DNA of 64,000 nucleotides from Nitrospirota bacterium (lineage in GTDB: Bacteria; Nitrospirota; Thermodesulfovibrionia; Thermodesulfovibrionales; UBA6898), in assembly GCA_016214855.1 (NCBI GenBank), contig JACRMT010000004.1, positions 496,001 to 560,000 of the forward strand, written 5' to 3'. A model generated the notes under the pieces. That model did not search any database, was not told where the DNA came from, and was given only the letters and a program-made list of their open reading frames with translations. The stretch's first letter is position 1, and every line of letters begins with the position of its first letter. Both the position numbers and the translations under genes were made by a program. Shown piece after piece: positions 1 to 64,000 of this stretch.

Positions 1-157
1 AGTCGTCAGCCTTCAAAGAATCAAGGAGACGCCCGAGTCTTTCGAGCATCTCCTTGTTGATGGTATTGAGTACGTCCGGTCTGTTCAAGGTCAGACAAAC
101 AATACCCTTGTTCTTCCTGAGACTTACAGGGTTCTTATCTTTCCTGGATTTTGTCAT
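1..157 (-). CDS. enoyl-CoA hydratase/isomerase family protein, N-terminal part
   Basis: Only the first 52 codons are in the window; the gene runs off the left edge. The visible protein has a basic leader and then the crotonase-fold opening GIVCLTLNRPDVLNTINKEM, matching the family pattern in which the first beta strand is followed by LNRP and a short helix. Crotonases act on acyl-CoA thioesters, for example hydrating enoyl-CoA in beta-oxidation, but substrate and reaction cannot be told from this piece. The ATG is preceded by GAGGG at a good distance. It lies 45 bp downstream of the HPF-like gene on the same strand and may be co-transcribed. The catalytic glutamates are outside the window. 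Confidence 0.8.
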   Translation of the reverse strand, partial: MTKSRKDKNPVSLRKNKGIVCLTLNRPDVLNTINKEMLERLGRLLDSLKADD

Positions 158-202
158 GGAACCCTCAATTAAAACATATCCCATTAATGACCAAATACCG
201 CA

Positions 203-736
203 TCAGCTCAGCACCGTCACACTGCTTGCCTGCGGGCCCTTGGCGCCCAGTTCCTCGGCAAAGCGCACCTTCATGCCGATCCTGAGCTTCTCAAACCCTT
301 TATTGAGAACACTGTTTTCATGAAAATAGACCTCAGTGCCGTCTATTTTGGCAAGAAATCCGTATCCCTTATCAAGGAACAGAGAGGCTATCTTGCCCTG
401 AGGTATCTCTTCATGACGCTTCACTTCCCTTCGCTGCTGGGTAACGAACTCCTCGATCTTACGCTTTGCCGCATTGAAAGAGTCTCTTATGGCCACATAA
501 AGGTCTTCATTCGGTTCACGCTTGATAACGATCTCACTGCCCGGCACCTTCAGGTCTATATTGACATTATATAGTCTGCCGTCATGTGAATGACGATGGG
601 GAGCTTCAACAACAACCCTGCACTTGATGATCTGGTCGCAGAAGTTCTCGAGCTTTTCTACCTTTTCCGTGATCTCCGCCTTGATTGCATCTGTGAGTTC
701 AAAATCCCGCGCCGTGATCTGCAATGAAAGCTTCAT
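203..736 (-). CDS. hpf: ribosome hibernation factor (HPF/RaiA) fused to a cold-shock domain
   Basis: The 177-residue protein starts at an ATG preceded by GGAGG; a longer in-frame reading has no such site. Residues 1 to about 105 are the HPF/RaiA/YfiA fold (start MKLSLQITARDFELTDAIK), which binds the 30S decoding region in stationary phase and blocks translation. Residues about 115-177 are a cold-shock domain with GKIASLFLDKGYGFL and the aromatic-rich strand VYFHENSVL, a nucleic-acid-binding OB fold. Long HPF proteins normally carry a dimerisation domain here instead, so the tail suggests RNA binding rather than 100S ribosome dimer formation. The fusion is seen directly; the function of the pair is inferred. 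Confidence 0.85.
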   Translation of the reverse strand: MKLSLQITARDFELTDAIKAEITEKVEKLENFCDQIIKCRVVVEAPHRHSHDGRLYNVNIDLKVPGSEIVIKREPNEDLYVAIRDSFNAAKRKIEEFVTQQRREVKRHEEIPQGKIASLFLDKGYGFLAKIDGTEVYFHENSVLNKGFEKLRIGMKVRFAEELGAKGPQASSVTVLS

Positions 737-847
737 AACCTGTCCTCCAAAATATATATATTTACTGTGCTCCTGTTTCCATACTATCAGCAGGTGCACG
801 TCCTGTCAACGATTGACGCACCACGTTGAGCAGGCTACAATATAACC

Positions 848-1219
848 ATGAAACAGGCATTTATAAAGTGGATAATGAATACGATCGCGATCATGCTTGC
901 AGTCAAATTTGTGCCGGGAATCATATATTCCGGCGAGTGGTGGGGCATTCTGATCGTGGGAGTGCTTTTTGGCCTGGTAAACACCTTCCTGCGGCCATTT
1001 ATCAAGCTTTTCACCTTCCCCCTGCTCATCCTCACACTGGGACTCTTCACCTTTGTGATCAATGCCATGATGCTCAGCATCACGTCATGGCTTTCCGACC
1101 AGTTTCAGCTCGGTTTTCATGTTGAAGGATTTAAGCCTGCATTTTGGGGAGCCCTCGTCATCAGCATTGCGAGCCTGCTCCTGGGCTGCCTCATGCCGCA
1201 GGAAGAGGAAAAAAAATAG
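848..1219 (+). CDS. small membrane protein of the phage holin family 4 / YvlD type
   Basis: A 123-residue integral membrane protein with about four hydrophobic segments (near residues 5-24, 30-48, 55-75 and 95-113) and the family motif GLVNTFLRPFIKLFTFPL between segments two and three. This family (Pfam Phage_holin_4_2) is widespread in bacterial chromosomes and most members are not phage lysis proteins; the molecular role is unknown. It ends in a charged EEEKK tail. It is transcribed away from the HPF-like gene and converges on the carboxypeptidase gene, with about 40 bp between the two stops. No other phage genes are near, which argues against a prophage remnant. Confidence 0.8.
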   Translation: MKQAFIKWIMNTIAIMLAVKFVPGIIYSGEWWGILIVGVLFGLVNTFLRPFIKLFTFPLLILTLGLFTFVINAMMLSITSWLSDQFQLGFHVEGFKPAFWGALVISIASLLLGCLMPQEEEKK

Positions 1220-1260
1220 ATCACGAACGGCTCAAGGCAGATTGATCAACAGCCGGACGG

Positions 1261-2208
1261 CTAAACGTGAGAACGCTTCTGTCTGCTCCTGCTTTTCCTG
1301 ACCTGGTGTTTCTTGGCCTTACCCGATGCACGTTTGACCTTTGCAGCATCATTGTCCACACTTGTTATATAGACAACAGGCTCTTCGAGGTGGTTGATCA
1401 CGCGCGCACCGAAGGCCATCAGATTCGCGGTCTCGCTCCACAAAAGTCCACGAGCCGGCTCGCCCAGCAAGGCAACAACAAGTGTACCGCTGCCGCAGTC
1501 CCCTGCACTGACAAAGCAGTGGCGCGCATCTCTCGTGTACCCGGTCTTGCCCAATATCAGGTCCTGATCTGACCAGAGCAGATGGTTCGTATTACTGATG
1601 GTCTTTGTCCGGCCGTCGACCGTCGAAATTTCAGCGACACGTGTTCCGAGGATCTCCTGCAGCAGGGGATACGTGAGAGCCTCCCGCATGATCTGGGCCA
1701 ATTCCAATGCTGTCGTATACTGGCCGGGACCCGGGAGACCGTTGGGGTTAATGAAGCGGGTATTGTACAGACCGAGCGAGGCAGCCTTCTGGTTCATGAG
1801 CACGACAAAAGCCTCTTCAGAGCCTGCCACCGCCTCTGCCAGCGCAACAGTGGCATCATTTGCAGATTTGATCAGTGCTGCATGGAGCAATGCTCTGATC
1901 GTCAAGGTAAAGCCAGGCCTGAGTCCTATCTTTGTCGGAGGTGTGGCCGCTGCCCGCTCGCTCACCGTAACAACGTCGAACGGCTGCATCCTGTCGAGCA
2001 CCACCAGTGCAGTCATCAGCTTGGTCGTGCTTGCAGGGAAGAGCCTCAGCTCGGGATTTTTTGCAAAGAGCACCCTTCCGGTCGCGGCCTCCATTACAAC
2101 CGCTGCCCTCGCCTTGACATCTTCTCCAGAGGCAAGGGAAACAGATAGCGCCAGGCAGACAGTCAGGATCAAAAGAACGGAAAGAATTGATGCAGTGATC
2201 CGTTTCAT
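1261..2208 (-). CDS. D-alanyl-D-alanine carboxypeptidase (penicillin-binding protein, S11 family)
   Basis: A 315-residue exported serine peptidase that trims the terminal D-Ala of peptidoglycan stem peptides in the periplasm. All three active-site motifs are present: S60-T-T-K63, S115-A-N117 and K221-T-G. A signal peptide covers residues 1-28. The C-terminus is a Lys/Arg-rich tail of about 25 residues in place of the usual amphipathic membrane anchor, which may bind anionic polymers or the membrane. The ATG at 2208 follows GCGGGAA; an earlier ATG at 2223 lacks a site. The start region overlaps the end of cysM, so the two are probably translated from one message. Confidence 0.9.
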   Translation of the reverse strand: MKRITASILSVLLILTVCLALSVSLASGEDVKARAAVVMEAATGRVLFAKNPELRLFPASTTKLMTALVVLDRMQPFDVVTVSERAAATPPTKIGLRPGFTLTIRALLHAALIKSANDATVALAEAVAGSEEAFVVLMNQKAASLGLYNTRFINPNGLPGPGQYTTALELAQIMREALTYPLLQEILGTRVAEISTVDGRTKTISNTNHLLWSDQDLILGKTGYTRDARHCFVSAGDCGSGTLVVALLGEPARGLLWSETANLMAFGARVINHLEEPVVYITSVDNDAAKVKRASGKAKKHQVRKSRSRQKRSHV

Positions 2209-2225
2209 GTCAGTTTCCCGCATTG

Positions 2226-3134
2226 TTACGGAGGGCATTTGCCGCAGACCGAGGCAAAGAGTGTTGTGCTGAGATACCGGTCACCGCGATCAGGGAGAAT
2301 GACAACGATCGTGCCTTTTTTAAGCTGCTCAGCCATGCGTAAGGCCCCGAACATTGCTGCGCCGCTGCTCATGCCGACAAAGAGCCCTTCCTTGATCGCG
2401 AGCTTACGGGTGGTCTCAAAGGCATCCTCGTCATTCACATTGATCTTTTCATCGATCGCAGCGCTGTTATAGATCTTCGGTACGATCGACTCCTGCATGT
2501 TCTTGAGCCCCTGGATGCGGTGGCCGAGAAGCGGTTCAACGCCCACGATTCTGATCTTATTATTGTATTCCTTCAGCCTCCGGCCTGCTCCCATGATCGT
2601 GCCGGTCGTGCCCATGCCCGAGACAAATATGTCGAGCCTTCCGTTGGTCTGTTCAATGATTTCTTTGCCCGTTGTCTCGTAATGCGCCCTGATGTTCGAG
2701 TTGTTATCGAACTGGTTCGGCATGAAATAGTCCTGAGGATGCTCGCTGACTATCTTTCGGGCAAGCCGTATGGCTCCGTCAGTTCCCTCGTTGCCCGGGC
2801 TGAGCAGAAGTTCAGCACCGAAGGCCTCAAGCACTTTTCTTCTTTCGAGGCTGACGCATTCAGGCATGACCAGTTTCACCCGGTATCCTTTTGCCGCTCC
2901 GACCATGGCAAGGCCTATTCCGGTATTGCCTGACGTTGCCTCAAGGATCGTATCGCCTTTTTTTATCAAGCCGGCATCCTCGGCATCCTTTATCATGTAA
3001 TGAGCGATCCTGTCTTTGACCGAACCGCCGGGATTGTTGCCCTCAAGTTTCGCAAAGATCGTCACGTCCGGCATGGGATTGATCACCTCGATCTTTACCA
3101 ACGGCGTGTTGCCGATGCAGTCGATGACGCTCAT
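2226..3134 (-). CDS. cysM: cysteine synthase, PLP-dependent (CysM/CysK)
   Basis: A 302-residue O-acetylserine sulfhydrylase that makes cysteine from O-acetylserine and sulfide (or thiosulfate for CysM-type enzymes) in the cytoplasm. The PLP lysine is K40 in GGSVKDR, the substrate loop TSGNTG is at residues 67-72, and the phosphate-binding glycine loop is SGMGTTGT near residue 170. The length fits CysM (about 300) slightly better than CysK, and the C-terminus carries an unusual CGKCPP. The ATG overlaps the stop of the upstream TPR gene as ATGA, with a run of Gs as ribosome site, so translation is probably coupled. Choice between CysM and CysK is not certain. Confidence 0.9.
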   Translation of the reverse strand: MSVIDCIGNTPLVKIEVINPMPDVTIFAKLEGNNPGGSVKDRIAHYMIKDAEDAGLIKKGDTILEATSGNTGIGLAMVGAAKGYRVKLVMPECVSLERRKVLEAFGAELLLSPGNEGTDGAIRLARKIVSEHPQDYFMPNQFDNNSNIRAHYETTGKEIIEQTNGRLDIFVSGMGTTGTIMGAGRRLKEYNNKIRIVGVEPLLGHRIQGLKNMQESIVPKIYNSAAIDEKINVNDEDAFETTRKLAIKEGLFVGMSSGAAMFGALRMAEQLKKGTIVVILPDRGDRYLSTTLFASVCGKCPP

Positions 3135-3742
3135 TTCCCCCCCCCTGATATCTCCTTAAGGTTGTCGCAGGCATTCCTGTTGCCCTGCTCGCAGGCATAC
3201 TTGAAATCAGCCATGGCCTTGTTCAGGAAGGCAATGCCCCGCGACATATAGGCATTGGTATCGCTCGGCTTCAGAGAAAGGACCCTGTTGTAATCCTCGA
3301 TCGCCAGGTCGTATTTACCTAACCCGCGGTACGCGATTCCGCGATTGTAGTACGCCTCAATAAGGCGGGGATTGAGTGAGACCACCCTGGTAAAGTCGCT
3401 GATGGCCCGCTCGTATTCGCCTTTTCTGAGATATGCCAGACCGCGGCTGTTCAGCACGTCTGGCTGCTCAGGGCGGCTCGATACAACCCGGCCGAAATCA
3501 CTTATTGCCTCATCATACTTCCCTTTTTTATAGAACGCCATGGCGCGGCTGTAATATGCCTCGATCAGTTCAGGATACTGTGCAATCACCTTGTTGTAGT
3601 CCTGTATTGCCGCATCGTATTTGCCCTCATTGAAACTGTCAGTCGCCCTGTCATAGACCGTCTGAATGTCCTGATCAGCAGCAAAAACGATCGAGGCAAC
3701 ACACAAGGTCATGCTGACAGCAAGGCTCTGTAATAGTTTCAT
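3131..3742 (-). CDS. exported TPR-repeat protein
   Basis: A 203-residue protein with a signal peptide (residues 1-21, ending SIVFAAD) followed by about four tetratricopeptide repeats with the usual pattern, for example AYYSRAMAFYKKGKYDEAIS and AYYNRGIAYRGLGKYDLAIE. TPRs form a superhelix for protein-protein contacts; partners are unknown. The last repeat breaks into a region with two cysteines (ACEQGNRNACDN), reminiscent of the Sel1/SLR style, and ends in a short glycine stretch whose codons form the ribosome site of cysM. It heads the tpr-cysM-carboxypeptidase run. Function beyond scaffolding cannot be assigned. Confidence 0.75.
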   Translation of the reverse strand: MKLLQSLAVSMTLCVASIVFAADQDIQTVYDRATDSFNEGKYDAAIQDYNKVIAQYPELIEAYYSRAMAFYKKGKYDEAISDFGRVVSSRPEQPDVLNSRGLAYLRKGEYERAISDFTRVVSLNPRLIEAYYNRGIAYRGLGKYDLAIEDYNRVLSLKPSDTNAYMSRGIAFLNKAMADFKYACEQGNRNACDNLKEISGGGK

Positions 3743-3859
3743 GATCGCTCCGTTCGTCTAAAGAAATGTTATTAAGTATAACAGAACAAACAGCATTTGA
3801 GGCCATTCTGGGTTGGCGAATACAGAACAGTCTTGTTTGGCAGTTTGGATAATTTTCTG

Positions 3860-3916
3860 ATACCCCACCCAACCTCCCCTTGGAAATGGGAGGAGAGATA
3901 ACACTCATAACTGAAG
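3860..3916. repeat. dispersed palindromic repeat, copy 1 (half element)
   Basis: About 57 bp that match 10006-10063 closely, including a palindrome around CTCCCCTTGGAAA and a shared end CTCATAACTGAA. It lies in the 256-bp gap between the TPR gene and the YtxH gene. No gene is visible in the gap. Confidence 0.7.
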
Positions 3917-3998
3917 GGTTACGTATTTAGCAGCTTATGCTGTTGACCACGAGTATGATTAGTGATAGGCTGAAAGAAAAAGAACAGAGGAGGCTACC

Positions 3999-4196
3999 AT
4001 GTTTTACGAAGATGACAATACAGGCCCGGCCATTCTGGTATCGTTTTTTGTCGGCAGCATTGTAGGAGCAGGTCTGGCGCTCCTGTTCGCACCGCAGGCA
4101 GGCAAAAAGACCAGAAGGCAGATCGCCGACCTTGCAGATGATGTCAAGGACTATGCAGCAGACTACACAAAGAAGCTGAAAGACAAGATAGCCTAA
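3999..4196 (+). CDS. YtxH-domain small membrane-anchored protein
   Basis: A 65-residue protein with one N-terminal membrane helix (about residues 11-31, rich in Gly and Ala) and the YtxH signature LLFAPQAGKKTRRQIAD, followed by a charged amphipathic helix. Members of this family are linked to stress responses in Bacillus, but no biochemical role is established. The ATG has a strong AGAGGAGG upstream. It converges with glgB: the two stop codons overlap at 4193-4196. Confidence 0.8.
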   Translation: MFYEDDNTGPAILVSFFVGSIVGAGLALLFAPQAGKKTRRQIADLADDVKDYAADYTKKLKDKIA

Positions 4197-6391
4197 CGCG
4201 ACGGCTTGAAAAAAACCACGGCAAGGGGCGGGACAACGATCTCCATGGAGCAGGGCTGACCATGCCAGGGTATGGCGGCAGACTGCAGACCGCCCTGATT
4301 GCCGAGGTTGCTGCCCCAGTATTCGCGGGAATCGCTGTTCAGGATCTCACGGTAAAAGACCTGCTCAGGCACACCAACCCTATAAGCATCCTTCGGCACA
4401 GGAGTAAAGTTGCAGACAACCACAATATGGTCAGCAGGAGCCTTTGAGCGCCTGATAAAAGAGACAATGCAGTTGTCCGTATCGCGGAAATCGATCCACT
4501 CAAAGCCCTGCCAGTCATGATCCATATCGAACAATGCCGGCTCAGAGGCATAAAGACGGTTCAGGTCCTGCATATATTTCTGGAGCCTGTTATGCTGTCG
4601 GTATTGCGTGAGATGCCAGTCCAGGCTCTGATCAAAGTTCCACTCATCCCACTGGCCGAACTCTCCGCCCATGAAGAGCAGTTTCTTGCCCGGATGGCCG
4701 TACATATACCCGTAAAAAAGCCTGAGGTTGGCGAATTTCTGCCACATATCCCCGGGCATCTTGTTCAGCATCGAGCGTTTCCTGTGCACCACCTCATCAT
4801 GAGAGAGGACAAGAACAAAGTTTTCCGAAAATGCATAGAGCAGTCCAAAGGTGAGATTATTCTGGTGATATTTCCTGTACAGCGGGTCCTTCGTCACATA
4901 ATCGAGCATATCGTTCATCCAGCCCATGTTCCACTTCATATCAAAGCCGAGGCCGCCTAAATAGACAGGCTTGGTCACACTGGGCCAGGCTGTGGACTCC
5001 TCAGCAATGGTCAGGATGCCGGGGAAGTATCCATGCGTCACCTCATTGAACTGCTTGATGAAGTCGACCGCCTCCAGGTTCTCCCTGCCGCCGTATCTGT
5101 TTGGTATCCAGTCGCCCTCTTCCCGTGAATAGTCGAGATAGAGCATGGAGGCGACAGCATCGACGCGCAGTCCGTCGATATGGTATTTCTCGATCCAGAA
5201 GAGCGCGTTGGAGATCAGGAAGTTCCTTACTTCATTCCTGCCATAATTGAAAATAAGTGTACCCCAGTCCCTATGTTCGCCCTTCTTTGGATCCACATGC
5301 TCATACAGACAGGTGCCGTCAAAGAACCCGAGGCCGTGACCGTCTTTTGGAAAATGCGCAGGCGCCCAGTCCAGGATCACACCGATGTTATTCCGGTGGC
5401 ATGTATCGACAAAATGCATGAATTCTTCAGGCGTGCCATGTCTGCTTGTCGGTGCAAAATACCCGATGGTCTGGTATCCCCAGGACGCATCGAGCGGGTG
5501 CTCACAGACCGGAAGCAGTTCTATATGGGTATAGCCCATCTCTTTTACGTAAGGAATGAGGGTATCGGCAAGCTCGCTGTATGTCAGAAATCTGTTGTTG
5601 TCTTCAGGGACCCTCATCCATGAACCGAGATGAACCTCGTAAATGGCAACCGGAGATTCGTGCCAGTTCCTTTTCTGCCGCTCCGCGATCCAGGCGTTGT
5701 CGTTCCAAATATAGGTATTGATGTCATGGACCACGGAAGCGCTTTTGGGGCGCTGTTCGAAGAAAAATGCGTAGGGATCTGATTTTTCGGCCTCGAAGTT
5801 GTTATAGCGTGATTTGATAAAGAACTTGTAGACCTGACCCTCTCCGATGCCGGGAACAAAGATCTCCCATATGCCTGAATGGACAAGAAGACGCATCGGA
5901 TGCCTTCTTCTATCCCAATTATTGAAATCGCCGATAACACTCACATTCGAAGCATTCGGCGCCCAGACAGCGAAATGTACGCCGCGTGTGCCATTGATCT
6001 CTGTGACATGGGCACCGAGCTTCTCATACTTTTTGTAATGAGTCCCCTCGCCTATGAGATGCAGGTCAAAGTCAGTAAGCACCGGCAGAAAAGAATACGG
6101 ATCCCGGAACTCTTCTTCAGTATCGTCGTATTTCTTTATCCTGATCCGATAAGGGAAAGTGCCCCTCTCAGGTCTTCTTGCGCTGAAAAAGTCGAAGCGG
6201 TAGCTGTTTTCCATCGGATGGAGCGACTGTGTCCTCTCATCTACCACCCAGGCAGCCTTTGCTTCAGGAAGAAACGCCCTGACCTCGATATGCTTCCTGC
6301 CGTCTTCGATTACGACATGCATGCCGAGCAGGGAAAAAGGATCAGCATGGTTCCCGTTTACGATCTTTCTTATATTTTCCTGAATTCCCAT
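4193..6391 (-). CDS. glgB: 1,4-alpha-glucan branching enzyme
   Basis: A 732-residue GH13 enzyme that cuts alpha-1,4 chains and rejoins them in alpha-1,6 linkage during glycogen synthesis. The N-terminal region (about 1-110) and the CBM48 domain (about 120-220, GVHFAVWAPNASNVSVIGDF) precede the catalytic barrel. Expected catalytic residues are D411 (GLRVDAV), E464 (TIAEES) and D532 (LSHDEVVH). Length matches the family (about 730). No other glycogen genes are adjacent, so it is a lone glg gene here. The ATG has only a weak purine-rich upstream stretch (AAAGAAAG). Downstream it meets the YtxH gene tail to tail. Confidence 0.97.
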   Translation of the reverse strand: MGIQENIRKIVNGNHADPFSLLGMHVVIEDGRKHIEVRAFLPEAKAAWVVDERTQSLHPMENSYRFDFFSARRPERGTFPYRIRIKKYDDTEEEFRDPYSFLPVLTDFDLHLIGEGTHYKKYEKLGAHVTEINGTRGVHFAVWAPNASNVSVIGDFNNWDRRRHPMRLLVHSGIWEIFVPGIGEGQVYKFFIKSRYNNFEAEKSDPYAFFFEQRPKSASVVHDINTYIWNDNAWIAERQKRNWHESPVAIYEVHLGSWMRVPEDNNRFLTYSELADTLIPYVKEMGYTHIELLPVCEHPLDASWGYQTIGYFAPTSRHGTPEEFMHFVDTCHRNNIGVILDWAPAHFPKDGHGLGFFDGTCLYEHVDPKKGEHRDWGTLIFNYGRNEVRNFLISNALFWIEKYHIDGLRVDAVASMLYLDYSREEGDWIPNRYGGRENLEAVDFIKQFNEVTHGYFPGILTIAEESTAWPSVTKPVYLGGLGFDMKWNMGWMNDMLDYVTKDPLYRKYHQNNLTFGLLYAFSENFVLVLSHDEVVHRKRSMLNKMPGDMWQKFANLRLFYGYMYGHPGKKLLFMGGEFGQWDEWNFDQSLDWHLTQYRQHNRLQKYMQDLNRLYASEPALFDMDHDWQGFEWIDFRDTDNCIVSFIRRSKAPADHIVVVCNFTPVPKDAYRVGVPEQVFYREILNSDSREYWGSNLGNQGGLQSAAIPWHGQPCSMEIVVPPLAVVFFKPSR

Positions 6392-6418
6392 GTTTTCTTT
6401 CTTTTAAGATATGCTCCT

Positions 6419-6628
6419 CTAAACCGCCACATACTCCGCAAAGGAATGAGATTCCGGAATCTGCAATTTGTCTTCGATAAGTCCATCAATATGCATTTTC
6501 ACAGCTTCATGCATGTTGCGTTCAACCTCATCTCGTGATAAGCCGGTAGCAACACAACCCGGCAAGTCAGGAGAATATGCAGAATAATTGTTTTCTGCCT
6601 TTTCAATCACGACAAGAAATCTGTGCAT
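6419..6628 (-). CDS. hicB: HicB-family antitoxin
   Basis: A 69-residue protein with the HicB partial RNase-H-like fold: start HRFLVVIEKAENNYSAYSPD, then DLPGCVATGLSRDEVERNMHEA, as in HicB antitoxins. It is expected to bind and block HicA and to repress the operon. The DNA-binding C-terminal extension found in long HicB proteins is absent, so autoregulation may rest on another factor or not occur. Its ATG follows directly on the TAA of hicA with no gap, so translation is coupled. The order toxin first, antitoxin second is the usual hicAB order. Confidence 0.88.
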   Translation of the reverse strand: MHRFLVVIEKAENNYSAYSPDLPGCVATGLSRDEVERNMHEAVKMHIDGLIEDKLQIPESHSFAEYVAV

Positions 6629-6823
6629 TTACTTTGCCTCCTTCAGCTTCGACTGTTTCATGATGCTGTTCAGGGTCCCCGGAGCCAAGTCATCGTTGGG
6701 ATGCCCGGCGATGGTGACTCGTCCCTCTTTGACAGCATGTTTATACTGCCGATGGCTTCCCCTCGTAACCACGAGATACCACCCGTCTGCTTCGATCACT
6801 TTAATAATATCACGCACTTTCAT
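6629..6823 (-). CDS. hicA: HicA-family mRNA interferase toxin
   Basis: A 64-residue protein with the double-stranded-RNA-binding-like HicA fold. The active-site histidine lies in TRGSHRQY, followed by the second strand GRVTIAGHPNDDLAPGTL. HicA toxins cut mRNA when free of HicB. The ATG is preceded by GGAG eight bases upstream. The pair sits with an A+T-richer membrane-protein gene between glgB and ilvN, a likely small acquired cassette. The toxin appears intact, including the catalytic His. Confidence 0.9.
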   Translation of the reverse strand: MKVRDIIKVIEADGWYLVVTRGSHRQYKHAVKEGRVTIAGHPNDDLAPGTLNSIMKQSKLKEAK

Positions 6824-6884
6824 AGATTTGCTCCATATTTATCATTTACCCATCACAATCGCTATCCATAAATTGCACTTTATT

Positions 6885-7325
6885 TCAATTGACTCTTAAG
6901 GATTTATAAATTCTTGTGGCAAGAAGTTGTCCCACAAAAACAAGTGCAAGATTGAAATAAACAAGGAAACGAAGAGACTCGGCATCACCAAAGGTAAACA
7001 GAGCATAGGTTGTAACAAGCGTTATTGGAATCAACATTAATGCCAGTTTCAGGTAGAGCTCTGTTCTTCTTGCGCCTTTCAGAATCAAGTTTGCAAGATA
7101 TATGGCTATAACGATAAAAGGAACAACGTCAATTAACGCCGCAAAAAAAGCACAGACAATGGTCGTATAGCCGCCCCTTGGCAGGTACTTTTGTGACTGC
7201 CAGTAGAAAACTTCTGAGGATATAACGATAGTGAAGCCAATGATGACAGGTAGGAGTAAGACAATCACCCGTAAAAGATTACTGATTTGTTTGTCATTAT
7301 TTGACTGTAATGCCATCATGGTCAT
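6885..7325 (-). CDS. unrecognised four-helix membrane protein
   Basis: A protein of about 146 residues with four hydrophobic segments: LLRVIVLLLPVIIGFTIVIS, a second around FFAALIDVVPFIVIAIYLAN, a third around LALMLIPITLVTTYALFTF and a fourth around VYFNLALVFVGQLLA. I do not recognise the family. The chosen ATG has GAAGG six bases upstream; a longer reading from a TTG at 7385 has no ribosome site. Base composition is visibly A+T-richer than the flanking ilv and glg genes, like hicAB next to it. It might be a membrane partner or passenger of the same acquired segment. Confidence 0.55.
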   Translation of the reverse strand: MTMMALQSNNDKQISNLLRVIVLLLPVIIGFTIVISSEVFYWQSQKYLPRGGYTTIVCAFFAALIDVVPFIVIAIYLANLILKGARRTELYLKLALMLIPITLVTTYALFTFGDAESLRFLVYFNLALVFVGQLLATRIYKSLRVN

Positions 7326-7428
7326 CGGGATGCCTTCAAACTGGTAATGAGTTCCCCTATAGTCTCGCACTGTGAATTTATCCAATTGTATATCATATGG
7401 ACTGTTTCGTCGATATCTGTTTCAGTCA

Positions 7429-7464
7429 ACAAAAAAGCCCTGCGGAATTCTGCAGGGCTTTGAG
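7429..7464 (-). terminator. intrinsic terminator after ilvN
   Basis: A 10-bp perfect stem (AAAGCCCTGC / GCAGGGCTTT, loop of 8) followed on the minus strand by a run of six T. It lies 20 bp past the ilvN stop and ends the ilv run. Confidence 0.9.
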
Positions 7465-7483
7465 CAGGGTATGTCGAAATATA

Positions 7484-7972
7484 TTACGGTTTCTTGACGC
7501 CTTCGCGCGCAATCGCGATCTTGCCGGTGCGGACAAACTCCTTGATGCCCATCGGTCTCAGAAGCTCCACAAAGGCCTCGATCTTCTTTTCTTCACCGGT
7601 AACCTCGATCGTATAGGTCTTGGGGCTTGAATCAACGATCCTGCCCCGAAAGATATCGGCGATCCTGAGCACCTCTGCCTTGTCCTCCTGGCGCGGTGAT
7701 ACCTTGATCATGACCATCTCCCTCTCCACATGGTCGAGTTCGGTCATGTCCACGACCTTGATCACATCGATCAGCTTGTTCAACTGCTTGTTGATCTGCT
7801 CGACGATCCAGTCGTCGCCACTCGTAACGATCGTCATGGTCGATATATTAGGGTCGATCGTTTCGCCAACAGAGAGACTCTCGATGTTATAGCCCCTTCC
7901 GCTGAACAGTCCTGATATCCTCGAAAGGACACCGAATTTATTTTCGACAAGAACAGATATCGTATGTCTCAA
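7484..7972 (-). CDS. ilvN: acetolactate synthase small (regulatory) subunit
   Basis: A 162-residue regulatory subunit of acetohydroxyacid synthase. The N-terminal ACT domain starts [20 protein letters not shown] and contains the valine-binding loop region [16 protein letters not shown]; the second half is the IlvH-type C-terminal domain. It gives the catalytic subunit full activity and valine feedback inhibition. It is the last gene of ilvD-ilvB-ilvN, about 110 bp after ilvB, and is followed by a strong terminator. Length is standard for IlvH/IlvN (about 160). Confidence 0.95.
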
Positions 7973-8085
7973 TTTAATCCTCCATAATAATGCAATGAAT
8001 AATCAGTAAAAGTGACAAGCTGCAATACGGATAATTCCTCGATTGCCTTAACTCATCACTCATGACGCATTACTCATTACTGTCT

Positions 8086-9825
8086 TTATTTTACTGCCTT
8101 GAGTTTCTTCTCAGGCTTCTTCACTTCTTCTTCCCGGAACAGCATCTGGTCAATGGCAGCGCCAGCAGGCACCATCGGATAGACCTTCTCGGTCCAGTCG
8201 ATCACGAAATCCATGATTACCGGCCTCTTGATGGCAAAGGCTTCCTTCAGCACCGGCTCAACCTCTGACTTCTTTGTTGCCCTGAGTCCGACGGCGCTGT
8301 AAGCTTCTGCGATCTTCACAAAATCCGGCACGGTTTCATCAAGCTTGGTATGCGAGTATCGCTCCTGGAAGAAGAGCTCCTGCCACTGACGCACCATGCC
8401 GAGGAAGCGGTTGTTCAGGATCGCGACCTTTACGGGCAGTTTGTTAATGACCGCTGTTGCAAGCTCCTGAATGTTCATCTGAATGCTTCCGTCGCCTGCG
8501 ATATCGATGACCAGCTTGTTCGGAAATGCAAGCTGTGCACCGATTGCTGCCGGCAGACCATAACCCATGGTGCCGAGGCCGCCTGATGACAGCCATGTCC
8601 TTGGCTTGTCATACTTGTAGAACTGTGCTGCCCACATCTGGTTCTGGCCTACCTCTGTTGCGATGATCGCATCGCCTTTGGTCAGCTCGTTGATCTTCTC
8701 AATAACATACTGGGGTTTGATCACATCTGCATCCCGGTCATAGCTCATGGGCCGCTCTTTTTTCCAGGCATCGATCTGTTTTGTCCATGCCTTTCTCACC
8801 TCAGCCCACTGCTCCTTCACCTCGTCATGGATCACCTTGTTCATCACGGTAAGCACACGCTTCACATCACCGACGATCGGCAGGTCAACGCGTACATTCT
8901 TCCGGATTGATGTGGGATCAATATCAATATGAATGATCTTGGCATTCGGCGCAAAGGCATCTATCTTGCCCGTGACCCGGTCATCAAAACGCATGCCGAT
9001 CGCAATCAGAAGGTCTGAATCCTGCACTGCCTTATTCGCATAATAAGTGCCATGCATGCCTAACATGCCTAATGAGAGCTTGTGCGATCCCGGGAACCCG
9101 CCAAGGCCCATCATGGTCATGGTTACCGGCACCCCGGTTATCTCCGCAAATTCTCTCAGTTCCTTTGAGGCATCTGATGAGATGACACCGCCGCCGGCTA
9201 TGATCAAAGGCTTCTTTGCCTTTGCTATCATATGCGAAGCCTGGGTGATCATGTATTTATTGCCTTCATACGTAGGGTTATAGCTTCTGATCTTGACCTG
9301 ATCAGGCCAGTGGAATTCAGCCTTGCTGGTCGTCACGTCTTTTGGCAGGTCTATGAGCACCGGACCGGGCCTGCCAGTACTGGCAATATGAAATGCCTCT
9401 TTTATCGTAAGGGCAAGATCACTGACGTTCTTTACAAGAAAATTATATTTCGTGCAGGGCCTTGTTATGCCGACAATGTCAGCTTCCTGAAAGGCGTCAT
9501 TGCCGATCAACATGGTAGGTACCTGTCCGGTAATGACCACCATCGGGATCGAATCCATGGCAGCGGTCGCAATGCCGGTGACCGTGTTCGTTGCACCCGG
9601 ACCTGAGGTGACCAGCGCCACTCCCACCTTGCCTGTTGCGCGTGCATATCCGTCAGCAGAGTGTACAGCTCCCTGCTCATGGCGCGTTAATATAAGCTGA
9701 AGATCCTTTTCATCATGGAGAAGGTCGAAGATATTCAGCACAACACCTCCCGGATACCCGAACAGGTGTTTAACTCCTTCCTTCTTCAGTGATTCTAAAA
9801 GGATCTCTGAACCAGTCATTTTCAT
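8086..9825 (-). CDS. ilvB: acetolactate synthase large (catalytic) subunit
   Basis: A 579-residue thiamine-diphosphate enzyme that condenses two pyruvates to acetolactate, or pyruvate with 2-oxobutyrate, in valine/leucine/isoleucine synthesis. The catalytic glutamate is in [17 protein letters not shown] (near residue 50), the FAD-binding middle domain is around residues 190-340, and the ThDP/Mg motif is [16 protein letters not shown] Lys-rich tail ends the protein. It lies between ilvD and ilvN on one strand. The 246-bp gap to ilvD holds a palindromic repeat and a hairpin GGTCAGA/TCTGACC (9842-9863) in the ilvB leader, which could influence expression but has no visible T-run. Confidence 0.97.
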
Positions 9826-9943
9826 CTTTCTACCGCTCCCCGGTCAGACTGCCTGCTCTGACCAATTATGAAATTTCGCATATTGTATCACATGCAACCC
9901 TGTTAACTTCAACAAAAACGGGCCTTCCTTCAGCTAAAGTCGG

Positions 9944-10063
9944 TTAGGTCAGAAAGCCCCTCCTTAGCAAGGAGGGGTAATGGGGAGGTTTTGAAAATTG
10001 TATCAATACCCCTCCCGCCCTCCCCTTGGAAAGGGGAGGAGGCACACCCCTCATAACTGAAAG
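9944..10063. repeat. dispersed palindromic repeat, copy 2 (longest form)
   Basis: About 120 bp with two consecutive palindromes: CCCCTCCTTAGCAAGGAGGGG and CTCCCCTTGGAAAGGGGAGG. The right half matches copy 1 at 3860-3916, including the end CTCATAACTGAA. It fills most of the gap between ilvD and ilvB. Confidence 0.75.
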
Positions 10064-10071
10064 ATATTTTT

Positions 10072-11724
10072 TTAACGCACGATGGCGCCTTCATCTGCCG
10101 AGCTCACAAGCTTGGCATAGCGAGAGAGATACCCCTTGGTTATCTTGGGAGACGGCTGTTTCCATGCCTTCAGCCTCTTCTTTATATCCTGATCGCTCAG
10201 TTTCAGCTCTATCTTCCGCTTTGCTATATCAATACTGATCTTGTCGCCATTGCGGACAATGGCAATAGGGCCACCCTCCATCGCCTCAGGCGATACATGG
10301 CCTATACAGGGGCCGCGTGTGCCACCCGAGAATCGACCGTCGGTTATCAGCGCTACGGACTCGCTCAGCCCCATGCCTGAGATCGCAGCAGTGGGTGCGA
10401 GCATCTCCCTCATGCCGGGACCGCCCTTAGGCCCTTCATAGCGGACAATAACAACGTGGCCGGCCTTCACCTTGCCGCCGCGTATAGCGGTCATCGCCGA
10501 CTCTTCAGAATCAAAGACAATTGCAGTGCCTTCGAACTGCATCATGTTTTGACTGACCGCCGACTGCTTTACCACAGCCCCCCCCGGAGCAAGATTGCCT
10601 TTCAGTATCGCAATGCCTCCTTCCTTGTGGTGGGCCTTCTCAATCGGGCGGATCACATCGTCGTCATAGATCTCAGCCTCATCAGCGATCTGGCAGATGG
10701 TCTTTTCGTTCACGGTTATCGTATTGTTCAGCGTCTTTCTGAGCCTTTTGAGCACAGCAGGTATGCCGCCCGCATAATCAAGATCTTCCATATAGTTTTT
10801 CCCGCCGGGAAGCATGTCCGTGATATGCGGCGTCTTCTTTGAAAGCCTGTCAAAGGACTCGAGCGGCAGCTTTAAGCCTGCGTCATGGGCTATGGCAGGT
10901 ATATGCAGCACTGTGTTGGTCGAACCGCCTAATGCAAGATCGACCATGATTGCATTTTCAAAAGACTTCATGGTCATGATCTTCCTGGGCGTGATATTCT
11001 TCTGCACGAGCTCTACGATCCTTTTGCCGCTGTCAAAAGCGATCCTCCGTTTTTTTGAGGATACGGCAAGGGCCGTAGCACATCCCGTAAGGCTCATACC
11101 GATGGCCTCCGTGATGCATGCCATGGTGTTCGCCGTGTACATGCCCTGGCATGAACCTGCGCCCGGGCATGCGCACATCTCAAGGCTGTCCAGTTCGTCC
11201 TTTTTTATAAGCCCCTTCCGGAACTTGCCTACAGCCTCAAACGTGTCGCTCGTAAGATTCAGCCGCCTGCCCTTGTAGTGGCCGGAGAACATGGGGCCTG
11301 CGGTCACTACGATACAGGGGATATTCAGCCTGCCTGCTGCCATGAGCATGCCGGGCGTGATCTTGTCGCAGTTCGTCAGGAGCACAAGCCCGTCAAGCTG
11401 GTGAGCAGAGGCAACCGTCTCTACCATATCGGCGATCAGCTCGCGCGATGCAAGGGAGTAATGCATGCCGCTATGGCCCATGGCGATGCCGTCACAGATG
11501 CCGGGGATGCCGAAGAAAAAAGGATACCCTCCGCCGGTATGGACTCCCTTTTCAATGAACCGTTCAAGGTCCCTCATGCCGGTATGGCCGGCGATCAGAT
11601 CGGTAAAACTTGTGGCAACGCCGATGAACGGCTTGCCCATCTCTGATTTGGATATGCCTGTGGCATACAGCAGCGCCCGGTGAGGAACACGGTCAATGCC
11701 TTTTTTGATAATATCGCTTTTCAT
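10072..11724 (-). CDS. ilvD: dihydroxy-acid dehydratase
   Basis: A 550-residue Fe-S enzyme that removes water from dihydroxy-isovalerate and dihydroxy-methylvalerate to give the 2-oxo acids of valine and isoleucine synthesis. Cluster cysteines are seen in TNCDKITPG (C119) and in [17 protein letters not shown] (C184-C192). The length matches the short archaeal/anaerobe-type IlvD (about 550) rather than the 615-residue E. coli form. The ATG at 11724 has AGGTGG upstream; an in-frame GTG three codons earlier is less likely because it overlaps that site. It is the first gene of the ilvDBN run. Confidence 0.96.
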
Positions 11725-11923
11725 GAAACCCACCTGCCTTTACACTCTTGAGTGTTTTATGCTGATTTTTGACTGGCTATGACAAGAAATACCTCAACGC
11801 CATAATTAGATATTATCAGGATAAGCGAAAAAGTCTGCAAGTTCTTCGTAAACTATCGAGCCTCTCGCGTGAGACTCTCAGGACAGATGGTCATTTTTTT
11901 GAAACTGCACTGAAGGCGAAGTA

Positions 11924-13792
11924 TTAATGACACACACCGGCCGTCTGATTGCATAGGGGCCGAATGGCCGGGCAGGAATTCCCCAGTATGCGACAGTCCG
12001 GAACGCATACGTTGGGACTTACATCAGTGGCACAGACCTTGCCGCTATTACATATAACGCTCCCGCAGGCAGTACCGGAGGATGCATTTTCAAGTGCCAG
12101 TATCGCATCGCAATCGGCGGATATGCAGAGCACGATGGGTTCAGCGTCGAGACTGACAGATACGGCCGGCACATCGCTAACACTTCCGGTATTAAGTTTA
12201 ATACTCTTAAGAGTCACGGGCCCGAACGTGGAAGACAAGTTTACTGACGTCGGTGAACTTGTGGCGATTGCCATTACAAAGGGATATGTTGTCGGGTTCG
12301 CACCAGAGTAGTTGCCTGCCTTCATAAGAAATATATCGGCTCCCCTAGCGGTAATGCGGGAATCAAATCGGGCAAAACGAAGATATCTGTTCGCCCATTC
12401 GAGATAGGGATATTGAGAATAGTCCGTGGCCTTTGCTGCATAATTAAAAGAGGAAACGCCAGGATGTTCCGCTTCCCATGCAAGATATTCGTCCCGGACA
12501 TCGATATATGAAGAGAATCTGGCCGGAGGTTTCCCGGTTGAATCAGCCCTGCTGACAAACTCGTCCCGCAGCCACGGGATCAAATCCATGATTGCGGCCC
12601 GGGATTCGGAGCCATAGTCCAGGTCTTGCGTGTGGACTCCCCAGCCAAAGGCCCAGACCTTTGACTTTGCGCCGGCACGGGTACGCTCTTTCCAGTTGGC
12701 GTAAAGCTGAAGGAATTCCGCTTTTTTACGGGATGATTTCCCGTCCTGCCAGAGGCCTAAATGGTCACCGACCTGGCCGATGACCATGCCCTGTGGCACA
12801 GTCATGAATTTCGTAGTCAGGTCTTCAGTAATAGCGGTTTGGCCGGGTCGGAAAGGATTCCAGGGGACGTGGCTGAAATAACCGGCCATGATCTGGTCCC
12901 CACCGCCCTCGCGGATGGTATAACCGTATTCTTTCATTAGTTGGTTAGGGTCCGTCAGTTGCGCATGGGATTCTGCCGCAGTATTGACGGCTGCAATGGC
13001 TGCAGCATCGGTTAAGCCAAGCGCAAGGGTTACGGCCATGTCGGTGAAACGTTTGTTGGCGTCCCACACTTTTCTGACGTCATTGGGGTCTGGATTCGTG
13101 TATGCGTTGGCTATTGACGGCCAGTCATGGACGCCGCGATAGTACTCGGTGTGCGAGTGAGTGCCCAGTATGCCGCCACTGGCCTGGAGCCGGGCGAGGA
13201 GCGGCAGGCAGGTCGCCTGTTCAGAAGCTTCTACGCAGAACTCGTAGCATTCGCCTACAGCGAGGAATGAAACTTTGACCCCGTAGGGTTCCAAATAATC
13301 GATCAGCCACGCAGCATTGGCAAGTTGACGTCGAAAGAAGATGCGCCGATCATCAAGCGTCAGTTGTTGGTTCAGGGGGTCGCAATGGAGATCCATGGTG
13401 ATATTGATCGGAGGCTGGGATACAGCAGTGGTCACCGTCAGGGTCGCGCTTACCGAGATGGTCCCTGATGTCGCCGTGATCGTGGTTGTGCCTGCTGAAA
13501 GCGCTGACACGAGACCGGCGGCGTCGATCGTTGCGATAGCTGTGTTTGATGAAATCCACGTTGCCGATTGAGTCAATGTCTTCGAACTGTTGTCCGAATA
13601 CGTTCCGGTTGCCATGAACTGTTGTGTGCTTCCTGCTATGACGATTGAGGTGGTTGGCGATACCATAATCGAGACCAACGTTGCAGATGCATTGCCACCA
13701 CTACTATCGCTGCTACTACTACCTCCCCCGCCCCCGCCGCATGCGCAGAGCATTATGGCCAAAAGCGCAATCATGCTCATTCTTACTCTCAT
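11924..13792 (-). CDS. lipoprotein with Big_2-type domain and divergent polysaccharide-deacetylase-like domain
   Basis: A 622-residue surface or periplasmic lipoprotein. The signal peptide ends in LLAIMLCAC, followed by a flexible GGGGGGSSSSDSSGG linker and an Ig-like Big_2 domain (about residues 38-125: STQQFMATGTYSDNSSKTL). Residues about 130-500 look like a NodB-type barrel: MDLHCDP, VKVSFLAVGECYEFC and GTHSHTEYY would supply metal-binding Asp/His. The C-terminal 47 residues hold eight cysteines and probably form a disulfide knob. The start codon overlaps the stop of the glycosidase gene (TAATG). The two genes share N-terminal modules and so are related by domain duplication. The deacetylase call is tentative; Big_2 is firmer. 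Confidence 0.6.
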   Translation of the reverse strand: MRVRMSMIALLAIMLCACGGGGGGSSSSDSSGGNASATLVSIMVSPTTSIVIAGSTQQFMATGTYSDNSSKTLTQSATWISSNTAIATIDAAGLVSALSAGTTTITATSGTISVSATLTVTTAVSQPPINITMDLHCDPLNQQLTLDDRRIFFRRQLANAAWLIDYLEPYGVKVSFLAVGECYEFCVEASEQATCLPLLARLQASGGILGTHSHTEYYRGVHDWPSIANAYTNPDPNDVRKVWDANKRFTDMAVTLALGLTDAAAIAAVNTAAESHAQLTDPNQLMKEYGYTIREGGGDQIMAGYFSHVPWNPFRPGQTAITEDLTTKFMTVPQGMVIGQVGDHLGLWQDGKSSRKKAEFLQLYANWKERTRAGAKSKVWAFGWGVHTQDLDYGSESRAAIMDLIPWLRDEFVSRADSTGKPPARFSSYIDVRDEYLAWEAEHPGVSSFNYAAKATDYSQYPYLEWANRYLRFARFDSRITARGADIFLMKAGNYSGANPTTYPFVMAIATSSPTSVNLSSTFGPVTLKSIKLNTGSVSDVPAVSVSLDAEPIVLCISADCDAILALENASSGTACGSVICNSGKVCATDVSPNVCVPDCRILGNSCPAIRPLCNQTAGVCH

Positions 13793-15486
13793 TACCGCAC
13801 CTCAACGAACACAGGATTTTCACCGACTGTCAGCGTTATCGTACCGTTTGACGCAGCTACGGTCTCAGTTCTGAACGCCGTCGCATAATCGGTCACGTCT
13901 TTGCCGGCTGAAAACTTAGGTACCGCCTCCGTCACCAGCACTGAGCCTGCCGGCAGTCCGCTGATGGATATTGTTTTCGTATTTCCAGGGGCGTAAGATG
14001 TTTCATTGAAATAATCCCACCAGGCTACATAGATCGGCGCGTTGTTCTTCATGAACTTGAAGGTATAGACATTGCCTGATGCCTGTATCGTCTGGATGTT
14101 CTTCCAGTCGGAGCCTTCGAGCATCTCGGTCATTTTTTTATACGTGTAGTAACTAAGTTTCTTGACGCCAAGACCCAGGTCATTGGTTCCCCAGCCGTCA
14201 TAGATGAGCCCAGTGTAGTCGAAGTAGCCGCCGTCATATTTGAACCCTTCCATCAGGCCGAAGGCCGGGAATATCTTCTTTATGCCGAAGGAAAGCGGAT
14301 ACACGAACCGCTTGAAATAATCGAGTGCCTGCTGCTGTTCTGTCTGGAGAGGATAATCAAACGGTGCGGGCGTAACAGATGCCGGATCGCCGCTGTATGC
14401 GCCCATCTCCGTTATCCAAAACGGCATCGAGGGAAAACCGTCTGCCTCAAGCACACTGCGGATATGGTCATAGGCTTCCTTTGCGCCACGGTAATCGCCT
14501 GTTGCATTTCCATACCAGTGGAAATCCATTACATCAACATAGTTTCCCCCGAGGGCGTTAAGAATAGGTTTGTAATGCTGGTCGAAATTCGACAGGTAAT
14601 CTGCCACCGGCGGCATGCCCGGCACGCCGCCGATCAGGACCATACAGTCGGGGCAGACCTCCTTGATCGCCGTATACGTTATCCGCTGCAGGTCAGCAAA
14701 TCGGCTCTTCACATTGTTCGGCTCGTTCCCCACCTGCCAATATTTGATTGGTGCAGCCAACCCCGACGCGGCATAGGAATCACCGCCATAGCGCCGCACG
14801 ACCGCCTTTACAAAGGCGACATATTTCTGCTCGTCCACCGGGAAATAGGACCCTGCCAGGCATCGCCCTTCGTCAATCGGCCCCTGAGGCGATATGTTCG
14901 CAAGAATATGCGTTCCGGAGGGGACTCTACTCCACTGTTTGTCATACTTCGTAAAATCATAAGCCTCGCTTGCAAGATCGGGCTGGACCAAAAACCAGAA
15001 TGCATACACCCCATCTCGCGTCCATGTGACGCCAATGTTCTGAGCGTCCCCGTACCCGTTATTGGTATATCCCTGTTTTTCGACCGATGCCGGATGAAAA
15101 CCAAACGGGCTTTCGATAACAGCGTCGTAAACAGTCAGGGTTGTGCTTCCTGCAAGGTTCCCCGATATTGCCGTAATCGTGGCTGAGCCCGTTCCGGCGG
15201 ATGTAGCAAGGCCTGAACTGCTGACAAATGCACATGACGTATTCGAAGATGTCCAGGTTGACGAAGAAGTCAGATCCCTCGTGGTGCTGTCCGAATAGAT
15301 CCCGGTTGCAGCGAACTGCTGCGTCTTGCCAAGCATGATACTCGGGTTAGACGGTGTTATGACGATAGAGACCAGCGTTAAAGATGTATTGCCACCACCA
15401 CTATCGCTGCTACTACCTCCGCCGCCCCCCCCGCAGGCAAACAGTGTTACTACCAATAGCGCAGACAGAATTATTGTTCCCCTCAT
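13792..15486 (-). CDS. lipoprotein with Big_2-type domain and clan GH-A glycoside hydrolase domain
   Basis: A 564-residue lipoprotein (lipobox VTLFAC) with a GGGGGGSSSDSGGG linker, a Big_2-like domain (about 35-125) and a TIM-barrel hydrolase. The acid/base glutamate is in KYWQVGNEPNN and the nucleophile in PFWITEMGAYSG, the two-glutamate arrangement of clan GH-A (GH5, GH39 and relatives). It ends in a beta domain of the type that follows these barrels. The substrate, some beta-linked polysaccharide, is not defined. The ATG has GAGGAGGGG upstream; an earlier in-frame GTG overlaps that site. It lies 36 bp after the Spy-like gene and is coupled to the next lipoprotein. Confidence 0.78.
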   Translation of the reverse strand: MRGTIILSALLVVTLFACGGGGGGSSSDSGGGNTSLTLVSIVITPSNPSIMLGKTQQFAATGIYSDSTTRDLTSSSTWTSSNTSCAFVSSSGLATSAGTGSATITAISGNLAGSTTLTVYDAVIESPFGFHPASVEKQGYTNNGYGDAQNIGVTWTRDGVYAFWFLVQPDLASEAYDFTKYDKQWSRVPSGTHILANISPQGPIDEGRCLAGSYFPVDEQKYVAFVKAVVRRYGGDSYAASGLAAPIKYWQVGNEPNNVKSRFADLQRITYTAIKEVCPDCMVLIGGVPGMPPVADYLSNFDQHYKPILNALGGNYVDVMDFHWYGNATGDYRGAKEAYDHIRSVLEADGFPSMPFWITEMGAYSGDPASVTPAPFDYPLQTEQQQALDYFKRFVYPLSFGIKKIFPAFGLMEGFKYDGGYFDYTGLIYDGWGTNDLGLGVKKLSYYTYKKMTEMLEGSDWKNIQTIQASGNVYTFKFMKNNAPIYVAWWDYFNETSYAPGNTKTISISGLPAGSVLVTEAVPKFSAGKDVTDYATAFRTETVAASNGTITLTVGENPVFVEVR

Positions 15487-15522
15487 TGCACCCCTCCTCT
15501 GCACACTATTATTTGTTCTGCA

Positions 15523-16098
15523 TCATCTGCCCGGCTGAGGCCTTATCGGACCGTTGCGCTCATCCGCAGTCCGGGGAGGGAATCTCTGATCCCTGCCGGG
15601 TCCCTCGCCCCTTCTCTCTCTTGCCTCGCCGATAAGTTTCCGGATTTCCCTGTTGAATTCCTGCTGAAAGAGAACAAATTTCGCCTGCTGCTCCACAGAG
15701 AGGATCTTCCTAAGATCAGCGCGCTCCTCATCATTGGTCCGCTGCAGCGCCGTATGGCTCTGTTCGAGACGACCGAGGGCAGCCTTCATCTTCGCCTCAT
15801 TCTTTTCCTTCACCGCCTCTCTCAGTTCTCGCATGCCGTCACGAACAGCTGCCTCCGCCTCTGCCCTTTTCTTATCGTAGCTGTTAAGCACCGGAAATAC
15901 CTGTGCCGAGATCTTCTCATTAAGGTCAAGGGCGCTGGTCAGCTTCCACATCCTCATGGTCTCGATCTTTTTCCTGACCTTCTCCATCTGCTCCTTCGAA
16001 GGCGGTCGGTCCCGATCGTCAAAAGGCTCGGCAATCGCTGCCGCGGACCATGCCATAAGGAACACAAACACCAATAAGCCGGCAATCTTTCTGTTCAT
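15523..16098 (-). CDS. Spy/CpxP-like periplasmic protein (LTXXQ family)
   Basis: A 191-residue exported, mostly helical protein. The signal peptide ends at about residue 24 (SAAAIAE). Long charged helices with the pattern RKILSVEQQAKFVLFQQEFN resemble the LTXXQ motif of Spy, CpxP, ZraP and CnrX, which are periplasmic chaperones or metal/stress sensors. The C-terminus is Arg/Pro-rich. It directly follows an ECF sigma factor and its anti-sigma gene, so by analogy with CnrX it may be the sensor that controls the anti-sigma factor. The ATG at 16098 is seven bases after GGAGG; the ATG at 16104 would be too close to it. Confidence 0.75.
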   Translation of the reverse strand: MNRKIAGLLVFVFLMAWSAAAIAEPFDDRDRPPSKEQMEKVRKKIETMRMWKLTSALDLNEKISAQVFPVLNSYDKKRAEAEAAVRDGMRELREAVKEKNEAKMKAALGRLEQSHTALQRTNDEERADLRKILSVEQQAKFVLFQQEFNREIRKLIGEARERRGEGPGRDQRFPPRTADERNGPIRPQPGR

Positions 16099-16100
16099 TT

Positions 16101-16667
16101 TCATCCTCCTTTGTGATCTTTTGATTGCAATGTCCTGGATAGCGCTGAGAGTTCGTCTGAACTCAGAGCTACAAATTCGCTGTGATATGATGGCGCTGTG
16201 GCATCCAATAGAGCTGCTTCTTCGGCAGTCAGACCGCCTTCCCGGGTCTGTATCTGCTTTTCAGTAATATCGTCTAATTCAAGGAGAGAGTATTCAAGCG
16301 GATCGCGGAACAGGGGATCACGCTGAGGGGCCATGCGGACCTGAAGCGGAAAAACAAAAAAGGCAATAATGATCAGCAGCAGTGCCGACACAGGCGGTAG
16401 CAGCCGCGCAGGAGAAAATCTCCCGGCAGACCGTCGGGCATGTTCATCCCTGCTCAGGACCCGGATCTTCTGCGGGAGTGTTTTCCAGAATATATCTCCA
16501 GGGTCCGGCGCCGCGCAGTCCCTCAAATCCTTTAACAGAACGAGCATTTCCGCACATTCCGCGCATTGCCCTGCATGAGTCTCGATGCACTGTTTCTGGT
16601 CGTCCGTAAGCAGCGCCCCTGCATACTCCGGCAGCAGCCCTTTTATATCATCATGAGACAGTTTCAT
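16101..16667 (-). CDS. anti-sigma factor with zinc-finger (ZAS) domain
   Basis: A 188-residue single-span membrane protein. The N-terminal ZAS motif has His and Cys ligands in ETHAGQCAECAEML (near residues 30-43), followed by a cytoplasmic linker, one membrane helix (PVSALLLIIIAFFVFPLQ, about 92-109) and a periplasmic tail with acidic helices. Such proteins hold an ECF sigma factor at the membrane until a signal leads to release. Its start overlaps the sigma gene by 17 bp and its stop overlaps the ATG region of the Spy-like gene, so the three are translated as a unit. Confidence 0.85.
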   Translation of the reverse strand: MKLSHDDIKGLLPEYAGALLTDDQKQCIETHAGQCAECAEMLVLLKDLRDCAAPDPGDIFWKTLPQKIRVLSRDEHARRSAGRFSPARLLPPVSALLLIIIAFFVFPLQVRMAPQRDPLFRDPLEYSLLELDDITEKQIQTREGGLTAEEAALLDATAPSYHSEFVALSSDELSALSRTLQSKDHKGG

Positions 16668-17196
16668 GTCCCTTCTCCTTCATTGCCTCACGAAGTTTTA
16701 GCACTCCATTATGGTACTGGGCCTTGACCGCGCCTTCTGAGCAGCCCATCACCCCTGCAGTCTCTTCGCAGCTAAGTCCCTCGTAGACCCTGAGTAGGAC
16801 TGTGAGCCTCTGGCGCTCGGGCAGCAGGTCCAGGGCAGTTCGCACGTCCTGTATTCTCTGCTTCTCCATGAGCAGGGACAGTGCCCCTTTCTGGTTGCAG
16901 ACGATCGTCTCTGCTATCTCGACCTCATTTTTCCCGCACTGCCGAATCTGGTTCAGGGTCGCATGCACCGCTATCTGATACAGCCAGGTCTTGAACGAAG
17001 ATTGCCGTTTGAAATTTCGTATGCCGCCGATTACGTTCATAAAAGTCTTCTGGGTAAGATCCTTTGCCTCTTCCATGTCTCTCGTCATGCGATAGACAAA
17101 TGCATAGATAACACGCTGATATTTCAGCACAATTTCTTCCATCGCCATATCGTCGCCGGCCATATATCGTTCGACAAGCCGAATATCATCATCCAT
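16651..17196 (-). CDS. ECF-type RNA polymerase sigma factor
   Basis: A 181-residue sigma-70 family protein with region 2 (YQRVIYAFVYRMTRDMEEAK, about 25-45, followed by DLTQKTF) and region 4 (LLPERQRLTVLLRVYEGLSC, EETAGVMGCSEGAVKAQYH, about 124-165), and no regions 1 or 3. It should direct transcription of a small regulon, probably including its own operon of anti-sigma factor, Spy-like protein and two glycan-active lipoproteins. An ECF promoter upstream could not be defined by eye in the short gap to the left terminator. Confidence 0.92.
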   Translation of the reverse strand: MDDDIRLVERYMAGDDMAMEEIVLKYQRVIYAFVYRMTRDMEEAKDLTQKTFMNVIGGIRNFKRQSSFKTWLYQIAVHATLNQIRQCGKNEVEIAETIVCNQKGALSLLMEKQRIQDVRTALDLLPERQRLTVLLRVYEGLSCEETAGVMGCSEGAVKAQYHNGVLKLREAMKEKGHETVS

Positions 17197-17307
17197 CTGT
17201 ATTCTTAGACCCCCCGCACAGGAAAAGGTTTAAACAAAAAAAAACGGCCTTACCAAGACCTGCTACAGCTGTTGTTATTTATGGGACGCCCGGGAAAAAA
17301 CCGCTTT

Positions 17308-17358
17308 GAAAAAATAAAAGGCAGGGGAAAGACCGAATAAACAGCCTTTCCCCTGCCT
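17308..17358 (-). terminator. intrinsic terminator after the YdcH-like gene
   Basis: A 13-bp perfect stem (AGGCAGGGGAAAG / CTTTCCCCTGCCT) followed on the minus strand by TTTATTTTTT. It closes the heme/cyclophilin operon 24 bp after the last gene. Confidence 0.9.
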
Positions 17359-17381
17359 CGATAAGATCAAGCTTTGACTAT

Positions 17382-17612
17382 CTAAGCGTCCGGATGAGCC
17401 TTTTTGTATTCTCTGACCATTTCCGCCATTTTATCCTTAAGGTGAAGTTTCTGCTTTGCCAGCTTCTTGCGCTCGATATCTTCTTCAGGCGTCAGATAAA
17501 CCTTTTTGTCTACTTCTATAAGCTGCATGTCAAGGTGGTGGTGCTCATCACTCACTTTTCTGAACTCTTCGTCTTCCTGCAACAGCTTAGCCATAATTTC
17601 CTGTTCTTTCAC
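17382..17612 (-). CDS. YdcH-like small coiled-coil protein (DUF465)
   Basis: A 76-residue, highly charged helical protein with the DUF465 pattern: LLQEDEEFRKVSDEHHHLD, a short loop YLTPEEDIERKKLAKQKL, then a second helix ending in a Lys-rich tail. No function is established for the family. A GTG start is favoured because GGAGGAGG lies just upstream; an ATG at 17594 is the alternative. It is the last gene of the operon that includes both cyclophilins, 12 bp after the cytosolic one, and a terminator follows. Confidence 0.82.
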   Translation of the reverse strand: MKEQEIMAKLLQEDEEFRKVSDEHHHLDMQLIEVDKKVYLTPEEDIERKKLAKQKLHLKDKMAEMVREYKKAHPDA

Positions 17613-17624
17613 CTTTGCCTCCTC

Positions 17625-18110
17625 CTATTTCTCTATGATTTTGACTGTCATCTCCACTCGTTCATTGGGGTTGTCCCTCGCATCCCTCGGCTGGTTCACA
17701 ATCTGATCAACAACATCCATGCCGGACACCACCTCGCCAAACACGGTGTACTGCCTGTCCAGGAAGGGAGAGTCCTTCACACAGATAAAGAATTGGGAAC
17801 CCGCACTGTCAGGGTTAGCTGAGCGGGCCATCGAAAGGATGCCTCGTTTGTGAGGTTTCTCGCTGAACTCAGCCTTGACCGTATGCCCGGGGCCACCCAT
17901 GCCATGGCTTGACTTATCAGGATTCTTCGAGTTCGGGTCACCGCCCTGGATCATGAACCCCGGAATAACGCGATGAAAGGTCGTATTGTCGTAAAAACCC
18001 TTTTTCGCAAGATCCACAAAATTATTCACATGCTTCGGCGCAACGTCCGGGAAGAACTTCAGTTCAACAGCACCGAATTTCGTTTCAATAACTGCATACG
18101 TCTCTGCCAT
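17625..18110 (-). CDS. cytosolic cyclophilin-type peptidyl-prolyl isomerase
   Basis: A 161-residue cyclophilin that speeds cis-trans isomerisation of prolyl bonds. Active-site motifs are FHRVIPGFMIQGGDP (Arg and Phe/Met/Gln of the catalytic groove) and AGSQFFICVKDSPFLD. No signal peptide, so it is cytoplasmic. It is a close paralogue of the exported cyclophilin 40 bp upstream; long stretches are nearly identical, for example DSPFLDRQYTVFGEVVSGM in both. This indicates a tandem duplication with targeting of one copy to the periplasm. Confidence 0.93.
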   Translation of the reverse strand: MAETYAVIETKFGAVELKFFPDVAPKHVNNFVDLAKKGFYDNTTFHRVIPGFMIQGGDPNSKNPDKSSHGMGGPGHTVKAEFSEKPHKRGILSMARSANPDSAGSQFFICVKDSPFLDRQYTVFGEVVSGMDVVDQIVNQPRDARDNPNERVEMTVKIIEK

Positions 18111-18151
18111 TATGTTTCTCCTTCTCCCTCATATGGTTATCGTCTTCAGTA

Positions 18152-18757
18152 TTACGGTTTTTCCTCAATGACCTTCACTTTGATCTCTACGCGCTCGTTC
18201 GGATTGTTGGTACGCGGATCCTGGGGCAGCGATACGATCTTGTCCGCCACTTCCATGCCGCTCACCACCTCGCCAAAGACGGTGTATTGGCGATCAAGAA
18301 ACGGTGAATCCTTTACGCAGATGAAAAACTGAGAACCTGCGGTATCAGGAGCCTGCATGCGGGCCATCGAAAGGATACCGCGCTTATGCAGCTTCTCATT
18401 GAATTCAGCCTTGATCGTATATCCCGGCCCGCCAGTGCCGTAAGCAGCCCGGCGAGCAGGGTCCTTGCTGATCGGGTCTCCGCCCTGGATCATGAAGCCT
18501 GCAATAACCCGGTGAAAAACAGTCCCGTCATACGTACCATTCTTTGCAAGTTCAAGAAAATTCTTCACATGTCCTGGTGCGGCCTCAGGAAAGAACTTCA
18601 GCGTAATATTGCCGAATTTTGTCTCGATGACCGCTTTGGTTGCAGCCATTTTCTTAACTTCCTCTTTCGAAACCGTTATGGGTTTAACCTCTGCTGACAC
18701 CACGGCTGCATACATGCAGACGCAGAAAACCGCCAAACCGTACAAAACTTTTTTCAT
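18152..18757 (-). CDS. exported cyclophilin-type peptidyl-prolyl isomerase
   Basis: A 201-residue cyclophilin preceded by a signal peptide (residues 1-22, cut near VVSAEV) and a linker of about 15 residues. The catalytic core has FHRVIAGFMIQGGDP and AGSQFFICVKDSPFLD. It should act on proline bonds in envelope proteins. The ATG at 18757 has AAGGAG upstream; the reading frame extends 17 codons further but without a usable site. It follows hemG on the same strand with a gap of about 75 bp and is followed by the cytosolic paralogue. Confidence 0.9.
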   Translation of the reverse strand: MKKVLYGLAVFCVCMYAAVVSAEVKPITVSKEEVKKMAATKAVIETKFGNITLKFFPEAAPGHVKNFLELAKNGTYDGTVFHRVIAGFMIQGGDPISKDPARRAAYGTGGPGYTIKAEFNEKLHKRGILSMARMQAPDTAGSQFFICVKDSPFLDRQYTVFGEVVSGMEVADKIVSLPQDPRTNNPNERVEIKVKVIEEKP

Positions 18758-18831
18758 GCTATTTGATCTCCTTGTCAAGATAGTCCTGAAGAGTGCGGAA
18801 AAATTCATATTGTGCTCCTATTGTATCTCAT

Positions 18832-20202
18832 TCAGGCAGATTCCTCAATGATCTTTTCCGCAAGCTTTGCGGAGTTCTCGATGCAGTCATTCACGCTGAT
18901 GCCGCGGTATGCATTGCCGGTCAGATAAAGGTTTTTGTGCTTTTCCAGGCTCCCCTCTATATTTCTCAGCCGCTCTGTATGACCTACGGTGTACTGGGGG
19001 ATAGCCATCTCATGCCGGTATATGCGGACAAAATCAGGTTCAGCGGTAATATGGATGATGTCAGACAGTTCCTTTCTGATCATCTGCAGCAGCCGGGGTT
19101 CCGGTTCCATGGCAAGGTCCGAGGCCCTCGCGCCGCCCACCATGATCCTCAAAAGCGCATACCCTTCCGGCGCCCTGTTCGGGAAGATACTTGAGTCATA
19201 GAGCGTACCAAGAATCTTCCTCTTTTCGCGGGAAGGGATGAGATAGCCAAAGGCATCAAGGTCTGCCGTGAGCTTATCCTTCTTATACCCGAGACAGGCA
19301 ACAGAGACCGAGGGATAGGGTATTTCAGACAAGGTGCTGGATAGTTTTCGGTCAATATTTTTCAGCATCTCTGACGCTGCGTACGCAGGTGAGGCAACAA
19401 TGACCGTCCCGGCCTCAAAAGAAGAATTGTCTGCAAAATGGATCGTGTAACTGTTGCCTTTTCTCTCGATCGACACTGCCCGGTACCCAAGCCTCAGCCT
19501 GTCGCCCAGCAGGGTCTTGAGAGAACGTATCAGCTCTCCCATGCCGTCAAAATACGATGTAAGCACGCCTCCGGGCCCTGCGCCTACCTTTTCTGCTGAT
19601 CCCTGCCTTTTCTTCTCCTGCTGAAGTTTCAGCATACCCCTGATGAGACCGCCGTATTTCTTTTCAAGGTCGTAGACCTTGGGAAAACATGCCCTGAGGC
19701 TCAGGGTCTCGGGATTTCCGGCATAAATGCCGGATGCCATAGGATCGATAAGTTTCTCATACGCTTCCCTGCCAAGCCGCCGCCGCGCAAACTCTGCAAG
19801 GGTCTCCTCCTCTTTTGCGTTGCCAGAAATAAAAGGCTCTGCCATGACCCTCAACCTGCCCCGCAGACTCAGAAGCTTCGATAAAAGAAAGGCAGGCGGA
19901 GACTCAGGCAGACGATGCAGAACTCCCTGGGAAAAGATGTACCGTTTCCTTGATGCATCATTGCTGCGCATCGGCTCTAGGGCCAGTTTCATTGAGAGCT
20001 CAAGCGTCTTCGGCCTGTTGTCAAGAAAACCGTTCACGCCCCATTCGCAGAGAAAACCTTCTGCCTTGTCTGTCCAGATCTTCCCGCCGGGCCGCTGCTC
20101 AGACTCAAAAATGGTTATTTCAGCAGCAGGGTCCTTCTCAAGAAGAAACCAGGCAAGTGAAAGCCCTGAAATGCCGCCGCCGATGATCGCTATTCTTTCC
20201 AT
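18832..20202 (-). CDS. hemG: protoporphyrinogen oxidase, FAD-dependent (HemY/HemG type)
   Basis: A 456-residue flavoprotein of the oxygen-type PPO family that takes six electrons from protoporphyrinogen IX to give protoporphyrin IX. The FAD Rossmann motif is IAIIGGGISGLSLAWFL at the N-terminus followed by the ESEQRPGGKI strand; the C-terminal FAD contact is LTGNAYRGISVNDCIE. Length is standard. The start overlaps the hemH stop by 13 bp, so the two last steps of protoheme synthesis are translated together. In anaerobes the electron acceptor must be something other than oxygen; that is not shown here. Confidence 0.93.
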   Translation of the reverse strand: MERIAIIGGGISGLSLAWFLLEKDPAAEITIFESEQRPGGKIWTDKAEGFLCEWGVNGFLDNRPKTLELSMKLALEPMRSNDASRKRYIFSQGVLHRLPESPPAFLLSKLLSLRGRLRVMAEPFISGNAKEEETLAEFARRRLGREAYEKLIDPMASGIYAGNPETLSLRACFPKVYDLEKKYGGLIRGMLKLQQEKKRQGSAEKVGAGPGGVLTSYFDGMGELIRSLKTLLGDRLRLGYRAVSIERKGNSYTIHFADNSSFEAGTVIVASPAYAASEMLKNIDRKLSSTLSEIPYPSVSVACLGYKKDKLTADLDAFGYLIPSREKRKILGTLYDSSIFPNRAPEGYALLRIMVGGARASDLAMEPEPRLLQMIRKELSDIIHITAEPDFVRIYRHEMAIPQYTVGHTERLRNIEGSLEKHKNLYLTGNAYRGISVNDCIENSAKLAEKIIEESA

Positions 20203-21212
20203 CCTGCCTCCTTCATCCCTTGAACAGCAATGTCCCTCAGAGCCGAGATAAATACGGGGGACAGATTCAAAGACTCTGCCCGCTCCAGCCTAATACCAAG
20301 TCCGGCGGCCATATCCTTATAGAGCATATCGATTTCATACAGGGTCTCGATGTGGTCAGAGACAAAGCTGATCGGCACGGCAAGCAGGTTCTTGACCCCC
20401 TGGGATGCCATCTCCTCAAGCATCTGCTCAGTGGACGGTTCCAGCCATGCCACAGGCCCGCTCTTTGATTGATAGGAGAGTTTCCACGGATTACTGAACC
20501 GTGCGGTCACTGCCTTGATCGTCGCCATGGTATGGTCAACATAGGGATCTCCTTCCTCAACGAACTTTCTGGGAAGGCTGTGTGCACTGAACAAAAGATG
20601 AACGTCTGCCGGCGAGATATCAGCGGCGAGGGGTGAAGCGCAAAAAGTCGTCAGACCTTTCTCTATCTTTTCTGCAAGAGCGCCAATATACAGAGGATGA
20701 TCATACCAGGACATGATCTCACAGGTCTTGATCGCCGGATAGGAGGTGAGGATCTTCCTCAGGTAAGAAAGTGAAGAACCCGTGGTTGCTACAGAGTAGT
20801 GAGGATAGAGACTCAGGATTACGAGCTTCTCGACTCCCTGCCTATGAATTTCCTGCACAACATCCTCAAGGAGCGGTTGCCAGTACCTCATACCGACGAA
20901 AACGGGAATTCGTAATGCATGACTCGTGATCCGTGATTCGAACAAAGCATCTTCCAGCGCCCTTGCCTGTCCAAGCGTGATCTCCCTGATCGGGGACCTT
21001 CCGCCAATACGTGCATAGGCAGCTCTTGTCTTAGCTGACCGAAGGGATGAGATCAGCCATGCAAGGGGTTTCTGAAGAAATGCAGGGCCGAGCCTGATGA
21101 TATCCCGGTCGGAAAAGAGATTAAAAAGGAACGGCCGTACTGCAGAAAGCGAGTCAGGACCGCCGAGATTGAGAAGGAGAACTCCTATGGAAGGTTTCGT
21201 GGCCGATTCCAA
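20190..21212 (-). CDS. hemH: ferrochelatase
   Basis: A 340-residue enzyme that inserts ferrous iron into protoporphyrin IX. The N-terminal GVLLLNLGGPDSL, the histidine motif LLFSAHSLPRKFVEEGDPY and the C-terminal VPISFVSDHIETLYEID (His and Glu of the metal site) are all present. Its ATG lies only 2 bp after the stop of a REC-HD-GYP gene, so heme synthesis and the upstream signalling genes are on one message. It overlaps hemG downstream. Confidence 0.96.
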   Translation of the reverse strand: MESATKPSIGVLLLNLGGPDSLSAVRPFLFNLFSDRDIIRLGPAFLQKPLAWLISSLRSAKTRAAYARIGGRSPIREITLGQARALEDALFESRITSHALRIPVFVGMRYWQPLLEDVVQEIHRQGVEKLVILSLYPHYSVATTGSSLSYLRKILTSYPAIKTCEIMSWYDHPLYIGALAEKIEKGLTTFCASPLAADISPADVHLLFSAHSLPRKFVEEGDPYVDHTMATIKAVTARFSNPWKLSYQSKSGPVAWLEPSTEQMLEEMASQGVKNLLAVPISFVSDHIETLYEIDMLYKDMAAGLGIRLERAESLNLSPVFISALRDIAVQGMKEAGWKE

Positions 21213-21214
21213 GG

Positions 21215-22309
21215 TCAGTCTTGATATCCTTCGAATATCCGGTTGAACTCATCGGCCGCATCTCGGAAGGCGGCGTGTATCTTCGGATCAAAATGCTCGG
21301 GCCTGGTCCGGCCGTCGCCTTTTATGATAATGTCACAGGTCTGCTCATGGCTGAAGGGGACCTTGTACGGCCGCTTGGACCGCAGAGAGTCATACTGGTC
21401 AACAATATTCATGATCCTTCCAATAACAGGGATATCCTCACCCTTCAGCCCCCGGGGATAACCGGTCCCGTCCCATCGCTCATGATGCGTGAGGGCCACC
21501 ACCTCTGCAGCAGCAAGGAATTCTGATGATGAATTGCTCAGTATTCGGGCGCCTATGGTCGTGTGCGATTTGATGATCTCGAACTCCTCGGACGTCAGTT
21601 TCCCGGGCTTCAGAAGAATATTGTCGGGAATCCCGATCTTGCCGATATCGTGCATGGGACCTGCATAAAAGATGGTCTCACAGAACACTTCCGACTGTCC
21701 TATATTCTCAGCCAGAACCTTGCAGTAGTAACTTATGCGCTTGATATGCGTGGCCGTATCCTCGTCCTTGAATTCGGCAGCAAGCGTAAGCCGGTAGATG
21801 GTCTCGATGTAGCTGCTCTTGATCTCCTGGTGGGCGGCCTCAATATCATCCATCGCGATCTGAAGCTCATAGGTCCTCTTCCTGACCTCCTGCTCAAGCA
21901 CCTGGTTATGCCTTATTACAAAGTCCTCGTATTCCTTGATCCTGAGGAGATTCTTGACCCTCAGGATCAGTTCTATCCTGTCGATCGGCTTGGTCAGAAA
22001 CTCGTTTGCAGAGACCTCAAGACCCCGGAGTTTCGACTCCCTGTCGCTCAGAGCCGAGACGATCACCACCGGGGTATTCGCCGATTCAGGGTCGCTCTTG
22101 ATCAGACTGCAGGCCTCGTAACCATCCATATCGGGCATCATGATATCGAGCAGCACCAGGTCCGGGGAACCGGCCTTCACCTTCTCGACCGCCTCCCTGC
22201 CGTTTGAGGCTGTCTCGGTCTCATATCCCTCTGCCCGCAACAGGGAACTGAGCAGTTTGACATTCTGCTCTTCGTCATCGACCACCAGGATCTTCTTCTT
22301 ATCCGCCAT
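21215..22309 (-). CDS. response regulator with HD-GYP domain (c-di-GMP phosphodiesterase)
   Basis: A 364-residue RpfG-like protein. A receiver domain (residues 1-125, phospho-acceptor Asp in LVLLDIMMPDMDG, Lys in FLTKPIDR) is followed by a coiled-coil linker and an HD-GYP domain (about 165-345) with HDIGKIGIPD and HHERWDGTGYPRGLKGEDIP, both diagnostic. HD-GYP enzymes linearise c-di-GMP. It lies 53 bp after a histidine kinase gene and 2 bp before hemH. All catalytic motifs are intact, unlike those of the neighbouring kinase. Confidence 0.93.
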   Translation of the reverse strand: MADKKKILVVDDEEQNVKLLSSLLRAEGYETETASNGREAVEKVKAGSPDLVLLDIMMPDMDGYEACSLIKSDPESANTPVVIVSALSDRESKLRGLEVSANEFLTKPIDRIELILRVKNLLRIKEYEDFVIRHNQVLEQEVRKRTYELQIAMDDIEAAHQEIKSSYIETIYRLTLAAEFKDEDTATHIKRISYYCKVLAENIGQSEVFCETIFYAGPMHDIGKIGIPDNILLKPGKLTSEEFEIIKSHTTIGARILSNSSSEFLAAAEVVALTHHERWDGTGYPRGLKGEDIPVIGRIMNIVDQYDSLRSKRPYKVPFSHEQTCDIIIKGDGRTRPEHFDPKIHAAFRDAADEFNRIFEGYQD

Positions 22310-22362
22310 GGACCATACCTTCCTTTATACCGCAGTTCCGTGGTTTCTCTAAGCCTACCATG

Positions 22363-24519
22363 TCACGGCCGCTCTGGCAATACGAAAATAAACCGGTTGC
22401 CTTCAGACGATCCGCCAGTCTCCGATGCCGGCGGCAGACCCTCGGCCCATATCCTGCCCCCATGAATATCCACATACCGTTTGCTCAGCAGCAACGCCAC
22501 ATTCTCCTGCTTCCTGTCGAGCACAGCATCAAACTCTTTGTAAGGATCAAAAAACCGCGAACGTTCTTCGTTGGTCAGGCCCGGTCTTGAATCCGTGATC
22601 GTTACCTGTATGCAGTCCGGTTCAGAACAGACCTGGTCTTTGTCAGGAGCACCTTCGATGTCGTCGGAACCGGACAACCCTGCACTGTGACAGGGCACCT
22701 TTGCCGTCTCTATCAGGATCGTCCCGCTGTCAGGCGTTGCGTTTATGGCATCCGTAAGCAGGCTGACAATTACCTGTTTGATCTTGTTCTCGTCGATGGT
22801 CAATGATCGGGTATCTGCAGCAATCTGCACGGTTATGCCGATCCGGTGTTTCTTAGCCTTCTCCCGGAAGATATAGAGGGCATTGTTAAGTATATCGCTG
22901 ATATTGCATTCAGAGTAATCAAGTTCCAGACTGCCCGTCTCGATCTTGCTGAGATCCAGCACCTCATTGATAAGCTTCAGGAGTTTTATGCCGCTCTGGT
23001 AAATATATCCAAGGTATTCCTTATGGTCCTCCCTAATCTCGCCGTATATCCCCTGTGACATGGCCTCAGAAAAACCGATGATGGCATTCAAAGGAGTTCT
23101 CAGATCATGGGACATATTGGCAAGAAAGGACGACTTTGCCATGTTTGCGCTTTCGGCCAGCAGCAGGGCATCCTGCAGCTTCTCGGTCCTCTCTTCCACC
23201 TTGGCTTCAAGGTCCTTCAGCAGGATGACATTTTCTATGACCGAGGCCGCATGGCTGGCAAATATTTGACAGAGATCTGACATATTGGCAGTAAAGTGGT
23301 CTTTCTGTTCGCTGTAAAAAACCATCTCGCCGATCACTGCGCAGTTCGCGCAGATCAGGGGTTGGACCATGCAGGACCGGTAACCCTGCTTGAGAGCCGC
23401 CTCGATCCCCGGCAGGGAAGTATCGGCAATCTCCATATCATTGATGATCTGAGGCAGATTCGTCTTGATCGCTGTTCCCTCAGGTCCCATGCCGTATGCT
23501 GAACCGTCCCAGGTAACTCTGATGCGCTCGAGATATCCATCGTCAAGTCCTGCGTGGGCAGCAATCCCGACATTACGGTTCCCTGCATTCAGCAGACCGA
23601 TCCATGCCGCCCTGAGTCCGAAAAGCTCACGGGCATTCTCGCAGATGGCCTTATACAGGTCTTCCTCTCTTTGCAGGCCGACAAACGTGTTCATGGCCCT
23701 GTTCAGGGCCATGACGTCCTCCGTGTGCCAGGAGACCTCTCCAAACGCAGCTGCGATCTCTTCCGACATGCGGTTAAAGGCCTGGCCGAGCTCCCCGATC
23801 TCGTCAGCCGTCGCTACCTCCACATGCACGTCATATCGCCCGGCTTCTATCTGCTTCGCAGCGTTGCGCAGGGATCTGAGAGGCCCGGCAATGCTATGCC
23901 GGACAAATAAAATGACAAACCCGGACGCGGCAATAAAAAACATATAGACAAACAGCCTGACCACTTCGAATTTCTTTATCTCTTGATGATGGTCGTCGTT
24001 CAGGTGAGTAAGGAGCTTTTCCACCTTTCCCGCGAAAATAGCAAGCCCCTTATCAAAAGGGGCCAATACACGTCTTGCGTCGTCTTCCGCAGCATCAGGA
24101 GGAAGATCGGCAACTGCAGCGAGGGCTGGTCTCATGGTCCCTGACCATTGAGCAACAATGTCCGAAAACAGCACCACGGCCTCTTTATGTATGAGCCTCT
24201 CAAGACCTTCCTGGCGGTTGCCTTCCCTGATGTCGTTCAGTATCCGGTCAAACATCCCGATCTCACGGCGAAGGCGGGCAGACAGACCACTCCTCGCCGC
24301 TTCATCCATCTTCTCCACTCCCCTCTCGACCGCTCTTTGGGCGAGCCAGGCCATCTCATAGGAACGGAACCTGAGCTGCGAAGCGAAATTGATCCTGACA
24401 GCCTCACTGCCAAGGCGGCGCACCGTAGAAAGATCGGCATATAAATATAAGCCGAGGATGGATAAAAAAAGCATGCAGATAAAGATGATCTTATGTGTTA
24501 TGGACGTGAAAAAAGTCAT
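22363..24519 (-). CDS. membrane histidine kinase-like protein with degenerate ATPase domain
   Basis: A protein of about 718 residues: membrane helix (8-32), periplasmic sensor region of about 160 residues, second helix (about 190-210), HAMP, GAF (about 285-440, with NAGNRNVGIAAHAG and a Cys-containing MVQPLICANCAVIGEMV), coiled coil, and a HisKA domain with intact SHDLRTPLNAIIG. The ATPase domain is eroded: N-box VSLLTDAINAT has Asp for the Mg-binding Asn, the G1 box reads DSRPGL, and the G2 box reads NVALLLSKRYV without the GxGLGL glycines. It may be a pseudokinase or only a phosphatase. The start is uncertain: ATG 24519, with GTG at 24534 and 24552 as alternatives. Confidence 0.85.
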   Translation of the reverse strand: MTFFTSITHKIIFICMLFLSILGLYLYADLSTVRRLGSEAVRINFASQLRFRSYEMAWLAQRAVERGVEKMDEAARSGLSARLRREIGMFDRILNDIREGNRQEGLERLIHKEAVVLFSDIVAQWSGTMRPALAAVADLPPDAAEDDARRVLAPFDKGLAIFAGKVEKLLTHLNDDHHQEIKKFEVVRLFVYMFFIAASGFVILFVRHSIAGPLRSLRNAAKQIEAGRYDVHVEVATADEIGELGQAFNRMSEEIAAAFGEVSWHTEDVMALNRAMNTFVGLQREEDLYKAICENARELFGLRAAWIGLLNAGNRNVGIAAHAGLDDGYLERIRVTWDGSAYGMGPEGTAIKTNLPQIINDMEIADTSLPGIEAALKQGYRSCMVQPLICANCAVIGEMVFYSEQKDHFTANMSDLCQIFASHAASVIENVILLKDLEAKVEERTEKLQDALLLAESANMAKSSFLANMSHDLRTPLNAIIGFSEAMSQGIYGEIREDHKEYLGYIYQSGIKLLKLINEVLDLSKIETGSLELDYSECNISDILNNALYIFREKAKKHRIGITVQIAADTRSLTIDENKIKQVIVSLLTDAINATPDSGTILIETAKVPCHSAGLSGSDDIEGAPDKDQVCSEPDCIQVTITDSRPGLTNEERSRFFDPYKEFDAVLDRKQENVALLLSKRYVDIHGGRIWAEGLPPASETGGSSEGNRFIFVLPERP

Positions 24520-24604
24520 GGTGTATCTTATCACAAATAATCCGTGCAGCACAGGCAGGGAGCCGCTTCTATCTCAGCATGTCCTTGACGGGTGCCGCAG
24601 GTTT

Positions 24605-26125
24605 TCAGAGGCTGTATCGCTCGTAAATTTCCTGAAGCCTGGGGGCCGCTGTCCTGAATGCCGTAAGTACCCTGGGATCAAAGTGGCAAGGCAGGGTCCT
24701 GTTGTCCCCTTCGATGATGATTCTGCATGAAGTGTCGTGATCAAAGGCAGGTCGATATATCTTCTGCCTCCTCAGCGAGTCATACTGGTCTACAATGTTC
24801 AGGATCCTTCCCTCAATCGGGATGCGCTCTTCCTTCAGGCAGTAGGGATAGCCGGAGCCGTCCCATCGTTCATGATGGGTCAGGGCAATGTTCCTGCCGA
24901 TCTGAAAACCCTTATACTGACCCAGGATCTGCGCACCGTAGAGCGTGTGGTTCTTTATTTCGCCAAACTCGGCGTCTGTCAGCACAGCAGGTTTCCGGAG
25001 GATGGCAGCAGGAATATAAACATTCCCGATGTCGTGGAGTTGGGACTGAAACCGGATGGCCTTGATGAACCCTTCATGCATTTTGAGGTCCTGTGCAAGC
25101 AGGGAGGCGTAATCTCCAATCCTCACGATATGCGCATCGCCATCCTCGTCACCGGCTTCTGAAACCTTGACCAGCGTACGCACGATATGCTCCAGCGCAT
25201 CGTCACTGTCCGTGAGCCTCTGCAGAACGGCCTGAAGAAGAATTCCCTGTGAGGCCAGGCTCTGCATGACCCGGGCGTCATATTTCGTTGCCGTCCTCCT
25301 GTAGTTCACGGCTATGACTGAAAAGGCGCGGCTTATATAGCCTGCCACCGTCGTAACCGCTATATTCATACCGCCCAGCTCTTCGATGAGCGGGCTGAAA
25401 AGCGACTGCCTGATCTCTTCCTCTCCGGTGCAAAAGAGGCTTTTCCCTTCAACTTCAGGAAGGTCCAGACTCCAGCCCACATCAGTCGCAAGAAGCGTCC
25501 TCTTGAGTGCTCCGTCCGAAAAATAATAATATAACCATTTCCGCCTGCCCTTATCGAGAACTCCTGTCAAAACGATCTCAGGAGAAACACCTGATTCTTC
25601 CCCCTGTCCGAAGACCTTGCTGACAAGCCGGTCAAAACCGGAAAGAAGATCGGGATGGCAGGATTCAACCGCATGAATGACCTCATGCCCGAAGGACGCC
25701 ATCGCGGCCATCGTTGCGTCCGCAACGCACAGTTCTTCCTGCAGATCCAGCAGCCTCAGCATGGTCTTTACCCTGGATGCGATTTCAGTCAAATGGAAGG
25801 GCTTCATGATAAAATCATCAGCTCCTGCCCCCAGTCCTCTTTGCCTGTCCTGATACGCCGCAAGGCCTGATACCATGATAATGGGAATACCTGCAATATC
25901 TTCGTCCCCCCTGATCTGCCTGCATACCTCAAGGCCGTTCATCTGCGGCATGAGCACATCCAGAATAACAAGATCGATCTTCTGTGCGTGCAGGAGGTTC
26001 AGAGCGGTCTTGCCGTCCTCTGCAATGACCACGTCATATCCCTCATAAATCAGGATTTCCCGAAACAGGGCGAGATTCACCGGTTGATCGTCAACACACA
26101 ATATCCTCCTTTTTGCCGTCAGCAT
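24605..26125 (-). CDS. response regulator with GAF-like and HD-GYP domains
   Basis: A 506-residue protein. Residues 1-125 form a receiver domain (Asp in LVILDVLMPQMNG, Lys in DFIMKPFHLTE). The middle region (about 150-300) looks GAF-like, with a core such as KGRRKWLYYYFSDGALKRTL. Residues about 315-500 form an HD-GYP domain with QLHDIGNVYIPAAIL and HHERWDGSGYPYCLKEERIP. The first motif has HDIGN where HDIGK is usual, a conservative change near the metal site. It should degrade c-di-GMP under phosphorylation control. It lies 22 bp after the LuxI-like gene. Confidence 0.9.
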   Translation of the reverse strand: MLTAKRRILCVDDQPVNLALFREILIYEGYDVVIAEDGKTALNLLHAQKIDLVILDVLMPQMNGLEVCRQIRGDEDIAGIPIIMVSGLAAYQDRQRGLGAGADDFIMKPFHLTEIASRVKTMLRLLDLQEELCVADATMAAMASFGHEVIHAVESCHPDLLSGFDRLVSKVFGQGEESGVSPEIVLTGVLDKGRRKWLYYYFSDGALKRTLLATDVGWSLDLPEVEGKSLFCTGEEEIRQSLFSPLIEELGGMNIAVTTVAGYISRAFSVIAVNYRRTATKYDARVMQSLASQGILLQAVLQRLTDSDDALEHIVRTLVKVSEAGDEDGDAHIVRIGDYASLLAQDLKMHEGFIKAIRFQSQLHDIGNVYIPAAILRKPAVLTDAEFGEIKNHTLYGAQILGQYKGFQIGRNIALTHHERWDGSGYPYCLKEERIPIEGRILNIVDQYDSLRRQKIYRPAFDHDTSCRIIIEGDNRTLPCHFDPRVLTAFRTAAPRLQEIYERYSL

Positions 26126-26147
26126 GCTGTTTTCCCGGGCCTCTTCT

Positions 26148-26768
26148 TCAAGCCTGCAGGTCCGACTGCAGATTCGTCATCTCATAGAGCATGGGCCGTT
26201 CTTTCCTGAGCGTTGCCGCCAGTGTTGCGAGATTCGTAATACCCGGGATGGTCTTTGAACCCATGTAGAATTTCGGCTCCCCTATCTGGTGGAAGCGGAT
26301 CCCGAGGAGCCTGAGAAGACGGAAAAACCGGTGGTCAGCCGAAACATACGCATGGCTTGCTCCCATGCGCATGAGAGTGCCCAGGATGCTCATGCAGAGC
26401 ATGAGTGTTATCTCATGGTTTTGCGAGCCGGCCGCCCCAGGCACAATAAACCGGGATATCTCAACAGCATAGTGGAGCTCACCGTGACTCGTGGTAATAT
26501 GCTTCCTGGGATAGAGCTCGAAATGTCTTTCTATCGGCAGCAATATACTGCCCGGCAGGATGATGCGGGATGTACCGACCGCAATACCGGACTCGTCCAG
26601 AGCAAGGAACGGCATACTCTGTCCTTCATCGTAATCGTCCTTTTCTTCAGGCACAGCATAATCGCCCGTGGAAAGCCAGCCGAGCTCCTGGCACATGATA
26701 TCAAACCTGAGCTGATAACTCTGCTGCTTCTCTTTCTCGTTCCCCGCCAAGATTACCTTCACCGCCAT
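26148..26768 (-). CDS. LuxI-like / FeeM-like acyltransferase (candidate autoinducer synthase)
   Basis: A 206-residue GNAT-fold protein that matches the acyl-homoserine lactone synthase pattern: R21 and W31 in LRFDIMCQELGW, then E42, D44 and D47 in EEKDDYDEGQ, R68 in VGTSRIIL, E103 and R106 in VEISRFIV. Of the eight residues conserved in EsaI/LuxI, seven are in place; the Phe at R+4 is Met25. Such enzymes use acyl-ACP or acyl-CoA and S-adenosylmethionine. PEP-CTERM-associated acyltransferases and N-acyl amino acid synthases share the pattern and are the main alternatives. The ATG has GGAAGG upstream and lies 68 bp inside the end of the acyl-activating enzyme gene. No exosortase gene is near. 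Confidence 0.75.
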   Translation of the reverse strand: MAVKVILAGNEKEKQQSYQLRFDIMCQELGWLSTGDYAVPEEKDDYDEGQSMPFLALDESGIAVGTSRIILPGSILLPIERHFELYPRKHITTSHGELHYAVEISRFIVPGAAGSQNHEITLMLCMSILGTLMRMGASHAYVSADHRFFRLLRLLGIRFHQIGEPKFYMGSKTIPGITNLATLAATLRKERPMLYEMTNLQSDLQA

Positions 26769-28020
26769 ATCGCACCTTCCTTTCATAATCAAGAGGATAG
26801 GGAAACAGTTCAAAGGGGCAGAGCTCAGCCTGTATGGGAAGCCTCCGGAAGGCGTCGATGCAGGCCTGCTCTGCGGCATGACTTATGCCACAGTCCTCTT
26901 TCATCTGGATTTTCAGAGAAACGCCGCTCCCGGCGACTTCAATCACAAAGCTGCCCGTTGACATTGAAGCAAGCTCATGAGATGCATAGAGCAGTTCCTT
27001 TACCTCTTCAACATGAAGACCCAGCACCTGCACCCCCCTTCCAAAGTGTGCAAGGATTGCAGATCCTTTTTCCGGAGCAAGGCCGCGATACCCCGCAGCC
27101 TTCAGGCTGCGATTGACCTGTTCGATGGACAATATCCTACCCCTGTCCCCGCAGCGGCACCTGAGAAGCGGGAGGATTCTGTCAGGATCGACTGTGGTCA
27201 GGAGGATCGCTTCGAACGCATTGCCGGGTTCCCTGATCGTCTCGACGAAGATCTTGCTTTCATCGAACGCAAACAGCATCGGACAGAAACCCGTATCCCC
27301 GAAGATGGTCTGCAGCAGGTTCCGGTCCTGGAACAGGAGGTTGCGCAGCAGTACGGTTTCCTCGGTCTCATAGAAATAATGCAGACCGAGTTCAGCCATG
27401 CCCATGGACGAGAAGACGCGCCTGCAGCCGACAATGCCTTCGATATAGGTCCTGTAGCTTTCAGGCACCCATTCTCCGCCGACCATGATGAAGAGAGGCA
27501 GGTGTTCCCAGGAAACAGCGTGCTGCACCCCGTATTCAATGAGGTTTTTTATGAAGAGCGGCTCGCCGACAAGGATGATCTGCTCAAAGCTGCTTCCAAG
27601 GGACTGTATCATTGATACAGCGGTATCCATGCGCACACCTATGGAGGCAACCGTTGCCGTAGTCGACCAGAGCGACAGAGCACCAGGCAGCAGGTTGAGA
27701 ATAAGAGTTTTCTTTTTCTTTGTGCTGAACCTGTCCTGGAGGAATGCCTCAATGGCAAGAGACGACTTTCTCATCTCCGCGTCGCTGAAGAGTCCGTATG
27801 AGAAGTCCGTGCCGGTTGAGCCTGAACTGGGCACGATGCTCCTGACCTTGAACAAGGGCACCGAATGGATAGCCTGTGCGATAAATGCCCTGCCGGTGAC
27901 AGGGAGCTCGTCAAGGCTCCTGATCTTGAGGGGGTCTATCCCTTTGGCCTCAACATATTTGCGGTACGCCGGCCATTTCTTGATCGATCTTTTTACCTGG
28001 AGAATCGCTTCATGATCCAT
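26701..28020 (-). CDS. PaaK/LuxE-like acyl-adenylate-forming enzyme
   Basis: A 439-residue member of the phenylacetate-CoA ligase / acyl-protein synthetase branch of the AMP-forming superfamily. The ATP loop is SSGSTG at residues 65-70, the second core motif is SMGMAELG at 205-212, and GDRG lies near residue 300. Such enzymes activate a carboxylic acid as the adenylate and pass it to CoA or a protein. Next to a LuxI-like acyltransferase the simplest idea is that it supplies the acyl donor. ATG 28020 is used because GAAGGG lies five bases upstream. A GC-rich gap of about 140 bp separates it from the upstream regulator. Confidence 0.8.
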   Translation of the reverse strand: MDHEAILQVKRSIKKWPAYRKYVEAKGIDPLKIRSLDELPVTGRAFIAQAIHSVPLFKVRSIVPSSGSTGTDFSYGLFSDAEMRKSSLAIEAFLQDRFSTKKKKTLILNLLPGALSLWSTTATVASIGVRMDTAVSMIQSLGSSFEQIILVGEPLFIKNLIEYGVQHAVSWEHLPLFIMVGGEWVPESYRTYIEGIVGCRRVFSSMGMAELGLHYFYETEETVLLRNLLFQDRNLLQTIFGDTGFCPMLFAFDESKIFVETIREPGNAFEAILLTTVDPDRILPLLRCRCGDRGRILSIEQVNRSLKAAGYRGLAPEKGSAILAHFGRGVQVLGLHVEEVKELLYASHELASMSTGSFVIEVAGSGVSLKIQMKEDCGISHAAEQACIDAFRRLPIQAELCPFELFPYPLDYERKVRYGGEGNLGGEREREAAELSAQV

Positions 28021-28030
28021 TTGCACCCTT

Positions 28031-28060
28031 CCCTGAACAGCGTGATTATCAATCTCAGGG
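28031..28060. promoter_or_regulatory. inverted repeat just upstream of the acyl-activating gene
   Basis: CCCTGA and TCAGGG face each other across 18 bp, ending 10 bp from the start codon at 28020. The position suits an operator or a leader hairpin. The same 133-bp gap holds GC hairpins at about 28090-28140, one followed by CTTTTATC on the minus strand that could be a weak terminator. Confidence 0.3.
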
Positions 28061-28159
28061 TTAGGTTATAGAATGCAGTTGAGAATTATTACCCCCCGAT
28101 GGGGGAGAGGGCTGATAAAAGCGGGGTAATGCATCCCCCACCCGGAGGAGACAGGAACT

Positions 28160-28756
28160 TTATTGCTTTCTCAACTCCTTTATGACGGCCGAGACAAGCG
28201 ACGTTCTGTTGTTCACACCGAACTTTCCGAAGATGTTTTCAAGATGCTGCTTGGCTGTAGAGGCCTTGACCGAAAGCCGTTCTGCGAGTTCCCGTGTCTC
28301 GGCAATGCCGTCTTCAACCATGAGTCTGAGCAGTTCTTCCTCTTTCTTTGTCAGTCCGAGGGACATGAGTCTTGCCCAGTTCAAGGGAACACTCTTCCTG
28401 GCCTCAATGGCCTTTTTGACCGCACGCAGGATCTCCTCTGTTTTGAAGGGTTTGGTAAAGTAATCCACCACGCCCTTCTTCACTGCGTCAATCGCGCTGT
28501 CAGCGCTCGGATAGGCAGTGATGACAATGACGGATGTTTCAGGGCAGTGTTCTGAAACATAGCGTACCAATTCTCTGCCTCCCTGGACAGGCATGATGAG
28601 GTCAGTAATGACCACGTCAAACCTCTGCCTTTTAAGGAGTTCGACAGCCTCTGCGCTCGTCCGTGCAGACAGGGTCGCATACCCTGAACTGCTCAGGATA
28701 AAGGTGAGGTTCCTCCTCAGAATATCTTCGTCTTCTGCAATAAGAATGTCAGCCAT
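28160..28756 (-). CDS. response regulator with LuxR-type DNA-binding domain
   Basis: A 198-residue two-domain regulator. The receiver domain has the acidic pair AEDED, the phospho-acceptor D52 in VVITDLIMP and a Lys in YFTKPFKTEE. The C-terminal GerE/LuxR helix-turn-helix spans about 135-195, with LTKKEEELLRLMVEDG and LSVKASTAKQHLENIFGKF. It has no autoinducer-binding domain, so it would respond to the kinase, not to a lactone directly. The ATG has AAGGAT upstream and overlaps the kinase stop by 8 bp, which makes the pair a clear two-component system. Confidence 0.92.
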   Translation of the reverse strand: MADILIAEDEDILRRNLTFILSSSGYATLSARTSAEAVELLKRQRFDVVITDLIMPVQGGRELVRYVSEHCPETSVIVITAYPSADSAIDAVKKGVVDYFTKPFKTEEILRAVKKAIEARKSVPLNWARLMSLGLTKKEEELLRLMVEDGIAETRELAERLSVKASTAKQHLENIFGKFGVNNRTSLVSAVIKELRKQ

Positions 28757-30599
28757 GGAAATCCTTTGGAAAGGATACCATAACAGAGGTGCCTTTTCCG
28801 GCCTCACTCTGCAACCGCATGTCGCCTCCGTATTTTTTCGCGATCTCCCTGCAGATCGTCAGTCCCAGGCCCGCTCCTTCAGGCTTCGATGTCTGGAACG
28901 GTGCAAAGATCCTGTTCATTCGCCCCTCTGGTATTCCGCATCCTGTATCGCTCACCTTCAAACTGACAATATCATCCCTCTCCCCTGTGCTGATCACAAC
29001 CTGTTTCCTGGCAGATGAAAGCATGGCATCCTCCGCGTTCTTGATGAGGTTCAGCAGGATCTGCTTGATATGGCCGGGGTAGCAGGCTATCGGGGAGAGG
29101 TTCGGATAAAGCTCGGGGGTAATTGATATACCCTTGCCCTTGAGCCTCCTCTGGGTCATATGGATAATCTTTATGATCTCCGTATTCATGTCAACGGCCT
29201 GGATAACGGAATCATCCGCCCGGTACACCTCGAGGATACCCTTTACGATCCCGGACATCCTTTCTATCTCCTCATGAACATCCTTGAGCACATCCTGCCT
29301 GTATTCGCGGTCCACGCGTATATTGTTCAGGATATAGAGGGCAGTCTCGATATTTGCGAGCGAATTATTGATCTCATGGGCTATCTCGGCAGCAACCATG
29401 CCCTTTGCTGCAAACCGCTCTGCCTCGATGAGCCTGCCGGCCATCTCGCGCTCCAGGGTGATGTCCCTTGCAATGAGCATGAGGCCGGTGACGCGGCCGT
29501 TATCTCTCACCGGCGTAGAGTTGATCGAAAGGATGAGGCGGCCGCCGTCCCTTTTCTTCATGACAACTTCAACGACCGTGGGATCGCCTGCAAGGCTTTC
29601 CCTGAGCCTGGCTGCAGCCGCATCACGTCCCGCATCATCAATCAGGGAAAAAATGTGCTGCCCTATGACCTCGTCATGGCCATATCCGGAAAGTTCGATC
29701 CCCTTCTTGTTCAGGGCGGTTATTCTGCCTCCTGCATCAACAAAACATATGATGTCGCTCGCATTCTCCATAAGGTCACGGTATTTTTCCCCGGACGCCC
29801 GCAGGTCCTCATAAGCGTTCTGGAGCTTCGCATGATTCTCCTCGAGGTGAACAAGGGCATCTTCGAGCGCCTCCCTGCGGCCTGCTGTTCCCCGCCTGAT
29901 CCTGAATGGCCTGGTCTCCCAGGTCAGGCGGTATAAGCAGCTCTCTGCGCCAAACACCGTATCGTTCAGTCTGAACGTCCCGGTATCCGACACCGAGCCT
30001 ATGACATGCTGTGCGCAGCCGCATTCTGATTCAAGGACATGCCCCTGTACGTCAAGCGCATAGACCCTGTCATGATATCTCCCGAGTTCCTGCACCGGCA
30101 CTACGCACTGCACCTCTGCAACCGCTGTTTCGCCCTGGCCGAAGAGTTCTGAGGCAAGGCTGAACATGCCCTGGTTGAACAGGCACGCGCCCCGTGTCTG
30201 CCTGCCCTTCACCCTCAGTTCCACAAGAGCACTGTTCTTTGTCGTTTCCCTGACCGTTATCTGCACGATATCTTTCGTAAAATAGCGCGCGATCTTCGGG
30301 GCATACCGCACGAGCCGTTCAGGAGTAACAAAGAGATTAAAGAGGATGTTGACAATGCCAAGAGATTTGAGCGATACCACGCTCCTGCCGATATGAAAGA
30401 GGACCCGCTCATCGTCGAAGAGTTCCACAAGGCGGTTTTCAAGGACGCGCTCGATATCCCAGGGGATCCAGTTATCCGGGTTGGCAAGGTAAGGCCCGTC
30501 ATATGGAAGTCCCTTCAGAAGGGGCTCCAATAATTCCTGCCTCGTATTCTTTATATAGGTCAGAAATGCAGCTGTGATCCTGCAGCTCACTTCATGCAT
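28749..30599 (-). CDS. soluble PAS sensor histidine kinase with unrecognised N-terminal sensor module
   Basis: A 616-residue kinase with no membrane helix. Residues 1 to about 235 form a module I cannot name; it starts with a region containing GLPYDGPYLANPDNWIPWD and includes cysteines (GACLFNQG, ESECGCAQH, AESCLYRLTW) that could bind a metal, cluster or heme. A coiled coil leads to a PAS domain (about 270-395), then HisKA-like IAHEINNSLANIETAL with phospho-acceptor His, and a complete ATPase domain: LLNLIKNAEDAM, DTGCGIPEG, GAGLGLTICREI. It is coupled to the LuxR-type regulator downstream and begins 61 bp after hemE. Confidence 0.88.
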   Translation of the reverse strand: MHEVSCRITAAFLTYIKNTRQELLEPLLKGLPYDGPYLANPDNWIPWDIERVLENRLVELFDDERVLFHIGRSVVSLKSLGIVNILFNLFVTPERLVRYAPKIARYFTKDIVQITVRETTKNSALVELRVKGRQTRGACLFNQGMFSLASELFGQGETAVAEVQCVVPVQELGRYHDRVYALDVQGHVLESECGCAQHVIGSVSDTGTFRLNDTVFGAESCLYRLTWETRPFRIRRGTAGRREALEDALVHLEENHAKLQNAYEDLRASGEKYRDLMENASDIICFVDAGGRITALNKKGIELSGYGHDEVIGQHIFSLIDDAGRDAAAARLRESLAGDPTVVEVVMKKRDGGRLILSINSTPVRDNGRVTGLMLIARDITLEREMAGRLIEAERFAAKGMVAAEIAHEINNSLANIETALYILNNIRVDREYRQDVLKDVHEEIERMSGIVKGILEVYRADDSVIQAVDMNTEIIKIIHMTQRRLKGKGISITPELYPNLSPIACYPGHIKQILLNLIKNAEDAMLSSARKQVVISTGERDDIVSLKVSDTGCGIPEGRMNRIFAPFQTSKPEGAGLGLTICREIAKKYGGDMRLQSEAGKGTSVMVSFPKDFHG

Positions 30600-30660
30600 A
30601 ACTGTCTGAAACGCAATCCTTACTTATGCGCTTTGCAGCGGCCTGCGCTAATGAGACAGG

Positions 30661-31686
30661 CTAATCTTTTCCGCCGTATTTGTGAACAGCCTCTACCATG
30701 GCAATAGCATTCTCAACCGGCGTCTCCGGAAGGATACCGTGCCCGAGGTTGAAGATATGCCCCCTCGCCGGTTCTGCCTTGAAGAGAATATCCTTCACCC
30801 GGTCCTCGATATGTTCTTTAGGCGCAAACAGCACCAATGGATCGAGGTTTCCCTGGATCGAATATTTCTTGCCCAGTTTCTTTGCAGCCTTTGCCATATC
30901 AACGCGCCAGTCAATGCCGATGACATCTGCCCCGCATTTTTTTACGATCTTGAGAAGGCCGGCGCAGTCGTTAACAAAATAAATAACCGGCACGTCGAAC
31001 TTCTTAAGCGCCTTGATGGCTGCCTTCACATGAGGGAAGATACTATTCTCATAGTCGTAGGGCGCGAGGATGCCTGCCCATGAATCGAAGAGCTGCACAG
31101 CCTGGGCGCCTGCCTTGATCTGGGCAGAAAGATATTCAATAACCGTTGCCGTGATCTTTTCCATGAGCGCCTTGAAGAGACCGGGGTTCTGATACATCAT
31201 CTTCTTGGTATGCATGAAGTTCTTCGAGCTGCCGCCTTCGATAATATATGTTGCAAGCGTCCAGGGCGCACCCGAAAAACCGATAAGAGGCACCTTCAGT
31301 TCCTTTCTCAGGATCTTGATGGTATCGAGCACAAAGGGCATGCTGTCCTCAGTGTCAGGGATGATCAGTCTGTCAACGCCTGCCTTGGTCCTGACAGGAT
31401 CAGCAAGGATAGGGCCCTTCCTGTCATGGAACTCAAGCGGCATGCCCATAGCCTCAACAGCGATCAAAATGTCGGAGAAGAGGATCGCAGCATCAACACC
31501 GAGGATATCGATCGGCTGGAGCGTAACCTTGGCAGCAAGCTCGGGAGTCTTGCAAAGCGTAAGAAAATCGACCTTTGAGCGCACCTCCTGATATTCCGGC
31601 ATATACCTGCCTGCCTGTCTCATCAGCCAGACCGGCGTATAATCCACCTTTTCTCCGCGGCATGCCTTCAAAAATGTATCGTTCAT
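30661..31686 (-). CDS. hemE: uroporphyrinogen III decarboxylase
   Basis: A 341-residue enzyme that removes four acetate carboxyls from uroporphyrinogen III to give coproporphyrinogen III. The family signature [16 protein letters not shown] is near the N-terminus with the substrate-binding Arg residues, and [13 protein letters not shown] carries the second signature. The start overlaps the stop of the upstream radical SAM gene by 4 bp. It is the upstream half of a heme gene set whose other members, hemH and hemG, lie about 9.5 kb downstream on the same strand, after a signalling block. Confidence 0.97.
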
Positions 31687-32759
31687 TGTTCCACCTTTTC
31701 CCTTTCAAGTCTTTTCGGTTTATAGCTGCAGAATGGTTCTTCTTCGAGATAATCTCCATACACGGAATAGGCCCGCGCCCTGCAGCCCCCGCAGACGTTT
31801 ACATATTCACAGGATCCGCACCTGCCCTTGTATTTCTTGAAATCGCGGAGGTCCTTGAAGAGTTCCGAACCCTCCCAGATCTCCTTGAATGATTTTTCTC
31901 TCACGTTGCCTGCAGGCAGGTTGAAGTAGCTGCAGGGCAGGACATTGCCGTCAACATCGATCAGGCAGATGAGCTGGCCGGCAAGACATCCCTTGGACCC
32001 GCCGGTCGAAAATTTAAGCGTCCTCTTCTTGAACTTCTCGCCATCCTCTTTTGCCCTCTGGAGCGTTACGCGGTAATAGTGCGGAGCGCAGGTAGGCCTG
32101 ACCAGAAGGAGGTCCTCTTCCTTTTCCATGTCATAGTGCCAGTCGAGGATCTTGTCATAGTCCTCTTTGGATATGAGCTCGTTCATGATCTCCTCGCCCC
32201 TGCCTGTCGGCACGATCATGAACATGTACCATGCGGTGGCGCCGAGCTCCTTGGCAAGCTTGTACACCAGCGGGATCTGCTCCTGGTTCCTTTTGGTAAA
32301 AGACGAGTTGATAATGAACTCAATGCCGTGTTTCCTGAAGAGCTTTGCGGCGTTGATCGTCCCTGCAAAGGCGCCTTTCTCGCTCCTGAAATCGTCATGT
32401 ACGGTCTCGTCAGCGCCGTCAAGACTGAGAGAGACGATCCTGATGCCTGACCCTTTGATCTTTTCGCAGATATCGTCAGTCACGAGCGTGCCGTTGGTTG
32501 CAAGGCACATCCTGAGACCTTTACTGGTTCCGTATTGTGCGATCTCAAAGACATCTTTTCTGGTAAGCGGCTCGCCCCCTGAAAGGACAACGACCGGCTG
32601 GGCATAACTGACAATATCATCCAGAACTCTGTATGCTTCTTCAGTTGAAAAATCAGGGTGGCCCTGCATTTCCATCTCTGATGAAGACCGGCAGTGCACA
32701 CAGCGCAGGTTGCAACGGCGCGTGATCTCCCATGCTATCCATTTTGGGGTGAATTCCAT
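31683..32759 (-). CDS. ahbD: radical SAM/SPASM protein, AhbD (heme b synthase) type
   Basis: A 358-residue radical SAM enzyme. C16-C20-C23 in [10 protein letters not shown] bind the SAM cluster, SGGEPL follows, and a C-terminal SPASM region has many cysteines ([39 protein letters not shown]) for extra Fe-S clusters. The pattern, including [11 protein letters not shown], fits AhbD, which decarboxylates iron-coproporphyrin III in the siroheme-dependent heme route. NirJ and other SPASM maturases are alternatives. Overlap with hemE supports a tetrapyrrole role. Confidence 0.7.
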
Positions 32760-32795
32760 CTATCCTCCGGGGAAATACCTGTTTTGATCAGTCTA

Positions 32796-34457
32796 TTATA
32801 CTCTTGATGCAGGCAATTTTTCATCAAAGATATGTTCTGCAACAACTCCCAGAAGCCGCGGGAATGTCTTCCGGTCAAGCGCAGAGATCGCAACAGCGTC
32901 ATAGCGGAGCAGGAGATTTTCCTCCTCTTCCCTGCTGATGCGGTCTATCTTGTTGAAAACATAGACCCGCTGTTTGTTCAGGAGATCAAGGTCAGAGAGT
33001 ATCTTTTCGACCGATGCGATCTGCTGTTCGTAGCGCGGGTTAGACGCATCCACAACATGCAGGAGCAGGTCGGCATCCTCGAGTTCCTCAAGCGTTGCCT
33101 TGAATGCTGACATGAGATCCTTCGGCAGGTCCCTGATAAAACCTACCGTATCCGTAATGATCACTTCGCGGTCCCGCGGAAATCTGAGCCTTCTGCTTGC
33201 CGTGTCCAGGGTCGCAAAGAGTTTATCCTCAACAAAGGTGTCACTGCTGGTAAGCGCATTGAGGAGCGTTGATTTGCCGGCATTCGTATAACCGATAATA
33301 GAAACGATCGGCAGTCTGTTCTCCAGCCTCCGCGCCTTCCTCTGCCGCCGCGCCTCGCTCAGCTGCTTCAGTTCTTTATCAAGAAGATTTATCCTTTCCC
33401 TGACACGCCTCCTGTCGATCTCGAGCTTCATCTCTCCAGGCCCCCTGCCGCCGACGCCTCCCATAAGGCGGGACATGGCCGTGCCTTTTCCTGCAAGCCG
33501 CGGCAGCCGGTATTTAAGCTGGGCCAGCTCCACCTGCACCTTGCCGTCCCTGCTGTGGGCGCGGCGGGCAAAGATATCGAGGATAAGTTGCGACCGGTCA
33601 ATGACCTTCAGCTCGGTCATGGCACTGATCGTCTTGATCTGGGAAGGCGACAGGTCCTGGTCAAAGACCAGAAGCGTGGCGCCCCTGTTCATGGCATTGA
33701 TCACCAGTTCCCTGATCTTGCCCTCACCCATGAGATGCCGGGAACTGATCTCCCGGGGACGCTGGATGACCGTATCGAGAACAATGACATCGCTCGACTG
33801 CGCAAGCTCGCGGAGTTCTGCCATGGAATCCTCCAACTCGTGCTTCGGCCTTGTCGAAACGCTGACCAAAATAGCCCGCTCTTTCTGTCCGCCGGCATCA
33901 GGCCTGCCGGATGAGGAGCCCACATCGAGTACGCGGACCTTTTCGGCCTCTTCCTCAAATGAACTGACAAAGGCCTCAAAATCAAAGCTCAGGGAATAGA
34001 TATCTTCGGGCTGCAGCACGCTATAGGGCTTGGCGCCGCCGACAGGGTCGAGATGGGCGATATAGAGCTTATCAGGCTGTCCGGCCTTAATGCCAAGCGC
34101 GGCAATCAGATCGAACCTCAAAAGAGAAAGGTCAGTCAGGTCGTCATGGGTCAGAGGTTCATTATTGAGGTGTGTATGGATGAATCTGAGGCCTCGCAAA
34201 TGCTTTCTGCCGAGCGGGAAGTCGTCAAGGTTCGGGAGAAAAAGGCCCTTTGCCTCACCGACGATAACATGGCTTATTTCTCCCTTCCGGGTCACGAGTA
34301 TGCCTATCTGTTTCTTAAGCTCGGCGGATATGCCTGCTATGTATTTGGCAAGCTCGATGGTGATGATATCATTATGCATGCGCCGGCGATAGATCCTTTC
34401 GAGAGAATGGATCTGACCGCCCTTCAAACCTGAGAGATGACCGTAAAGTTGCGGGAT
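32796..34457 (-). CDS. hflX: ribosome-associated GTPase HflX with long N-terminal domain
   Basis: A protein of about 553 residues. The C-terminal G domain has GYTNAGKSTLLNAL (P-loop), DTVGFIRDLP and NKID; the middle carries the HflX helical domain with GGRGPGEMKLEIDRRRV. HflX splits stalled ribosomes. An extra N-terminal domain of about 180 residues contains RFIHTHLNNEPLTHDDLTD, resembling a JAB/MPN metal motif; deltaproteobacterial HflX proteins share this layout. The start is unclear: a TTG at 34490 lacks a ribosome site, whereas an ATC codon at 34457 follows a perfect AGGGAGG by five bases and fits the usual protein start. It diverges from the macrodomain gene. Confidence 0.9.
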   Translation of the reverse strand: MPQLYGHLSGLKGGQIHSLERIYRRRMHNDIITIELAKYIAGISAELKKQIGILVTRKGEISHVIVGEAKGLFLPNLDDFPLGRKHLRGLRFIHTHLNNEPLTHDDLTDLSLLRFDLIAALGIKAGQPDKLYIAHLDPVGGAKPYSVLQPEDIYSLSFDFEAFVSSFEEEAEKVRVLDVGSSSGRPDAGGQKERAILVSVSTRPKHELEDSMAELRELAQSSDVIVLDTVIQRPREISSRHLMGEGKIRELVINAMNRGATLLVFDQDLSPSQIKTISAMTELKVIDRSQLILDIFARRAHSRDGKVQVELAQLKYRLPRLAGKGTAMSRLMGGVGGRGPGEMKLEIDRRRVRERINLLDKELKQLSEARRQRKARRLENRLPIVSIIGYTNAGKSTLLNALTSSDTFVEDKLFATLDTASRRLRFPRDREVIITDTVGFIRDLPKDLMSAFKATLEELEDADLLLHVVDASNPRYEQQIASVEKILSDLDLLNKQRVYVFNKIDRISREEEENLLLRYDAVAISALDRKTFPRLLGVVAEHIFDEKLPASRV

Positions 34458-34567
34458 ACTCGCCTCCCTGAAAATAGATTTTATCTGCAAAAGAACATAT
34501 AATGTTCAGTTTTACTGTATCATTGTAACATACAGCACCGCAGCGAATATAAGAAGGAGTAACCAAA

Positions 34568-35110
34568 TTGAAGATGATCGCCCACCATACCATTGCCGGC
34601 AAGACCCTGCGACTGATCCAGGGTGACATTACGCATCGGGATGTCGATGCTATTGTCAACGCTGCCAACTCCTCTTTGCAGCATGGCGGAGGAGTAGCAG
34701 GTGCAATCGTGCGCAAAGGCGGTCAGGTCATTCAGGACGAAAGCAACAAGATCGCCCCGGTGGCTGTAGGACATGCTGCAATAACAGGCGCAGGCAGGCT
34801 GCCGGCAAAGTTCGTTATTCATGCGGTTGGGCCAATGATGGGAGAAGGGGATGAGGACAGCAAGCTGAAAAATGCCATCATGAACAGTCTCAAGCTTGCC
34901 TCGGAAAATAAACTTTCGAGCATATCCTTTCCTGCCATAAGCGCAGGCATCTTCGGTTTTCCCAAAGGCAAGTGTGCAAAGCTGCTCATAGGGGAGGCAG
35001 TGACCTTCCTGAAAAAACATAAAGAGAGCAGTCTGGCGGATGTAGAATTCTGCATCTACGACGATGAGACTCTCGATCATTTCAAAAAGGAATTTGATAA
35101 GCTGAAATAG
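34568..35110 (+). CDS. macrodomain protein (ADP-ribose / O-acetyl-ADP-ribose hydrolase type)
   Basis: A 180-residue single macrodomain. The ADP-ribose site shows GDITHRDVDAIVNAANSSLQ with the catalytic-loop Asn and Asp, then HGGGVAGAIVRKGG and SFPAISAGIFGFPKGKCAK (diphosphate loop). Such enzymes remove O-acetyl or protein-linked ADP-ribose. The start is a TTG eight bases after AAGGAG; an ATG two codons later would have longer spacing. It is on the opposite strand to most of the window, facing away from hflX. It opens the accessory region. Confidence 0.92.
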   Translation: MKMIAHHTIAGKTLRLIQGDITHRDVDAIVNAANSSLQHGGGVAGAIVRKGGQVIQDESNKIAPVAVGHAAITGAGRLPAKFVIHAVGPMMGEGDEDSKLKNAIMNSLKLASENKLSSISFPAISAGIFGFPKGKCAKLLIGEAVTFLKKHKESSLADVEFCIYDDETLDHFKKEFDKLK

Positions 35111-35247
35111 GGACTTCCTCGGCGGGTTACGATGAATCAGACAAAAACCCCGGCATCATTGCGATGACGCCTGCCATGCTCCTGAGTATATCGTAATACG
35201 GCAGGGATGGGTCACAATTACCATCGTTCCACACGACTCACTGGTTT

Positions 35248-35463
35248 TTATGCAGTCTTCCAATGAAGGGCAAGCTTCTTGTGTGACGAGGCACAATCTC
35301 GCAGGTATAGATTGATGAGCGTCTGGTAGGGGACGCCACTTTCCTGCGCAAGAGTCTTAAAGTAGCTGATTGTGCCTTCATCCATCCTGAGAGTTACTTG
35401 ACGTTTGAGTCTGCTGGCATAGGGATTTTTGGTTGCCTTGGAAAAATCGTATTCTTTTCTCAT
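35248..35463 (-). CDS. brnA: BrnA-type antitoxin
   Basis: A protein of about 71 residues with a ribbon-helix-helix domain: NPYASRLKRQVTLRMDEGTI then YQTLINLYLRDCA, the typical BrnA sequence. It binds BrnT and represses the operon. The ATG at 35463 has AAAGG eight bases upstream; an ATG at 35469 overlaps the brnT stop as TGATG and is also possible. Toxin-before-antitoxin order is normal for brnTA. Confidence 0.9.
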   Translation of the reverse strand: MRKEYDFSKATKNPYASRLKRQVTLRMDEGTISYFKTLAQESGVPYQTLINLYLRDCASSHKKLALHWKTA

Positions 35464-35468
35464 ATTCA

Positions 35469-35756
35469 TCACCTTTCCCAATAACGTTTTTGTTCTGTGC
35501 GAGTCGCTTTCCGCGCAGAGATGATTCGAATAACATCATCGCTTTCCCGATAACAATGGCAAACAACCATCAGACGAATAGAGGCGCTCAATCCGAGAAG
35601 AATAAATCGATCCTCGTCACCTGAATGGTCCGGATCATGAATCATCAAGGCATTTTCATCAACGAACACTGTCTGTGCCTCTTCAAAAGATATCCCATGC
35701 TTCCTATGGTTTGCGATGTTCTTTTCATTGTTCCAGTCAAATCTGATATCAGCCAT
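35469..35756 (-). CDS. brnT: BrnT-type toxin (RelE-fold ribonuclease)
   Basis: A 95-residue toxin of the BrnT family (start ADIRFDWNNEKNIANHRKHG, SFEEAQTVFVDENAL, and the C-terminal IRIISARKATRTEQKRY that carries the active-site Arg and Tyr). BrnT inhibits growth by cutting RNA. There is no ribosome site in front of the ATG, and the predicted -10 box ends 8 bp before it, so the message is likely leaderless. The gene is intact. Confidence 0.92.
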   Translation of the reverse strand: MADIRFDWNNEKNIANHRKHGISFEEAQTVFVDENALMIHDPDHSGDEDRFILLGLSASIRLMVVCHCYRESDDVIRIISARKATRTEQKRYWER

Positions 35757-35793
35757 ATATTTACATTGTAAATATATGGTAATGACTTGTCAA
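35757..35793 (-). promoter_or_regulatory. brnTA promoter overlapped by a palindromic operator
   Basis: On the minus strand TTGACA (35788-35793) and TACAAT (35765-35770) are spaced by 17 bp, close to the sigma-70 consensus. A palindrome of 9-bp arms, ATATTTACA/TGTAAATAT (35757-35775), covers the -10 box and start site, as expected for autorepression by BrnA. Confidence 0.75.
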
Positions 35794-35839
35794 ATTGATT
35801 TATGGAGATGAATCGAAAAGTTGAATGAAGGAGTAAACA

Positions 35840-36073
35840 TTAAATGCGGCCATCTTTTCTCAGTCTTTTAACCATTTCATCATAACTGATCAAAGGCTCC
35901 GCAACTCTTCCTTCAAATGCAGCAAAATCCTCGGAGTCTTCTGCCATTGCTTGCCTGACAGCGTTGTTAATAAGCTCTGATACCGATGTAGATGTCTCGA
36001 CAGCCTTTAGCCGAAGCGCTTTATGCAAAAGGGGTTCCAAATATACCGTAGCTCTTTTGGCTTGCGTTCCCAT
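35840..36073 (-). CDS. ribbon-helix-helix antitoxin-like protein without a visible toxin partner
   Basis: A 77-residue CopG-like protein: KRATVYLEPLLHKALRLKA, a helix SVSELINNAVRQAMAE, and a C-terminal acidic tail ending SYDEMVKRLRKDGRI of the sort that wraps around RelE/ParE toxins. The stretch downstream, where a toxin would be expected, holds only the brnTA promoter, so this is an orphan or a former pair member. The ribosome site is AGGAGG. It has its own promoter with a palindrome. Confidence 0.75.
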   Translation of the reverse strand: MGTQAKRATVYLEPLLHKALRLKAVETSTSVSELINNAVRQAMAEDSEDFAAFEGRVAEPLISYDEMVKRLRKDGRI

Positions 36074-36093
36074 ATGACACCTCCTGATGTGGC

Positions 36094-36128
36094 TATATAT
36101 ATTTTAGCACCATAACGTCAATGACGTT
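36094..36128 (-). promoter_or_regulatory. promoter and operator of the orphan antitoxin gene
   Basis: TTGACG (36116-36121) and TATATA (36094-36099) on the minus strand are 16 bp apart. The perfect inverted repeat AACGTCA-A-TGACGTT (36114-36128) covers the -35 box, fitting self-repression. Confidence 0.65.
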
Positions 36129-36166
36129 TTATCGGCGATCTCGCTGAATAGTGCCGGATTGAATCC

Positions 36167-36331
36167 TTAGGAGCCGACCGCCGGGCGATGCACCTGATCA
36201 TGGGAGACACCGCCCATTTCGGCAGACTCATCATAAAGCCGGCTGTAACCCTCGGCGTAGTCATGATCCCTGCATAGTTTCTGGAAGCATTGCAATGCGT
36301 CGCTGTGGACCGGCAGGTTGTCGTCCGTCAT
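36167..36331 (-). CDS. small unrecognised protein coupled to the upstream gene
   Basis: A 54-residue reading frame (start MTDDNLPVHSDALQCFQKLC) whose ATG lies one base after the TGA of the 205-residue gene (TGAGATG), which suggests translational coupling. The upstream purines GTTGAG may help initiation. Amino-acid content is ordinary and acidic (GYSRLYDESAEMGG), but no family is recognised. It could be a remnant of a longer gene or an accessory protein of its neighbour. Confidence 0.35.
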   Translation of the reverse strand: MTDDNLPVHSDALQCFQKLCRDHDYAEGYSRLYDESAEMGGVSHDQVHRPAVGS

Positions 36332-36332
36332 C

Positions 36333-36950
36333 TCAACTTTTATTATCCCGCGCAGTACAAAGCTCGAACAGTTTTTCCACTTCGTGGCTCAACAAAGGAT
36401 ATCTTACGTTATCCAAGCTGCCCATTTGAAGAAGCTGCTGAGGAGAAAAATCAGATACTTTTTTCAAGAGCAAATAAAAACTCAATGGAAATTCATGTTC
36501 TATCCAATTCTTTCTAAATCCCGTAATGCCATATTGTTTCAATATCTGCTCTAACTGGATAGTATGCATTCTTACGAATTCCCACAGACTCAGGGTCGCG
36601 ACAAAGGCCTCATTGACCTCATCAATATATTTGCCTGGTTCATAGTCCTTATATTCCTGGATGGTTATAATTAAATTGTCATTTTCTCGGATAGCATAGC
36701 TCCACTTGTAGCTGCCAGGTTCATTTAATATTGGGAAGTCTGTGCTGGGCAAATAATAGTCCGGCGGCCGAAGAGGATTTGGATGGGAATTAGGAGGGGT
36801 TATGTACATGCGGATCATACTCAACAGATTTGACGTTATATCACCCAGAACATCGGTTGCATAAGCTGCAGTTATAAAAAATTCTCGGCCATTTTCCTCA
36901 AGATATATATCGAGCCAGCCACTGCCAGTCAGAGCTATTTCATATTTCAT
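36333..36950 (-). CDS. unrecognised 205-residue cytosolic protein
   Basis: An A+T-rich gene for a soluble protein (start KYEIALTGSGWLDIYLEENG). The first 50 residues look like a beta-rich domain, a proline-rich loop follows (PPNSHPNPLRPPDYYLP), then an alpha/beta part with IIQ-type strands and the helix AFVATLSLWEFVRMHTI. No signal peptide or membrane helix. I do not recognise a family. Small size, base composition and surroundings (toxin-antitoxin genes, insertion sequences) suggest an acquired gene, possibly of the immunity-protein sort, but this is a guess. Confidence 0.6.
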   Translation of the reverse strand: MKYEIALTGSGWLDIYLEENGREFFITAAYATDVLGDITSNLLSMIRMYITPPNSHPNPLRPPDYYLPSTDFPILNEPGSYKWSYAIRENDNLIITIQEYKDYEPGKYIDEVNEAFVATLSLWEFVRMHTIQLEQILKQYGITGFRKNWIEHEFPLSFYLLLKKVSDFSPQQLLQMGSLDNVRYPLLSHEVEKLFELCTARDNKS

Positions 36951-36996
36951 CCAATAACTCCTTAACCATTAAAGACTTCTTATTCATTTTACAGAT

Positions 36997-37077
36997 AATG
37001 CGGCAGTTGAGCGGCCCCGAAGGGGGTCTGACTCGAACTCCTGGTTCTCCCTCTCGACCCGCTCGTTGGGAAACAGC
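36997..37077. repeat. GC-rich element related to the palindrome at 38956-39100
   Basis: Begins AATGCGGCAGTTGAGCGGCC, then CCCCGAAGGGGG, then GGTTCTCCCTCTCGACCCGC. The order of sub-motifs is the same as at 38966-39042, though the closing arm is not conserved. It lies in the 262-bp gap downstream of the IS-split gene; nothing else is seen in that gap. Confidence 0.55.
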
Positions 37078-37765
37078 ATTCTTGCCGAATGTCCCTGGCT
37101 GACTTCACGCAATCTATAAATTTAGTCAGCGTAGTCAAGAACGTACTCGCTCGTCCCCGACAACAAACGCGCCGTGTCCCAGCCGTCCGGTGCACGCATT
37201 ATTGGGCGCCTTTCATTTTTTAGACCTATTTTTAGAAGTCGAACTATCTTCTTGCAGCCACGCTTCATATAACTTTGCATTCTTCCTTTGAATTGCTCGC
37301 CTGCTGCGCTCAAAAGCCTTGTGTTGCTCTGGCGTGAGTCCAACTTTCGCGGGATAAGCACCACCAAAAATAACAGGCGGTAATTTTGCTTCAATGAGTT
37401 GGTCATTTAACATATCACCGACTTCTTTTGTAAATCTTGAGCCTTTGTCCATCAGTTTCTGAATTTGAATTAATCGTTGATGACCAGCAGCTTCTTGAGC
37501 TGAAAGAGCGTATCCCTCAGCAGCCGACAATGAGTTTGTTATCATATCTATACTGAAATAGACATCATGGAACGCCAAAGTTGCAGCCTTCAAGTAAGCT
37601 ATATTTGCATTGTGGTAATCCCCATACTCGCGATAGACATCAGCCATTAGCTGATGAACGAGCGCCGCATTCCTAGTTGAAATGACAGATTTCCAAGTTC
37701 CTTTCTCAATACGCCGTTGCAGGCGAGCCAGACGATTTAGCGCAGCCTGAGTGTAACCCCTTTTA

Positions 37766-38870
37766 TTGACTCCTGCATAAATAATGTCCTATACTTTGGG
37801 CAGGAGGTGAGAGATGAGACCTCAGGGAAGCCCAAAGGAATTGGAACAAAGACGGCAACGTGCCATTGCTCTGCTTCAGGAAGGATACCAGCCTGTTGAT
37901 GTAGCCGGCATGCTTGGAGTAGAACGCCGAAGCGTGCGGCGCTGGAAGGCAACACATCGCAAAAAAGGTGAAAAAGGCATTCAAGCCAAGCAAGCATCGG
38001 GGAGACCATCCAAACTTAACAGCAAAGATTTTCGAAAACTTGAGAAGTCGTTGCTTAAGGGATCGAAGAAGGCCGGATTTCCGACAGACCTCTGGACCTG
38101 TCCTCGGATTGCACAGCTTATCCAGTCTCTTTTTGGCGTTAACTACCATGTGGATCATATTGGCCGTATACTCCATGATCTTGGGTGGTCGCCCCAGAAA
38201 CCGGAACGCCGGGCCATAGAGCGCAACGAAGCAAGAATCAAAGAATGGATAAAGGTTGACTGGCCACACATTAAAAAAAAGCTGCCAGACTGAAAGCGCA
38301 TATCGTCTTTATCGACGAAAGCGGCATGATGATGGCACCTCTGGTCAGGAGAACCTGGAGTCCTCGTGGTCAAACTCCCATCCTGTACCAAAAAACCTGT
38401 TCTCATAAGAAAGTCTCTGTTATCGGCGCCCTCTGCATTGCACCTCGTAAAAATCAGCTCAGCATGTATTTTCGACTTCATCCAGATGTCAACATCGCAT
38501 CTGACGCCGTCAAGGCCTTTCTTCGCTGTCTTCTGAAGGAACTGCCAGGACAGATCATTATCGTATGGGATCGTTTTCAGCCTCATCGTTCAAAAAAGGT
38601 GCAGAGCCTGCTGGCTATCAGGCCACAGCGTCTGCATTTCGATTACTTTCCTCCCTATGCGCCAGAGCTTAACCCTGTAGAATATGTCTGGGCTCATACA
38701 AAAATGAATCCCATGGCGAATGCCACAGCAATGGAGTTGGATACCCTTGCAACTGGCACTCGCAGCAGTATGCGCTCATTACAGAAAAAACAGCACCTGC
38801 TCCGTGCATTCATCAAAAAAAGTGGACTTTCTTTACGTCTCAAATAGGACATTACTTATGCAGCTATCAA
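37766..38870 (+). mobile_element. IS630-family insertion sequence, complete
   Basis: Element of 1105 bp bounded by TA dinucleotides (37764-37765 and 38871-38872), the target duplicated by IS630/Tc1-type elements. Terminal inverted repeats are imperfect over about 24 bp: TTGACTCCTGCATAAATAAT on the left and, reversed, TTGATAGCTGCATAAGTAAT on the right, both followed by GTCC. It contains one transposase gene read through a frameshift. Confidence 0.9.
37814..38847 (+). CDS. IS630-family transposase, two frames joined by -1 frameshift
   Basis: The first frame (37814-38293) gives 159 residues with helix-turn-helix domains (YQPVDVAGMLGVERRSVRRW and a second around PRIAQLIQSLFGV). The second frame carries the DDE catalytic domain: FIDESG, IIVWDRFQPH and PELNPVEYVW. 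A run of eight A (38273-38280) just before the first stop permits a -1 slip that joins them into a protein of about 344 residues, a known expression mode in the IS630 family. All three catalytic acids are present, so the element may be active. A sequencing error in the A-run is the alternative. Confidence 0.85.
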
Positions 38871-38955
38871 TAGCTGACTTTTTTGCTGTTGCAATTTCTC
38901 TCAGCCAATAGTCGCGATCTATCAGTTTCAATTTATACATCCTTTTCCCTTAGAA

Positions 38956-39100
38956 TGCGGCACCCAATGCGGCAGTGAGCGGCCCCCGAAGGGGAGTCCG
39001 TTCGAGTGGCAGGTTCTCCCCGCAGCGTAGCGTAGGGGAGAAACAGACACGAGCCGCTCACTGCCGCATTCTTTCCCGGAGCGAAGCGGAGGGAGAGAAC
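38956..39100. repeat. nested GC-rich palindrome
   Basis: Perfect 18-bp arms AATGCGGCAGTGAGCGGC (38966-38983) and their complement (39053-39070) enclose CCCCCGAAGGGG and TTCTCCCC/GGGGAGAA (39014-39021, 39035-39042). A third hairpin, TTCTTTCCC/GGGAGAGAA with one mismatch, follows to 39099. The lead-in TGCGGCACCCAA (38956-38967) recurs at 39251-39262. Confidence 0.8.
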
Positions 39101-39487
39101 CAGTGATTAGCGAGTTAACTCGATAACGACGGCAATTTCCATCTCCGTTGCCTCGACAAAAAAACGATGCAGTCGTAACTAACTGATTTATTATATTAAT
39201 CTGACTGACTAATATTCCGTTTGAGGTATTATCGGGTTTTCTGCTCATTATGCGGCACCCAAGATCGCAGAGCGCATTGAGGCTGTTATCAAAAATAATA
39301 GACTGTGGATGTGTGGTGACAGAGGCAGAGGGAAAAGGCCATTAACGATTTTGACTTCAAAAGTCCTATTGATGTCCCCTTGCACTCATCCCCTCCAATA
39401 CTGAGGTTAATATATCAAGCAGGTTCTTCCGGCGTCAATACAAATATGCAGGCTGCTGAAAGGCTTCAGTTATAAGGGAAACTCACC
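39101..39487. other. intergenic stretch without a recognisable gene
   Basis: Between the nested palindrome and the repeat that precedes the IS3-type element. Short frames on both strands show no family resemblance. It contains the second copy of TGCGGCACCCAA at 39251-39262 and A+T-rich DNA around 39180-39230. I see no promoter, RNA gene or coding region that I can support. Confidence 0.5.
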
Positions 39488-39549
39488 ATTAAATCTCCCC
39501 TCTCCCCTCTTTGCTAAAGAGGGGAATTATGCCTCCCCCCTTTCTGCCA
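39488..39549. repeat. dispersed palindromic repeat, copy 3, left part
   Basis: AAATCTCCCCTCTCCCCTCT, the palindrome CCCCTCTTTGCTAAAGAGGGG and GCCTCCCCCCTTTCTGCC match the reverse complement of copy 4 (63507-63586). The matching right part is at 41180-41231, on the other side of the IS3-type element. Confidence 0.65.
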
Positions 39550-39612
39550 ACATAAGTGAAACAGTGACCCCCGAATAATTTAATGTATAAGGGCGAGGAA
39601 GGAACAGGGGTT

Positions 39613-40020
39613 ATGGACTCCATGACAGACGAACAGATAGTGCCGGAGGTGGAAGTGACAGCAAAGGCAGAGCGGCGGCGGTTCAGCGCGGAGTATAAGA
39701 GGAAGATACTGAAGGCTGCAGATGCATGTCGGCTTCCGGGGGAACTGGGAGAGCTGCTGAGAAAGGAGGGGTTGTATTCCTCCAACCTTACGGCATGGCG
39801 GGCGACCCTGAAGCGAAGTGAACTTGCCGGGCTTGCCCCTAAGAAGCGCGGTCCGAAGGTAGTGGTCAAGGACGCCCGTGATCGGCGAATAGCGGACCTT
39901 GAGCGGGAGACCAGGAAATGGAAAGCACGCGCCGAGCGAGCTGAGGCGCTGGTGGACCTCCAAAAAAAAGTCTCGGAAATTCTGGAGATAGCTCTGCCGG
40001 AGTCGGAAGAGAAAAAGTGA
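39613..40020 (+). CDS. IS3-family transposase OrfA
   Basis: A protein of about 135 residues: a helix-turn-helix domain (RRRFSAEYKRKILKAADAC, LGELLRKEGLYSSNLTAWRA) and a C-terminal leucine-zipper-like helix (RRIADLERETRKWKARAERA) for multimer formation. It recognises the element ends. The ATG at 39613 follows ACAGGGGTT; an ATG at 39583 is possible. Its last codons overlap the GTG start of orfB (GTGA), so OrfB is made by coupling or by frameshift as an OrfAB fusion. Confidence 0.85.
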   Translation: MDSMTDEQIVPEVEVTAKAERRRFSAEYKRKILKAADACRLPGELGELLRKEGLYSSNLTAWRATLKRSELAGLAPKKRGPKVVVKDARDRRIADLERETRKWKARAERAEALVDLQKKVSEILEIALPESEEKK

Positions 40021-41117
40021 TACGCGCTATCGCAGAGATGGGTCCTCAGTTGGGTGTGGCTCCTGCATGTGCTGCTATGGGGTTGCCTCGTTCTACCTAC
40101 TATCGGCACCGGAGCCCCCGGCCCCATAAGGCCAGTCATAGCACTCCAGCCAGGACCCTTACCCTGGATGAGCGGCAGGAGGTTCTGGCGGTGCTTCACG
40201 ATCCGCGTTTCGTCGACGATGCTCCCGGGCAGGTCTACGCTGCCCTGCTTGATGAGGGCCGGTACCTGTGTTCGGAGCGAACCATGTACCGCATACTTGC
40301 CAACAATGCCGAGATACGCGAAAGGCGCAATCAGTTGCGGCATCCGGTCTACCGCAAACCCGAGCTGTTGGCCACGGCGCCAAACCAGGTATGGTCTTGG
40401 GACATCACCAAACTGCTTGGCCCGGTGAAATGGACCTATTACTATCTCTACGTTATCCTCGATATCTTCAGCCGGTACGTTCCGGGCTGGCTGCTGGCAA
40501 GGGTGGAAAGTGCCGCTTTGGCTAAACAGCTCATCGGGGAAACCTGCCTGAGGCAGGGAATCTCGCAGGATCAGCTTACTATACACTCTGATCGGGGTCC
40601 GTCCATGACCAGCAAGACCGTGGCCCTGCTGTTGGCTGATCTCGGAGTTACTAAATCCCTCAGTCGGCCTCACGTCTCCAACGACAACCCTTATTCGGAG
40701 GCCCAGTTCAAGACGCTTAAGTATCGCCCCGGCTTTCCCGGCCGCTTTGGATCTGAGCAGGACGGCAGAGCTCATTGCCAGGCCTTCTTTGCCTGGTATA
40801 ACACCGGGCACCGGCATTCGGGTATCGGTATGATGACGCCTGAGTCGGTACATTACGGCCGCGCTTCTCATATTAATTCGGCAAGACAGAGGACTTTGGA
40901 CATGGCTTATGCACTCCATCCAGAGAGGTTCGTCAAACGCCCGCCGTCACCGCCGGAATTGCCGGCAGCAGTCTGGATCAACCCTCCAGCAGAGAAAACG
41001 GCTCTCCAGAATGCCCCAGGATCGCAGTTCGTGACAGCAGCCGATTCGCAGTATGCCCCATCGGAAGGTGATTGGGACCTCATCACCGAGGCTTCTTCAG
41101 AAAAGGTCCTACAGTAA
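40017..41117 (+). CDS. IS3-family transposase OrfB (integrase catalytic domain)
   Basis: A 366-residue protein with an HTH_21-like segment (near 45-105) and an rve-type integrase core. Catalytic residues are D129 (VWSWDITKL), D192 (IHSDRGPSM) and E228 (NDNPYSEAQFKTLKY), with the DD(35)E spacing. A tail of about 75 residues follows the usual end MMTPESVHYG, rich in Pro and Ala. It starts with GTG. No frameshift or stop is seen, so the element may be functional. Confidence 0.9.
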   Translation: MIRAIAEMGPQLGVAPACAAMGLPRSTYYRHRSPRPHKASHSTPARTLTLDERQEVLAVLHDPRFVDDAPGQVYAALLDEGRYLCSERTMYRILANNAEIRERRNQLRHPVYRKPELLATAPNQVWSWDITKLLGPVKWTYYYLYVILDIFSRYVPGWLLARVESAALAKQLIGETCLRQGISQDQLTIHSDRGPSMTSKTVALLLADLGVTKSLSRPHVSNDNPYSEAQFKTLKYRPGFPGRFGSEQDGRAHCQAFFAWYNTGHRHSGIGMMTPESVHYGRASHINSARQRTLDMAYALHPERFVKRPPSPPELPAAVWINPPAEKTALQNAPGSQFVTAADSQYAPSEGDWDLITEASSEKVLQ

Positions 41118-41179
41118 ATGGCCATGGTCACTGTCTCAAAATCGTTGACAGGTTCCGCCCTTGCTTAAAGAACCTACTG

Positions 41180-41231
41180 TTGGTTGGCAAAGGCCTGTCC
41201 CCGAATGGGGAGAGGTTAGGAGGGATTTTGC
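41180..41231. repeat. dispersed palindromic repeat, copy 3, right part
   Basis: GTTGGCAAAGGCC, CCCCGAATGGGG and GAGGTTAGGAGGGATTTT correspond to the second half of the element seen whole at 63507-63586. Confidence 0.6.
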
Positions 41232-41271
41232 TAATAAAATCTGTCCTCTGAAACCTGACCTGAAATACCCG

Positions 41272-41316
41272 CCTAAAAAAGAAAGCCCCGGAAAACATCC
41301 TGGCGTTTTCCGGGGC
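41272..41316 (-). terminator. intrinsic terminator after the YeeE/YedE transporter gene
   Basis: A 12-bp perfect stem (GCCCCGGAAAAC / GTTTTCCGGGGC) followed on the minus strand by TTTCTTTTTT. It lies 28 bp after the transporter stop. Confidence 0.92.
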
Positions 41317-41343
41317 ATAATCAGGCTTACGTTATAAAAATTA

Positions 41344-42432
41344 TTATTCGTCCATATCCTGCATGGGCTTGATGAACTTGAAATAAACCATGGTCCAGTT
41401 GCCTAAAATAATGGCAATCGTTGCAGCGATGCTGCCGATCGAAAGTGTCGTTGCACCGGTCAGGGCCTGTCCGACGTTGCAACCTCCTGCTGCTGCAGCG
41501 CCAAAGCCCATCATCACGCTGCCGCCAAGCACGGTAAGCAGTTCCTTGGCATCACGCGGCGTCTTCCAGGTAAACTCTTTCAGGATCTTGGCGCTGATGG
41601 CAGCCCCGATGGGCACACCAATTATATAGAACGATGCCCAGGTCACCTTAAAGTCACCCAGTGCGAACATGGGGAAGAACTTTGACCGTGCGTCCCCTGT
41701 CAGAAGCGTAAAGAATACCTCACCGGTAGGCGTTGTGAAATTCAGTCCGCGTGCAAATCCCGGGGAACCCCAGTATTCCGAAGCCCAGAACGTAAGGATG
41801 CCAGAAAGACCCACCAGCACGGCGGTCACAGACCAGTAGAAGCCTTTTGATTTCTTGATCGCAAAGGGCTTGCTCTTCAGGGCAAAGGCGCAGAGCACAA
41901 CACTGATCACGGCGATAACAATCCACTTTATCATCAAACTGTCACCAATAAGTCCGGGCAGCGTCATGCTGGGCGGACCGACCTGTACGCTTCTGAGCAT
42001 GTCATAGACCGGCTTGAGAACGCCGTTTGTGGTCATTCCTATGCCGAGGAAAAACCCCAGCACCGCAACCCAGGAGGCCATCTGTCCTTCGCCCATACGG
42101 TAGACGATACCGCTGCCGCAGCCACCGGCAAGCACGATACCGAGGCCAAAAACATACCCGCCAATAATGTTGGCCAGAGGATAAAACGACTGGGCCTTGA
42201 GATGAATGATCTCCATGTCATGCAACACGTTGGATCCGATCACCATAATTACAAGCGCAAGCAAATAGGCGTGAAAAACCGTGAAGTCCTTGATGAAAAT
42301 GGTGTCTCTGAAAGCACTGTTCATGCAGAATCTGCCCTTCTGCAGGATAAAACCGAACAGCGCACCGATTAAGAGTCCGGAAATGATAAAACCAAATGTT
42401 ACCTGCGGTAAAGCGTCCGCTACACCTTCCAT
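41344..42432 (-). CDS. YeeE/YedE (TsuA-like) sulfur-compound transporter
   Basis: A 362-residue inner-membrane protein with about nine or ten helices and the family cysteine motifs QKGRFCMNSAFRD, LAGGCGSGIVYR and AAGGCNVGQAL. In TsuA-type proteins conserved cysteines pass thiosulfate through the membrane. Two pseudo-symmetric halves are visible. No TusA/YeeD sulfur carrier gene is adjacent. It has its own promoter and terminator, so it is a single-gene unit between the IS elements and the pth operon. Substrate is inferred from the family. Confidence 0.85.
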   Translation of the reverse strand: MEGVADALPQVTFGFIISGLLIGALFGFILQKGRFCMNSAFRDTIFIKDFTVFHAYLLALVIMVIGSNVLHDMEIIHLKAQSFYPLANIIGGYVFGLGIVLAGGCGSGIVYRMGEGQMASWVAVLGFFLGIGMTTNGVLKPVYDMLRSVQVGPPSMTLPGLIGDSLMIKWIVIAVISVVLCAFALKSKPFAIKKSKGFYWSVTAVLVGLSGILTFWASEYWGSPGFARGLNFTTPTGEVFFTLLTGDARSKFFPMFALGDFKVTWASFYIIGVPIGAAISAKILKEFTWKTPRDAKELLTVLGGSVMMGFGAAAAGGCNVGQALTGATTLSIGSIAATIAIILGNWTMVYFKFIKPMQDMDE

Positions 42433-42463
42433 ATTTACCCCCCGATAAAAAATTTAGTGTGTT

Positions 42464-42492
42464 AAATTATCACAGCAGGGGGGTTTTGTCAA
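42464..42492 (-). promoter_or_regulatory. sigma-70 type promoter of the YeeE/YedE gene
   Basis: TTGACA (42487-42492) and TAATTT (42464-42469) on the minus strand with a 17-bp spacer; the start codon lies about 31 bp downstream and GGGGGG serves as the ribosome site. Confidence 0.6.
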
Positions 42493-42523
42493 CGAAGGGA
42501 ATATATAAAAAAAGCTTATAAAT

Positions 42524-43078
42524 CTATGAGTTAAACCTGTTCATGGCCTTCTCAACACCCTGCTCCAAAATACAGGAAATCGCGTCGCCAGCCCTCGCCA
42601 CAACCTCTTTTATCAGTGCCTGTTCCTCTTTCCTGAACTTCGCAAGCACATAATCCTCTGTGGGAACGAGAGGATCGCGGCCAATACCTATCCTGACCCT
42701 GATAAACTCCTGAGTGCCGAGATTCTGCATCACTGATTCGACACCTCTGTGGCCTCCTGCTGATCCTCTCTTGCTGATCTTCAACCTTCCTGATGCAAGA
42801 TCAAGATCGTCCTGAATGACGACAATATGTTCCGGCAGAATCGTATACCGGGAGAAGACCTTTCTGACCGCGCTGCCGCTCCTGTTCATAAACGTCAACG
42901 GCTCCATCAGGACGACCTTCTGGCCGCTGATGGAGCCGCTGCATGCCCTGTATTCTGTCTTTTCCCTGAAGCTCAGGCCCAGGCTCTCGGCAAGCCGGTC
43001 CAGGACCATGAACCCGATATTATGCCGCGTCTTTGCGTATCGGCTACCAGGATTGCCAAGGCCGACAAGAAGCCACAA
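42524..43078 (-). CDS. pth: peptidyl-tRNA hydrolase
   Basis: A 184-residue enzyme that frees tRNA from dropped-off peptidyl-tRNA. N-terminal LLVGLGNPGSRYAKTRHNIG contains the catalytic His, and the FMNRSG and VIQDDLDLASGRLKIS motifs are intact. The start appears to be a TTG just after the rplY stop, with GGGG about nine bases upstream. rplY-pth is a common gene pair. The gene is the last of the ispE-tRNA-prs-rplY-pth run. Confidence 0.95.
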   Translation of the reverse strand: MWLLVGLGNPGSRYAKTRHNIGFMVLDRLAESLGLSFREKTEYRACSGSISGQKVVLMEPLTFMNRSGSAVRKVFSRYTILPEHIVVIQDDLDLASGRLKISKRGSAGGHRGVESVMQNLGTQEFIRVRIGIGRDPLVPTEDYVLAKFRKEEQALIKEVVARAGDAISCILEQGVEKAMNRFNS

Positions 43079-43081
43079 AAA

Positions 43082-43750
43082 CTATTTCCCCTTCTTCTCC
43101 GGTGCAGCTGCGCCTTCTTCCTCTTTCTTGCCCTTCTTGGCAACTTCAGGCTCAGCAACAACCGGTGCAGCCTCTACTGCAGGCGCAACTTCCTCAATAG
43201 CCTCAACAATGTTAACAATGACATCATGCCCATCAGTGAGGATCTTGATCCCTTCCTCAAGCCTCAGGTCGCTCACATGGATTGCCTGGCCGATCTCGAG
43301 CTTCGATATATCGATGTCGATCTTGCCGGGTATCTTGTCAGGAAGGCACTCGATCATGATCTCCCTGAGCGGATGCTGGAGAATGCCGCCGTCCCGCTTG
43401 ACGCCGACAGGCTCACCGTGGGTCGCAACATGGACCGTGATCTTGATTGACTCTGTCAGTGAAACCTCAAAGAAATCGGTATGCAGAAGCTCGCTTCTGA
43501 CCGGGTCAACCTGGAAATCCTTGAGCAGCGCAAGCTTATTGACGCCGTCAGCGAACTGAAGATCGACCATGACCTGCTCTCCTCCCACCGAGTTGATAAG
43601 CTTTGCAAGCTCTTTTCTTACGAGCTGGATCGACTGCGCATTGCCCGCCCGGTACAACGTTGCCGGCACCTTGCCGTCCCTTCTGAGTGTGCGGGCAGCT
43701 CCCTTGCCCCTCCCTTCCCTCACTTCCGCCTGTATACTCATCTTTTCCAT
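43082..43750 (-). CDS. rplY: 50S ribosomal protein L25, long (CTC/TL5) form
   Basis: A 222-residue protein with the L25 5S-rRNA-binding domain (about 1-95, GKGAARTLRRDGKVPATLY) and the C-terminal TL5/CTC beta domain (about 100-190). A low-complexity Ala/Glu/Lys tail follows (about 190-222). E. coli L25 is only about 94 residues, so this is the long type. The ATG has GGAGG upstream and lies 9 bp after prs. Confidence 0.95.
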   Translation of the reverse strand: MEKMSIQAEVREGRGKGAARTLRRDGKVPATLYRAGNAQSIQLVRKELAKLINSVGGEQVMVDLQFADGVNKLALLKDFQVDPVRSELLHTDFFEVSLTESIKITVHVATHGEPVGVKRDGGILQHPLREIMIECLPDKIPGKIDIDISKLEIGQAIHVSDLRLEEGIKILTDGHDVIVNIVEAIEEVAPAVEAAPVVAEPEVAKKGKKEEEGAAAPEKKGK

Positions 43751-43759
43751 CTTATCCTC

Positions 43760-44704
43760 CTATACAAATAGTGTACTTAACGTTGTTTCTTCGTGTATTC
43801 TCTTGATCGCTTCGCCCACAATGGGCGCAATGCTCAGAACTTTCAGTTTGCTGCACTGCTCCTTCTTGCTGTCAAGGGCAATCGTGTTCGTGACGATCAG
43901 CGCCTCAATAGGGGAATTGTTGATCCTCTCGATCGCAGGACCCGACAGCACCGCATGAGTGCAGGCAGCAGATACCTTTCTTGCGCCCTTTGCCATAAGC
44001 GCTGACGCTGCCTGAGCCATGGTGCCTGCCGTGTCAACCATGTCGTCAAGCAGCAGGGTGTCCTTGCCCTGCACGTCACCTATCACATTCATGATCTCAC
44101 ACTCATTCGCTTTCTCGCGCCGTTTGTCAACGATCGCGATCGTGCAGTTTAGCCTCTTGGCAAATGCCCTGGCCCTTTCAACACCGCCTGCGTCAGGTGA
44201 GACAATGACCAGATTGTTCGTGTCGAACTGTTCATTCATATAGTCAAGCAATACCGGCGCAGCATAAAGGTTATCAACCGGGATGTTGAAAAAGCCCTGG
44301 ATCTGCCCGGCATGCAGATCAACAGTAAGAACCCTGTTCGTGCCGACAGCATTAATAAGGTCTGCAACCATCTTTGCCGAAATCGGCACCCTCGGCTGGA
44401 CCTTTCTGTCCTGACGCGCGTAACCATAATACGGGATAACAGCAGTTATTCTCCCGGCTGATGCGCGCTTAAGGGCATCGACTATGAGCAGGAGCTCGAC
44501 AAGATGATCGTTGACCGGCACGGATGTAGACTGTATTACAAAGACATCCGAGCCGCGCACATTTTCGTTAATGCGGACCATGATCTCGCCGTCACTGAAC
44601 GTCGAAAGGGTCAGATCTGCAAGCTGAGAGTTCAGCTTACCGGCAACCTCTGTTGCCAGTTCCCTGTTTGATGAGCCTGAAAAAATCTTTAATCCCTGCG
44701 GCAT
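43760..44704 (-). CDS. prs: ribose-phosphate pyrophosphokinase
   Basis: A 314-residue PRPP synthetase that transfers diphosphate from ATP to ribose-5-phosphate for nucleotide, His and Trp synthesis. It shows the signature [11 protein letters not shown], the flexible loop [13 protein letters not shown] and the PRPP loop [15 protein letters not shown]. Length is standard. It lies between the tRNA-Gln gene and rplY. Confidence 0.97.
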
Positions 44705-44791
44705 TCTTTCTCCTTGTATGCATTACCGGTGATCAATGCTCCTGTTCCTTCAACACTTCAGCCTTAACTGATCAGCATATGTGCAACTGAA

Positions 44792-44866
44792 TGGCTGGGG
44801 CGGGAGGATTCGAACCTCCAAATGGGAGCTCCAAAAACTCCTGACTTGCCGTTTGTCGACGCCCCA
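44792..44866 (-). tRNA. tRNA-Gln (anticodon TTG)
   Basis: A 75-nt cloverleaf on the minus strand: acceptor TGGGGCG/CGCCCCA, anticodon stem GGAGT/GCTCC with loop TTTTGGA (anticodon TTG), T stem GGAGG/CCTCC with loop TTCGAAT, and an encoded CCA end. It lies between ispE and prs. Confidence 0.95.
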
Positions 44867-44890
44867 ACAAGTCCAAGTTCAACTCGTATT

Positions 44891-45730
44891 TCATCGCAGA
44901 GTCTTCACGGCCCGGCACCAGTAGATGCCCATGTTCTTCGATGCATTCTCTGCTTCTTCTGTCGTCCTGAACACGCCGTAGACCGTAGAACCGCTTCCGC
45001 TCATCACAGACACGACCGCTCCCTGTTCAAGAAGCAGCTCTTTGATCCTACCGATCATCGAATATGCCTTCAGAACGGGCTGTTCAAGGTCATTCATCTG
45101 CAGGGACCGCAATGCACCAAAATCTTTTGCGACAAGACTTTGACAGAACAGTTTAATATCAACAGATTTTTTTGTCAACTCAACCGGCAGGGATTCATAT
45201 GCCCACGCCGTTGATATCAGAATACCGGGATTGACCAGGAGAAGAGGAATCTCGCTCGCATTGCCAAGAGAAGTGACAACCTCACCTCGTCCCTGCACGA
45301 CCGCAAAGGTATCGTCAATAAAAAAGGGGACATCGGAGCCAAGCTGAGCTCCCATATGCCGGAGATCTGCCGTATGCAGGTTCAAGCCCCAGAGCCTGTT
45401 AAGACCGACAAGCGTGCACGCAGCGTCACTGCTGCCGCCTCCCAGCCCTGCCGCAAGCGGAATCTCTTTTTTCAGAGTGATTCGTGCTCCGGCTCTGATA
45501 CCGGCACGAGCCCGCATAAGCACCGCAGCCTTAAAGACCAGATTCTTTTCCGGGGGAAGATCAGACATGTCAGAAATGAGTTCCAGCCCTTCGCTCTCCT
45601 CAAACAAAAGCGTATCATAGAGGCTGACACTCTGCATCAGGCTGACAATATTGTGATATCCGTCCTCTCTTTTATTCAGGACGGAAAGAAACCAGTTGAT
45701 CTTGGCAGGCGCTTCAAGGACAAATGACAT
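44891..45730 (-). CDS. ispE: 4-diphosphocytidyl-2-C-methyl-D-erythritol kinase
   Basis: A 279-residue GHMP kinase of the MEP isoprenoid route. The N-terminal APAKINWFLSVLNKREDGYH has the substrate Lys and His, PLAAGLGGGSSDAACTL is the ATP-binding glycine loop, and SGSGSTVYGVF is the C-terminal GHMP motif. Length is standard. It follows the TPR lipoprotein gene by about 35 bp and precedes the tRNA-Gln gene. Confidence 0.96.
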   Translation of the reverse strand: MSFVLEAPAKINWFLSVLNKREDGYHNIVSLMQSVSLYDTLLFEESEGLELISDMSDLPPEKNLVFKAAVLMRARAGIRAGARITLKKEIPLAAGLGGGSSDAACTLVGLNRLWGLNLHTADLRHMGAQLGSDVPFFIDDTFAVVQGRGEVVTSLGNASEIPLLLVNPGILISTAWAYESLPVELTKKSVDIKLFCQSLVAKDFGALRSLQMNDLEQPVLKAYSMIGRIKELLLEQGAVVSVMSGSGSTVYGVFRTTEEAENASKNMGIYWCRAVKTLR

Positions 45731-45765
45731 GGCTTAAAGAGATGAACGGAAAGCAGCGACGGACA

Positions 45766-47463
45766 TCACTTTCCCTTTTCTTTTTCGAGGCCGCCCAACT
45801 TCCTTTCGACCCTCTCCTTCAGTCCCTCCTCTTTTTCCTGGAACTGGAGAGACCGCTTCCAGGACTCAGCTGCCTGCTCTTTCCGGCCCAGCGCATGATA
45901 CACATCGCCGAGGTGCTCGTACAGCACAGGGTCATCCACAGCAATGCTCACGGACTGCCTGATCGCCTCAAGAGCCTGTTCAAGCCTTCCCTGCTTGAAA
46001 TAGACCCAACCCAGACTGTCTATGTAATATCCGTTGCCCGGCTTGAGTTCCAAGGCGCGCCGTATCAGAGACTGCGCCTCGTCGAGATTCGAGCCCTTAT
46101 CAGCAAAAGAATATCCGAGATAGTTCAATGCCTCGGCGTTCTTCGGATTCAGCTCTATTGCCTTGCGGAGACTGATGACCATATCATCAAAACGGCCGGT
46201 CTTTTCATAGAGAACCGCAAGCGCAAACAGCAGTTCGTCATTATCCCTGAATCTAGCAAGAGCTTCATGAAGAACCGCCTCCACCTTCTGATAGTCCTTC
46301 TTCTGCATAAGCTCATGGGAATAGTAAAGATAGATCTCAGGTTTCTCCTTCTCAAAGCTCAGGATCTCCTGATAGACTCGGATCGCCTCCTCGTTCTTCT
46401 TCTGTTTGCCGTAGATATAGGCACGGTGGAGAAATGCATTGATGTTTGAAGGCTCACGTTTGATCACCAGCTTCAGGGTCGAGAGCGCTTCATCATATTT
46501 GCCTGTCTCCTCGAGTACCAGAGCCAGATAATACAGGATCATCGTGCTTTCCGGCCTGATCGTCAAGGCAATATTCAGCTCCTCAAGCGCCTTGTCATAT
46601 TGCTTCTCCTCAAAGAAAAACATACCCATGCGCATATGAACGTCAGCATCAGCAGGCGATTGCCTGCTGATGCTCTTCAGTTCATCAAGGGTCTTTCCTG
46701 ACGTCTTCAGCTTCAGATAAGCCTGGGCCAGGCGCTGCCGCATCTGACTGTTGTAAGGATCGAGCCTGACAGCCGTCTCATAGTTTCTAATGGCATTGCC
46801 GAGATCATTCCTGATCTCGGCAATAACGCCAAGCTTAAAATACGCCGTGTCCAGATCAGGATTGAGCTCAATGGCACTTCTCAAATATTCTTCTGCCTTT
46901 TCATAGTCCTTTTTGTCGATGTACACAGAACCAAGAAGATCGAACGCCTTGTACGCATCATCATCTTTCTTTATCAGCTCCCCGAGCACCGCTATAGCCT
47001 GGTCATACTGGTCAAGACTGTAGTGAAAAAAACCCAGGATCAACAGGTTGTCCGTGTTGTCGGGCTGCAGCTTCGAAAGCCTCTCGATCACCCGGACAGC
47101 ATCCTGGTATTTCTTCTGCTGCCTGAGGATTTCGGCCTTCAATTTTAACGCATGCACATCATCCGGCTGTTCCCCGAGCAAGGCATCCATGAGAGCAAGC
47201 ACTTCATCCGTCTTCTCCCTGCGGGTAAGCACATACCCAAGCTGCACCCTGATGTACCGTGACTGAGGATCTATCACAAGGGCCTTTCGGTAGAATGCTT
47301 CCGCCTCCTGCCAGTTATGGGCGAGTTCAGCCTCATACCCCTTAATAAAGAAAAAAGCAGCGTCCGGGTCGGGCATTTTTGCATCTGCAGCGACCCTGGG
47401 CGGCTGGGTAGCACAGGCGAAAAGCAGCGGAAAAAAGAGAGCAAAAACCAGCAATTTATTCAT
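45766..47463 (-). CDS. TPR-rich lipoprotein
   Basis: A 565-residue lipoprotein: signal peptide with lipobox LLFAC near residue 17, then about thirteen tetratricopeptide repeats to residue 540 (for example NIAYLGVI-type helices such as EALNYLGYSFADKGSNLDEA and GNGYYIDSLGWVYFKQGRLE), and a Lys-rich tail. This is the outer-membrane TPR lipoprotein family common in Nitrospirota and deltaproteobacteria, thought to act in envelope assembly or secretion, but no partner is shown. It lies 31 bp after the M16 peptidase gene. Confidence 0.85.
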   Translation of the reverse strand: MNKLLVFALFFPLLFACATQPPRVAADAKMPDPDAAFFFIKGYEAELAHNWQEAEAFYRKALVIDPQSRYIRVQLGYVLTRREKTDEVLALMDALLGEQPDDVHALKLKAEILRQQKKYQDAVRVIERLSKLQPDNTDNLLILGFFHYSLDQYDQAIAVLGELIKKDDDAYKAFDLLGSVYIDKKDYEKAEEYLRSAIELNPDLDTAYFKLGVIAEIRNDLGNAIRNYETAVRLDPYNSQMRQRLAQAYLKLKTSGKTLDELKSISRQSPADADVHMRMGMFFFEEKQYDKALEELNIALTIRPESTMILYYLALVLEETGKYDEALSTLKLVIKREPSNINAFLHRAYIYGKQKKNEEAIRVYQEILSFEKEKPEIYLYYSHELMQKKDYQKVEAVLHEALARFRDNDELLFALAVLYEKTGRFDDMVISLRKAIELNPKNAEALNYLGYSFADKGSNLDEAQSLIRRALELKPGNGYYIDSLGWVYFKQGRLEQALEAIRQSVSIAVDDPVLYEHLGDVYHALGRKEQAAESWKRSLQFQEKEEGLKERVERKLGGLEKEKGK

Positions 47464-47494
47464 TTTTTATTATTGCACAAACAGGAATGAATGT

Positions 47495-48739
47495 TCAAAA
47501 GATGCCTTTCAGAACGTCTTTATCGACCGGGCCGTACACGACCGCGGAAAACAGGGACCTTCTGATCAGTCTTTCCGCAAGGTCCGTGACCTGATTCAGG
47601 CTCACCCGGTCCACTGCCGTGATGATCTCATCAGGCGAGATGTATTTTCCAAAATACATCTCCTGACGGGCTATGTTGTTCATGCGGCTGTTCGTTGATT
47701 CAAGTGCCAGCAGCATGTTGCCTTTGATATGGCGCTTTGACTTGTCAAGCTCGTCAGCGGTTATGGTCTCCTTCAGCCGCATCATCTCACTGACAATAAG
47801 TTCTGTCACCTCACTGACCCTTTTCTTGCTTACGCCGGCATAGACCGCCCAGAGCCCGGTGTCAAGATAGGATGATGTAAATGAAAATACCGAGTACGCA
47901 AGGCCGCGGTTCTCCCGGATCTCCTGAAAGAGCCGTGAACTCACGCTTCCGCCCAGGATCGAGTTCAGAATAAAGAGGGAATACCGCTCCTCGCTCACCT
48001 GCGATATTGCCGGCACGCCAATACAGATGTGCGCCTCTGAGAGATCTTTCGGAACGACTTTTGCCTCAGACATGAAAAGCGGGACAGGACCTATCTTAGG
48101 TTCCGAACCCTGCCGCAGTCCGCCAAAACGGCGGTTGAGTATCCTCATCATCTCCGCGTGGTCGAAGTTGCCGGCACAGGCAATAACCAGATCCTTTGTA
48201 CCATAGTAACGCCTGATGTGCGAAACAATATCTTCCCGCGTAAAAGAGGCTATGGTCTCCCGGGTGCCGAGGATCGATTGACCGAGCCCCTCACTGCCCC
48301 ATACGGTCTCGTTGAAGAGGTCATGGATATAGTCATCAGGCGTGTCCTCAACCATTTTGACCTCTTCCCTGATGATCTTCTTCTCTTTGTCGATCTCGTC
48401 CTCCGGAAACGTCGAATGAACAAAGATCTCCGAGAGCAGGTTAACCCCTTTTTCGAGATACTCGTCAAGCACTTTCACGTAAAAAGCGGTGTTTTCGCGC
48501 GACGTGTACGCATTCAGGTCCCCTCCCATGGTGTCTATCTCGACGGCAATATCCTTGGCCGTATATTTCTTCGTGCCCTTGAAGAACATATGTTCAAGGA
48601 AATGTGAGATGCCGTTCTCCTCACGGGATTCGTAGCGCGAACCGACCTTCACCCATACACCCACAGCAACGGCACGGACGGTTTTAAATGATTCCATGAC
48701 GACCGGAATGCCGTTTTCGAGATGCTCTTTTATAAACAT
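47495..48739 (-). CDS. M16-family zinc peptidase
   Basis: A 414-residue member of the processing-peptidase family. The inverted zinc motif is HFLEHMFFKG with the third ligand Glu in the downstream helix ENTAFYVKVLDEYLEKG region; the second half is the usual non-catalytic repeat with RENRGLAYSVFSF. No signal peptide, so it is cytosolic or acts after another export route. ATG 48739 follows GAGGTGACC; an in-frame GTG lies two codons upstream. It is separated from pnp by a terminator and starts the run to pth. Confidence 0.92.
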   Translation of the reverse strand: MFIKEHLENGIPVVMESFKTVRAVAVGVWVKVGSRYESREENGISHFLEHMFFKGTKKYTAKDIAVEIDTMGGDLNAYTSRENTAFYVKVLDEYLEKGVNLLSEIFVHSTFPEDEIDKEKKIIREEVKMVEDTPDDYIHDLFNETVWGSEGLGQSILGTRETIASFTREDIVSHIRRYYGTKDLVIACAGNFDHAEMMRILNRRFGGLRQGSEPKIGPVPLFMSEAKVVPKDLSEAHICIGVPAISQVSEERYSLFILNSILGGSVSSRLFQEIRENRGLAYSVFSFTSSYLDTGLWAVYAGVSKKRVSEVTELIVSEMMRLKETITADELDKSKRHIKGNMLLALESTNSRMNNIARQEMYFGKYISPDEIITAVDRVSLNQVTDLAERLIRRSLFSAVVYGPVDKDVLKGIF

Positions 48740-48794
48740 GGTCACCTCAATGTGTCAGAATTTGCACTAACGATAATGCTCTTACGTTTCAGAA

Positions 48795-48825
48795 AATAAA
48801 AAAGGGGATTGCCATCCCCTTTTCC
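48795..48825 (-). terminator. intrinsic terminator after pnp
   Basis: AAAGGGGAT/ATCCCCTTT stem with loop TGCC, followed on the minus strand by a T-rich run. It lies 25 bp after the pnp stop. Confidence 0.9.
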
Positions 48826-48847
48826 TTCATTCCTGATAAGCGGGTGC

Positions 48848-50944
48848 TTATTTATCTTTACTTTCCTGCTCCCGCATGGCCTCTTTCCTGCTCAGCCTGA
48901 TCTTGCCCATCTTGTCTATCTCAATGACCTTCACCAGTATCTCTTCGCCTTCGCTCACTTCGTCGGTCACGTTGGCAACTCTCTTGTCCGACAGCTGAGA
49001 AATATGGCAGAGGCCCTCAGTGCCGGGCAGTATCTCGACAAATGCACCGAAATCCATGATCTTCTTGATCTTGCCCAGATAGATCTTTCCGATCTCTGCC
49101 TCGGCGATGATCCCGTTGATGATATCGATCGCCTTCTGCGCAGCTACACCGTCAACAGCAGCGATACTGATCAAGCCGGTGTCATCGATATTGATCTTTA
49201 CGCCGGTCTGCTCAATAATGCCGCGGATGACCTTGCCGCCTGTGCCGATGACCTCTCGTATCTTATCCTGCTTGATCTGCATGGTATACATTCTTGGGGC
49301 ATGACTTGCAAGTTCTTTCCTTGGTTCGGTCATGGTCTCTTTAATCTTGTTCAGAATAAAGAGCCTGCCCTGCCTGGCCTGCTCAAGCGCTTTTTCCATA
49401 ATTGCACGTGATATACCACCGATCTTGGTATCCATCTGGAATGCGGCAATACCGTTCTCCGTACCGGTAACCTTAAAATCCATGTCGCCCAGGTGATCTT
49501 CCAGGCCAAGGATGTCAGTCAGCACCACAACGCGGTCACCCTCTTTTATGAGACCCATCGCAATGCCGGCAACAGGAGCCTTAATCGGCACGCCGGCATC
49601 CATCAATGCAAGGGTGCCTCCGCATACTGAGGCCATGGAAGATGAACCATTCGACTCAAGGGTATCGGATACTATCCTTACGGTATAAGGGAAATCTGCC
49701 TTCGAAGGCATGATCGCCCTGATCGACCTCTCAGCAAGTATCCCGTGACCGATCTCGCGCCTGCCGGGAGACCGTAACGGCTTTACCTCACCAACGCTGA
49801 ACGGCGGGAAATTGTAATGCAGCATAAAGGTCTTCTTTGTCTCACCATCAAGGGAATCGATCCTCTGCTCATCATCCGTTGTTCCCAGGGTGACCACAGC
49901 AAGACACTGAGTTTCGCCTCTCACAAACAGGGCAGAACCATGAGTCCTTGGAAGAAGGCCAACTTCAGCGCTGATAGGCCTGATCTGGTCCGGAGTCCTT
50001 CCGTCAGCACGCACATTCCGGGAAAGTATCATGTCACGCACAAGGTTCTTCTCTATGTCATTGAACGCAGCAGCGATGTCCTTGGCAATGTCTTTTTCTC
50101 CCGTGTTCAACGTTTTTACGATCTCCTTAAGGATCTCATCAAGCGCTGTCTGTCTTCTTAACTTGTCCGGGATGACGATCGCTTCCGTGATCTTCGCCAG
50201 CGCAAGCTCTTTCACTTTATTCTTAAGGTCCTCGTCTTTTTCCGGGACCGTGAAGTTTCTCTTGGGCTTGCCGACCTTTGCCCTGAACTCGTTCTGGACC
50301 CCGCAGAGTTTCTTTATCTCTGCATGCGCCAGATCAATTGCTTCAAGAAGGTCAGACTCACTCATCTCCTGCGCACTGCCTTCAACCATGGCGACCGCGT
50401 CCTCTGTTCCTGCGACAACCAGGTTGAGGTCACACGCGTCAACTTCCTTAAGATCAGGATTGATAACGAACGCTCCATCAATCCTCCCAATCCTGACGGC
50501 GGCTACGGGGCCGTCAAAGGGGATATCAGATATATGCAGCGCCGCAGACATGCTGGTTATGCCGAGAACATCGGCAATATTCTCGTCACCATAGGACAGC
50601 ACATTGACGATCCCCTGGGTCTCACAACTGTAACCCTTGGGGAAGAGCGGCCGGTGAGGCCGGTCAATAAGACGGGAGGTCAGGACCTCTTTTTCTGTAG
50701 GCCTGCCCTCTCTTTTGAAAAAACCGCCCGGTATCTTGCCGGCTGCGTAAGTCTTTTCGAGGTAATCGATCGTTAAAGGGAAGAAGTCTATCCCCTCTCT
50801 CGGCGTCTTGCTGCTCACCGCAGTTGCCAGCACTACCGTGTCGCCGTAACGGGCAACAACAGAGCCGTCAGCCTGCCTCGCCATCTTTCCTGTTTCTAAA
50901 ATTAATTCCTTGCCGCGAAGTTCAGTTGCAACAGTCTTAGTCAT
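48848..50944 (-). CDS. pnp: polyribonucleotide nucleotidyltransferase
   Basis: A 698-residue PNPase: two RNase PH domains (about 5-235 and 310-555), with the phosphate/Mg site around GSSSMASVCGGTLALMDAG, followed by a KH domain (KIREVIGTGGKVIRGIIEQT) and an S1 domain (GKIKKIMDFGAFVEILPGTE). It degrades RNA from the 3' end using phosphate. ATG 50944 has AGGAG upstream; a longer reading from a TTG runs into rpsO. rpsO-pnp is the conserved order, here 7 bp apart. Confidence 0.97.
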   Translation of the reverse strand: MTKTVATELRGKELILETGKMARQADGSVVARYGDTVVLATAVSSKTPREGIDFFPLTIDYLEKTYAAGKIPGGFFKREGRPTEKEVLTSRLIDRPHRPLFPKGYSCETQGIVNVLSYGDENIADVLGITSMSAALHISDIPFDGPVAAVRIGRIDGAFVINPDLKEVDACDLNLVVAGTEDAVAMVEGSAQEMSESDLLEAIDLAHAEIKKLCGVQNEFRAKVGKPKRNFTVPEKDEDLKNKVKELALAKITEAIVIPDKLRRQTALDEILKEIVKTLNTGEKDIAKDIAAAFNDIEKNLVRDMILSRNVRADGRTPDQIRPISAEVGLLPRTHGSALFVRGETQCLAVVTLGTTDDEQRIDSLDGETKKTFMLHYNFPPFSVGEVKPLRSPGRREIGHGILAERSIRAIMPSKADFPYTVRIVSDTLESNGSSSMASVCGGTLALMDAGVPIKAPVAGIAMGLIKEGDRVVVLTDILGLEDHLGDMDFKVTGTENGIAAFQMDTKIGGISRAIMEKALEQARQGRLFILNKIKETMTEPRKELASHAPRMYTMQIKQDKIREVIGTGGKVIRGIIEQTGVKINIDDTGLISIAAVDGVAAQKAIDIINGIIAEAEIGKIYLGKIKKIMDFGAFVEILPGTEGLCHISQLSDKRVANVTDEVSEGEEILVKVIEIDKMGKIRLSRKEAMREQESKDK

Positions 50945-50951
50945 TATTCTC

Positions 50952-51221
50952 CTATTTTCTGATCCCAAGTCGAGCTATTATCTTCTCGTACCGATCCTTG
51001 TTTGTAGTTTTGAGGTAGTCAAGCAGTTTTCTTCTCTGACTGACGAGCATGAGCAGTCCTCTCCGTGAATGATGATCCTTCGTATGGGTCTTGAAATGCT
51101 CGGTCAGATACGTTATTCTCTCGCTCAGGATCGCTATCTGAACCTCGGGGGAACCAGTATCCTTCTCATGCACCTTGTAATCTCCAATAATGCCTTCTTT
51201 TCTAACCTTGTCAAGTGCCAC
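50952..51221 (-). CDS. rpsO: 30S ribosomal protein S15
   Basis: An 89-residue protein (start [20 protein letters not shown], with the S15 core [16 protein letters not shown] and [19 protein letters not shown]). It binds 16S rRNA helix 22 early in 30S assembly. A GTG start is used: it gives exact S15 length and has GGTGA upstream. The frame is open further upstream but that part has no S15 similarity. The roughly 110-bp leader may carry S15 autoregulation, which I could not fold by eye. Confidence 0.96.
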
Positions 51222-51331
51222 GCAATCACCGCCTTTCCTGATATCGTATTTTAAGATATCAAGTGTAACACAGGACCTAATCCTCTGTAAAGACAAGGGG
51301 TTTGAGTTTCCGGCCAGGAGATACCGGAGAT

Positions 51332-52474
51332 TCACTCAGGGTCAGGGACCAGATCAATGATCGTAACCTCAGGCGGAGAAAGGAACCGTATCGGAGGCCC
51401 CCAGGTTCCTGTCCCCCGGCTGACATAGAGGCGCGAACCGCTGTCAAGACCGGCAAATCCGGCATGCACAGGATAATAAAGCCTTGTAAGGATGCTGAAA
51501 GGAAAGATCTGGCCCCGGTGAACATGCCCTGAGAGCTGAAGGTCGAAAAGTCCTGCTGAGTCCTTGTTCACAGTGGGGCGATGCTTGAGGAACAGCGTAA
51601 ATCGTTCGCATGGGAGTTGCTCCAGCATCTCTTTTTCTGCGCCATCGCTGATGACTGCCCGAGGCCTGACTGTCCGGTCGTCAACACCGGCAATACTGAG
51701 GACTCCCCTGATATCAACAGCCTCATTGCGCAGGACCCTGAAGCCGGCCTTCCGGGTAAAGGCAAGCGCCTGCTCAAGCCCAGCGTAGAATTCATGATTG
51801 CCGGTGATGGCATATTTGCCGTATGGCGGGTTGATACTGTTGAGCATCTCAGCCAGACCTGACATGCCATTGATCTGACCGTCAACAAGGTCTCCGGTAG
51901 ATACCAGAATATCCGGTGCCGCAACCTGGATCAGTTTAAGGATCCCTGAGAGTCGCGTTTCTCCGATGATCAGGCCGAGATGGACATCTGATATCTGAAC
52001 GATCCGTATCCTTCCGATTGTCTCCGGGATCTTCGGCGTTCTGATGACGATCCTTTCAGTCCTGATGTTTCTGGCCTCAACATAGCCATAGGCTGAAACA
52101 AGCAGTGATACGATCAGAGGCAGATAAAATATAATGCCTGCCGTCGGCTTGAGATTCGCATGATCAGTCCGCAAGACGAGTTCAGCCGACCTGACCAGCA
52201 GCCGGTACAAATCAAGCGTCAGCGATGACGAAAAATAAAGAAAGAGTATGCCGAGCCAGGTATAACCAAAAATGGAGAGCATACGGGCGACCTGTTCCAG
52301 CCCCTGCTTTTCCGCCTGCCGTATCAGGATCGGTGCAACGAGCATTACAAACATGAAAAAAGCGATCGCCGATCCGGCGGTGATTCCGAAATGAAGTGCG
52401 GCACGGGCCCTGAGAAACGCGTACAGGTGCATGCCGCCATAGGCAAGAAAGAACGTGATAAAGAACAGGGACAT
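51332..52474 (-). CDS. membrane-anchored metallophosphoesterase (YkuE/YaeI-like)
   Basis: A 380-residue protein with four N-terminal membrane helices (about 1-135) and a calcineurin-like phosphoesterase domain. Metal-binding motifs are [30 protein letters not shown] and LSGHVHRGQ. Related proteins are proposed to act on lipid-linked phosphates such as UDP-diacylglucosamine. It lies just after the DoxX gene on the same strand. Substrate unknown. Confidence 0.9.
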
Positions 52475-52484
52475 GATCGGGCGG

Positions 52485-52928
52485 CTATTTCCTGGAGATC
52501 ATTCTGTCGATCGAAAATGCACCGCCGCCCGTGACTGCAAGGGCAAGGGCAATGCCGACAACAAGGATATGAAACTCAAAACCTTCACCTTTCTGGCTGC
52601 CCATCCAGTTCATAAAAAAACCGTTTTGAAGGTGATTGGCATACGCACAGACCGCCATGGCAAAACCTATGGCAAGAGCAAAGACGCGGGTAAAGAACCC
52701 TGAGATCAGACAGAGCGAGCCAAGAAATTCAGTGATCATAAGAAGGATGACCGCAAACAGGGGCAGATGCATTTTTGTAGTGAAGATCTCGATGGTTTTT
52801 TCATATCCAGGACCGCCGAACCATCCAAGCACCTTCTGCGCACCATGGGGGAACATAACGACACCGAGCGCAAGCCTCAGAAATATGCCCGCTTTGTTGT
52901 TGTCCGTCTTCATCAGGGCCTTGAACAT
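52485..52928 (-). CDS. DoxX-family membrane protein
   Basis: A 147-residue protein with four membrane helices and the DoxX pattern: LRLALGVVMFPHGAQKVLGW near the N-terminus and LMITEFLGSLCLISGFFTRV in the middle. DoxX proteins are linked to redox or thiosulfate:quinone functions in some organisms, but most are uncharacterised. It ends 10 bp before the metallophosphoesterase start codon. Its ATG follows an AAGGAGG-like stretch. Confidence 0.88.
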   Translation of the reverse strand: MFKALMKTDNNKAGIFLRLALGVVMFPHGAQKVLGWFGGPGYEKTIEIFTTKMHLPLFAVILLMITEFLGSLCLISGFFTRVFALAIGFAMAVCAYANHLQNGFFMNWMGSQKGEGFEFHILVVGIALALAVTGGGAFSIDRMISRK

Positions 52929-53003
52929 GATTGCCTCCTTATTTTTGCCTGATTTCAGGCGCAGTGTATTCCGTATCTTTATTATATCTCAGTTGACAGG
53001 ACT

Positions 53004-53762
53004 TCAGCATTCAGCGACCTTTTCTTCTCCGAGCTTTTTTCTGAGCCGTGTCTTAATCTCCTCACCAGATCCCTTTTCGAGCCACTGCATCATGCCCAGC
53101 TTTTTGAAAATATGCGCTGTTTTGGATACATAGTTCATCCTGCTGATGAGAATGGAATCCGTATACCTTCCGATCTTTTCAGCCAGCACCTCAGGGTTCA
53201 TCGGCAGCATAGGACCGACAAATGCATAGGTCTTAACGCCCCGCTCTTTTAACGTTCTGAGTGTGCTGATGCGGGCCTCGATCGGAGGGGCTCCTGGTTC
53301 AAAGATCTTTCGCATCTTCTCATCGTCAGTTGAGATCGTAAGACCAACCTCTATCTCATCGAACCTTTTTATGATATCCAGGTCCCTGAGCACCAACGGA
53401 GATTTAGTCAGAATACCGACCGGGAACTGATGAGCCTGCAGAATTTCGAGACACTGCCGGGTCAATCGGTATTTCAGTTCTACCGGCTGATACGCGTCGG
53501 TCACAGAACTGACCATCACATGGCCCCTCTTCGCTTTTGAGAGCTGTTTTCTGAGGAGTTCGGCAGCATTTACCTTAACATCCACAAAGCTTCCCCAGGC
53601 CTCAGCATGGCCTGTATATTTCTTCATGAAGGTCGCGTAGCAATAGATACAGGCATGGGCACAGCCGACATACGCATTGATGCAATAGTCAGCGCCCGGA
53701 ATACCCGACTTTGAGAGAATGGACTTGGCCTGTATCTCTCTGATGATAGGGCCCTTACTCAT
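53004..53762 (-). CDS. radical SAM protein of the spore-photoproduct-lyase-like (SplB/Rv2578c) family
   Basis: A 252-residue radical SAM protein with the cluster motif CAHACIYCYATFM preceded by GADYCINAYVGC, as in the SPL-like group often named after Rv2578c. Later conserved blocks are VMVSSVTDAYQPVE and GILTKSPLVLRD. Members are found well beyond spore formers and their substrate is unknown, so a DNA-repair role should not be assumed. It lies about 33 bp after the DEAD-box helicase stop is reached from the other side; both genes are on the minus strand and this one is downstream of the DoxX gene direction only by position. Confidence 0.85.
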   Translation of the reverse strand: MSKGPIIREIQAKSILSKSGIPGADYCINAYVGCAHACIYCYATFMKKYTGHAEAWGSFVDVKVNAAELLRKQLSKAKRGHVMVSSVTDAYQPVELKYRLTRQCLEILQAHQFPVGILTKSPLVLRDLDIIKRFDEIEVGLTISTDDEKMRKIFEPGAPPIEARISTLRTLKERGVKTYAFVGPMLPMNPEVLAEKIGRYTDSILISRMNYVSKTAHIFKKLGMMQWLEKGSGEEIKTRLRKKLGEEKVAEC

Positions 53763-53795
53763 GCAGAAGAAATGTCCTCAGTTCAAGAATGATCG

Positions 53796-55472
53796 TTAAT
53801 ATCTCTTTTTGTCCCTCTTGACGCTTTTCATGTCGTAGTCTTTTTTTGAAAATTCTTTCTTGGGATACTCTTTTTTGGTGAAATCTCTTTTGAAGGGCTC
53901 TTTAGCGGAAAATTCTTTCCGAGCATTCGCCGGTTTGATCTGCACCCGTCTGCCCATGACCATCATGTCGTCAAGGGCATGGATCACCATGTCAGCAAGG
54001 TCTGCCGGTACTTCCACAAAGGTAAATGAATCGTGCAGTTCGATCTTGCCGATCCTGCTTCCCGGTATGCGTGCACCGGAGGCAATGGCCTTCACGATCT
54101 CGGAGACCGTTATCTTGTCCTTGCGGCCGATCGTCATAAAGAGGCGTGCGACATTGCCGCGCTGCTCAGGAGCTGCTGATTCATTCACGTGCGCAACCTT
54201 TGGCTCGCCGTACGCAATACAGAGAGCTGCTGCCGCTATCTCGGCCACACTGCATTCAACAGCCAGCACTTCGATCATTTTAAGGTAGCCTTCATGCTTC
54301 TTCTCGCTGATCATTGAGGTAATATCTTTGGCAATGCTCTTTTCTTTTGCCTTAAGCACTTCCTTTGATGTTGGCAGACTCTTTTTGTCGATCGTGGTCT
54401 TGGCTGTCCTCTCGATCAGCTTCAGATGCCGGTATTCCCTCGGCGAGACCAGGGTTATGGCAATGCCTGACTTGCCTGCCCTGCCGGTCCGTCCTATTCT
54501 ATGGATGTAACTTTCTGGATTCTGGGGAATGCTGTAGTTGATAACATGACTGACATTCTTGATATCAAGACCGCGCGCAGCAACATCGGTAGCGACCAGG
54601 ATATCAAGCTTGCCCTTCTTGAACTTCTCCATCACCTCGTCCCTGTGCGTCTGCGTGAAATCACCATGCAGCGGGCTGGCGCTGTATCCCATCTGCTGCA
54701 GCTTCATGGCCACATCATCAACATCTCTTTTCGTATGACAGAAGACGATCGCAAGCTGGGGGTCCTCGACATCGATGAGCCGGGTCAGGGCATTCAGCTT
54801 GTCAGCATCCCTCACCTCATAAAAGACCTGTTTGATCTCAGGGACAACAACATCTTTCGGGTTAATCCTGATCTTCTCGGGTGAACGCATGAATTTCTTG
54901 GTGATGTTCAGTATCGGCAGCGGCATGGTAGCCGAGAAGAGAAGCGTCTGGCGTTCTGCAGGCGTTGTCTTGAGTATGGTCTCGATATCTTCAATAAAGC
55001 CCATGTCGAGCATCTCGTCAGCCTCATCAAGAACTACTATCCTGATGTCAGACAGCGAGAGCGTCTTTCTCTGAATATGATCAATGATCCGGCCCGGCGT
55101 GCCGACAACAACATCAACACCTGCTCTCAGCGTCCTGATCTGGTTATCAATGGATTTCCCGCCGTAAACAGGGAATGCATGGATCCTCTTTCCTGCGCCG
55201 ATCCTGTTCATCTCCTGGGCAACCTGCACGGCAAGTTCACGCGTAGGTTCAAGGATGATCGCAAAAGGCTTCTTGCCTTTCTTCGCCATTTCTACGATAG
55301 GGATACCAAAGGCGGCGGTCTTTCCTGTCCCGGTCTGCGCCTGTCCAATAACATCTCCCCCGTTCATGACAATAGGTATTGCGGAAACCTGTATGGGTGT
55401 CGGTTCCTCAAAGCCGATCTCCGAAATCGTACGTAACGTCTCCTTGCTGATAGAAAAATCCTCAAATTTCAT
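53796..55472 (-). CDS. deaD: DEAD-box RNA helicase (DeaD/CsdA type)
   Basis: A 558-residue helicase that unwinds short RNA duplexes, for example in ribosome assembly. Motifs seen are AQTGTGKTAAFGIP, PTRELAVQV, DEADEMLDMGF, FSATMP, ATDVAARGLDIK and HRIGRTGRAG. A DbpA-type RNA-binding domain (about 435-515, NVARLFMTIGRKDKITVSEI) and a Lys/Phe/Glu-rich repetitive tail (FSAKEPFKRDFTKKEYPKKE) follow. Length and layout match DeaD proteins. Confidence 0.95.
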   Translation of the reverse strand: MKFEDFSISKETLRTISEIGFEEPTPIQVSAIPIVMNGGDVIGQAQTGTGKTAAFGIPIVEMAKKGKKPFAIILEPTRELAVQVAQEMNRIGAGKRIHAFPVYGGKSIDNQIRTLRAGVDVVVGTPGRIIDHIQRKTLSLSDIRIVVLDEADEMLDMGFIEDIETILKTTPAERQTLLFSATMPLPILNITKKFMRSPEKIRINPKDVVVPEIKQVFYEVRDADKLNALTRLIDVEDPQLAIVFCHTKRDVDDVAMKLQQMGYSASPLHGDFTQTHRDEVMEKFKKGKLDILVATDVAARGLDIKNVSHVINYSIPQNPESYIHRIGRTGRAGKSGIAITLVSPREYRHLKLIERTAKTTIDKKSLPTSKEVLKAKEKSIAKDITSMISEKKHEGYLKMIEVLAVECSVAEIAAAALCIAYGEPKVAHVNESAAPEQRGNVARLFMTIGRKDKITVSEIVKAIASGARIPGSRIGKIELHDSFTFVEVPADLADMVIHALDDMMVMGRRVQIKPANARKEFSAKEPFKRDFTKKEYPKKEFSKKDYDMKSVKRDKKRY

Positions 55473-55508
55473 GATCTGTATCCTTTCTTATATCTATTCT
55501 GCAGTGGT

Positions 55509-56360
55509 TCATAATTTCAGCTTCGCAAATGATACAGGGTTCACACTCAATTCCTGTGCTTTTATCCCAAAATGCAGATGGGGTCCTGTTGATCTTCCTG
55601 TTGAACCGACAAAGCCGATGACATCGTTTTTTGAAACGATCTCTCCCAACTTCCTGTTAAAGCCTGACATGTGCATATAAACCGTATAGATCCCCATGCC
55701 ATGATCAAGCACAAGGGTATTACCGCCAAAGAACAGTTCCTCCGCAAGGACGACCTTTCCGCTGTTCGAGGCCAATACATCTTCCCCTTCTCTGCCTCTG
55801 ATGTCTATGCCGCCGTGTATGCTCTCCTTCGTCTTATTAATGATCCGCTTAACGCCGTACTGCGTAGAGATCTCATTCCCCAGCGGCAGACTGAAGCTTC
55901 CCTGCCAGGCCTTGTCTGTCTGCTGACTCCAGAATGACTTAAGAAGCTTGTCCTCCCTGTCAGCTCGTTCGCTGTCTTCCTGACTCAACGTGACCTTTCC
56001 GGGCGGCAGCGTAAGATGTATTGCTGGAAAAACATGGCGCCGTATGATGATCGGCAGGCGCTTCTTCTTTGCACCGACCGTCACCTCTACCCTGCGTCTC
56101 CCCGGACCCGCCTTCGAATCCGTTGCTCCGATCGCAATAAAACAGCCTTCTCCGCAGGAGGCAACGGGAAGCGGCCTGCTGCTGAATGATATCTCCGGCA
56201 GAGCTACGCCCTTCACGCCTGACACTCTTATCATGAATGCATCACCCGGCAGGATAGCCGATGGTTCTGCCTGGATCTCAAATGCATCTGCAGAAGATAT
56301 AATAGGGGATATTATCCCTAAGCCCGCGATAAAAAAGAGCAGAAAAAACAGACATCTCAT
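55509..56360 (-). CDS. M23-family (LytM-like) metallopeptidase
   Basis: An exported protein of about 283 residues. The signal peptide covers residues 1-25, a beta-rich region follows, and the C-terminal LytM domain has HGGIDIRGREGEDVLASNSG, LVLDHGMGIYTVYMHMS and STGPHLHFGI, which hold the zinc His and Asp ligands and the catalytic His. Such enzymes cut peptidoglycan crosslinks or activate amidases. The ATG at 56360 lies one base after the dus stop; no strong ribosome site is seen, so coupling is likely. Confidence 0.92.
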   Translation of the reverse strand: MRCLFFLLFFIAGLGIISPIISSADAFEIQAEPSAILPGDAFMIRVSGVKGVALPEISFSSRPLPVASCGEGCFIAIGATDSKAGPGRRRVEVTVGAKKKRLPIIIRRHVFPAIHLTLPPGKVTLSQEDSERADREDKLLKSFWSQQTDKAWQGSFSLPLGNEISTQYGVKRIINKTKESIHGGIDIRGREGEDVLASNSGKVVLAEELFFGGNTLVLDHGMGIYTVYMHMSGFNRKLGEIVSKNDVIGFVGSTGRSTGPHLHFGIKAQELSVNPVSFAKLKL

Positions 56361-56361
56361 C

Positions 56362-57423
56362 TCAGCAGGTAAGCGCAAATCCTTCGTAATGACCCTCCTG
56401 GTGGCTGTATGCGTAGCTCCGCACCGTCTCCATAAGGCCCTGCATCTCTTCCCGCGTTTCTGCCTTAAATGCACGGTCTTTCAGCTGTCTTACCTCGTGA
56501 AGCCCCTTGACGTACCAGGCGAAGAGCTTGCGAAAAAGGATCACACCTCTTTTATCGCCATAGAAGTCACAGCTAAGATGCAGATGACGGAGCATGGTAT
56601 CTGCCAATTCGTCAAGACCGGGCCGCTCGGGAATCACCCCTTTATTAAGATATGACACGGTGTCCCTGAATATCCATGGATTACCGAGAGATCCCCGGGC
56701 AATGGCAACAGCATCGCACCCTGTTTCATCGAACATCTTTTTTATCAGCTGGGGAGAAAGGGCGTCACCGCTAGCGATGACCGGGATCGAAACCGCTTCT
56801 TTCACCTGCCTGATGATATTGTAGTCAACTCGTCCGCTGTAACCCTGTTCCCTGGTCCTGCCGTGGAGTGTCAGACCGCTTACGCCTGCATCTTCCGCAT
56901 AACGGGCAACTTCACAGGCATTCACCGAATTACTGCTCCAGCCGGCCCTGATCTTTACGGTAACAGGCAGATCAGCATGCTTCACCATTGCCGCAAGCAG
57001 GGTATGTATCTTTTTCGGATCCTTCAGCAGGCTTGCACCCTTTCCTTTTTTTACTACCTTATCGACCGGACATGCTGCATTAAGGTCGAGGATCTCAAAC
57101 CCCTGGGGCAGAACCTTGTCCATTGCCAAACAAAGGGATTCAGGCTCATGTCCGAGCAGTTGTGCTCCCAAAGGCCTGTCTTCCCCGCAGGAACTGAGCA
57201 TACGGCCGGTCTTGCCTGACTGATGGACGATCGAACGGGCTGATATCATCTCGAGGAATGCGAATTCGCATCCGAGGGAACGGGTTATAAGCCGGAACGG
57301 AAGGTCTGTTATCCCTGCCATGGGAGCGAGCAGCAGGCGGGACGTGAGCGTTATAGCGCCATTTCTTACCACGTTGTGTATTGTAACCGACAGCCTGCAC
57401 TTCTGTCGATGCAAAACTACCAT
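56362..57423 (-). CDS. dusB: tRNA-dihydrouridine synthase (DusB type)
   Basis: A flavoprotein that reduces uridines in tRNA. The start of the barrel is LLLAPMAGITDLPFRLITR, the substrate loop contains the catalytic Cys in LNAACPVDKVVKKGKGASLL, and FMN-binding blocks TVKIRAGW, LTLHGRTREQGYSG and VIASGDA are seen. The length with the ATG at 57423 is 353 residues; family members start about 12 residues before LLLAPMAG, so a later start (for example GTG at 57372) is possible. It is coupled to the M23 peptidase gene. Confidence 0.92.
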   Translation of the reverse strand: MVVLHRQKCRLSVTIHNVVRNGAITLTSRLLLAPMAGITDLPFRLITRSLGCEFAFLEMISARSIVHQSGKTGRMLSSCGEDRPLGAQLLGHEPESLCLAMDKVLPQGFEILDLNAACPVDKVVKKGKGASLLKDPKKIHTLLAAMVKHADLPVTVKIRAGWSSNSVNACEVARYAEDAGVSGLTLHGRTREQGYSGRVDYNIIRQVKEAVSIPVIASGDALSPQLIKKMFDETGCDAVAIARGSLGNPWIFRDTVSYLNKGVIPERPGLDELADTMLRHLHLSCDFYGDKRGVILFRKLFAWYVKGLHEVRQLKDRAFKAETREEMQGLMETVRSYAYSHQEGHYEGFALTC

Positions 57424-57499
57424 GAAACTTTTCTTTAGACACAGAGTTGAAATAATCATAGAGTGTGATACTCTTAAATAAATCATAAGGAGGCACATC

Positions 57500-58033
57500 A
57501 TGAACAGGAAATCTTTGGTCTCATTCTTTGTCGTACCACTTCTGCTTATCATGGCAGGAGTCAGCATGGCTGGCGTGAATGTCGATGTGAACATAGGCCT
57601 GCCGGTATTTAGGTTTGCAGAGCCGCCTGAGCTGGTCGTAATACCGAACACCTATGTTTATTTCGCTCCCGAAGCAGATTTGGACATCGTTTTTTATCAC
57701 GGGTACTGGTACCGCCCATACAACGGCTATTGGTACAGAGGCTCAGGTTATAACGGCCCGTGGCATCACATTGGCCGGGACAGAGTACCCCGGCATATCA
57801 TTAATCTTCCTCCGGATTACCGGCGTGTATACCGTGACAACCCCCGCATTCCCCACCGCCATGTGCACAGCAACTGGAACCGTTGGGAACGGGAAAAATA
57901 CTGGAACAAAAGAGAGTGGAAACACGAACGGAACGAATGGCAGCAGGAGCGCAGAGAAGACAGACGTGAACACCGGCAGGACATGAGAGAGAGACGGCAT
58001 GACCGGCGTGAGGATAGACGGGAACATCGGTAG
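57500..58033 (+). CDS. exported aromatic- and Arg/His-rich protein
   Basis: A 177-residue secreted protein: signal peptide 1-24, then a segment with repeated Tyr/Trp motifs (FYHGYWYRPYNGYWYRGSGY), then a very basic, charged tail (about 120-177) with repeats of RREDRREHR type. This matches the family of small exported proteins in deltaproteobacteria and Nitrospirota whose members carry YxxGxW-like repeats; no function is known. The ATG has AAGGAGG upstream. A terminator hairpin lies about 30 bp after the stop. Confidence 0.75.
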   Translation: MNRKSLVSFFVVPLLLIMAGVSMAGVNVDVNIGLPVFRFAEPPELVVIPNTYVYFAPEADLDIVFYHGYWYRPYNGYWYRGSGYNGPWHHIGRDRVPRHIINLPPDYRRVYRDNPRIPHRHVHSNWNRWEREKYWNKREWKHERNEWQQERREDRREHRQDMRERRHDRREDRREHR

Positions 58034-58063
58034 GATCATGTCAGTATCGTAATGCAAGAACTG

Positions 58064-58110
58064 AAGAGGAGAGTTCGGAGCATGGACTGAACTCTCCTCT
58101 TTATCTATTT
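58064..58110 (+). terminator. intrinsic terminator after the Arg/His-rich protein gene
   Basis: AAGAGGAGAGTTC/GAACTCTCCTCTT stem of 13 bp, loop of 12, then TTATCTATTT on the plus strand. It sits between two convergent genes and may also act on the minus-strand one. Confidence 0.75.
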
Positions 58111-58384
58111 AATGTTTCACCCTGATGTAGTCCTCTCCTTCGTAGGTCGTCGCGTTGACAGTCCCCGTGACAGTTATCTTCACATTTGTGCCATTCGGCA
58201 GGAGATTTATGACTGCGTTCCGATCGAACTTCACCATCTGGTCCGGTATTCCGTCATGGTCATAATTCCCGGTGGCATAAGGCCATGCCTCTGCCGCTGA
58301 TTGTGATGTGATGGAGAACAATGAAATGATCAAGGCAAAAATAAAATGAAGTTTGGCGCATTTCTTCCTGAAAAGTCTGCTCAT
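58109..58384 (-). CDS. small exported protein with EF-hand-like DHDGIPD motif
   Basis: A 91-residue protein with a signal peptide (about 1-30) and a short mature part containing YDHDGIPDQMVKFD, which resembles the calcium loops of thrombospondin type 3 or dockerin repeats, followed by beta strands (NVKITVTGTVNATTYEGEDY). The ATG follows GGGGG. The frame extends far upstream without a signal peptide, which supports this later start. Function unknown. Confidence 0.6.
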   Translation of the reverse strand: MSRLFRKKCAKLHFIFALIISLFSITSQSAAEAWPYATGNYDHDGIPDQMVKFDRNAVINLLPNGTNVKITVTGTVNATTYEGEDYIRVKH

Positions 58385-58524
58385 TTGACCCCCAGAGAAG
58401 TGTGCTCTACCCTGTCTATCTGCTGACTGCAGGGTTGAAAAAAGTGTAGCAGAGATCAAAAAAAAAGAACCAATTATTTTTTGCGTCCTTGTCAACGCAA
58501 GGAGTGAAGGGTTATACTTTTTGC

Positions 58525-59139
58525 ATGGGTGAGTATCAGCAATTTCAGCCTTTGACGAAAGAGGACAGGATAACCACGGTCCTTTACAGAACAGGCATAT
58601 CCCTTTCATCGGTTCTTCTGGCGATAGCAGCGTTTCTTGCCGTCAGAACAGTGCTCTCGCCCGACATTGCTGACCTGCCGCTGATCTATTCCGGATTGGT
58701 CGCAAATATCATCATCTTATCGCTCTATTTCAGCATCGGTCTCAGCGTCTTCTTTATCCATCTCTATATCGGGAAATTCCACCGCATCCTGAAGAAAATA
58801 TACTACCTCGCGATACTCTGCCTGGTGCTCATGTTTGTCATGGGAAAAGGAAGTCCGGCCTCAATACCCCCTGCGGGGGCACTCCTCCTGATCCCGCTGT
58901 CACTCTGTTTGGGGTTTATCACTGCGAAAGAGGCCTTCTGCTTTAAACTCCTCGAAGGGTATCTGCTCGGCATGATCATGCCGGCCTATCTCTTTTTATA
59001 CGGCATGGGACTGTTGGACCGAAAGAGTGCAGCCTTCGGCCTTGCCCTCATCGCCGCGATGCTCGTTCTCTTTGTGTCCAGGAAGGTTTTTATGCCGCTG
59101 CACTGCGATATCGGCGACAAATCAGCATACCAACCCTAA
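58525..59139 (+). CDS. DUF2301-family integral membrane protein
   Basis: A protein of about 204 residues with six membrane helices and the DUF2301 character (start MGEYQQFQPLTKEDRITTVL, with FCFKLLEGYLLGMIMPAYLF in the middle). No biochemical role is known. The ATG at 58525 lacks a close ribosome site; GGAGTGAAGGG lies 15-25 bp upstream. It is transcribed opposite to its neighbours. Confidence 0.7.
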   Translation: MGEYQQFQPLTKEDRITTVLYRTGISLSSVLLAIAAFLAVRTVLSPDIADLPLIYSGLVANIIILSLYFSIGLSVFFIHLYIGKFHRILKKIYYLAILCLVLMFVMGKGSPASIPPAGALLLIPLSLCLGFITAKEAFCFKLLEGYLLGMIMPAYLFLYGMGLLDRKSAAFGLALIAAMLVLFVSRKVFMPLHCDIGDKSAYQP

Positions 59140-59196
59140 CTCCTTCGTAAAAAATCCGTATGCTGTGTTGCGCTTCAACGTCAGTCACTGCAAGCA

Positions 59197-59610
59197 CTAT
59201 CGGAAGTATTTTGCGCCCAGTTTCTCCAGGTAAGCAGCAGAGATCAGATATCTGCCGTTTTCCATTCTGCCCTCAAGCCTGATCGGATAGCAGCTGCCAA
59301 ACCCCTTCTCTATCACTGATATCGGGTAGCGCTCATCACAGGCCCTGCATATGACTGAACCGCTGTCAAAGCTGAAGCCTTTTTTTTGGGGATAGCATTT
59401 AGTGCATGCATCAAGGAACGAGATCACTCTGTCATCCACCTTCACGATAAAGAAATGGATGTTCATTTCCTTTTGAGAATAAGAAAAGTATTGCGGAATT
59501 CCCGCCTGCAGAGAACTGATCGCAATGGATATATTCTGGCCGCTCCGCGGCGCTTCAGGATAGGCCGATTGCCTGGAACAGGCAGCCAGGATGATCAGCA
59601 GAAGAGGCAT
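59197..59610 (-). CDS. DUF2318-domain lipoprotein (cysteine-rich, metal-binding type)
   Basis: A 137-residue lipoprotein (lipobox IILAAC) with the DUF2318 cysteine pattern: DACTKCYPQKKGFSFDSG, then VICRACDERYP and KGFGSCYPIRLEG. Six cysteines are in positions typical of the family, which is found next to iron or copper transport genes and is thought to bind a metal or Fe-S cluster. It follows nosL on the same strand with a gap of about 65 bp. The call rests on the motif pattern. Confidence 0.8.
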   Translation of the reverse strand: MPLLLIILAACSRQSAYPEAPRSGQNISIAISSLQAGIPQYFSYSQKEMNIHFFIVKVDDRVISFLDACTKCYPQKKGFSFDSGSVICRACDERYPISVIEKGFGSCYPIRLEGRMENGRYLISAAYLEKLGAKYFR

Positions 59611-59674
59611 CCAAGCATAAGCCTTTCGGCAGCATCGGCCGAATGCCCTCTCTCCTGATTGCCGAACAGACAGA

Positions 59675-60202
59675 TTAATGCTTATGCTCCTGCATGTTAT
59701 GCGGCATCTTTTTCGCCTTTCTTCTGTCCCTGATCATCTTCGTGTCAGTGTACATATCCTCGTATGCAGCCTTCATGGCTGTCTCGAAGTCCGCAAGAAC
59801 ACCGCCATTGGTCTTTACAAACCCCTCTGCATCTTCCCTCTTTGCGAATGCCCATTTACCTCTCTTTGACATGACGCCGGGCTTGCTGCCACCAATCACC
59901 CAGAAGGCCTTTTCGGCATCGATCAGTTCCTTTGAATTCAGGTCCCCCGCCCTGATCGATTTAGCAGACTTGTCAATATTGTTTGCGAGATCAACAGCAG
60001 CACAATGGATGCTGCAGACAGCCACAGATGAACCGTCATCATACTCGATCAGCATACGGGAAAAATCAAAGCTGCCCCGGTCCATACCGCAATACTTGCA
60101 TGATTTGTGCAGATGAATATCTTCTTTGACCTGGGCTTGCACATTCACAATGAAAATGAATAATGCAGCAATTTGAAAAAACACTATCAATGCCCGTTTC
60201 AT
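59675..60202 (-). CDS. nosL: NosL-like copper-binding protein
   Basis: A 175-residue exported protein: signal peptide 1-22 (ending VQAQ), the NosL metal site KSCKYCGMDRGSFDFSRM, then the NosL/MerB-like fold with a CSIHCAAVDL pair and KRGKWAFAKREDAEGFV. The C-terminus is rich in His, Met and Lys (KKMPHNMQEHKH), useful for metal binding. NosL delivers Cu(I) to nitrous oxide reductase, but no nos genes are in the window, so it may serve another copper or heme protein such as the cytochrome next door. NosL in this family is often free-standing. Confidence 0.88.
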   Translation of the reverse strand: MKRALIVFFQIAALFIFIVNVQAQVKEDIHLHKSCKYCGMDRGSFDFSRMLIEYDDGSSVAVCSIHCAAVDLANNIDKSAKSIRAGDLNSKELIDAEKAFWVIGGSKPGVMSKRGKWAFAKREDAEGFVKTNGGVLADFETAMKAAYEDMYTDTKMIRDRRKAKKMPHNMQEHKH

Positions 60203-60231
60203 AAATCACCCCTGTTCTCTTTGATTTTATT

Positions 60232-60261
60232 ACAGGGGCAGGACAATGCCTGCCCCCTTGT
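60232..60261 (-). terminator. hairpin between nosL and the cytochrome-like gene
   Basis: ACAGGGGCAGG/CCTGCCCCCTTGT, one bulge, loop of six. The minus-strand tail TGTAATAAAATC is only weakly T-rich, so termination is probable but not certain. Confidence 0.55.
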
Positions 60262-60302
60262 AATTAACCATAGTTACATCCAAAAGACCAGTTTTTAGCC
60301 AA

Positions 60303-61103
60303 TTACTTTTTTGCCATCGGCGGCGTCGGTATGTTCGCGCCGTGGCACTCACCGCAGTTCTGCTGGCCCGTAATACCAAAATTGCTTGCCGGCTTCCAGT
60401 TTGACTTTTGCTTGTATGTTCCGTCCTTCCAGGCATTCAGGTCCTTCACCAGACTATAAGCCACACTTGCCGCTACACGGGCGCAACGGTCTTTCCTCTC
60501 GGGACTGCCAAGGGCAAAACCTGATTTCTTCATCCACTTGCCGACCGAAATATGGCAGAGCGGAGAGTTGCTTGTGGTCTGAACAATAGCTGTCTTGACC
60601 CTCGGTTCTTTCGGCGTGAAGGTGGGCAGAGCAGTCTCAGAATACCACTGCAGTGCGTCTGCTCCAATGGCAGCACCATTTTCGCACTCAGGCCCTGCGA
60701 TCCTGGGACCGATGATCATGTTGCTCACGATATTTGCTCCCGCATTCGAGCCGCATACGGTTCCCCATCCGACCATGCCGCCTTCCAGAAAGACGTACGC
60801 GTCAATCGGGAAAGACTTATATGGCTCGCCGATCTTATCTCTCAGCTGGCTGAAGACACTGCTGATCACTGCAGCACCGCAGAATACCCGGTACCATTCG
60901 TTATACGCCAGCTCAGCTGTCTTTTCGGGATCGAGCTTTTCGTATGGCCATGGCCACTTCTCTGTTGATCCGCCCTTCGCCTCTGCTTTTGAAAACATTC
61001 CCAATCCACTGGCAGTCAGTGCAGCAATGCCGGCAACACCTGCTGCGCCCTTGATAAGACCCCTTCTGGACATCTTTTCATCCAACATTTTCCCCGAATC
61101 CAT
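60303..61103 (-). CDS. C_GCAxxG_C_C / split-Soret-like cytochrome, Tat-exported
   Basis: A 266-residue protein with a Tat signal (SRRGLIKGAAGVAGIAAL) and a C_GCAxxG_C_C-type body: EWYRVFCGAAVISSVFSQL, GGMVGWGTVCGSNAG, PECENGAAIGADALQWY and NSPLCHISVGKWM. One CxxCH heme site, QQNCGECHG, is near the C-terminus. Desulfovibrio split-Soret cytochrome c has this layout and binds one heme per subunit with unusual stacking in a dimer. It is likely a periplasmic redox protein of unknown partner. The ATG follows GGGAGG. It precedes nosL. Confidence 0.82.
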   Translation of the reverse strand: MDSGKMLDEKMSRRGLIKGAAGVAGIAALTASGLGMFSKAEAKGGSTEKWPWPYEKLDPEKTAELAYNEWYRVFCGAAVISSVFSQLRDKIGEPYKSFPIDAYVFLEGGMVGWGTVCGSNAGANIVSNMIIGPRIAGPECENGAAIGADALQWYSETALPTFTPKEPRVKTAIVQTTSNSPLCHISVGKWMKKSGFALGSPERKDRCARVAASVAYSLVKDLNAWKDGTYKQKSNWKPASNFGITGQQNCGECHGANIPTPPMAKK

Positions 61104-61196
61104 GATCCATACCTCCCTTAATAGGGTTTGAATTTCTGCTTCGCATGAAGCAGTTAAGCACAGTATTTATTAGGTCAACACCATACAGTTAGTTTG

Positions 61197-61249
61197 AAAA
61201 AAATGGCTCCGCTCAGGGATTATTTTGGGATAATTTCCGAAGCGGAGCC
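61197..61249 (-). terminator. intrinsic terminator upstream of the cytochrome-like gene
   Basis: GGCTCCGCT/AGCGGAGCC stem with a 27-nt loop, followed on the minus strand by ATTTTTTT. It ends the short gene at 61347-61628. A second hairpin, GAGAAAAGCC/GGCTTTTCTC (about 61262-61289), lies just before it. Confidence 0.8.
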
Positions 61250-61346
61250 GAGTTTAACGGGGAGAAAAGCCTGAAGAAGGGCTTTTCTCATACAGGGGGA
61301 CCTGTATCTCTGAAAATAAAACTGTTCGGTGGCTTTGGAAAATTGG

Positions 61347-61628
61347 TTAGGCTTGTGGAGGACGTTCTTGTGTAAAAACGATAATCGCAGGTTTGTGTGA
61401 AGGATCCATTAAGGGCATATAACCGACAAATGCGAGGGGCAGCAGTTTGCAAGGGCATTCCTGTATGGCAGGACTGTCCGCGTTCATTGACATGAAAGAA
61501 CCGGACGAACTGCAGACATCAAGGGTAACAAGAAATGAACCGCTTTCAGAAGGCGAAGCAATGATGGTAAGCGGCGAGATCAGCGCAGACAAAAGAACCA
61601 TCAGCAGGATGACAGCAGCCTTCTTCAT
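61347..61628 (-). CDS. small exported Cys-containing protein, unrecognised
   Basis: A 93-residue protein with a signal peptide (residues 1-25) and a short mature part with cysteines in TLDVCSSSGSF and IQECPCKLLPLA. The length and Cys placement resemble small proteins near metal or heme export genes, but I cannot name a family. It has terminators on both sides, so it is a single-gene unit between metF and the cytochrome-like gene. Confidence 0.6.
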   Translation of the reverse strand: MKKAAVILLMVLLSALISPLTIIASPSESGSFLVTLDVCSSSGSFMSMNADSPAIQECPCKLLPLAFVGYMPLMDPSHKPAIIVFTQERPPQA

Positions 61629-61694
61629 GCCGGTTATTTTGCCATTGATTCATGACACAGTCAACATCAAGTTACAATTACAAAGAAACATTGC

Positions 61695-61735
61695 AAAAAA
61701 AGAGGCAGAGAAAACATCCCTGCCTCTTTTTTCTT
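61695..61735 (-). terminator. intrinsic terminator after metF
   Basis: AAAAAGAGGCAG/CTGCCTCTTTTT perfect stem, loop of 11, followed on the minus strand by TTTTTTTG. It lies about 20 bp after metF and could work in both directions. Confidence 0.9.
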
Positions 61736-61755
61736 TCTCTGAAATAAATGATCTA

Positions 61756-62733
61756 TTAATCGTTAAAGGTAGGCCTTGGATAAAGTCCGGCAGCCTTGAC
61801 GATCGGCTCCATGGCGGTTTCCCATTCGATGGCCTGTATATGGACACCTTTGACGCCAGGGATCTCAAGGGCCTGCTGAACGAGTTCAATTGTGATCTTG
61901 ATGCCTTCCTGCTCCTGCAGTTCCTTCATCTTCTTCTTGTCGTCCCCTGCAGCCTCTTTCGCCTTCATCATGCGGTCTATCAACGGCTTCGGCACGGTAA
62001 CTCCCGCAACTGATGCGTCCATATATTTAAGCATCATTGCGCTCTTCGGCACGATGATACCGGCAAGGATTGCGGTCCGCTCATGAAGACCAAGGTTCCT
62101 CGCCTTTTCCATCTGGGATTTGAAGGTCTCCATATCATAAATACCCTGTGTCTGAATAAAGTCAGCGCCAGCATCAACCTTCTTCTTAAGATTATACGGA
62201 CGGAAGTCCATCGGGTCGCCCATTGGCGTCCATGAGGCGCCGATAAAAAACTTCGGCGCAACTTCGAGTTTGTCCCCGCCCTGCTGCAGCCCTTCGTCGC
62301 GCATCTTCTTCATAATGCCGACAAGCTGGCAGGTGTCCACGTCATAGACATTCTTTGCTCCCGGATGGCCCTTAAGCCTTCCGGCCGCGCTGAATTTCTG
62401 GTGGTCACCAGCAATGCAGAGGCAATTCTTCAGCCCCAGTGCAGCGGCGCCCAACAGATCTGCCTGCATGGCGATCCTGTTCCGGTCACGACAGGTCATC
62501 TGCATCACCGGTTCGAGCCCCTGCTGCTGCGCGATATAGGCAGCGGCAATGCTCGATATACGGACCACTGCTGTCTGGCAGTCAGTGATATTTGCTGCAT
62601 CGCAGAAGCCCTTCAATATGCCTGCTTTCTTGATTACTTCATGCGGGTCTGCGCTCATCGGTGGGCCAAGCTCTGCCGTGACTGCAGGCTTGCCGCTGGC
62701 AATTACTTTTTCGAGATTACTTCCGCTCTTCAT
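61756..62733 (-). CDS. metF: methylenetetrahydrofolate reductase, MetF catalytic subunit
   Basis: A 325-residue flavoprotein barrel that reduces 5,10-methylene-THF to 5-methyl-THF. Motifs include PAVTAELGPPMSADPHEVIK with the catalytic Glu, MQMTCRDRNRIAMQADLLG, and FIQTQGIYDMETFKSQME. The ATG directly follows the TAG of metV (TAGATG) with GGGAGGG upstream, so the two are coupled. In acetogens MetF works with MetV and an Hdr/MvhD unit in the Wood-Ljungdahl methyl branch; the neighbours here fit that. Confidence 0.95.
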   Translation of the reverse strand: MKSGSNLEKVIASGKPAVTAELGPPMSADPHEVIKKAGILKGFCDAANITDCQTAVVRISSIAAAYIAQQQGLEPVMQMTCRDRNRIAMQADLLGAAALGLKNCLCIAGDHQKFSAAGRLKGHPGAKNVYDVDTCQLVGIMKKMRDEGLQQGGDKLEVAPKFFIGASWTPMGDPMDFRPYNLKKKVDAGADFIQTQGIYDMETFKSQMEKARNLGLHERTAILAGIIVPKSAMMLKYMDASVAGVTVPKPLIDRMMKAKEAAGDDKKKMKELQEQEGIKITIELVQQALEIPGVKGVHIQAIEWETAMEPIVKAAGLYPRPTFND

Positions 62734-63456
62734 CTATTTGCCCTCCCCCGTTAATGCCGCTTTCTTTTCTTCCTCAGCCTCATAGGCCCGAATGTGCTCA
62801 AGCGACACCCTGCGCGGACCGCCATGCGTACCGGTCGACCAGTCACGCGGCGGCTGGATCTCGAACAGCTTTTCGAGAGTGCCGAGCTTCTTCATCCTCT
62901 CTACAATAAGATACCAGGCGCAGTCAGTCTCGCTGCTCACCTCGCACTTTCCTTTGTCCGTTCCGCCACAGGGGCCGTTCATAAGCGACTTGGAACAGCG
63001 CACAACAGGGCAGATGCCGCCAGTAAGGTGCAGGATGCAGTTTCCGCATCCGCCGCAAAGTTCCACAAAGAACCCTGCCTCCGGAACCCCGCCATAAAAG
63101 CTCGTATTGATCCCCGGGTAAACAGGGATGGTCCCGGCAAGACGATCTGCCAGAAAGTTGACGCCAACCCCGCAGGCGGTCGAGAGGACAAGATCATAGC
63201 CTTTGACCTTTTCATCAAGGGGTTCGAAAAACTCAGGCTCGCAATGGCGTTCTATGGCGGCATGGTCAACCGTCATGTCGTCCAGGCCTTCCTGCGTAGC
63301 CTTCATGCGGAGCATGCTCGTCAGAATCTCTGCCTCCTTGCCGCCGCCGGCATGACAAATCGCCACGCACGTATTACATCCATATACAAGGATCTTCTTG
63401 AAACCCTTGACCATCTCCCAGATCTCATCAAATGGCTTTTGCTGGCCTACTATCAT
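62734..63456 (-). CDS. metV: MetV, zinc-binding accessory subunit of methylene-THF reductase
   Basis: A 240-residue protein with the MetF C-terminal / zinc domain. Cysteine motifs are VYGCNTCVAICHAGG, the later cluster ELCGGCGNCILHLTGGICPV and MNGPCGGTDKGKCEV, which bind zinc and probably an Fe-S cluster. MetV is needed for MetF activity in Moorella and relatives, where metVF is followed by hdrCBA and mvhD. Here mvhD lies upstream of metV on the same strand. Confidence 0.92.
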   Translation of the reverse strand: MIVGQQKPFDEIWEMVKGFKKILVYGCNTCVAICHAGGGKEAEILTSMLRMKATQEGLDDMTVDHAAIERHCEPEFFEPLDEKVKGYDLVLSTACGVGVNFLADRLAGTIPVYPGINTSFYGGVPEAGFFVELCGGCGNCILHLTGGICPVVRCSKSLMNGPCGGTDKGKCEVSSETDCAWYLIVERMKKLGTLEKLFEIQPPRDWSTGTHGGPRRVSLEHIRAYEAEEEKKAALTGEGK

Positions 63457-63506
63457 TTTTCATTCACTCCTTTTTAACGGCTTTGTACTCGTATGCAGAT
63501 AATATT

Positions 63507-63586
63507 CATTAAATCCCTCCTAACCTCCCTTTACCAAAGGGAGGAATTTACCCCTCTTTGACAAAGAGGGGCAAGGGGAGATTTTT
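63507..63586. repeat. dispersed palindromic repeat, copy 4 (whole element)
   Basis: Two palindromes in a row, CCTCCCTTTACCAAAGGGAGG and CCCCTCTTTGACAAAGAGGGG, framed by AAATCCCTCC and GGGGAGATTTTT. It lies between mvhD and metV and would form hairpins in the message. Confidence 0.75.
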
Positions 63587-63619
63587 CAGTAATGTGATAT
63601 CAATATAATGGGACTGTAA

Positions 63620-64000
63620 TTATTTCCCTTTATATTTTGCCAGCCAGATGGGAGACGGCCCCATCTGCCGTATCTTCTCTGTAAAGTTTGTGCATATCTC
63701 AGCCCATCTTGGTCCCTGGGCTGCCGACAGATTGTACATCTCGATCCTGGCCGGGTCTATGCCGACCTTTGCCAGAAGCTTCTTCGCGTACTCTATCCTT
63801 CTTGCTGCGAACTTATTACCTTCCAGGTAATGGCATTGTCCGACCAGTCAACCGGCCACAAAGACACCGTCTACGCCGCGCTCAAAAGCACGAAGGATAT
63901 GAATATGATCGAGCTTCCCGGTGCAGGGCAGCCGGATGATCTTCACGTTTGGCGGATAGGAAAGCCTCATGACGCCTGCAAGGTCAGCTGCGGCAAAGGC
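63620..64000 (-). CDS. mvhD: MvhD/HdrA-type hydrogenase iron-sulfur subunit, C-terminal part, with in-frame TGA (selenocysteine)
   Basis: The gene enters from the right edge; 126 codons are visible. The reading frame is open from 64000 to the TAA at 63620 except for one TGA (63848-63850). Around it the protein reads GVFVAG, then TGA, then LVGQCHYLEGN, where MvhD proteins have a Cys (or Sec) followed by a CHY motif that binds the 2Fe-2S cluster. A TGA exactly at this Cys position argues for selenocysteine. The upstream LPCTGKLDHIHILRAF and downstream ARRIEYAKKLLAKVGIDPAR match the family well. MvhD passes electrons to HdrA; beside metVF it suggests electron supply to methylene-THF reductase. 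Other Sec genes are not in the window. Confidence 0.85.
63815..63850 (-). promoter_or_regulatory. candidate bacterial SECIS element after the mvhD TGA
   Basis: On the minus strand the TGA is followed after 16 nt by the hairpin ATTACCT-GGA-AGGTAAT (63815-63831): a 7-bp perfect stem with a G-containing three-base loop, within the coding region. Distance and shape agree with bacterial SECIS elements, which recruit SelB to the UGA. Confidence 0.6.

Follow-up and report, generated by a model that had tools for sequence, protein, structure and literature searches.

A conserved four-gene cassette of Nitrospirota, with a LuxI-like acyltransferase, an overlapping ligase gene and a V4R-type sensor kinase, as a candidate signalling system without LuxR

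In the window, by which we mean the whole stretch of 64,000 nucleotides analysed here, a gene for a LuxI-like protein begins inside a gene for an acid-activating enzyme. This raises the question of what such a pair makes and what perceives the product. A previous sequence-only reading suggested that the pair could be a dedicated maker of an acyl or aryl signal from a free acid. The ligase and the N-acyltransferase do form a conserved unit, but that reading missed that they belong to a four-gene cassette which also holds a histidine kinase and a response regulator.

The acyltransferase and its relatives

The predicted LuxI-superfamily N-acyltransferase (206 aa; 26148..26768, reverse strand) was assigned from PF00765, a TIGR03694 match below the cut-off, its position in the tree and its residues. 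Its frame begins at ATG 26768, which is 68 bp within the 3' end of the ligase gene and in a different frame from it; the open reading frames of the window bear out the length and the overlap described before. The sequence-only reading proposed a search with PF00765 (Autoind_synth), and the window protein passed its gathering cut-off of 24 bits with 36.8 bits (E 3.7e-9), as did four other cassette proteins with 36.9-48 bits. The best named model for the window protein was TIGR03694 (PEP-CTERM acyltransferase) with 91.4 bits, and four other cassettes gave 84-108 bits; all five are below the cut-off of 111.95 bits, whereas the four PEP-type proteins scored reached 124-179 bits. With the FeeM model PF21926 (cut-off 27) the cassette proteins L015, L014 and L013 obtained 37, 27.4 and 26.2 bits respectively, and neither the window protein nor L002 was matched.

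Regarding the residues, seven of the eight LuxI/EsaI signature residues in near-standard spacing had been counted earlier, and this was right in substance: R21, W31, E42, D44, D47, R68, E103 and R106, that is eight residues, are present, and the position of F28 is occupied by Met. F28 contacts the substrate in AHL synthases. Met is found there in all six aligned cassettes and in those added later, so the full LuxI residue set is incomplete in them; the same position is Phe in 21 of 21 LuxI/TraI rows and Tyr in 11 of 11 PEP-type rows. Because every cassette has this Met, the acceptor may not be SAM. Apart from this change, sequence comparison indicates that the SAM-side residues are retained. 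R21, E42, D44, D47, R68, E103 and R106 are common to cassette, LuxI/TraI and PEP-type proteins. W31, E103-x-S-R106-F107 and D145-x-R147-F148 make the cassettes LuxI/TraI-like, whereas the PEP type has Y/F, SRL and other residues at these places; P78 and Y168, on the other hand, are as in the PEP type. The whole pattern leans towards SAM as the acceptor, though it is not the canonical one. AlphaFold models of this protein and of the kinase sensor, built from three-sequence alignments, had a pLDDT of 46.

In a maximum-likelihood tree the cassette acyltransferases formed a clade of their own (support 99/96), which was recovered with 98/95 when the tree was re-run with nine cassette members and the long branches removed. 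The PEP-type proteins formed a separate clade that excludes the cassette (99/98, and 100/99 in the re-run). The branch that sets the cassette and PEP-type proteins apart from the LuxR-linked LuxI and TraI proteins had a support of 99/97 (99/96 in the re-run) in this unrooted tree. Judged by these sequences, the cassette clade is placed between the PEP-CTERM-associated acyltransferases and LuxR-linked LuxI. A chance GNAT match as the source of the LuxI call was ruled out by the conservation and the tree.

The sequence-only reading had named the PEP-CTERM/exosortase acyltransferases as the family that could undo its interpretation. This concern proved partly justified, since TIGR03694 is the best named model, but the scores stay below the cut-off and the PEP clade leaves the cassette out. 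As for an exosortase elsewhere in the genome, the window's genome has only a weak partial match of 41 bits and no exosortase was found in four of the six carrier genomes tested; carrier G335 has a strong one. The tree, the mixed residues and this exosortase pattern together set the cassette enzyme apart both from PEP-CTERM members and from canonical LuxI. G335 and G386 carry a further, lower-scoring LuxI-profile relative elsewhere in the genome. We also observed that in G298 (contig 95, 5876-8650) a related PaaK-like ligase (262 bits) comes directly after a tandem pair of genuine TIGR03694 acyltransferases; a MacAB-TolC-like exporter lies beside them, and the exosortase of this genome is strong. 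A link to such ligases exists on the PEP-CTERM side too.

Ligase, cassette and genomic site

The overlapping gene (26701..28026, reverse strand) is predicted to encode a PaaK/LuxE-like AMP-forming acid-activating ligase, on the grounds of matches below cut-off, motifs and profile alignment. Its likely start is ATG 28020 (439 aa), GTG 28026 (441 aa) being the alternative. The Pfam scan of the window ligase gave no match. The NCBIfam matches, all below their cut-offs, were to the DVU1553-family CoA ligase (E 1.3e-6, 28 bits against 300), to LuxE (E 7.5e-6, 25 bits against 550) and to PaaK. The protein has a P-loop PSSGSTG, an A5-like GMAELG, an A7-like PLLRCRCGDRG and a C-terminal YERKVRY, and its profile alignment to solved PaaK structures spans the P-loop and the A5/A7 regions. 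Intact ligases with a paired LuxI keep the P-loop, A5 and A7 motifs, and also the C-terminal Lys as judged by inspection only.

The pair of the window is the second half of a conserved cassette in the order V4R-type sensor histidine kinase, FixJ/NarL-type response regulator, ligase and LuxI-like enzyme. The sequence-only reading had suggested a survey of whether the two enzyme genes co-occur elsewhere, and indeed they do: we counted ten ligase-LuxI pairs among Nitrospirota genomes, with the kinase and the regulator upstream in all nine that have visible upstream sequence. The four-gene order is thus kept in nine loci, from several families and two orders. The two enzyme genes overlap by 62 or 68 bp in nine of the ten pairs and by 23 bp in L015. 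The pairwise identity matrices of the four proteins correlate with r 0.89-0.97, to which species history may contribute.

Among 396 Nitrospirota genomes, six reached 315 bits or more with the LuxI profile; a truncated remnant in G324 gave 179 bits and everything else at most 105 bits. The ligase profile gave 667-809 bits in exactly the six LuxI carriers; G298 followed with 262 and G213 with 78, and the others did not exceed about 30. Searching 230 genomes of the class yielded a further four ligases with high scores (G456, G408, G446 and G444) and one ligase at a contig edge (G447). Across both searches, 640-809 bits were reached only by carriers and by the LuxI-less copy L137; the next-highest score was 262, in two genomes of which one is a contig-edge carrier, and then at most 78. 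The same overlapping pair in ten genomes and the bimodal scores of both profiles argue against a chance pairing. Beyond Nitrospirota, breadth was assessed by one pattern-based scan of genome contigs. Neither the sensor nor the LuxI-like protein had a match in the scans of viral contigs; the plasmid searches gave no cassette relative, with no match for the LuxI-like protein and one distant match for the ligase.

Some loci depart from the complete arrangement. L137 (G444, 2913-6913) has kinase, regulator and ligase with no adjoining LuxI, and its ligase no longer matches GMAELG, and in L051 (G324, 7416-7823) a truncated LuxI alone remains; both are apparently decaying cassettes, judging from their gene content. 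In G213 (L092, 8186-11991) a distant ligase relative (78 bits) has as its neighbour a LuxR-like regulator in which a GerE domain but no autoinducer-binding domain was recognised. By sequence reading, the cassette of L015 (G041, 248-4627 and 8203-10419) is near compact Cas9, Cas1 and Cas2 genes.

Within the genus of the window the cassette occurs in this genome only, next to hemE. Four genus-mates show the empty site, with hemH next to hemE. In two others, and probably in a third that is cut by the contig end, a second kinase comes after hemE, and the two complete cases continue with an HD-GYP regulator and then hemH. The block of kinase (HK1), regulator (RR1), ligase, LuxI-like gene and a receiver-HD-GYP gene between hemE and the second kinase is, within the genus, unique to this genome, and DNA similarity to the relatives ends at the hemE stop codon. 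This break and the patchy distribution indicate, at the level of sequence comparison, that the cassette was gained horizontally. No insertion-sequence marks or target duplications were seen by eye at the hemE boundary. The possibility that the pair is a fragment of a hem operon was discarded by the empty-site comparison. In two congeners, G050 and G039, the same neighbourhood holds either the cassette (L013, 7605-11983) or a canonical LuxR/LuxI (L018, 7636-9061).

Two-component proteins and HD-GYP enzymes had been reported around the pair, and the domain scan agrees. The receiver and HD-GYP protein of 506 aa (24605..26125, reverse strand) lies 22 bp after the LuxI-like gene, is part of the genome-specific insertion and is missing from the same site in relatives; such a gene directly follows the cassette in L134 also. 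These two cases suggest an output through c-di-GMP, and the protein is possibly the output of the cassette, acting by c-di-GMP degradation if its predicted domains are a guide. Further on, 21215-24552 holds the second kinase and receiver-HD-GYP pair, which is inserted between the two hem genes in some members of the genus; this kinase is 52-53% identical between species and the flanking genes 76-96%. Sequence reading of the window also gave an IS630-like transposase split across two frames (37814-38847) and a macro-domain-like protein (34568-35110).

Two-component pair and candidate operator

The sensor histidine kinase HK1 (616 aa; 28749..30599, reverse strand) is composed of a V4R-like sensor, PAS, HisKA and HATPase_c. 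The sensor region comprises residues 1-235 (29895..30599, reverse strand) and is V4R-like in its C-terminal half, with a zinc-type motif C139-x22-E162-x2-C165 followed by C221. The C-x22-E-x2-C spacing is exact in the ten kinases examined, one of them from the LuxI-less copy L137, and is also present in the V4R proteins aligned for comparison. Matches of PF02830 (V4R) to the sensor were weak, 12.3-16.6 bits in three of those scanned, below the cut-off of 31. An hhalign comparison of the sensor with V4R proteins scored 32.6 (E 7e-4), the best of 150 column shuffles being 21.6. The PDB profile search with the sensor returned chance matches only. The response regulator RR1 (28160..28807, reverse strand; likely start ATG 28756) has a receiver and a GerE/FixJ-type HTH, and from that start it overlaps HK1 by 8 bp.

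That no receptor with an autoinducer-binding domain lies close to the pair was a correct observation, and it extends further: PF03472 is found neither near the pair nor anywhere in the window's genome, and in none of the six carrier genomes tested. PF03472 proteins are present in two relatives having LuxI/LuxR pairs. By its domains and linkage, the kinase and regulator pair is the natural receptor candidate for a signal of the cassette. Phenols are ligands of the V4R domains of MopR, DmpR and PoxR, and PcrS, a V4R-PAS kinase, senses p-cresol (PMC10715001). The V4R/XylR_N sensors whose ligands are known respond to aromatic substrates and not to quorum signals (PMC10715001), which counts against a signalling role. 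Furthermore, in two genomes (L089, L090) the kinase and the regulator occur without ligase and LuxI, so the pair can serve other uses or be an eavesdropper. Among the variants, the L015 kinase bears an extra N-terminal XRE helix-turn-helix (PF01381), and L091 and L093, from family f23, hold V4R-type PAS kinases that are more distant, about 670 aa long and complete in the motif C-x22-E-x2-C-x7-C; a receiver-domain protein is their partner.

Upstream of the ligase (28093..28149, reverse strand) there are two imperfect palindromes, TCCTCC-GGGT-GGGGGA (28134-28149) and CCCCC-ATC-GGGGG (28093-28105), about 42 bp apart. In orthologous gaps between regulator and ligase the two are 40-44 bp apart (36.5 bp in L015), with a consensus near ATCCTCY-N4-RGAGGAT. 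For six loci the combined P was 2e-5, which is post hoc because the pairs were noticed by eye and then scored, and the window alone had a P of 0.31; four loci added later gave a combined P of 0.0085, L137 alone not being significant. In L135 the best-scoring pair differs from the operator-like one. A stricter motif pair was restricted to the regulator-ligase gap in four loci. We regard the paired palindromes, from their position and spacing, as a candidate operator of the cassette.

Possible functions and comparison with known systems

We give about even chances to the reading of the locus as a horizontally spread cassette that produces a chemical signal and also perceives it, with no LuxR involved. 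The ligase would convert a free carboxylic acid, of either aryl or fatty acyl type, through an adenylate into a CoA or carrier thioester. The LuxI-like enzyme would then pass the acyl group on. With the amino group of SAM as the acceptor, the product would be an acyl- or aryl-homoserine lactone; the alternative acceptor is an amino acid. The V4R-type kinase may bind the product or the acid and phosphorylate the FixJ/NarL-type regulator, which would act on the palindrome pair upstream of the ligase, so that signal synthesis rises. The product, the use of SAM and the ligand are inferred. In favour of signalling are the gene order and overlap, profile scores, correlated identities, empty sites, absence of PF03472, LuxI-type residues, V4R motif, palindromes and the site where one congener has the cassette and another a LuxR/LuxI pair; against it are the Met at F28, TIGR03694 as the nearest model and the kinase-regulator pairs without LuxI in L089, L090 and L137. 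The wider claim of a new quorum-sensing class, in which a LuxI-superfamily synthase with an overlapping ligase gene is served by a V4R kinase and FixJ regulator in place of LuxR and is mobile among Nitrospirota, is one that we make tentatively and with somewhat less confidence.

The cassette could instead be a substrate-inducible conjugation system, the kinase sensing an aromatic or fatty acid and the regulator inducing the two enzymes, which join this acid to an amino acid for detoxification or storage, with no signal between cells. V4R-type sensors, including the V4R-PAS kinase PcrS, do sense phenolic substrates and control catabolic genes (PMC10715001), and both the Met at F28 and the TIGR03694 affinity are compatible with an amino-acid acceptor. 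Nevertheless, the cassette clade keeps the LuxI-type W31, SRF and DxRF, one neighbourhood carries the cassette in the first of two congeners and a LuxR/LuxI pair in the second, and no transport or degradation genes are conserved alongside the cassette; we consider conjugation rather unlikely.

It seems to us unlikely as well, and slightly more so, that the enzyme is a divergent N-acyl amino acid synthase of the PEP-CTERM/exosortase-associated (FeeM-like) kind which acquired a ligase and makes a membrane or surface lipid. Such an enzyme would fit TIGR03694 as best named model, the tree branch shared with the PEP type (99/97) and G298, where two genuine TIGR03694 proteins directly precede a related ligase and the exosortase is strong. 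However, all five cassette proteins scored fall short of the TIGR03694 cut-off, the clades are separate (99/96 and 99/98), exosortase is absent in four of six carriers and partial here, and G335 and G386 have their additional relative elsewhere. Finally, an ordinary AHL system whose LuxR-type receptor is unlinked or escaped recognition, the kinase and regulator only timing signal synthesis, is improbable: it would agree with the pairs lacking biosynthetic genes in L089 and L090, but PF03472 was found in none of six carriers and the kinase and regulator precede every ligase-LuxI pair where this can be seen.

If the signalling reading is true, LuxI-type signals can be read by two-component systems besides LuxR, and the acid of the signal is activated by a dedicated enzyme within the same operon. 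The largely uncultured Nitrospirota would have a compact signalling module, and surveys that seek only LuxR partners, or trust the PEP-CTERM acyltransferase label, would miss such systems. We found no report of the arrangement in the open-access literature searched; subscription journals fall largely outside this coverage.

Among known systems, the CoA-dependent aryl-HSL LuxI subgroup (RpaI, BjaI and the phenylacetyl-HSL synthase of Prosthecomicrobium hirschii) has a LuxI-superfamily synthase, as the cassette does. These enzymes use a thioester made by a ligase from the free acid, p-coumaroyl-CoA ligase in the case of RpaI, and in the parts consulted of that source such ligases are not described as coupled genes (PMC10470506). 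The cassette differs from this group in the overlap of ligase and synthase genes, the linked kinase and regulator and the Met at F28, and from LuxI/LuxR in that no LuxR autoinducer-binding protein was found in six carriers. The receptor of the three-gene AHL circuit of Mesorhizobium japonicum is LuxR-type. This circuit has a dedicated substrate-tailoring gene beside the LuxI gene, like the cassette, although its tailoring enzyme is of the crotonase family and that of the cassette a ligase (PMC10470506).

LuxM/LuxN, AinS/AinR and the archaeal FilI/FilR couple acyl-type signals to histidine kinases, as proposed here. To our knowledge, the LuxM, AinS and Fil synthases are outside the LuxI superfamily and their kinases have no V4R sensors. 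LuxN and FilI belong to two-component acyl-HSL systems (PMC8895600, PMC3991700), and the parts consulted of a review of two-component quorum sensing name no LuxI-paired kinase (PMC8895600). TIGR03694 and FeeM, the nearest family model, have the GNAT core and part of the signature in common with the cassette, which is nevertheless below the TIGR03694 cut-off, in its own clade, mostly without exosortase and LuxI-like in W31 and SRF. As for the XylR_N/V4R phenol sensors (MopR, DmpR, PoxR, PcrS), HK1 has the zinc-motif spacing of the V4R proteins aligned here, and PcrS has the same V4R-PAS-kinase order (PMC10715001); however, these sensors sense catabolic substrates, and the N-terminal half of the HK1 sensor is not recognised as XylR_N.
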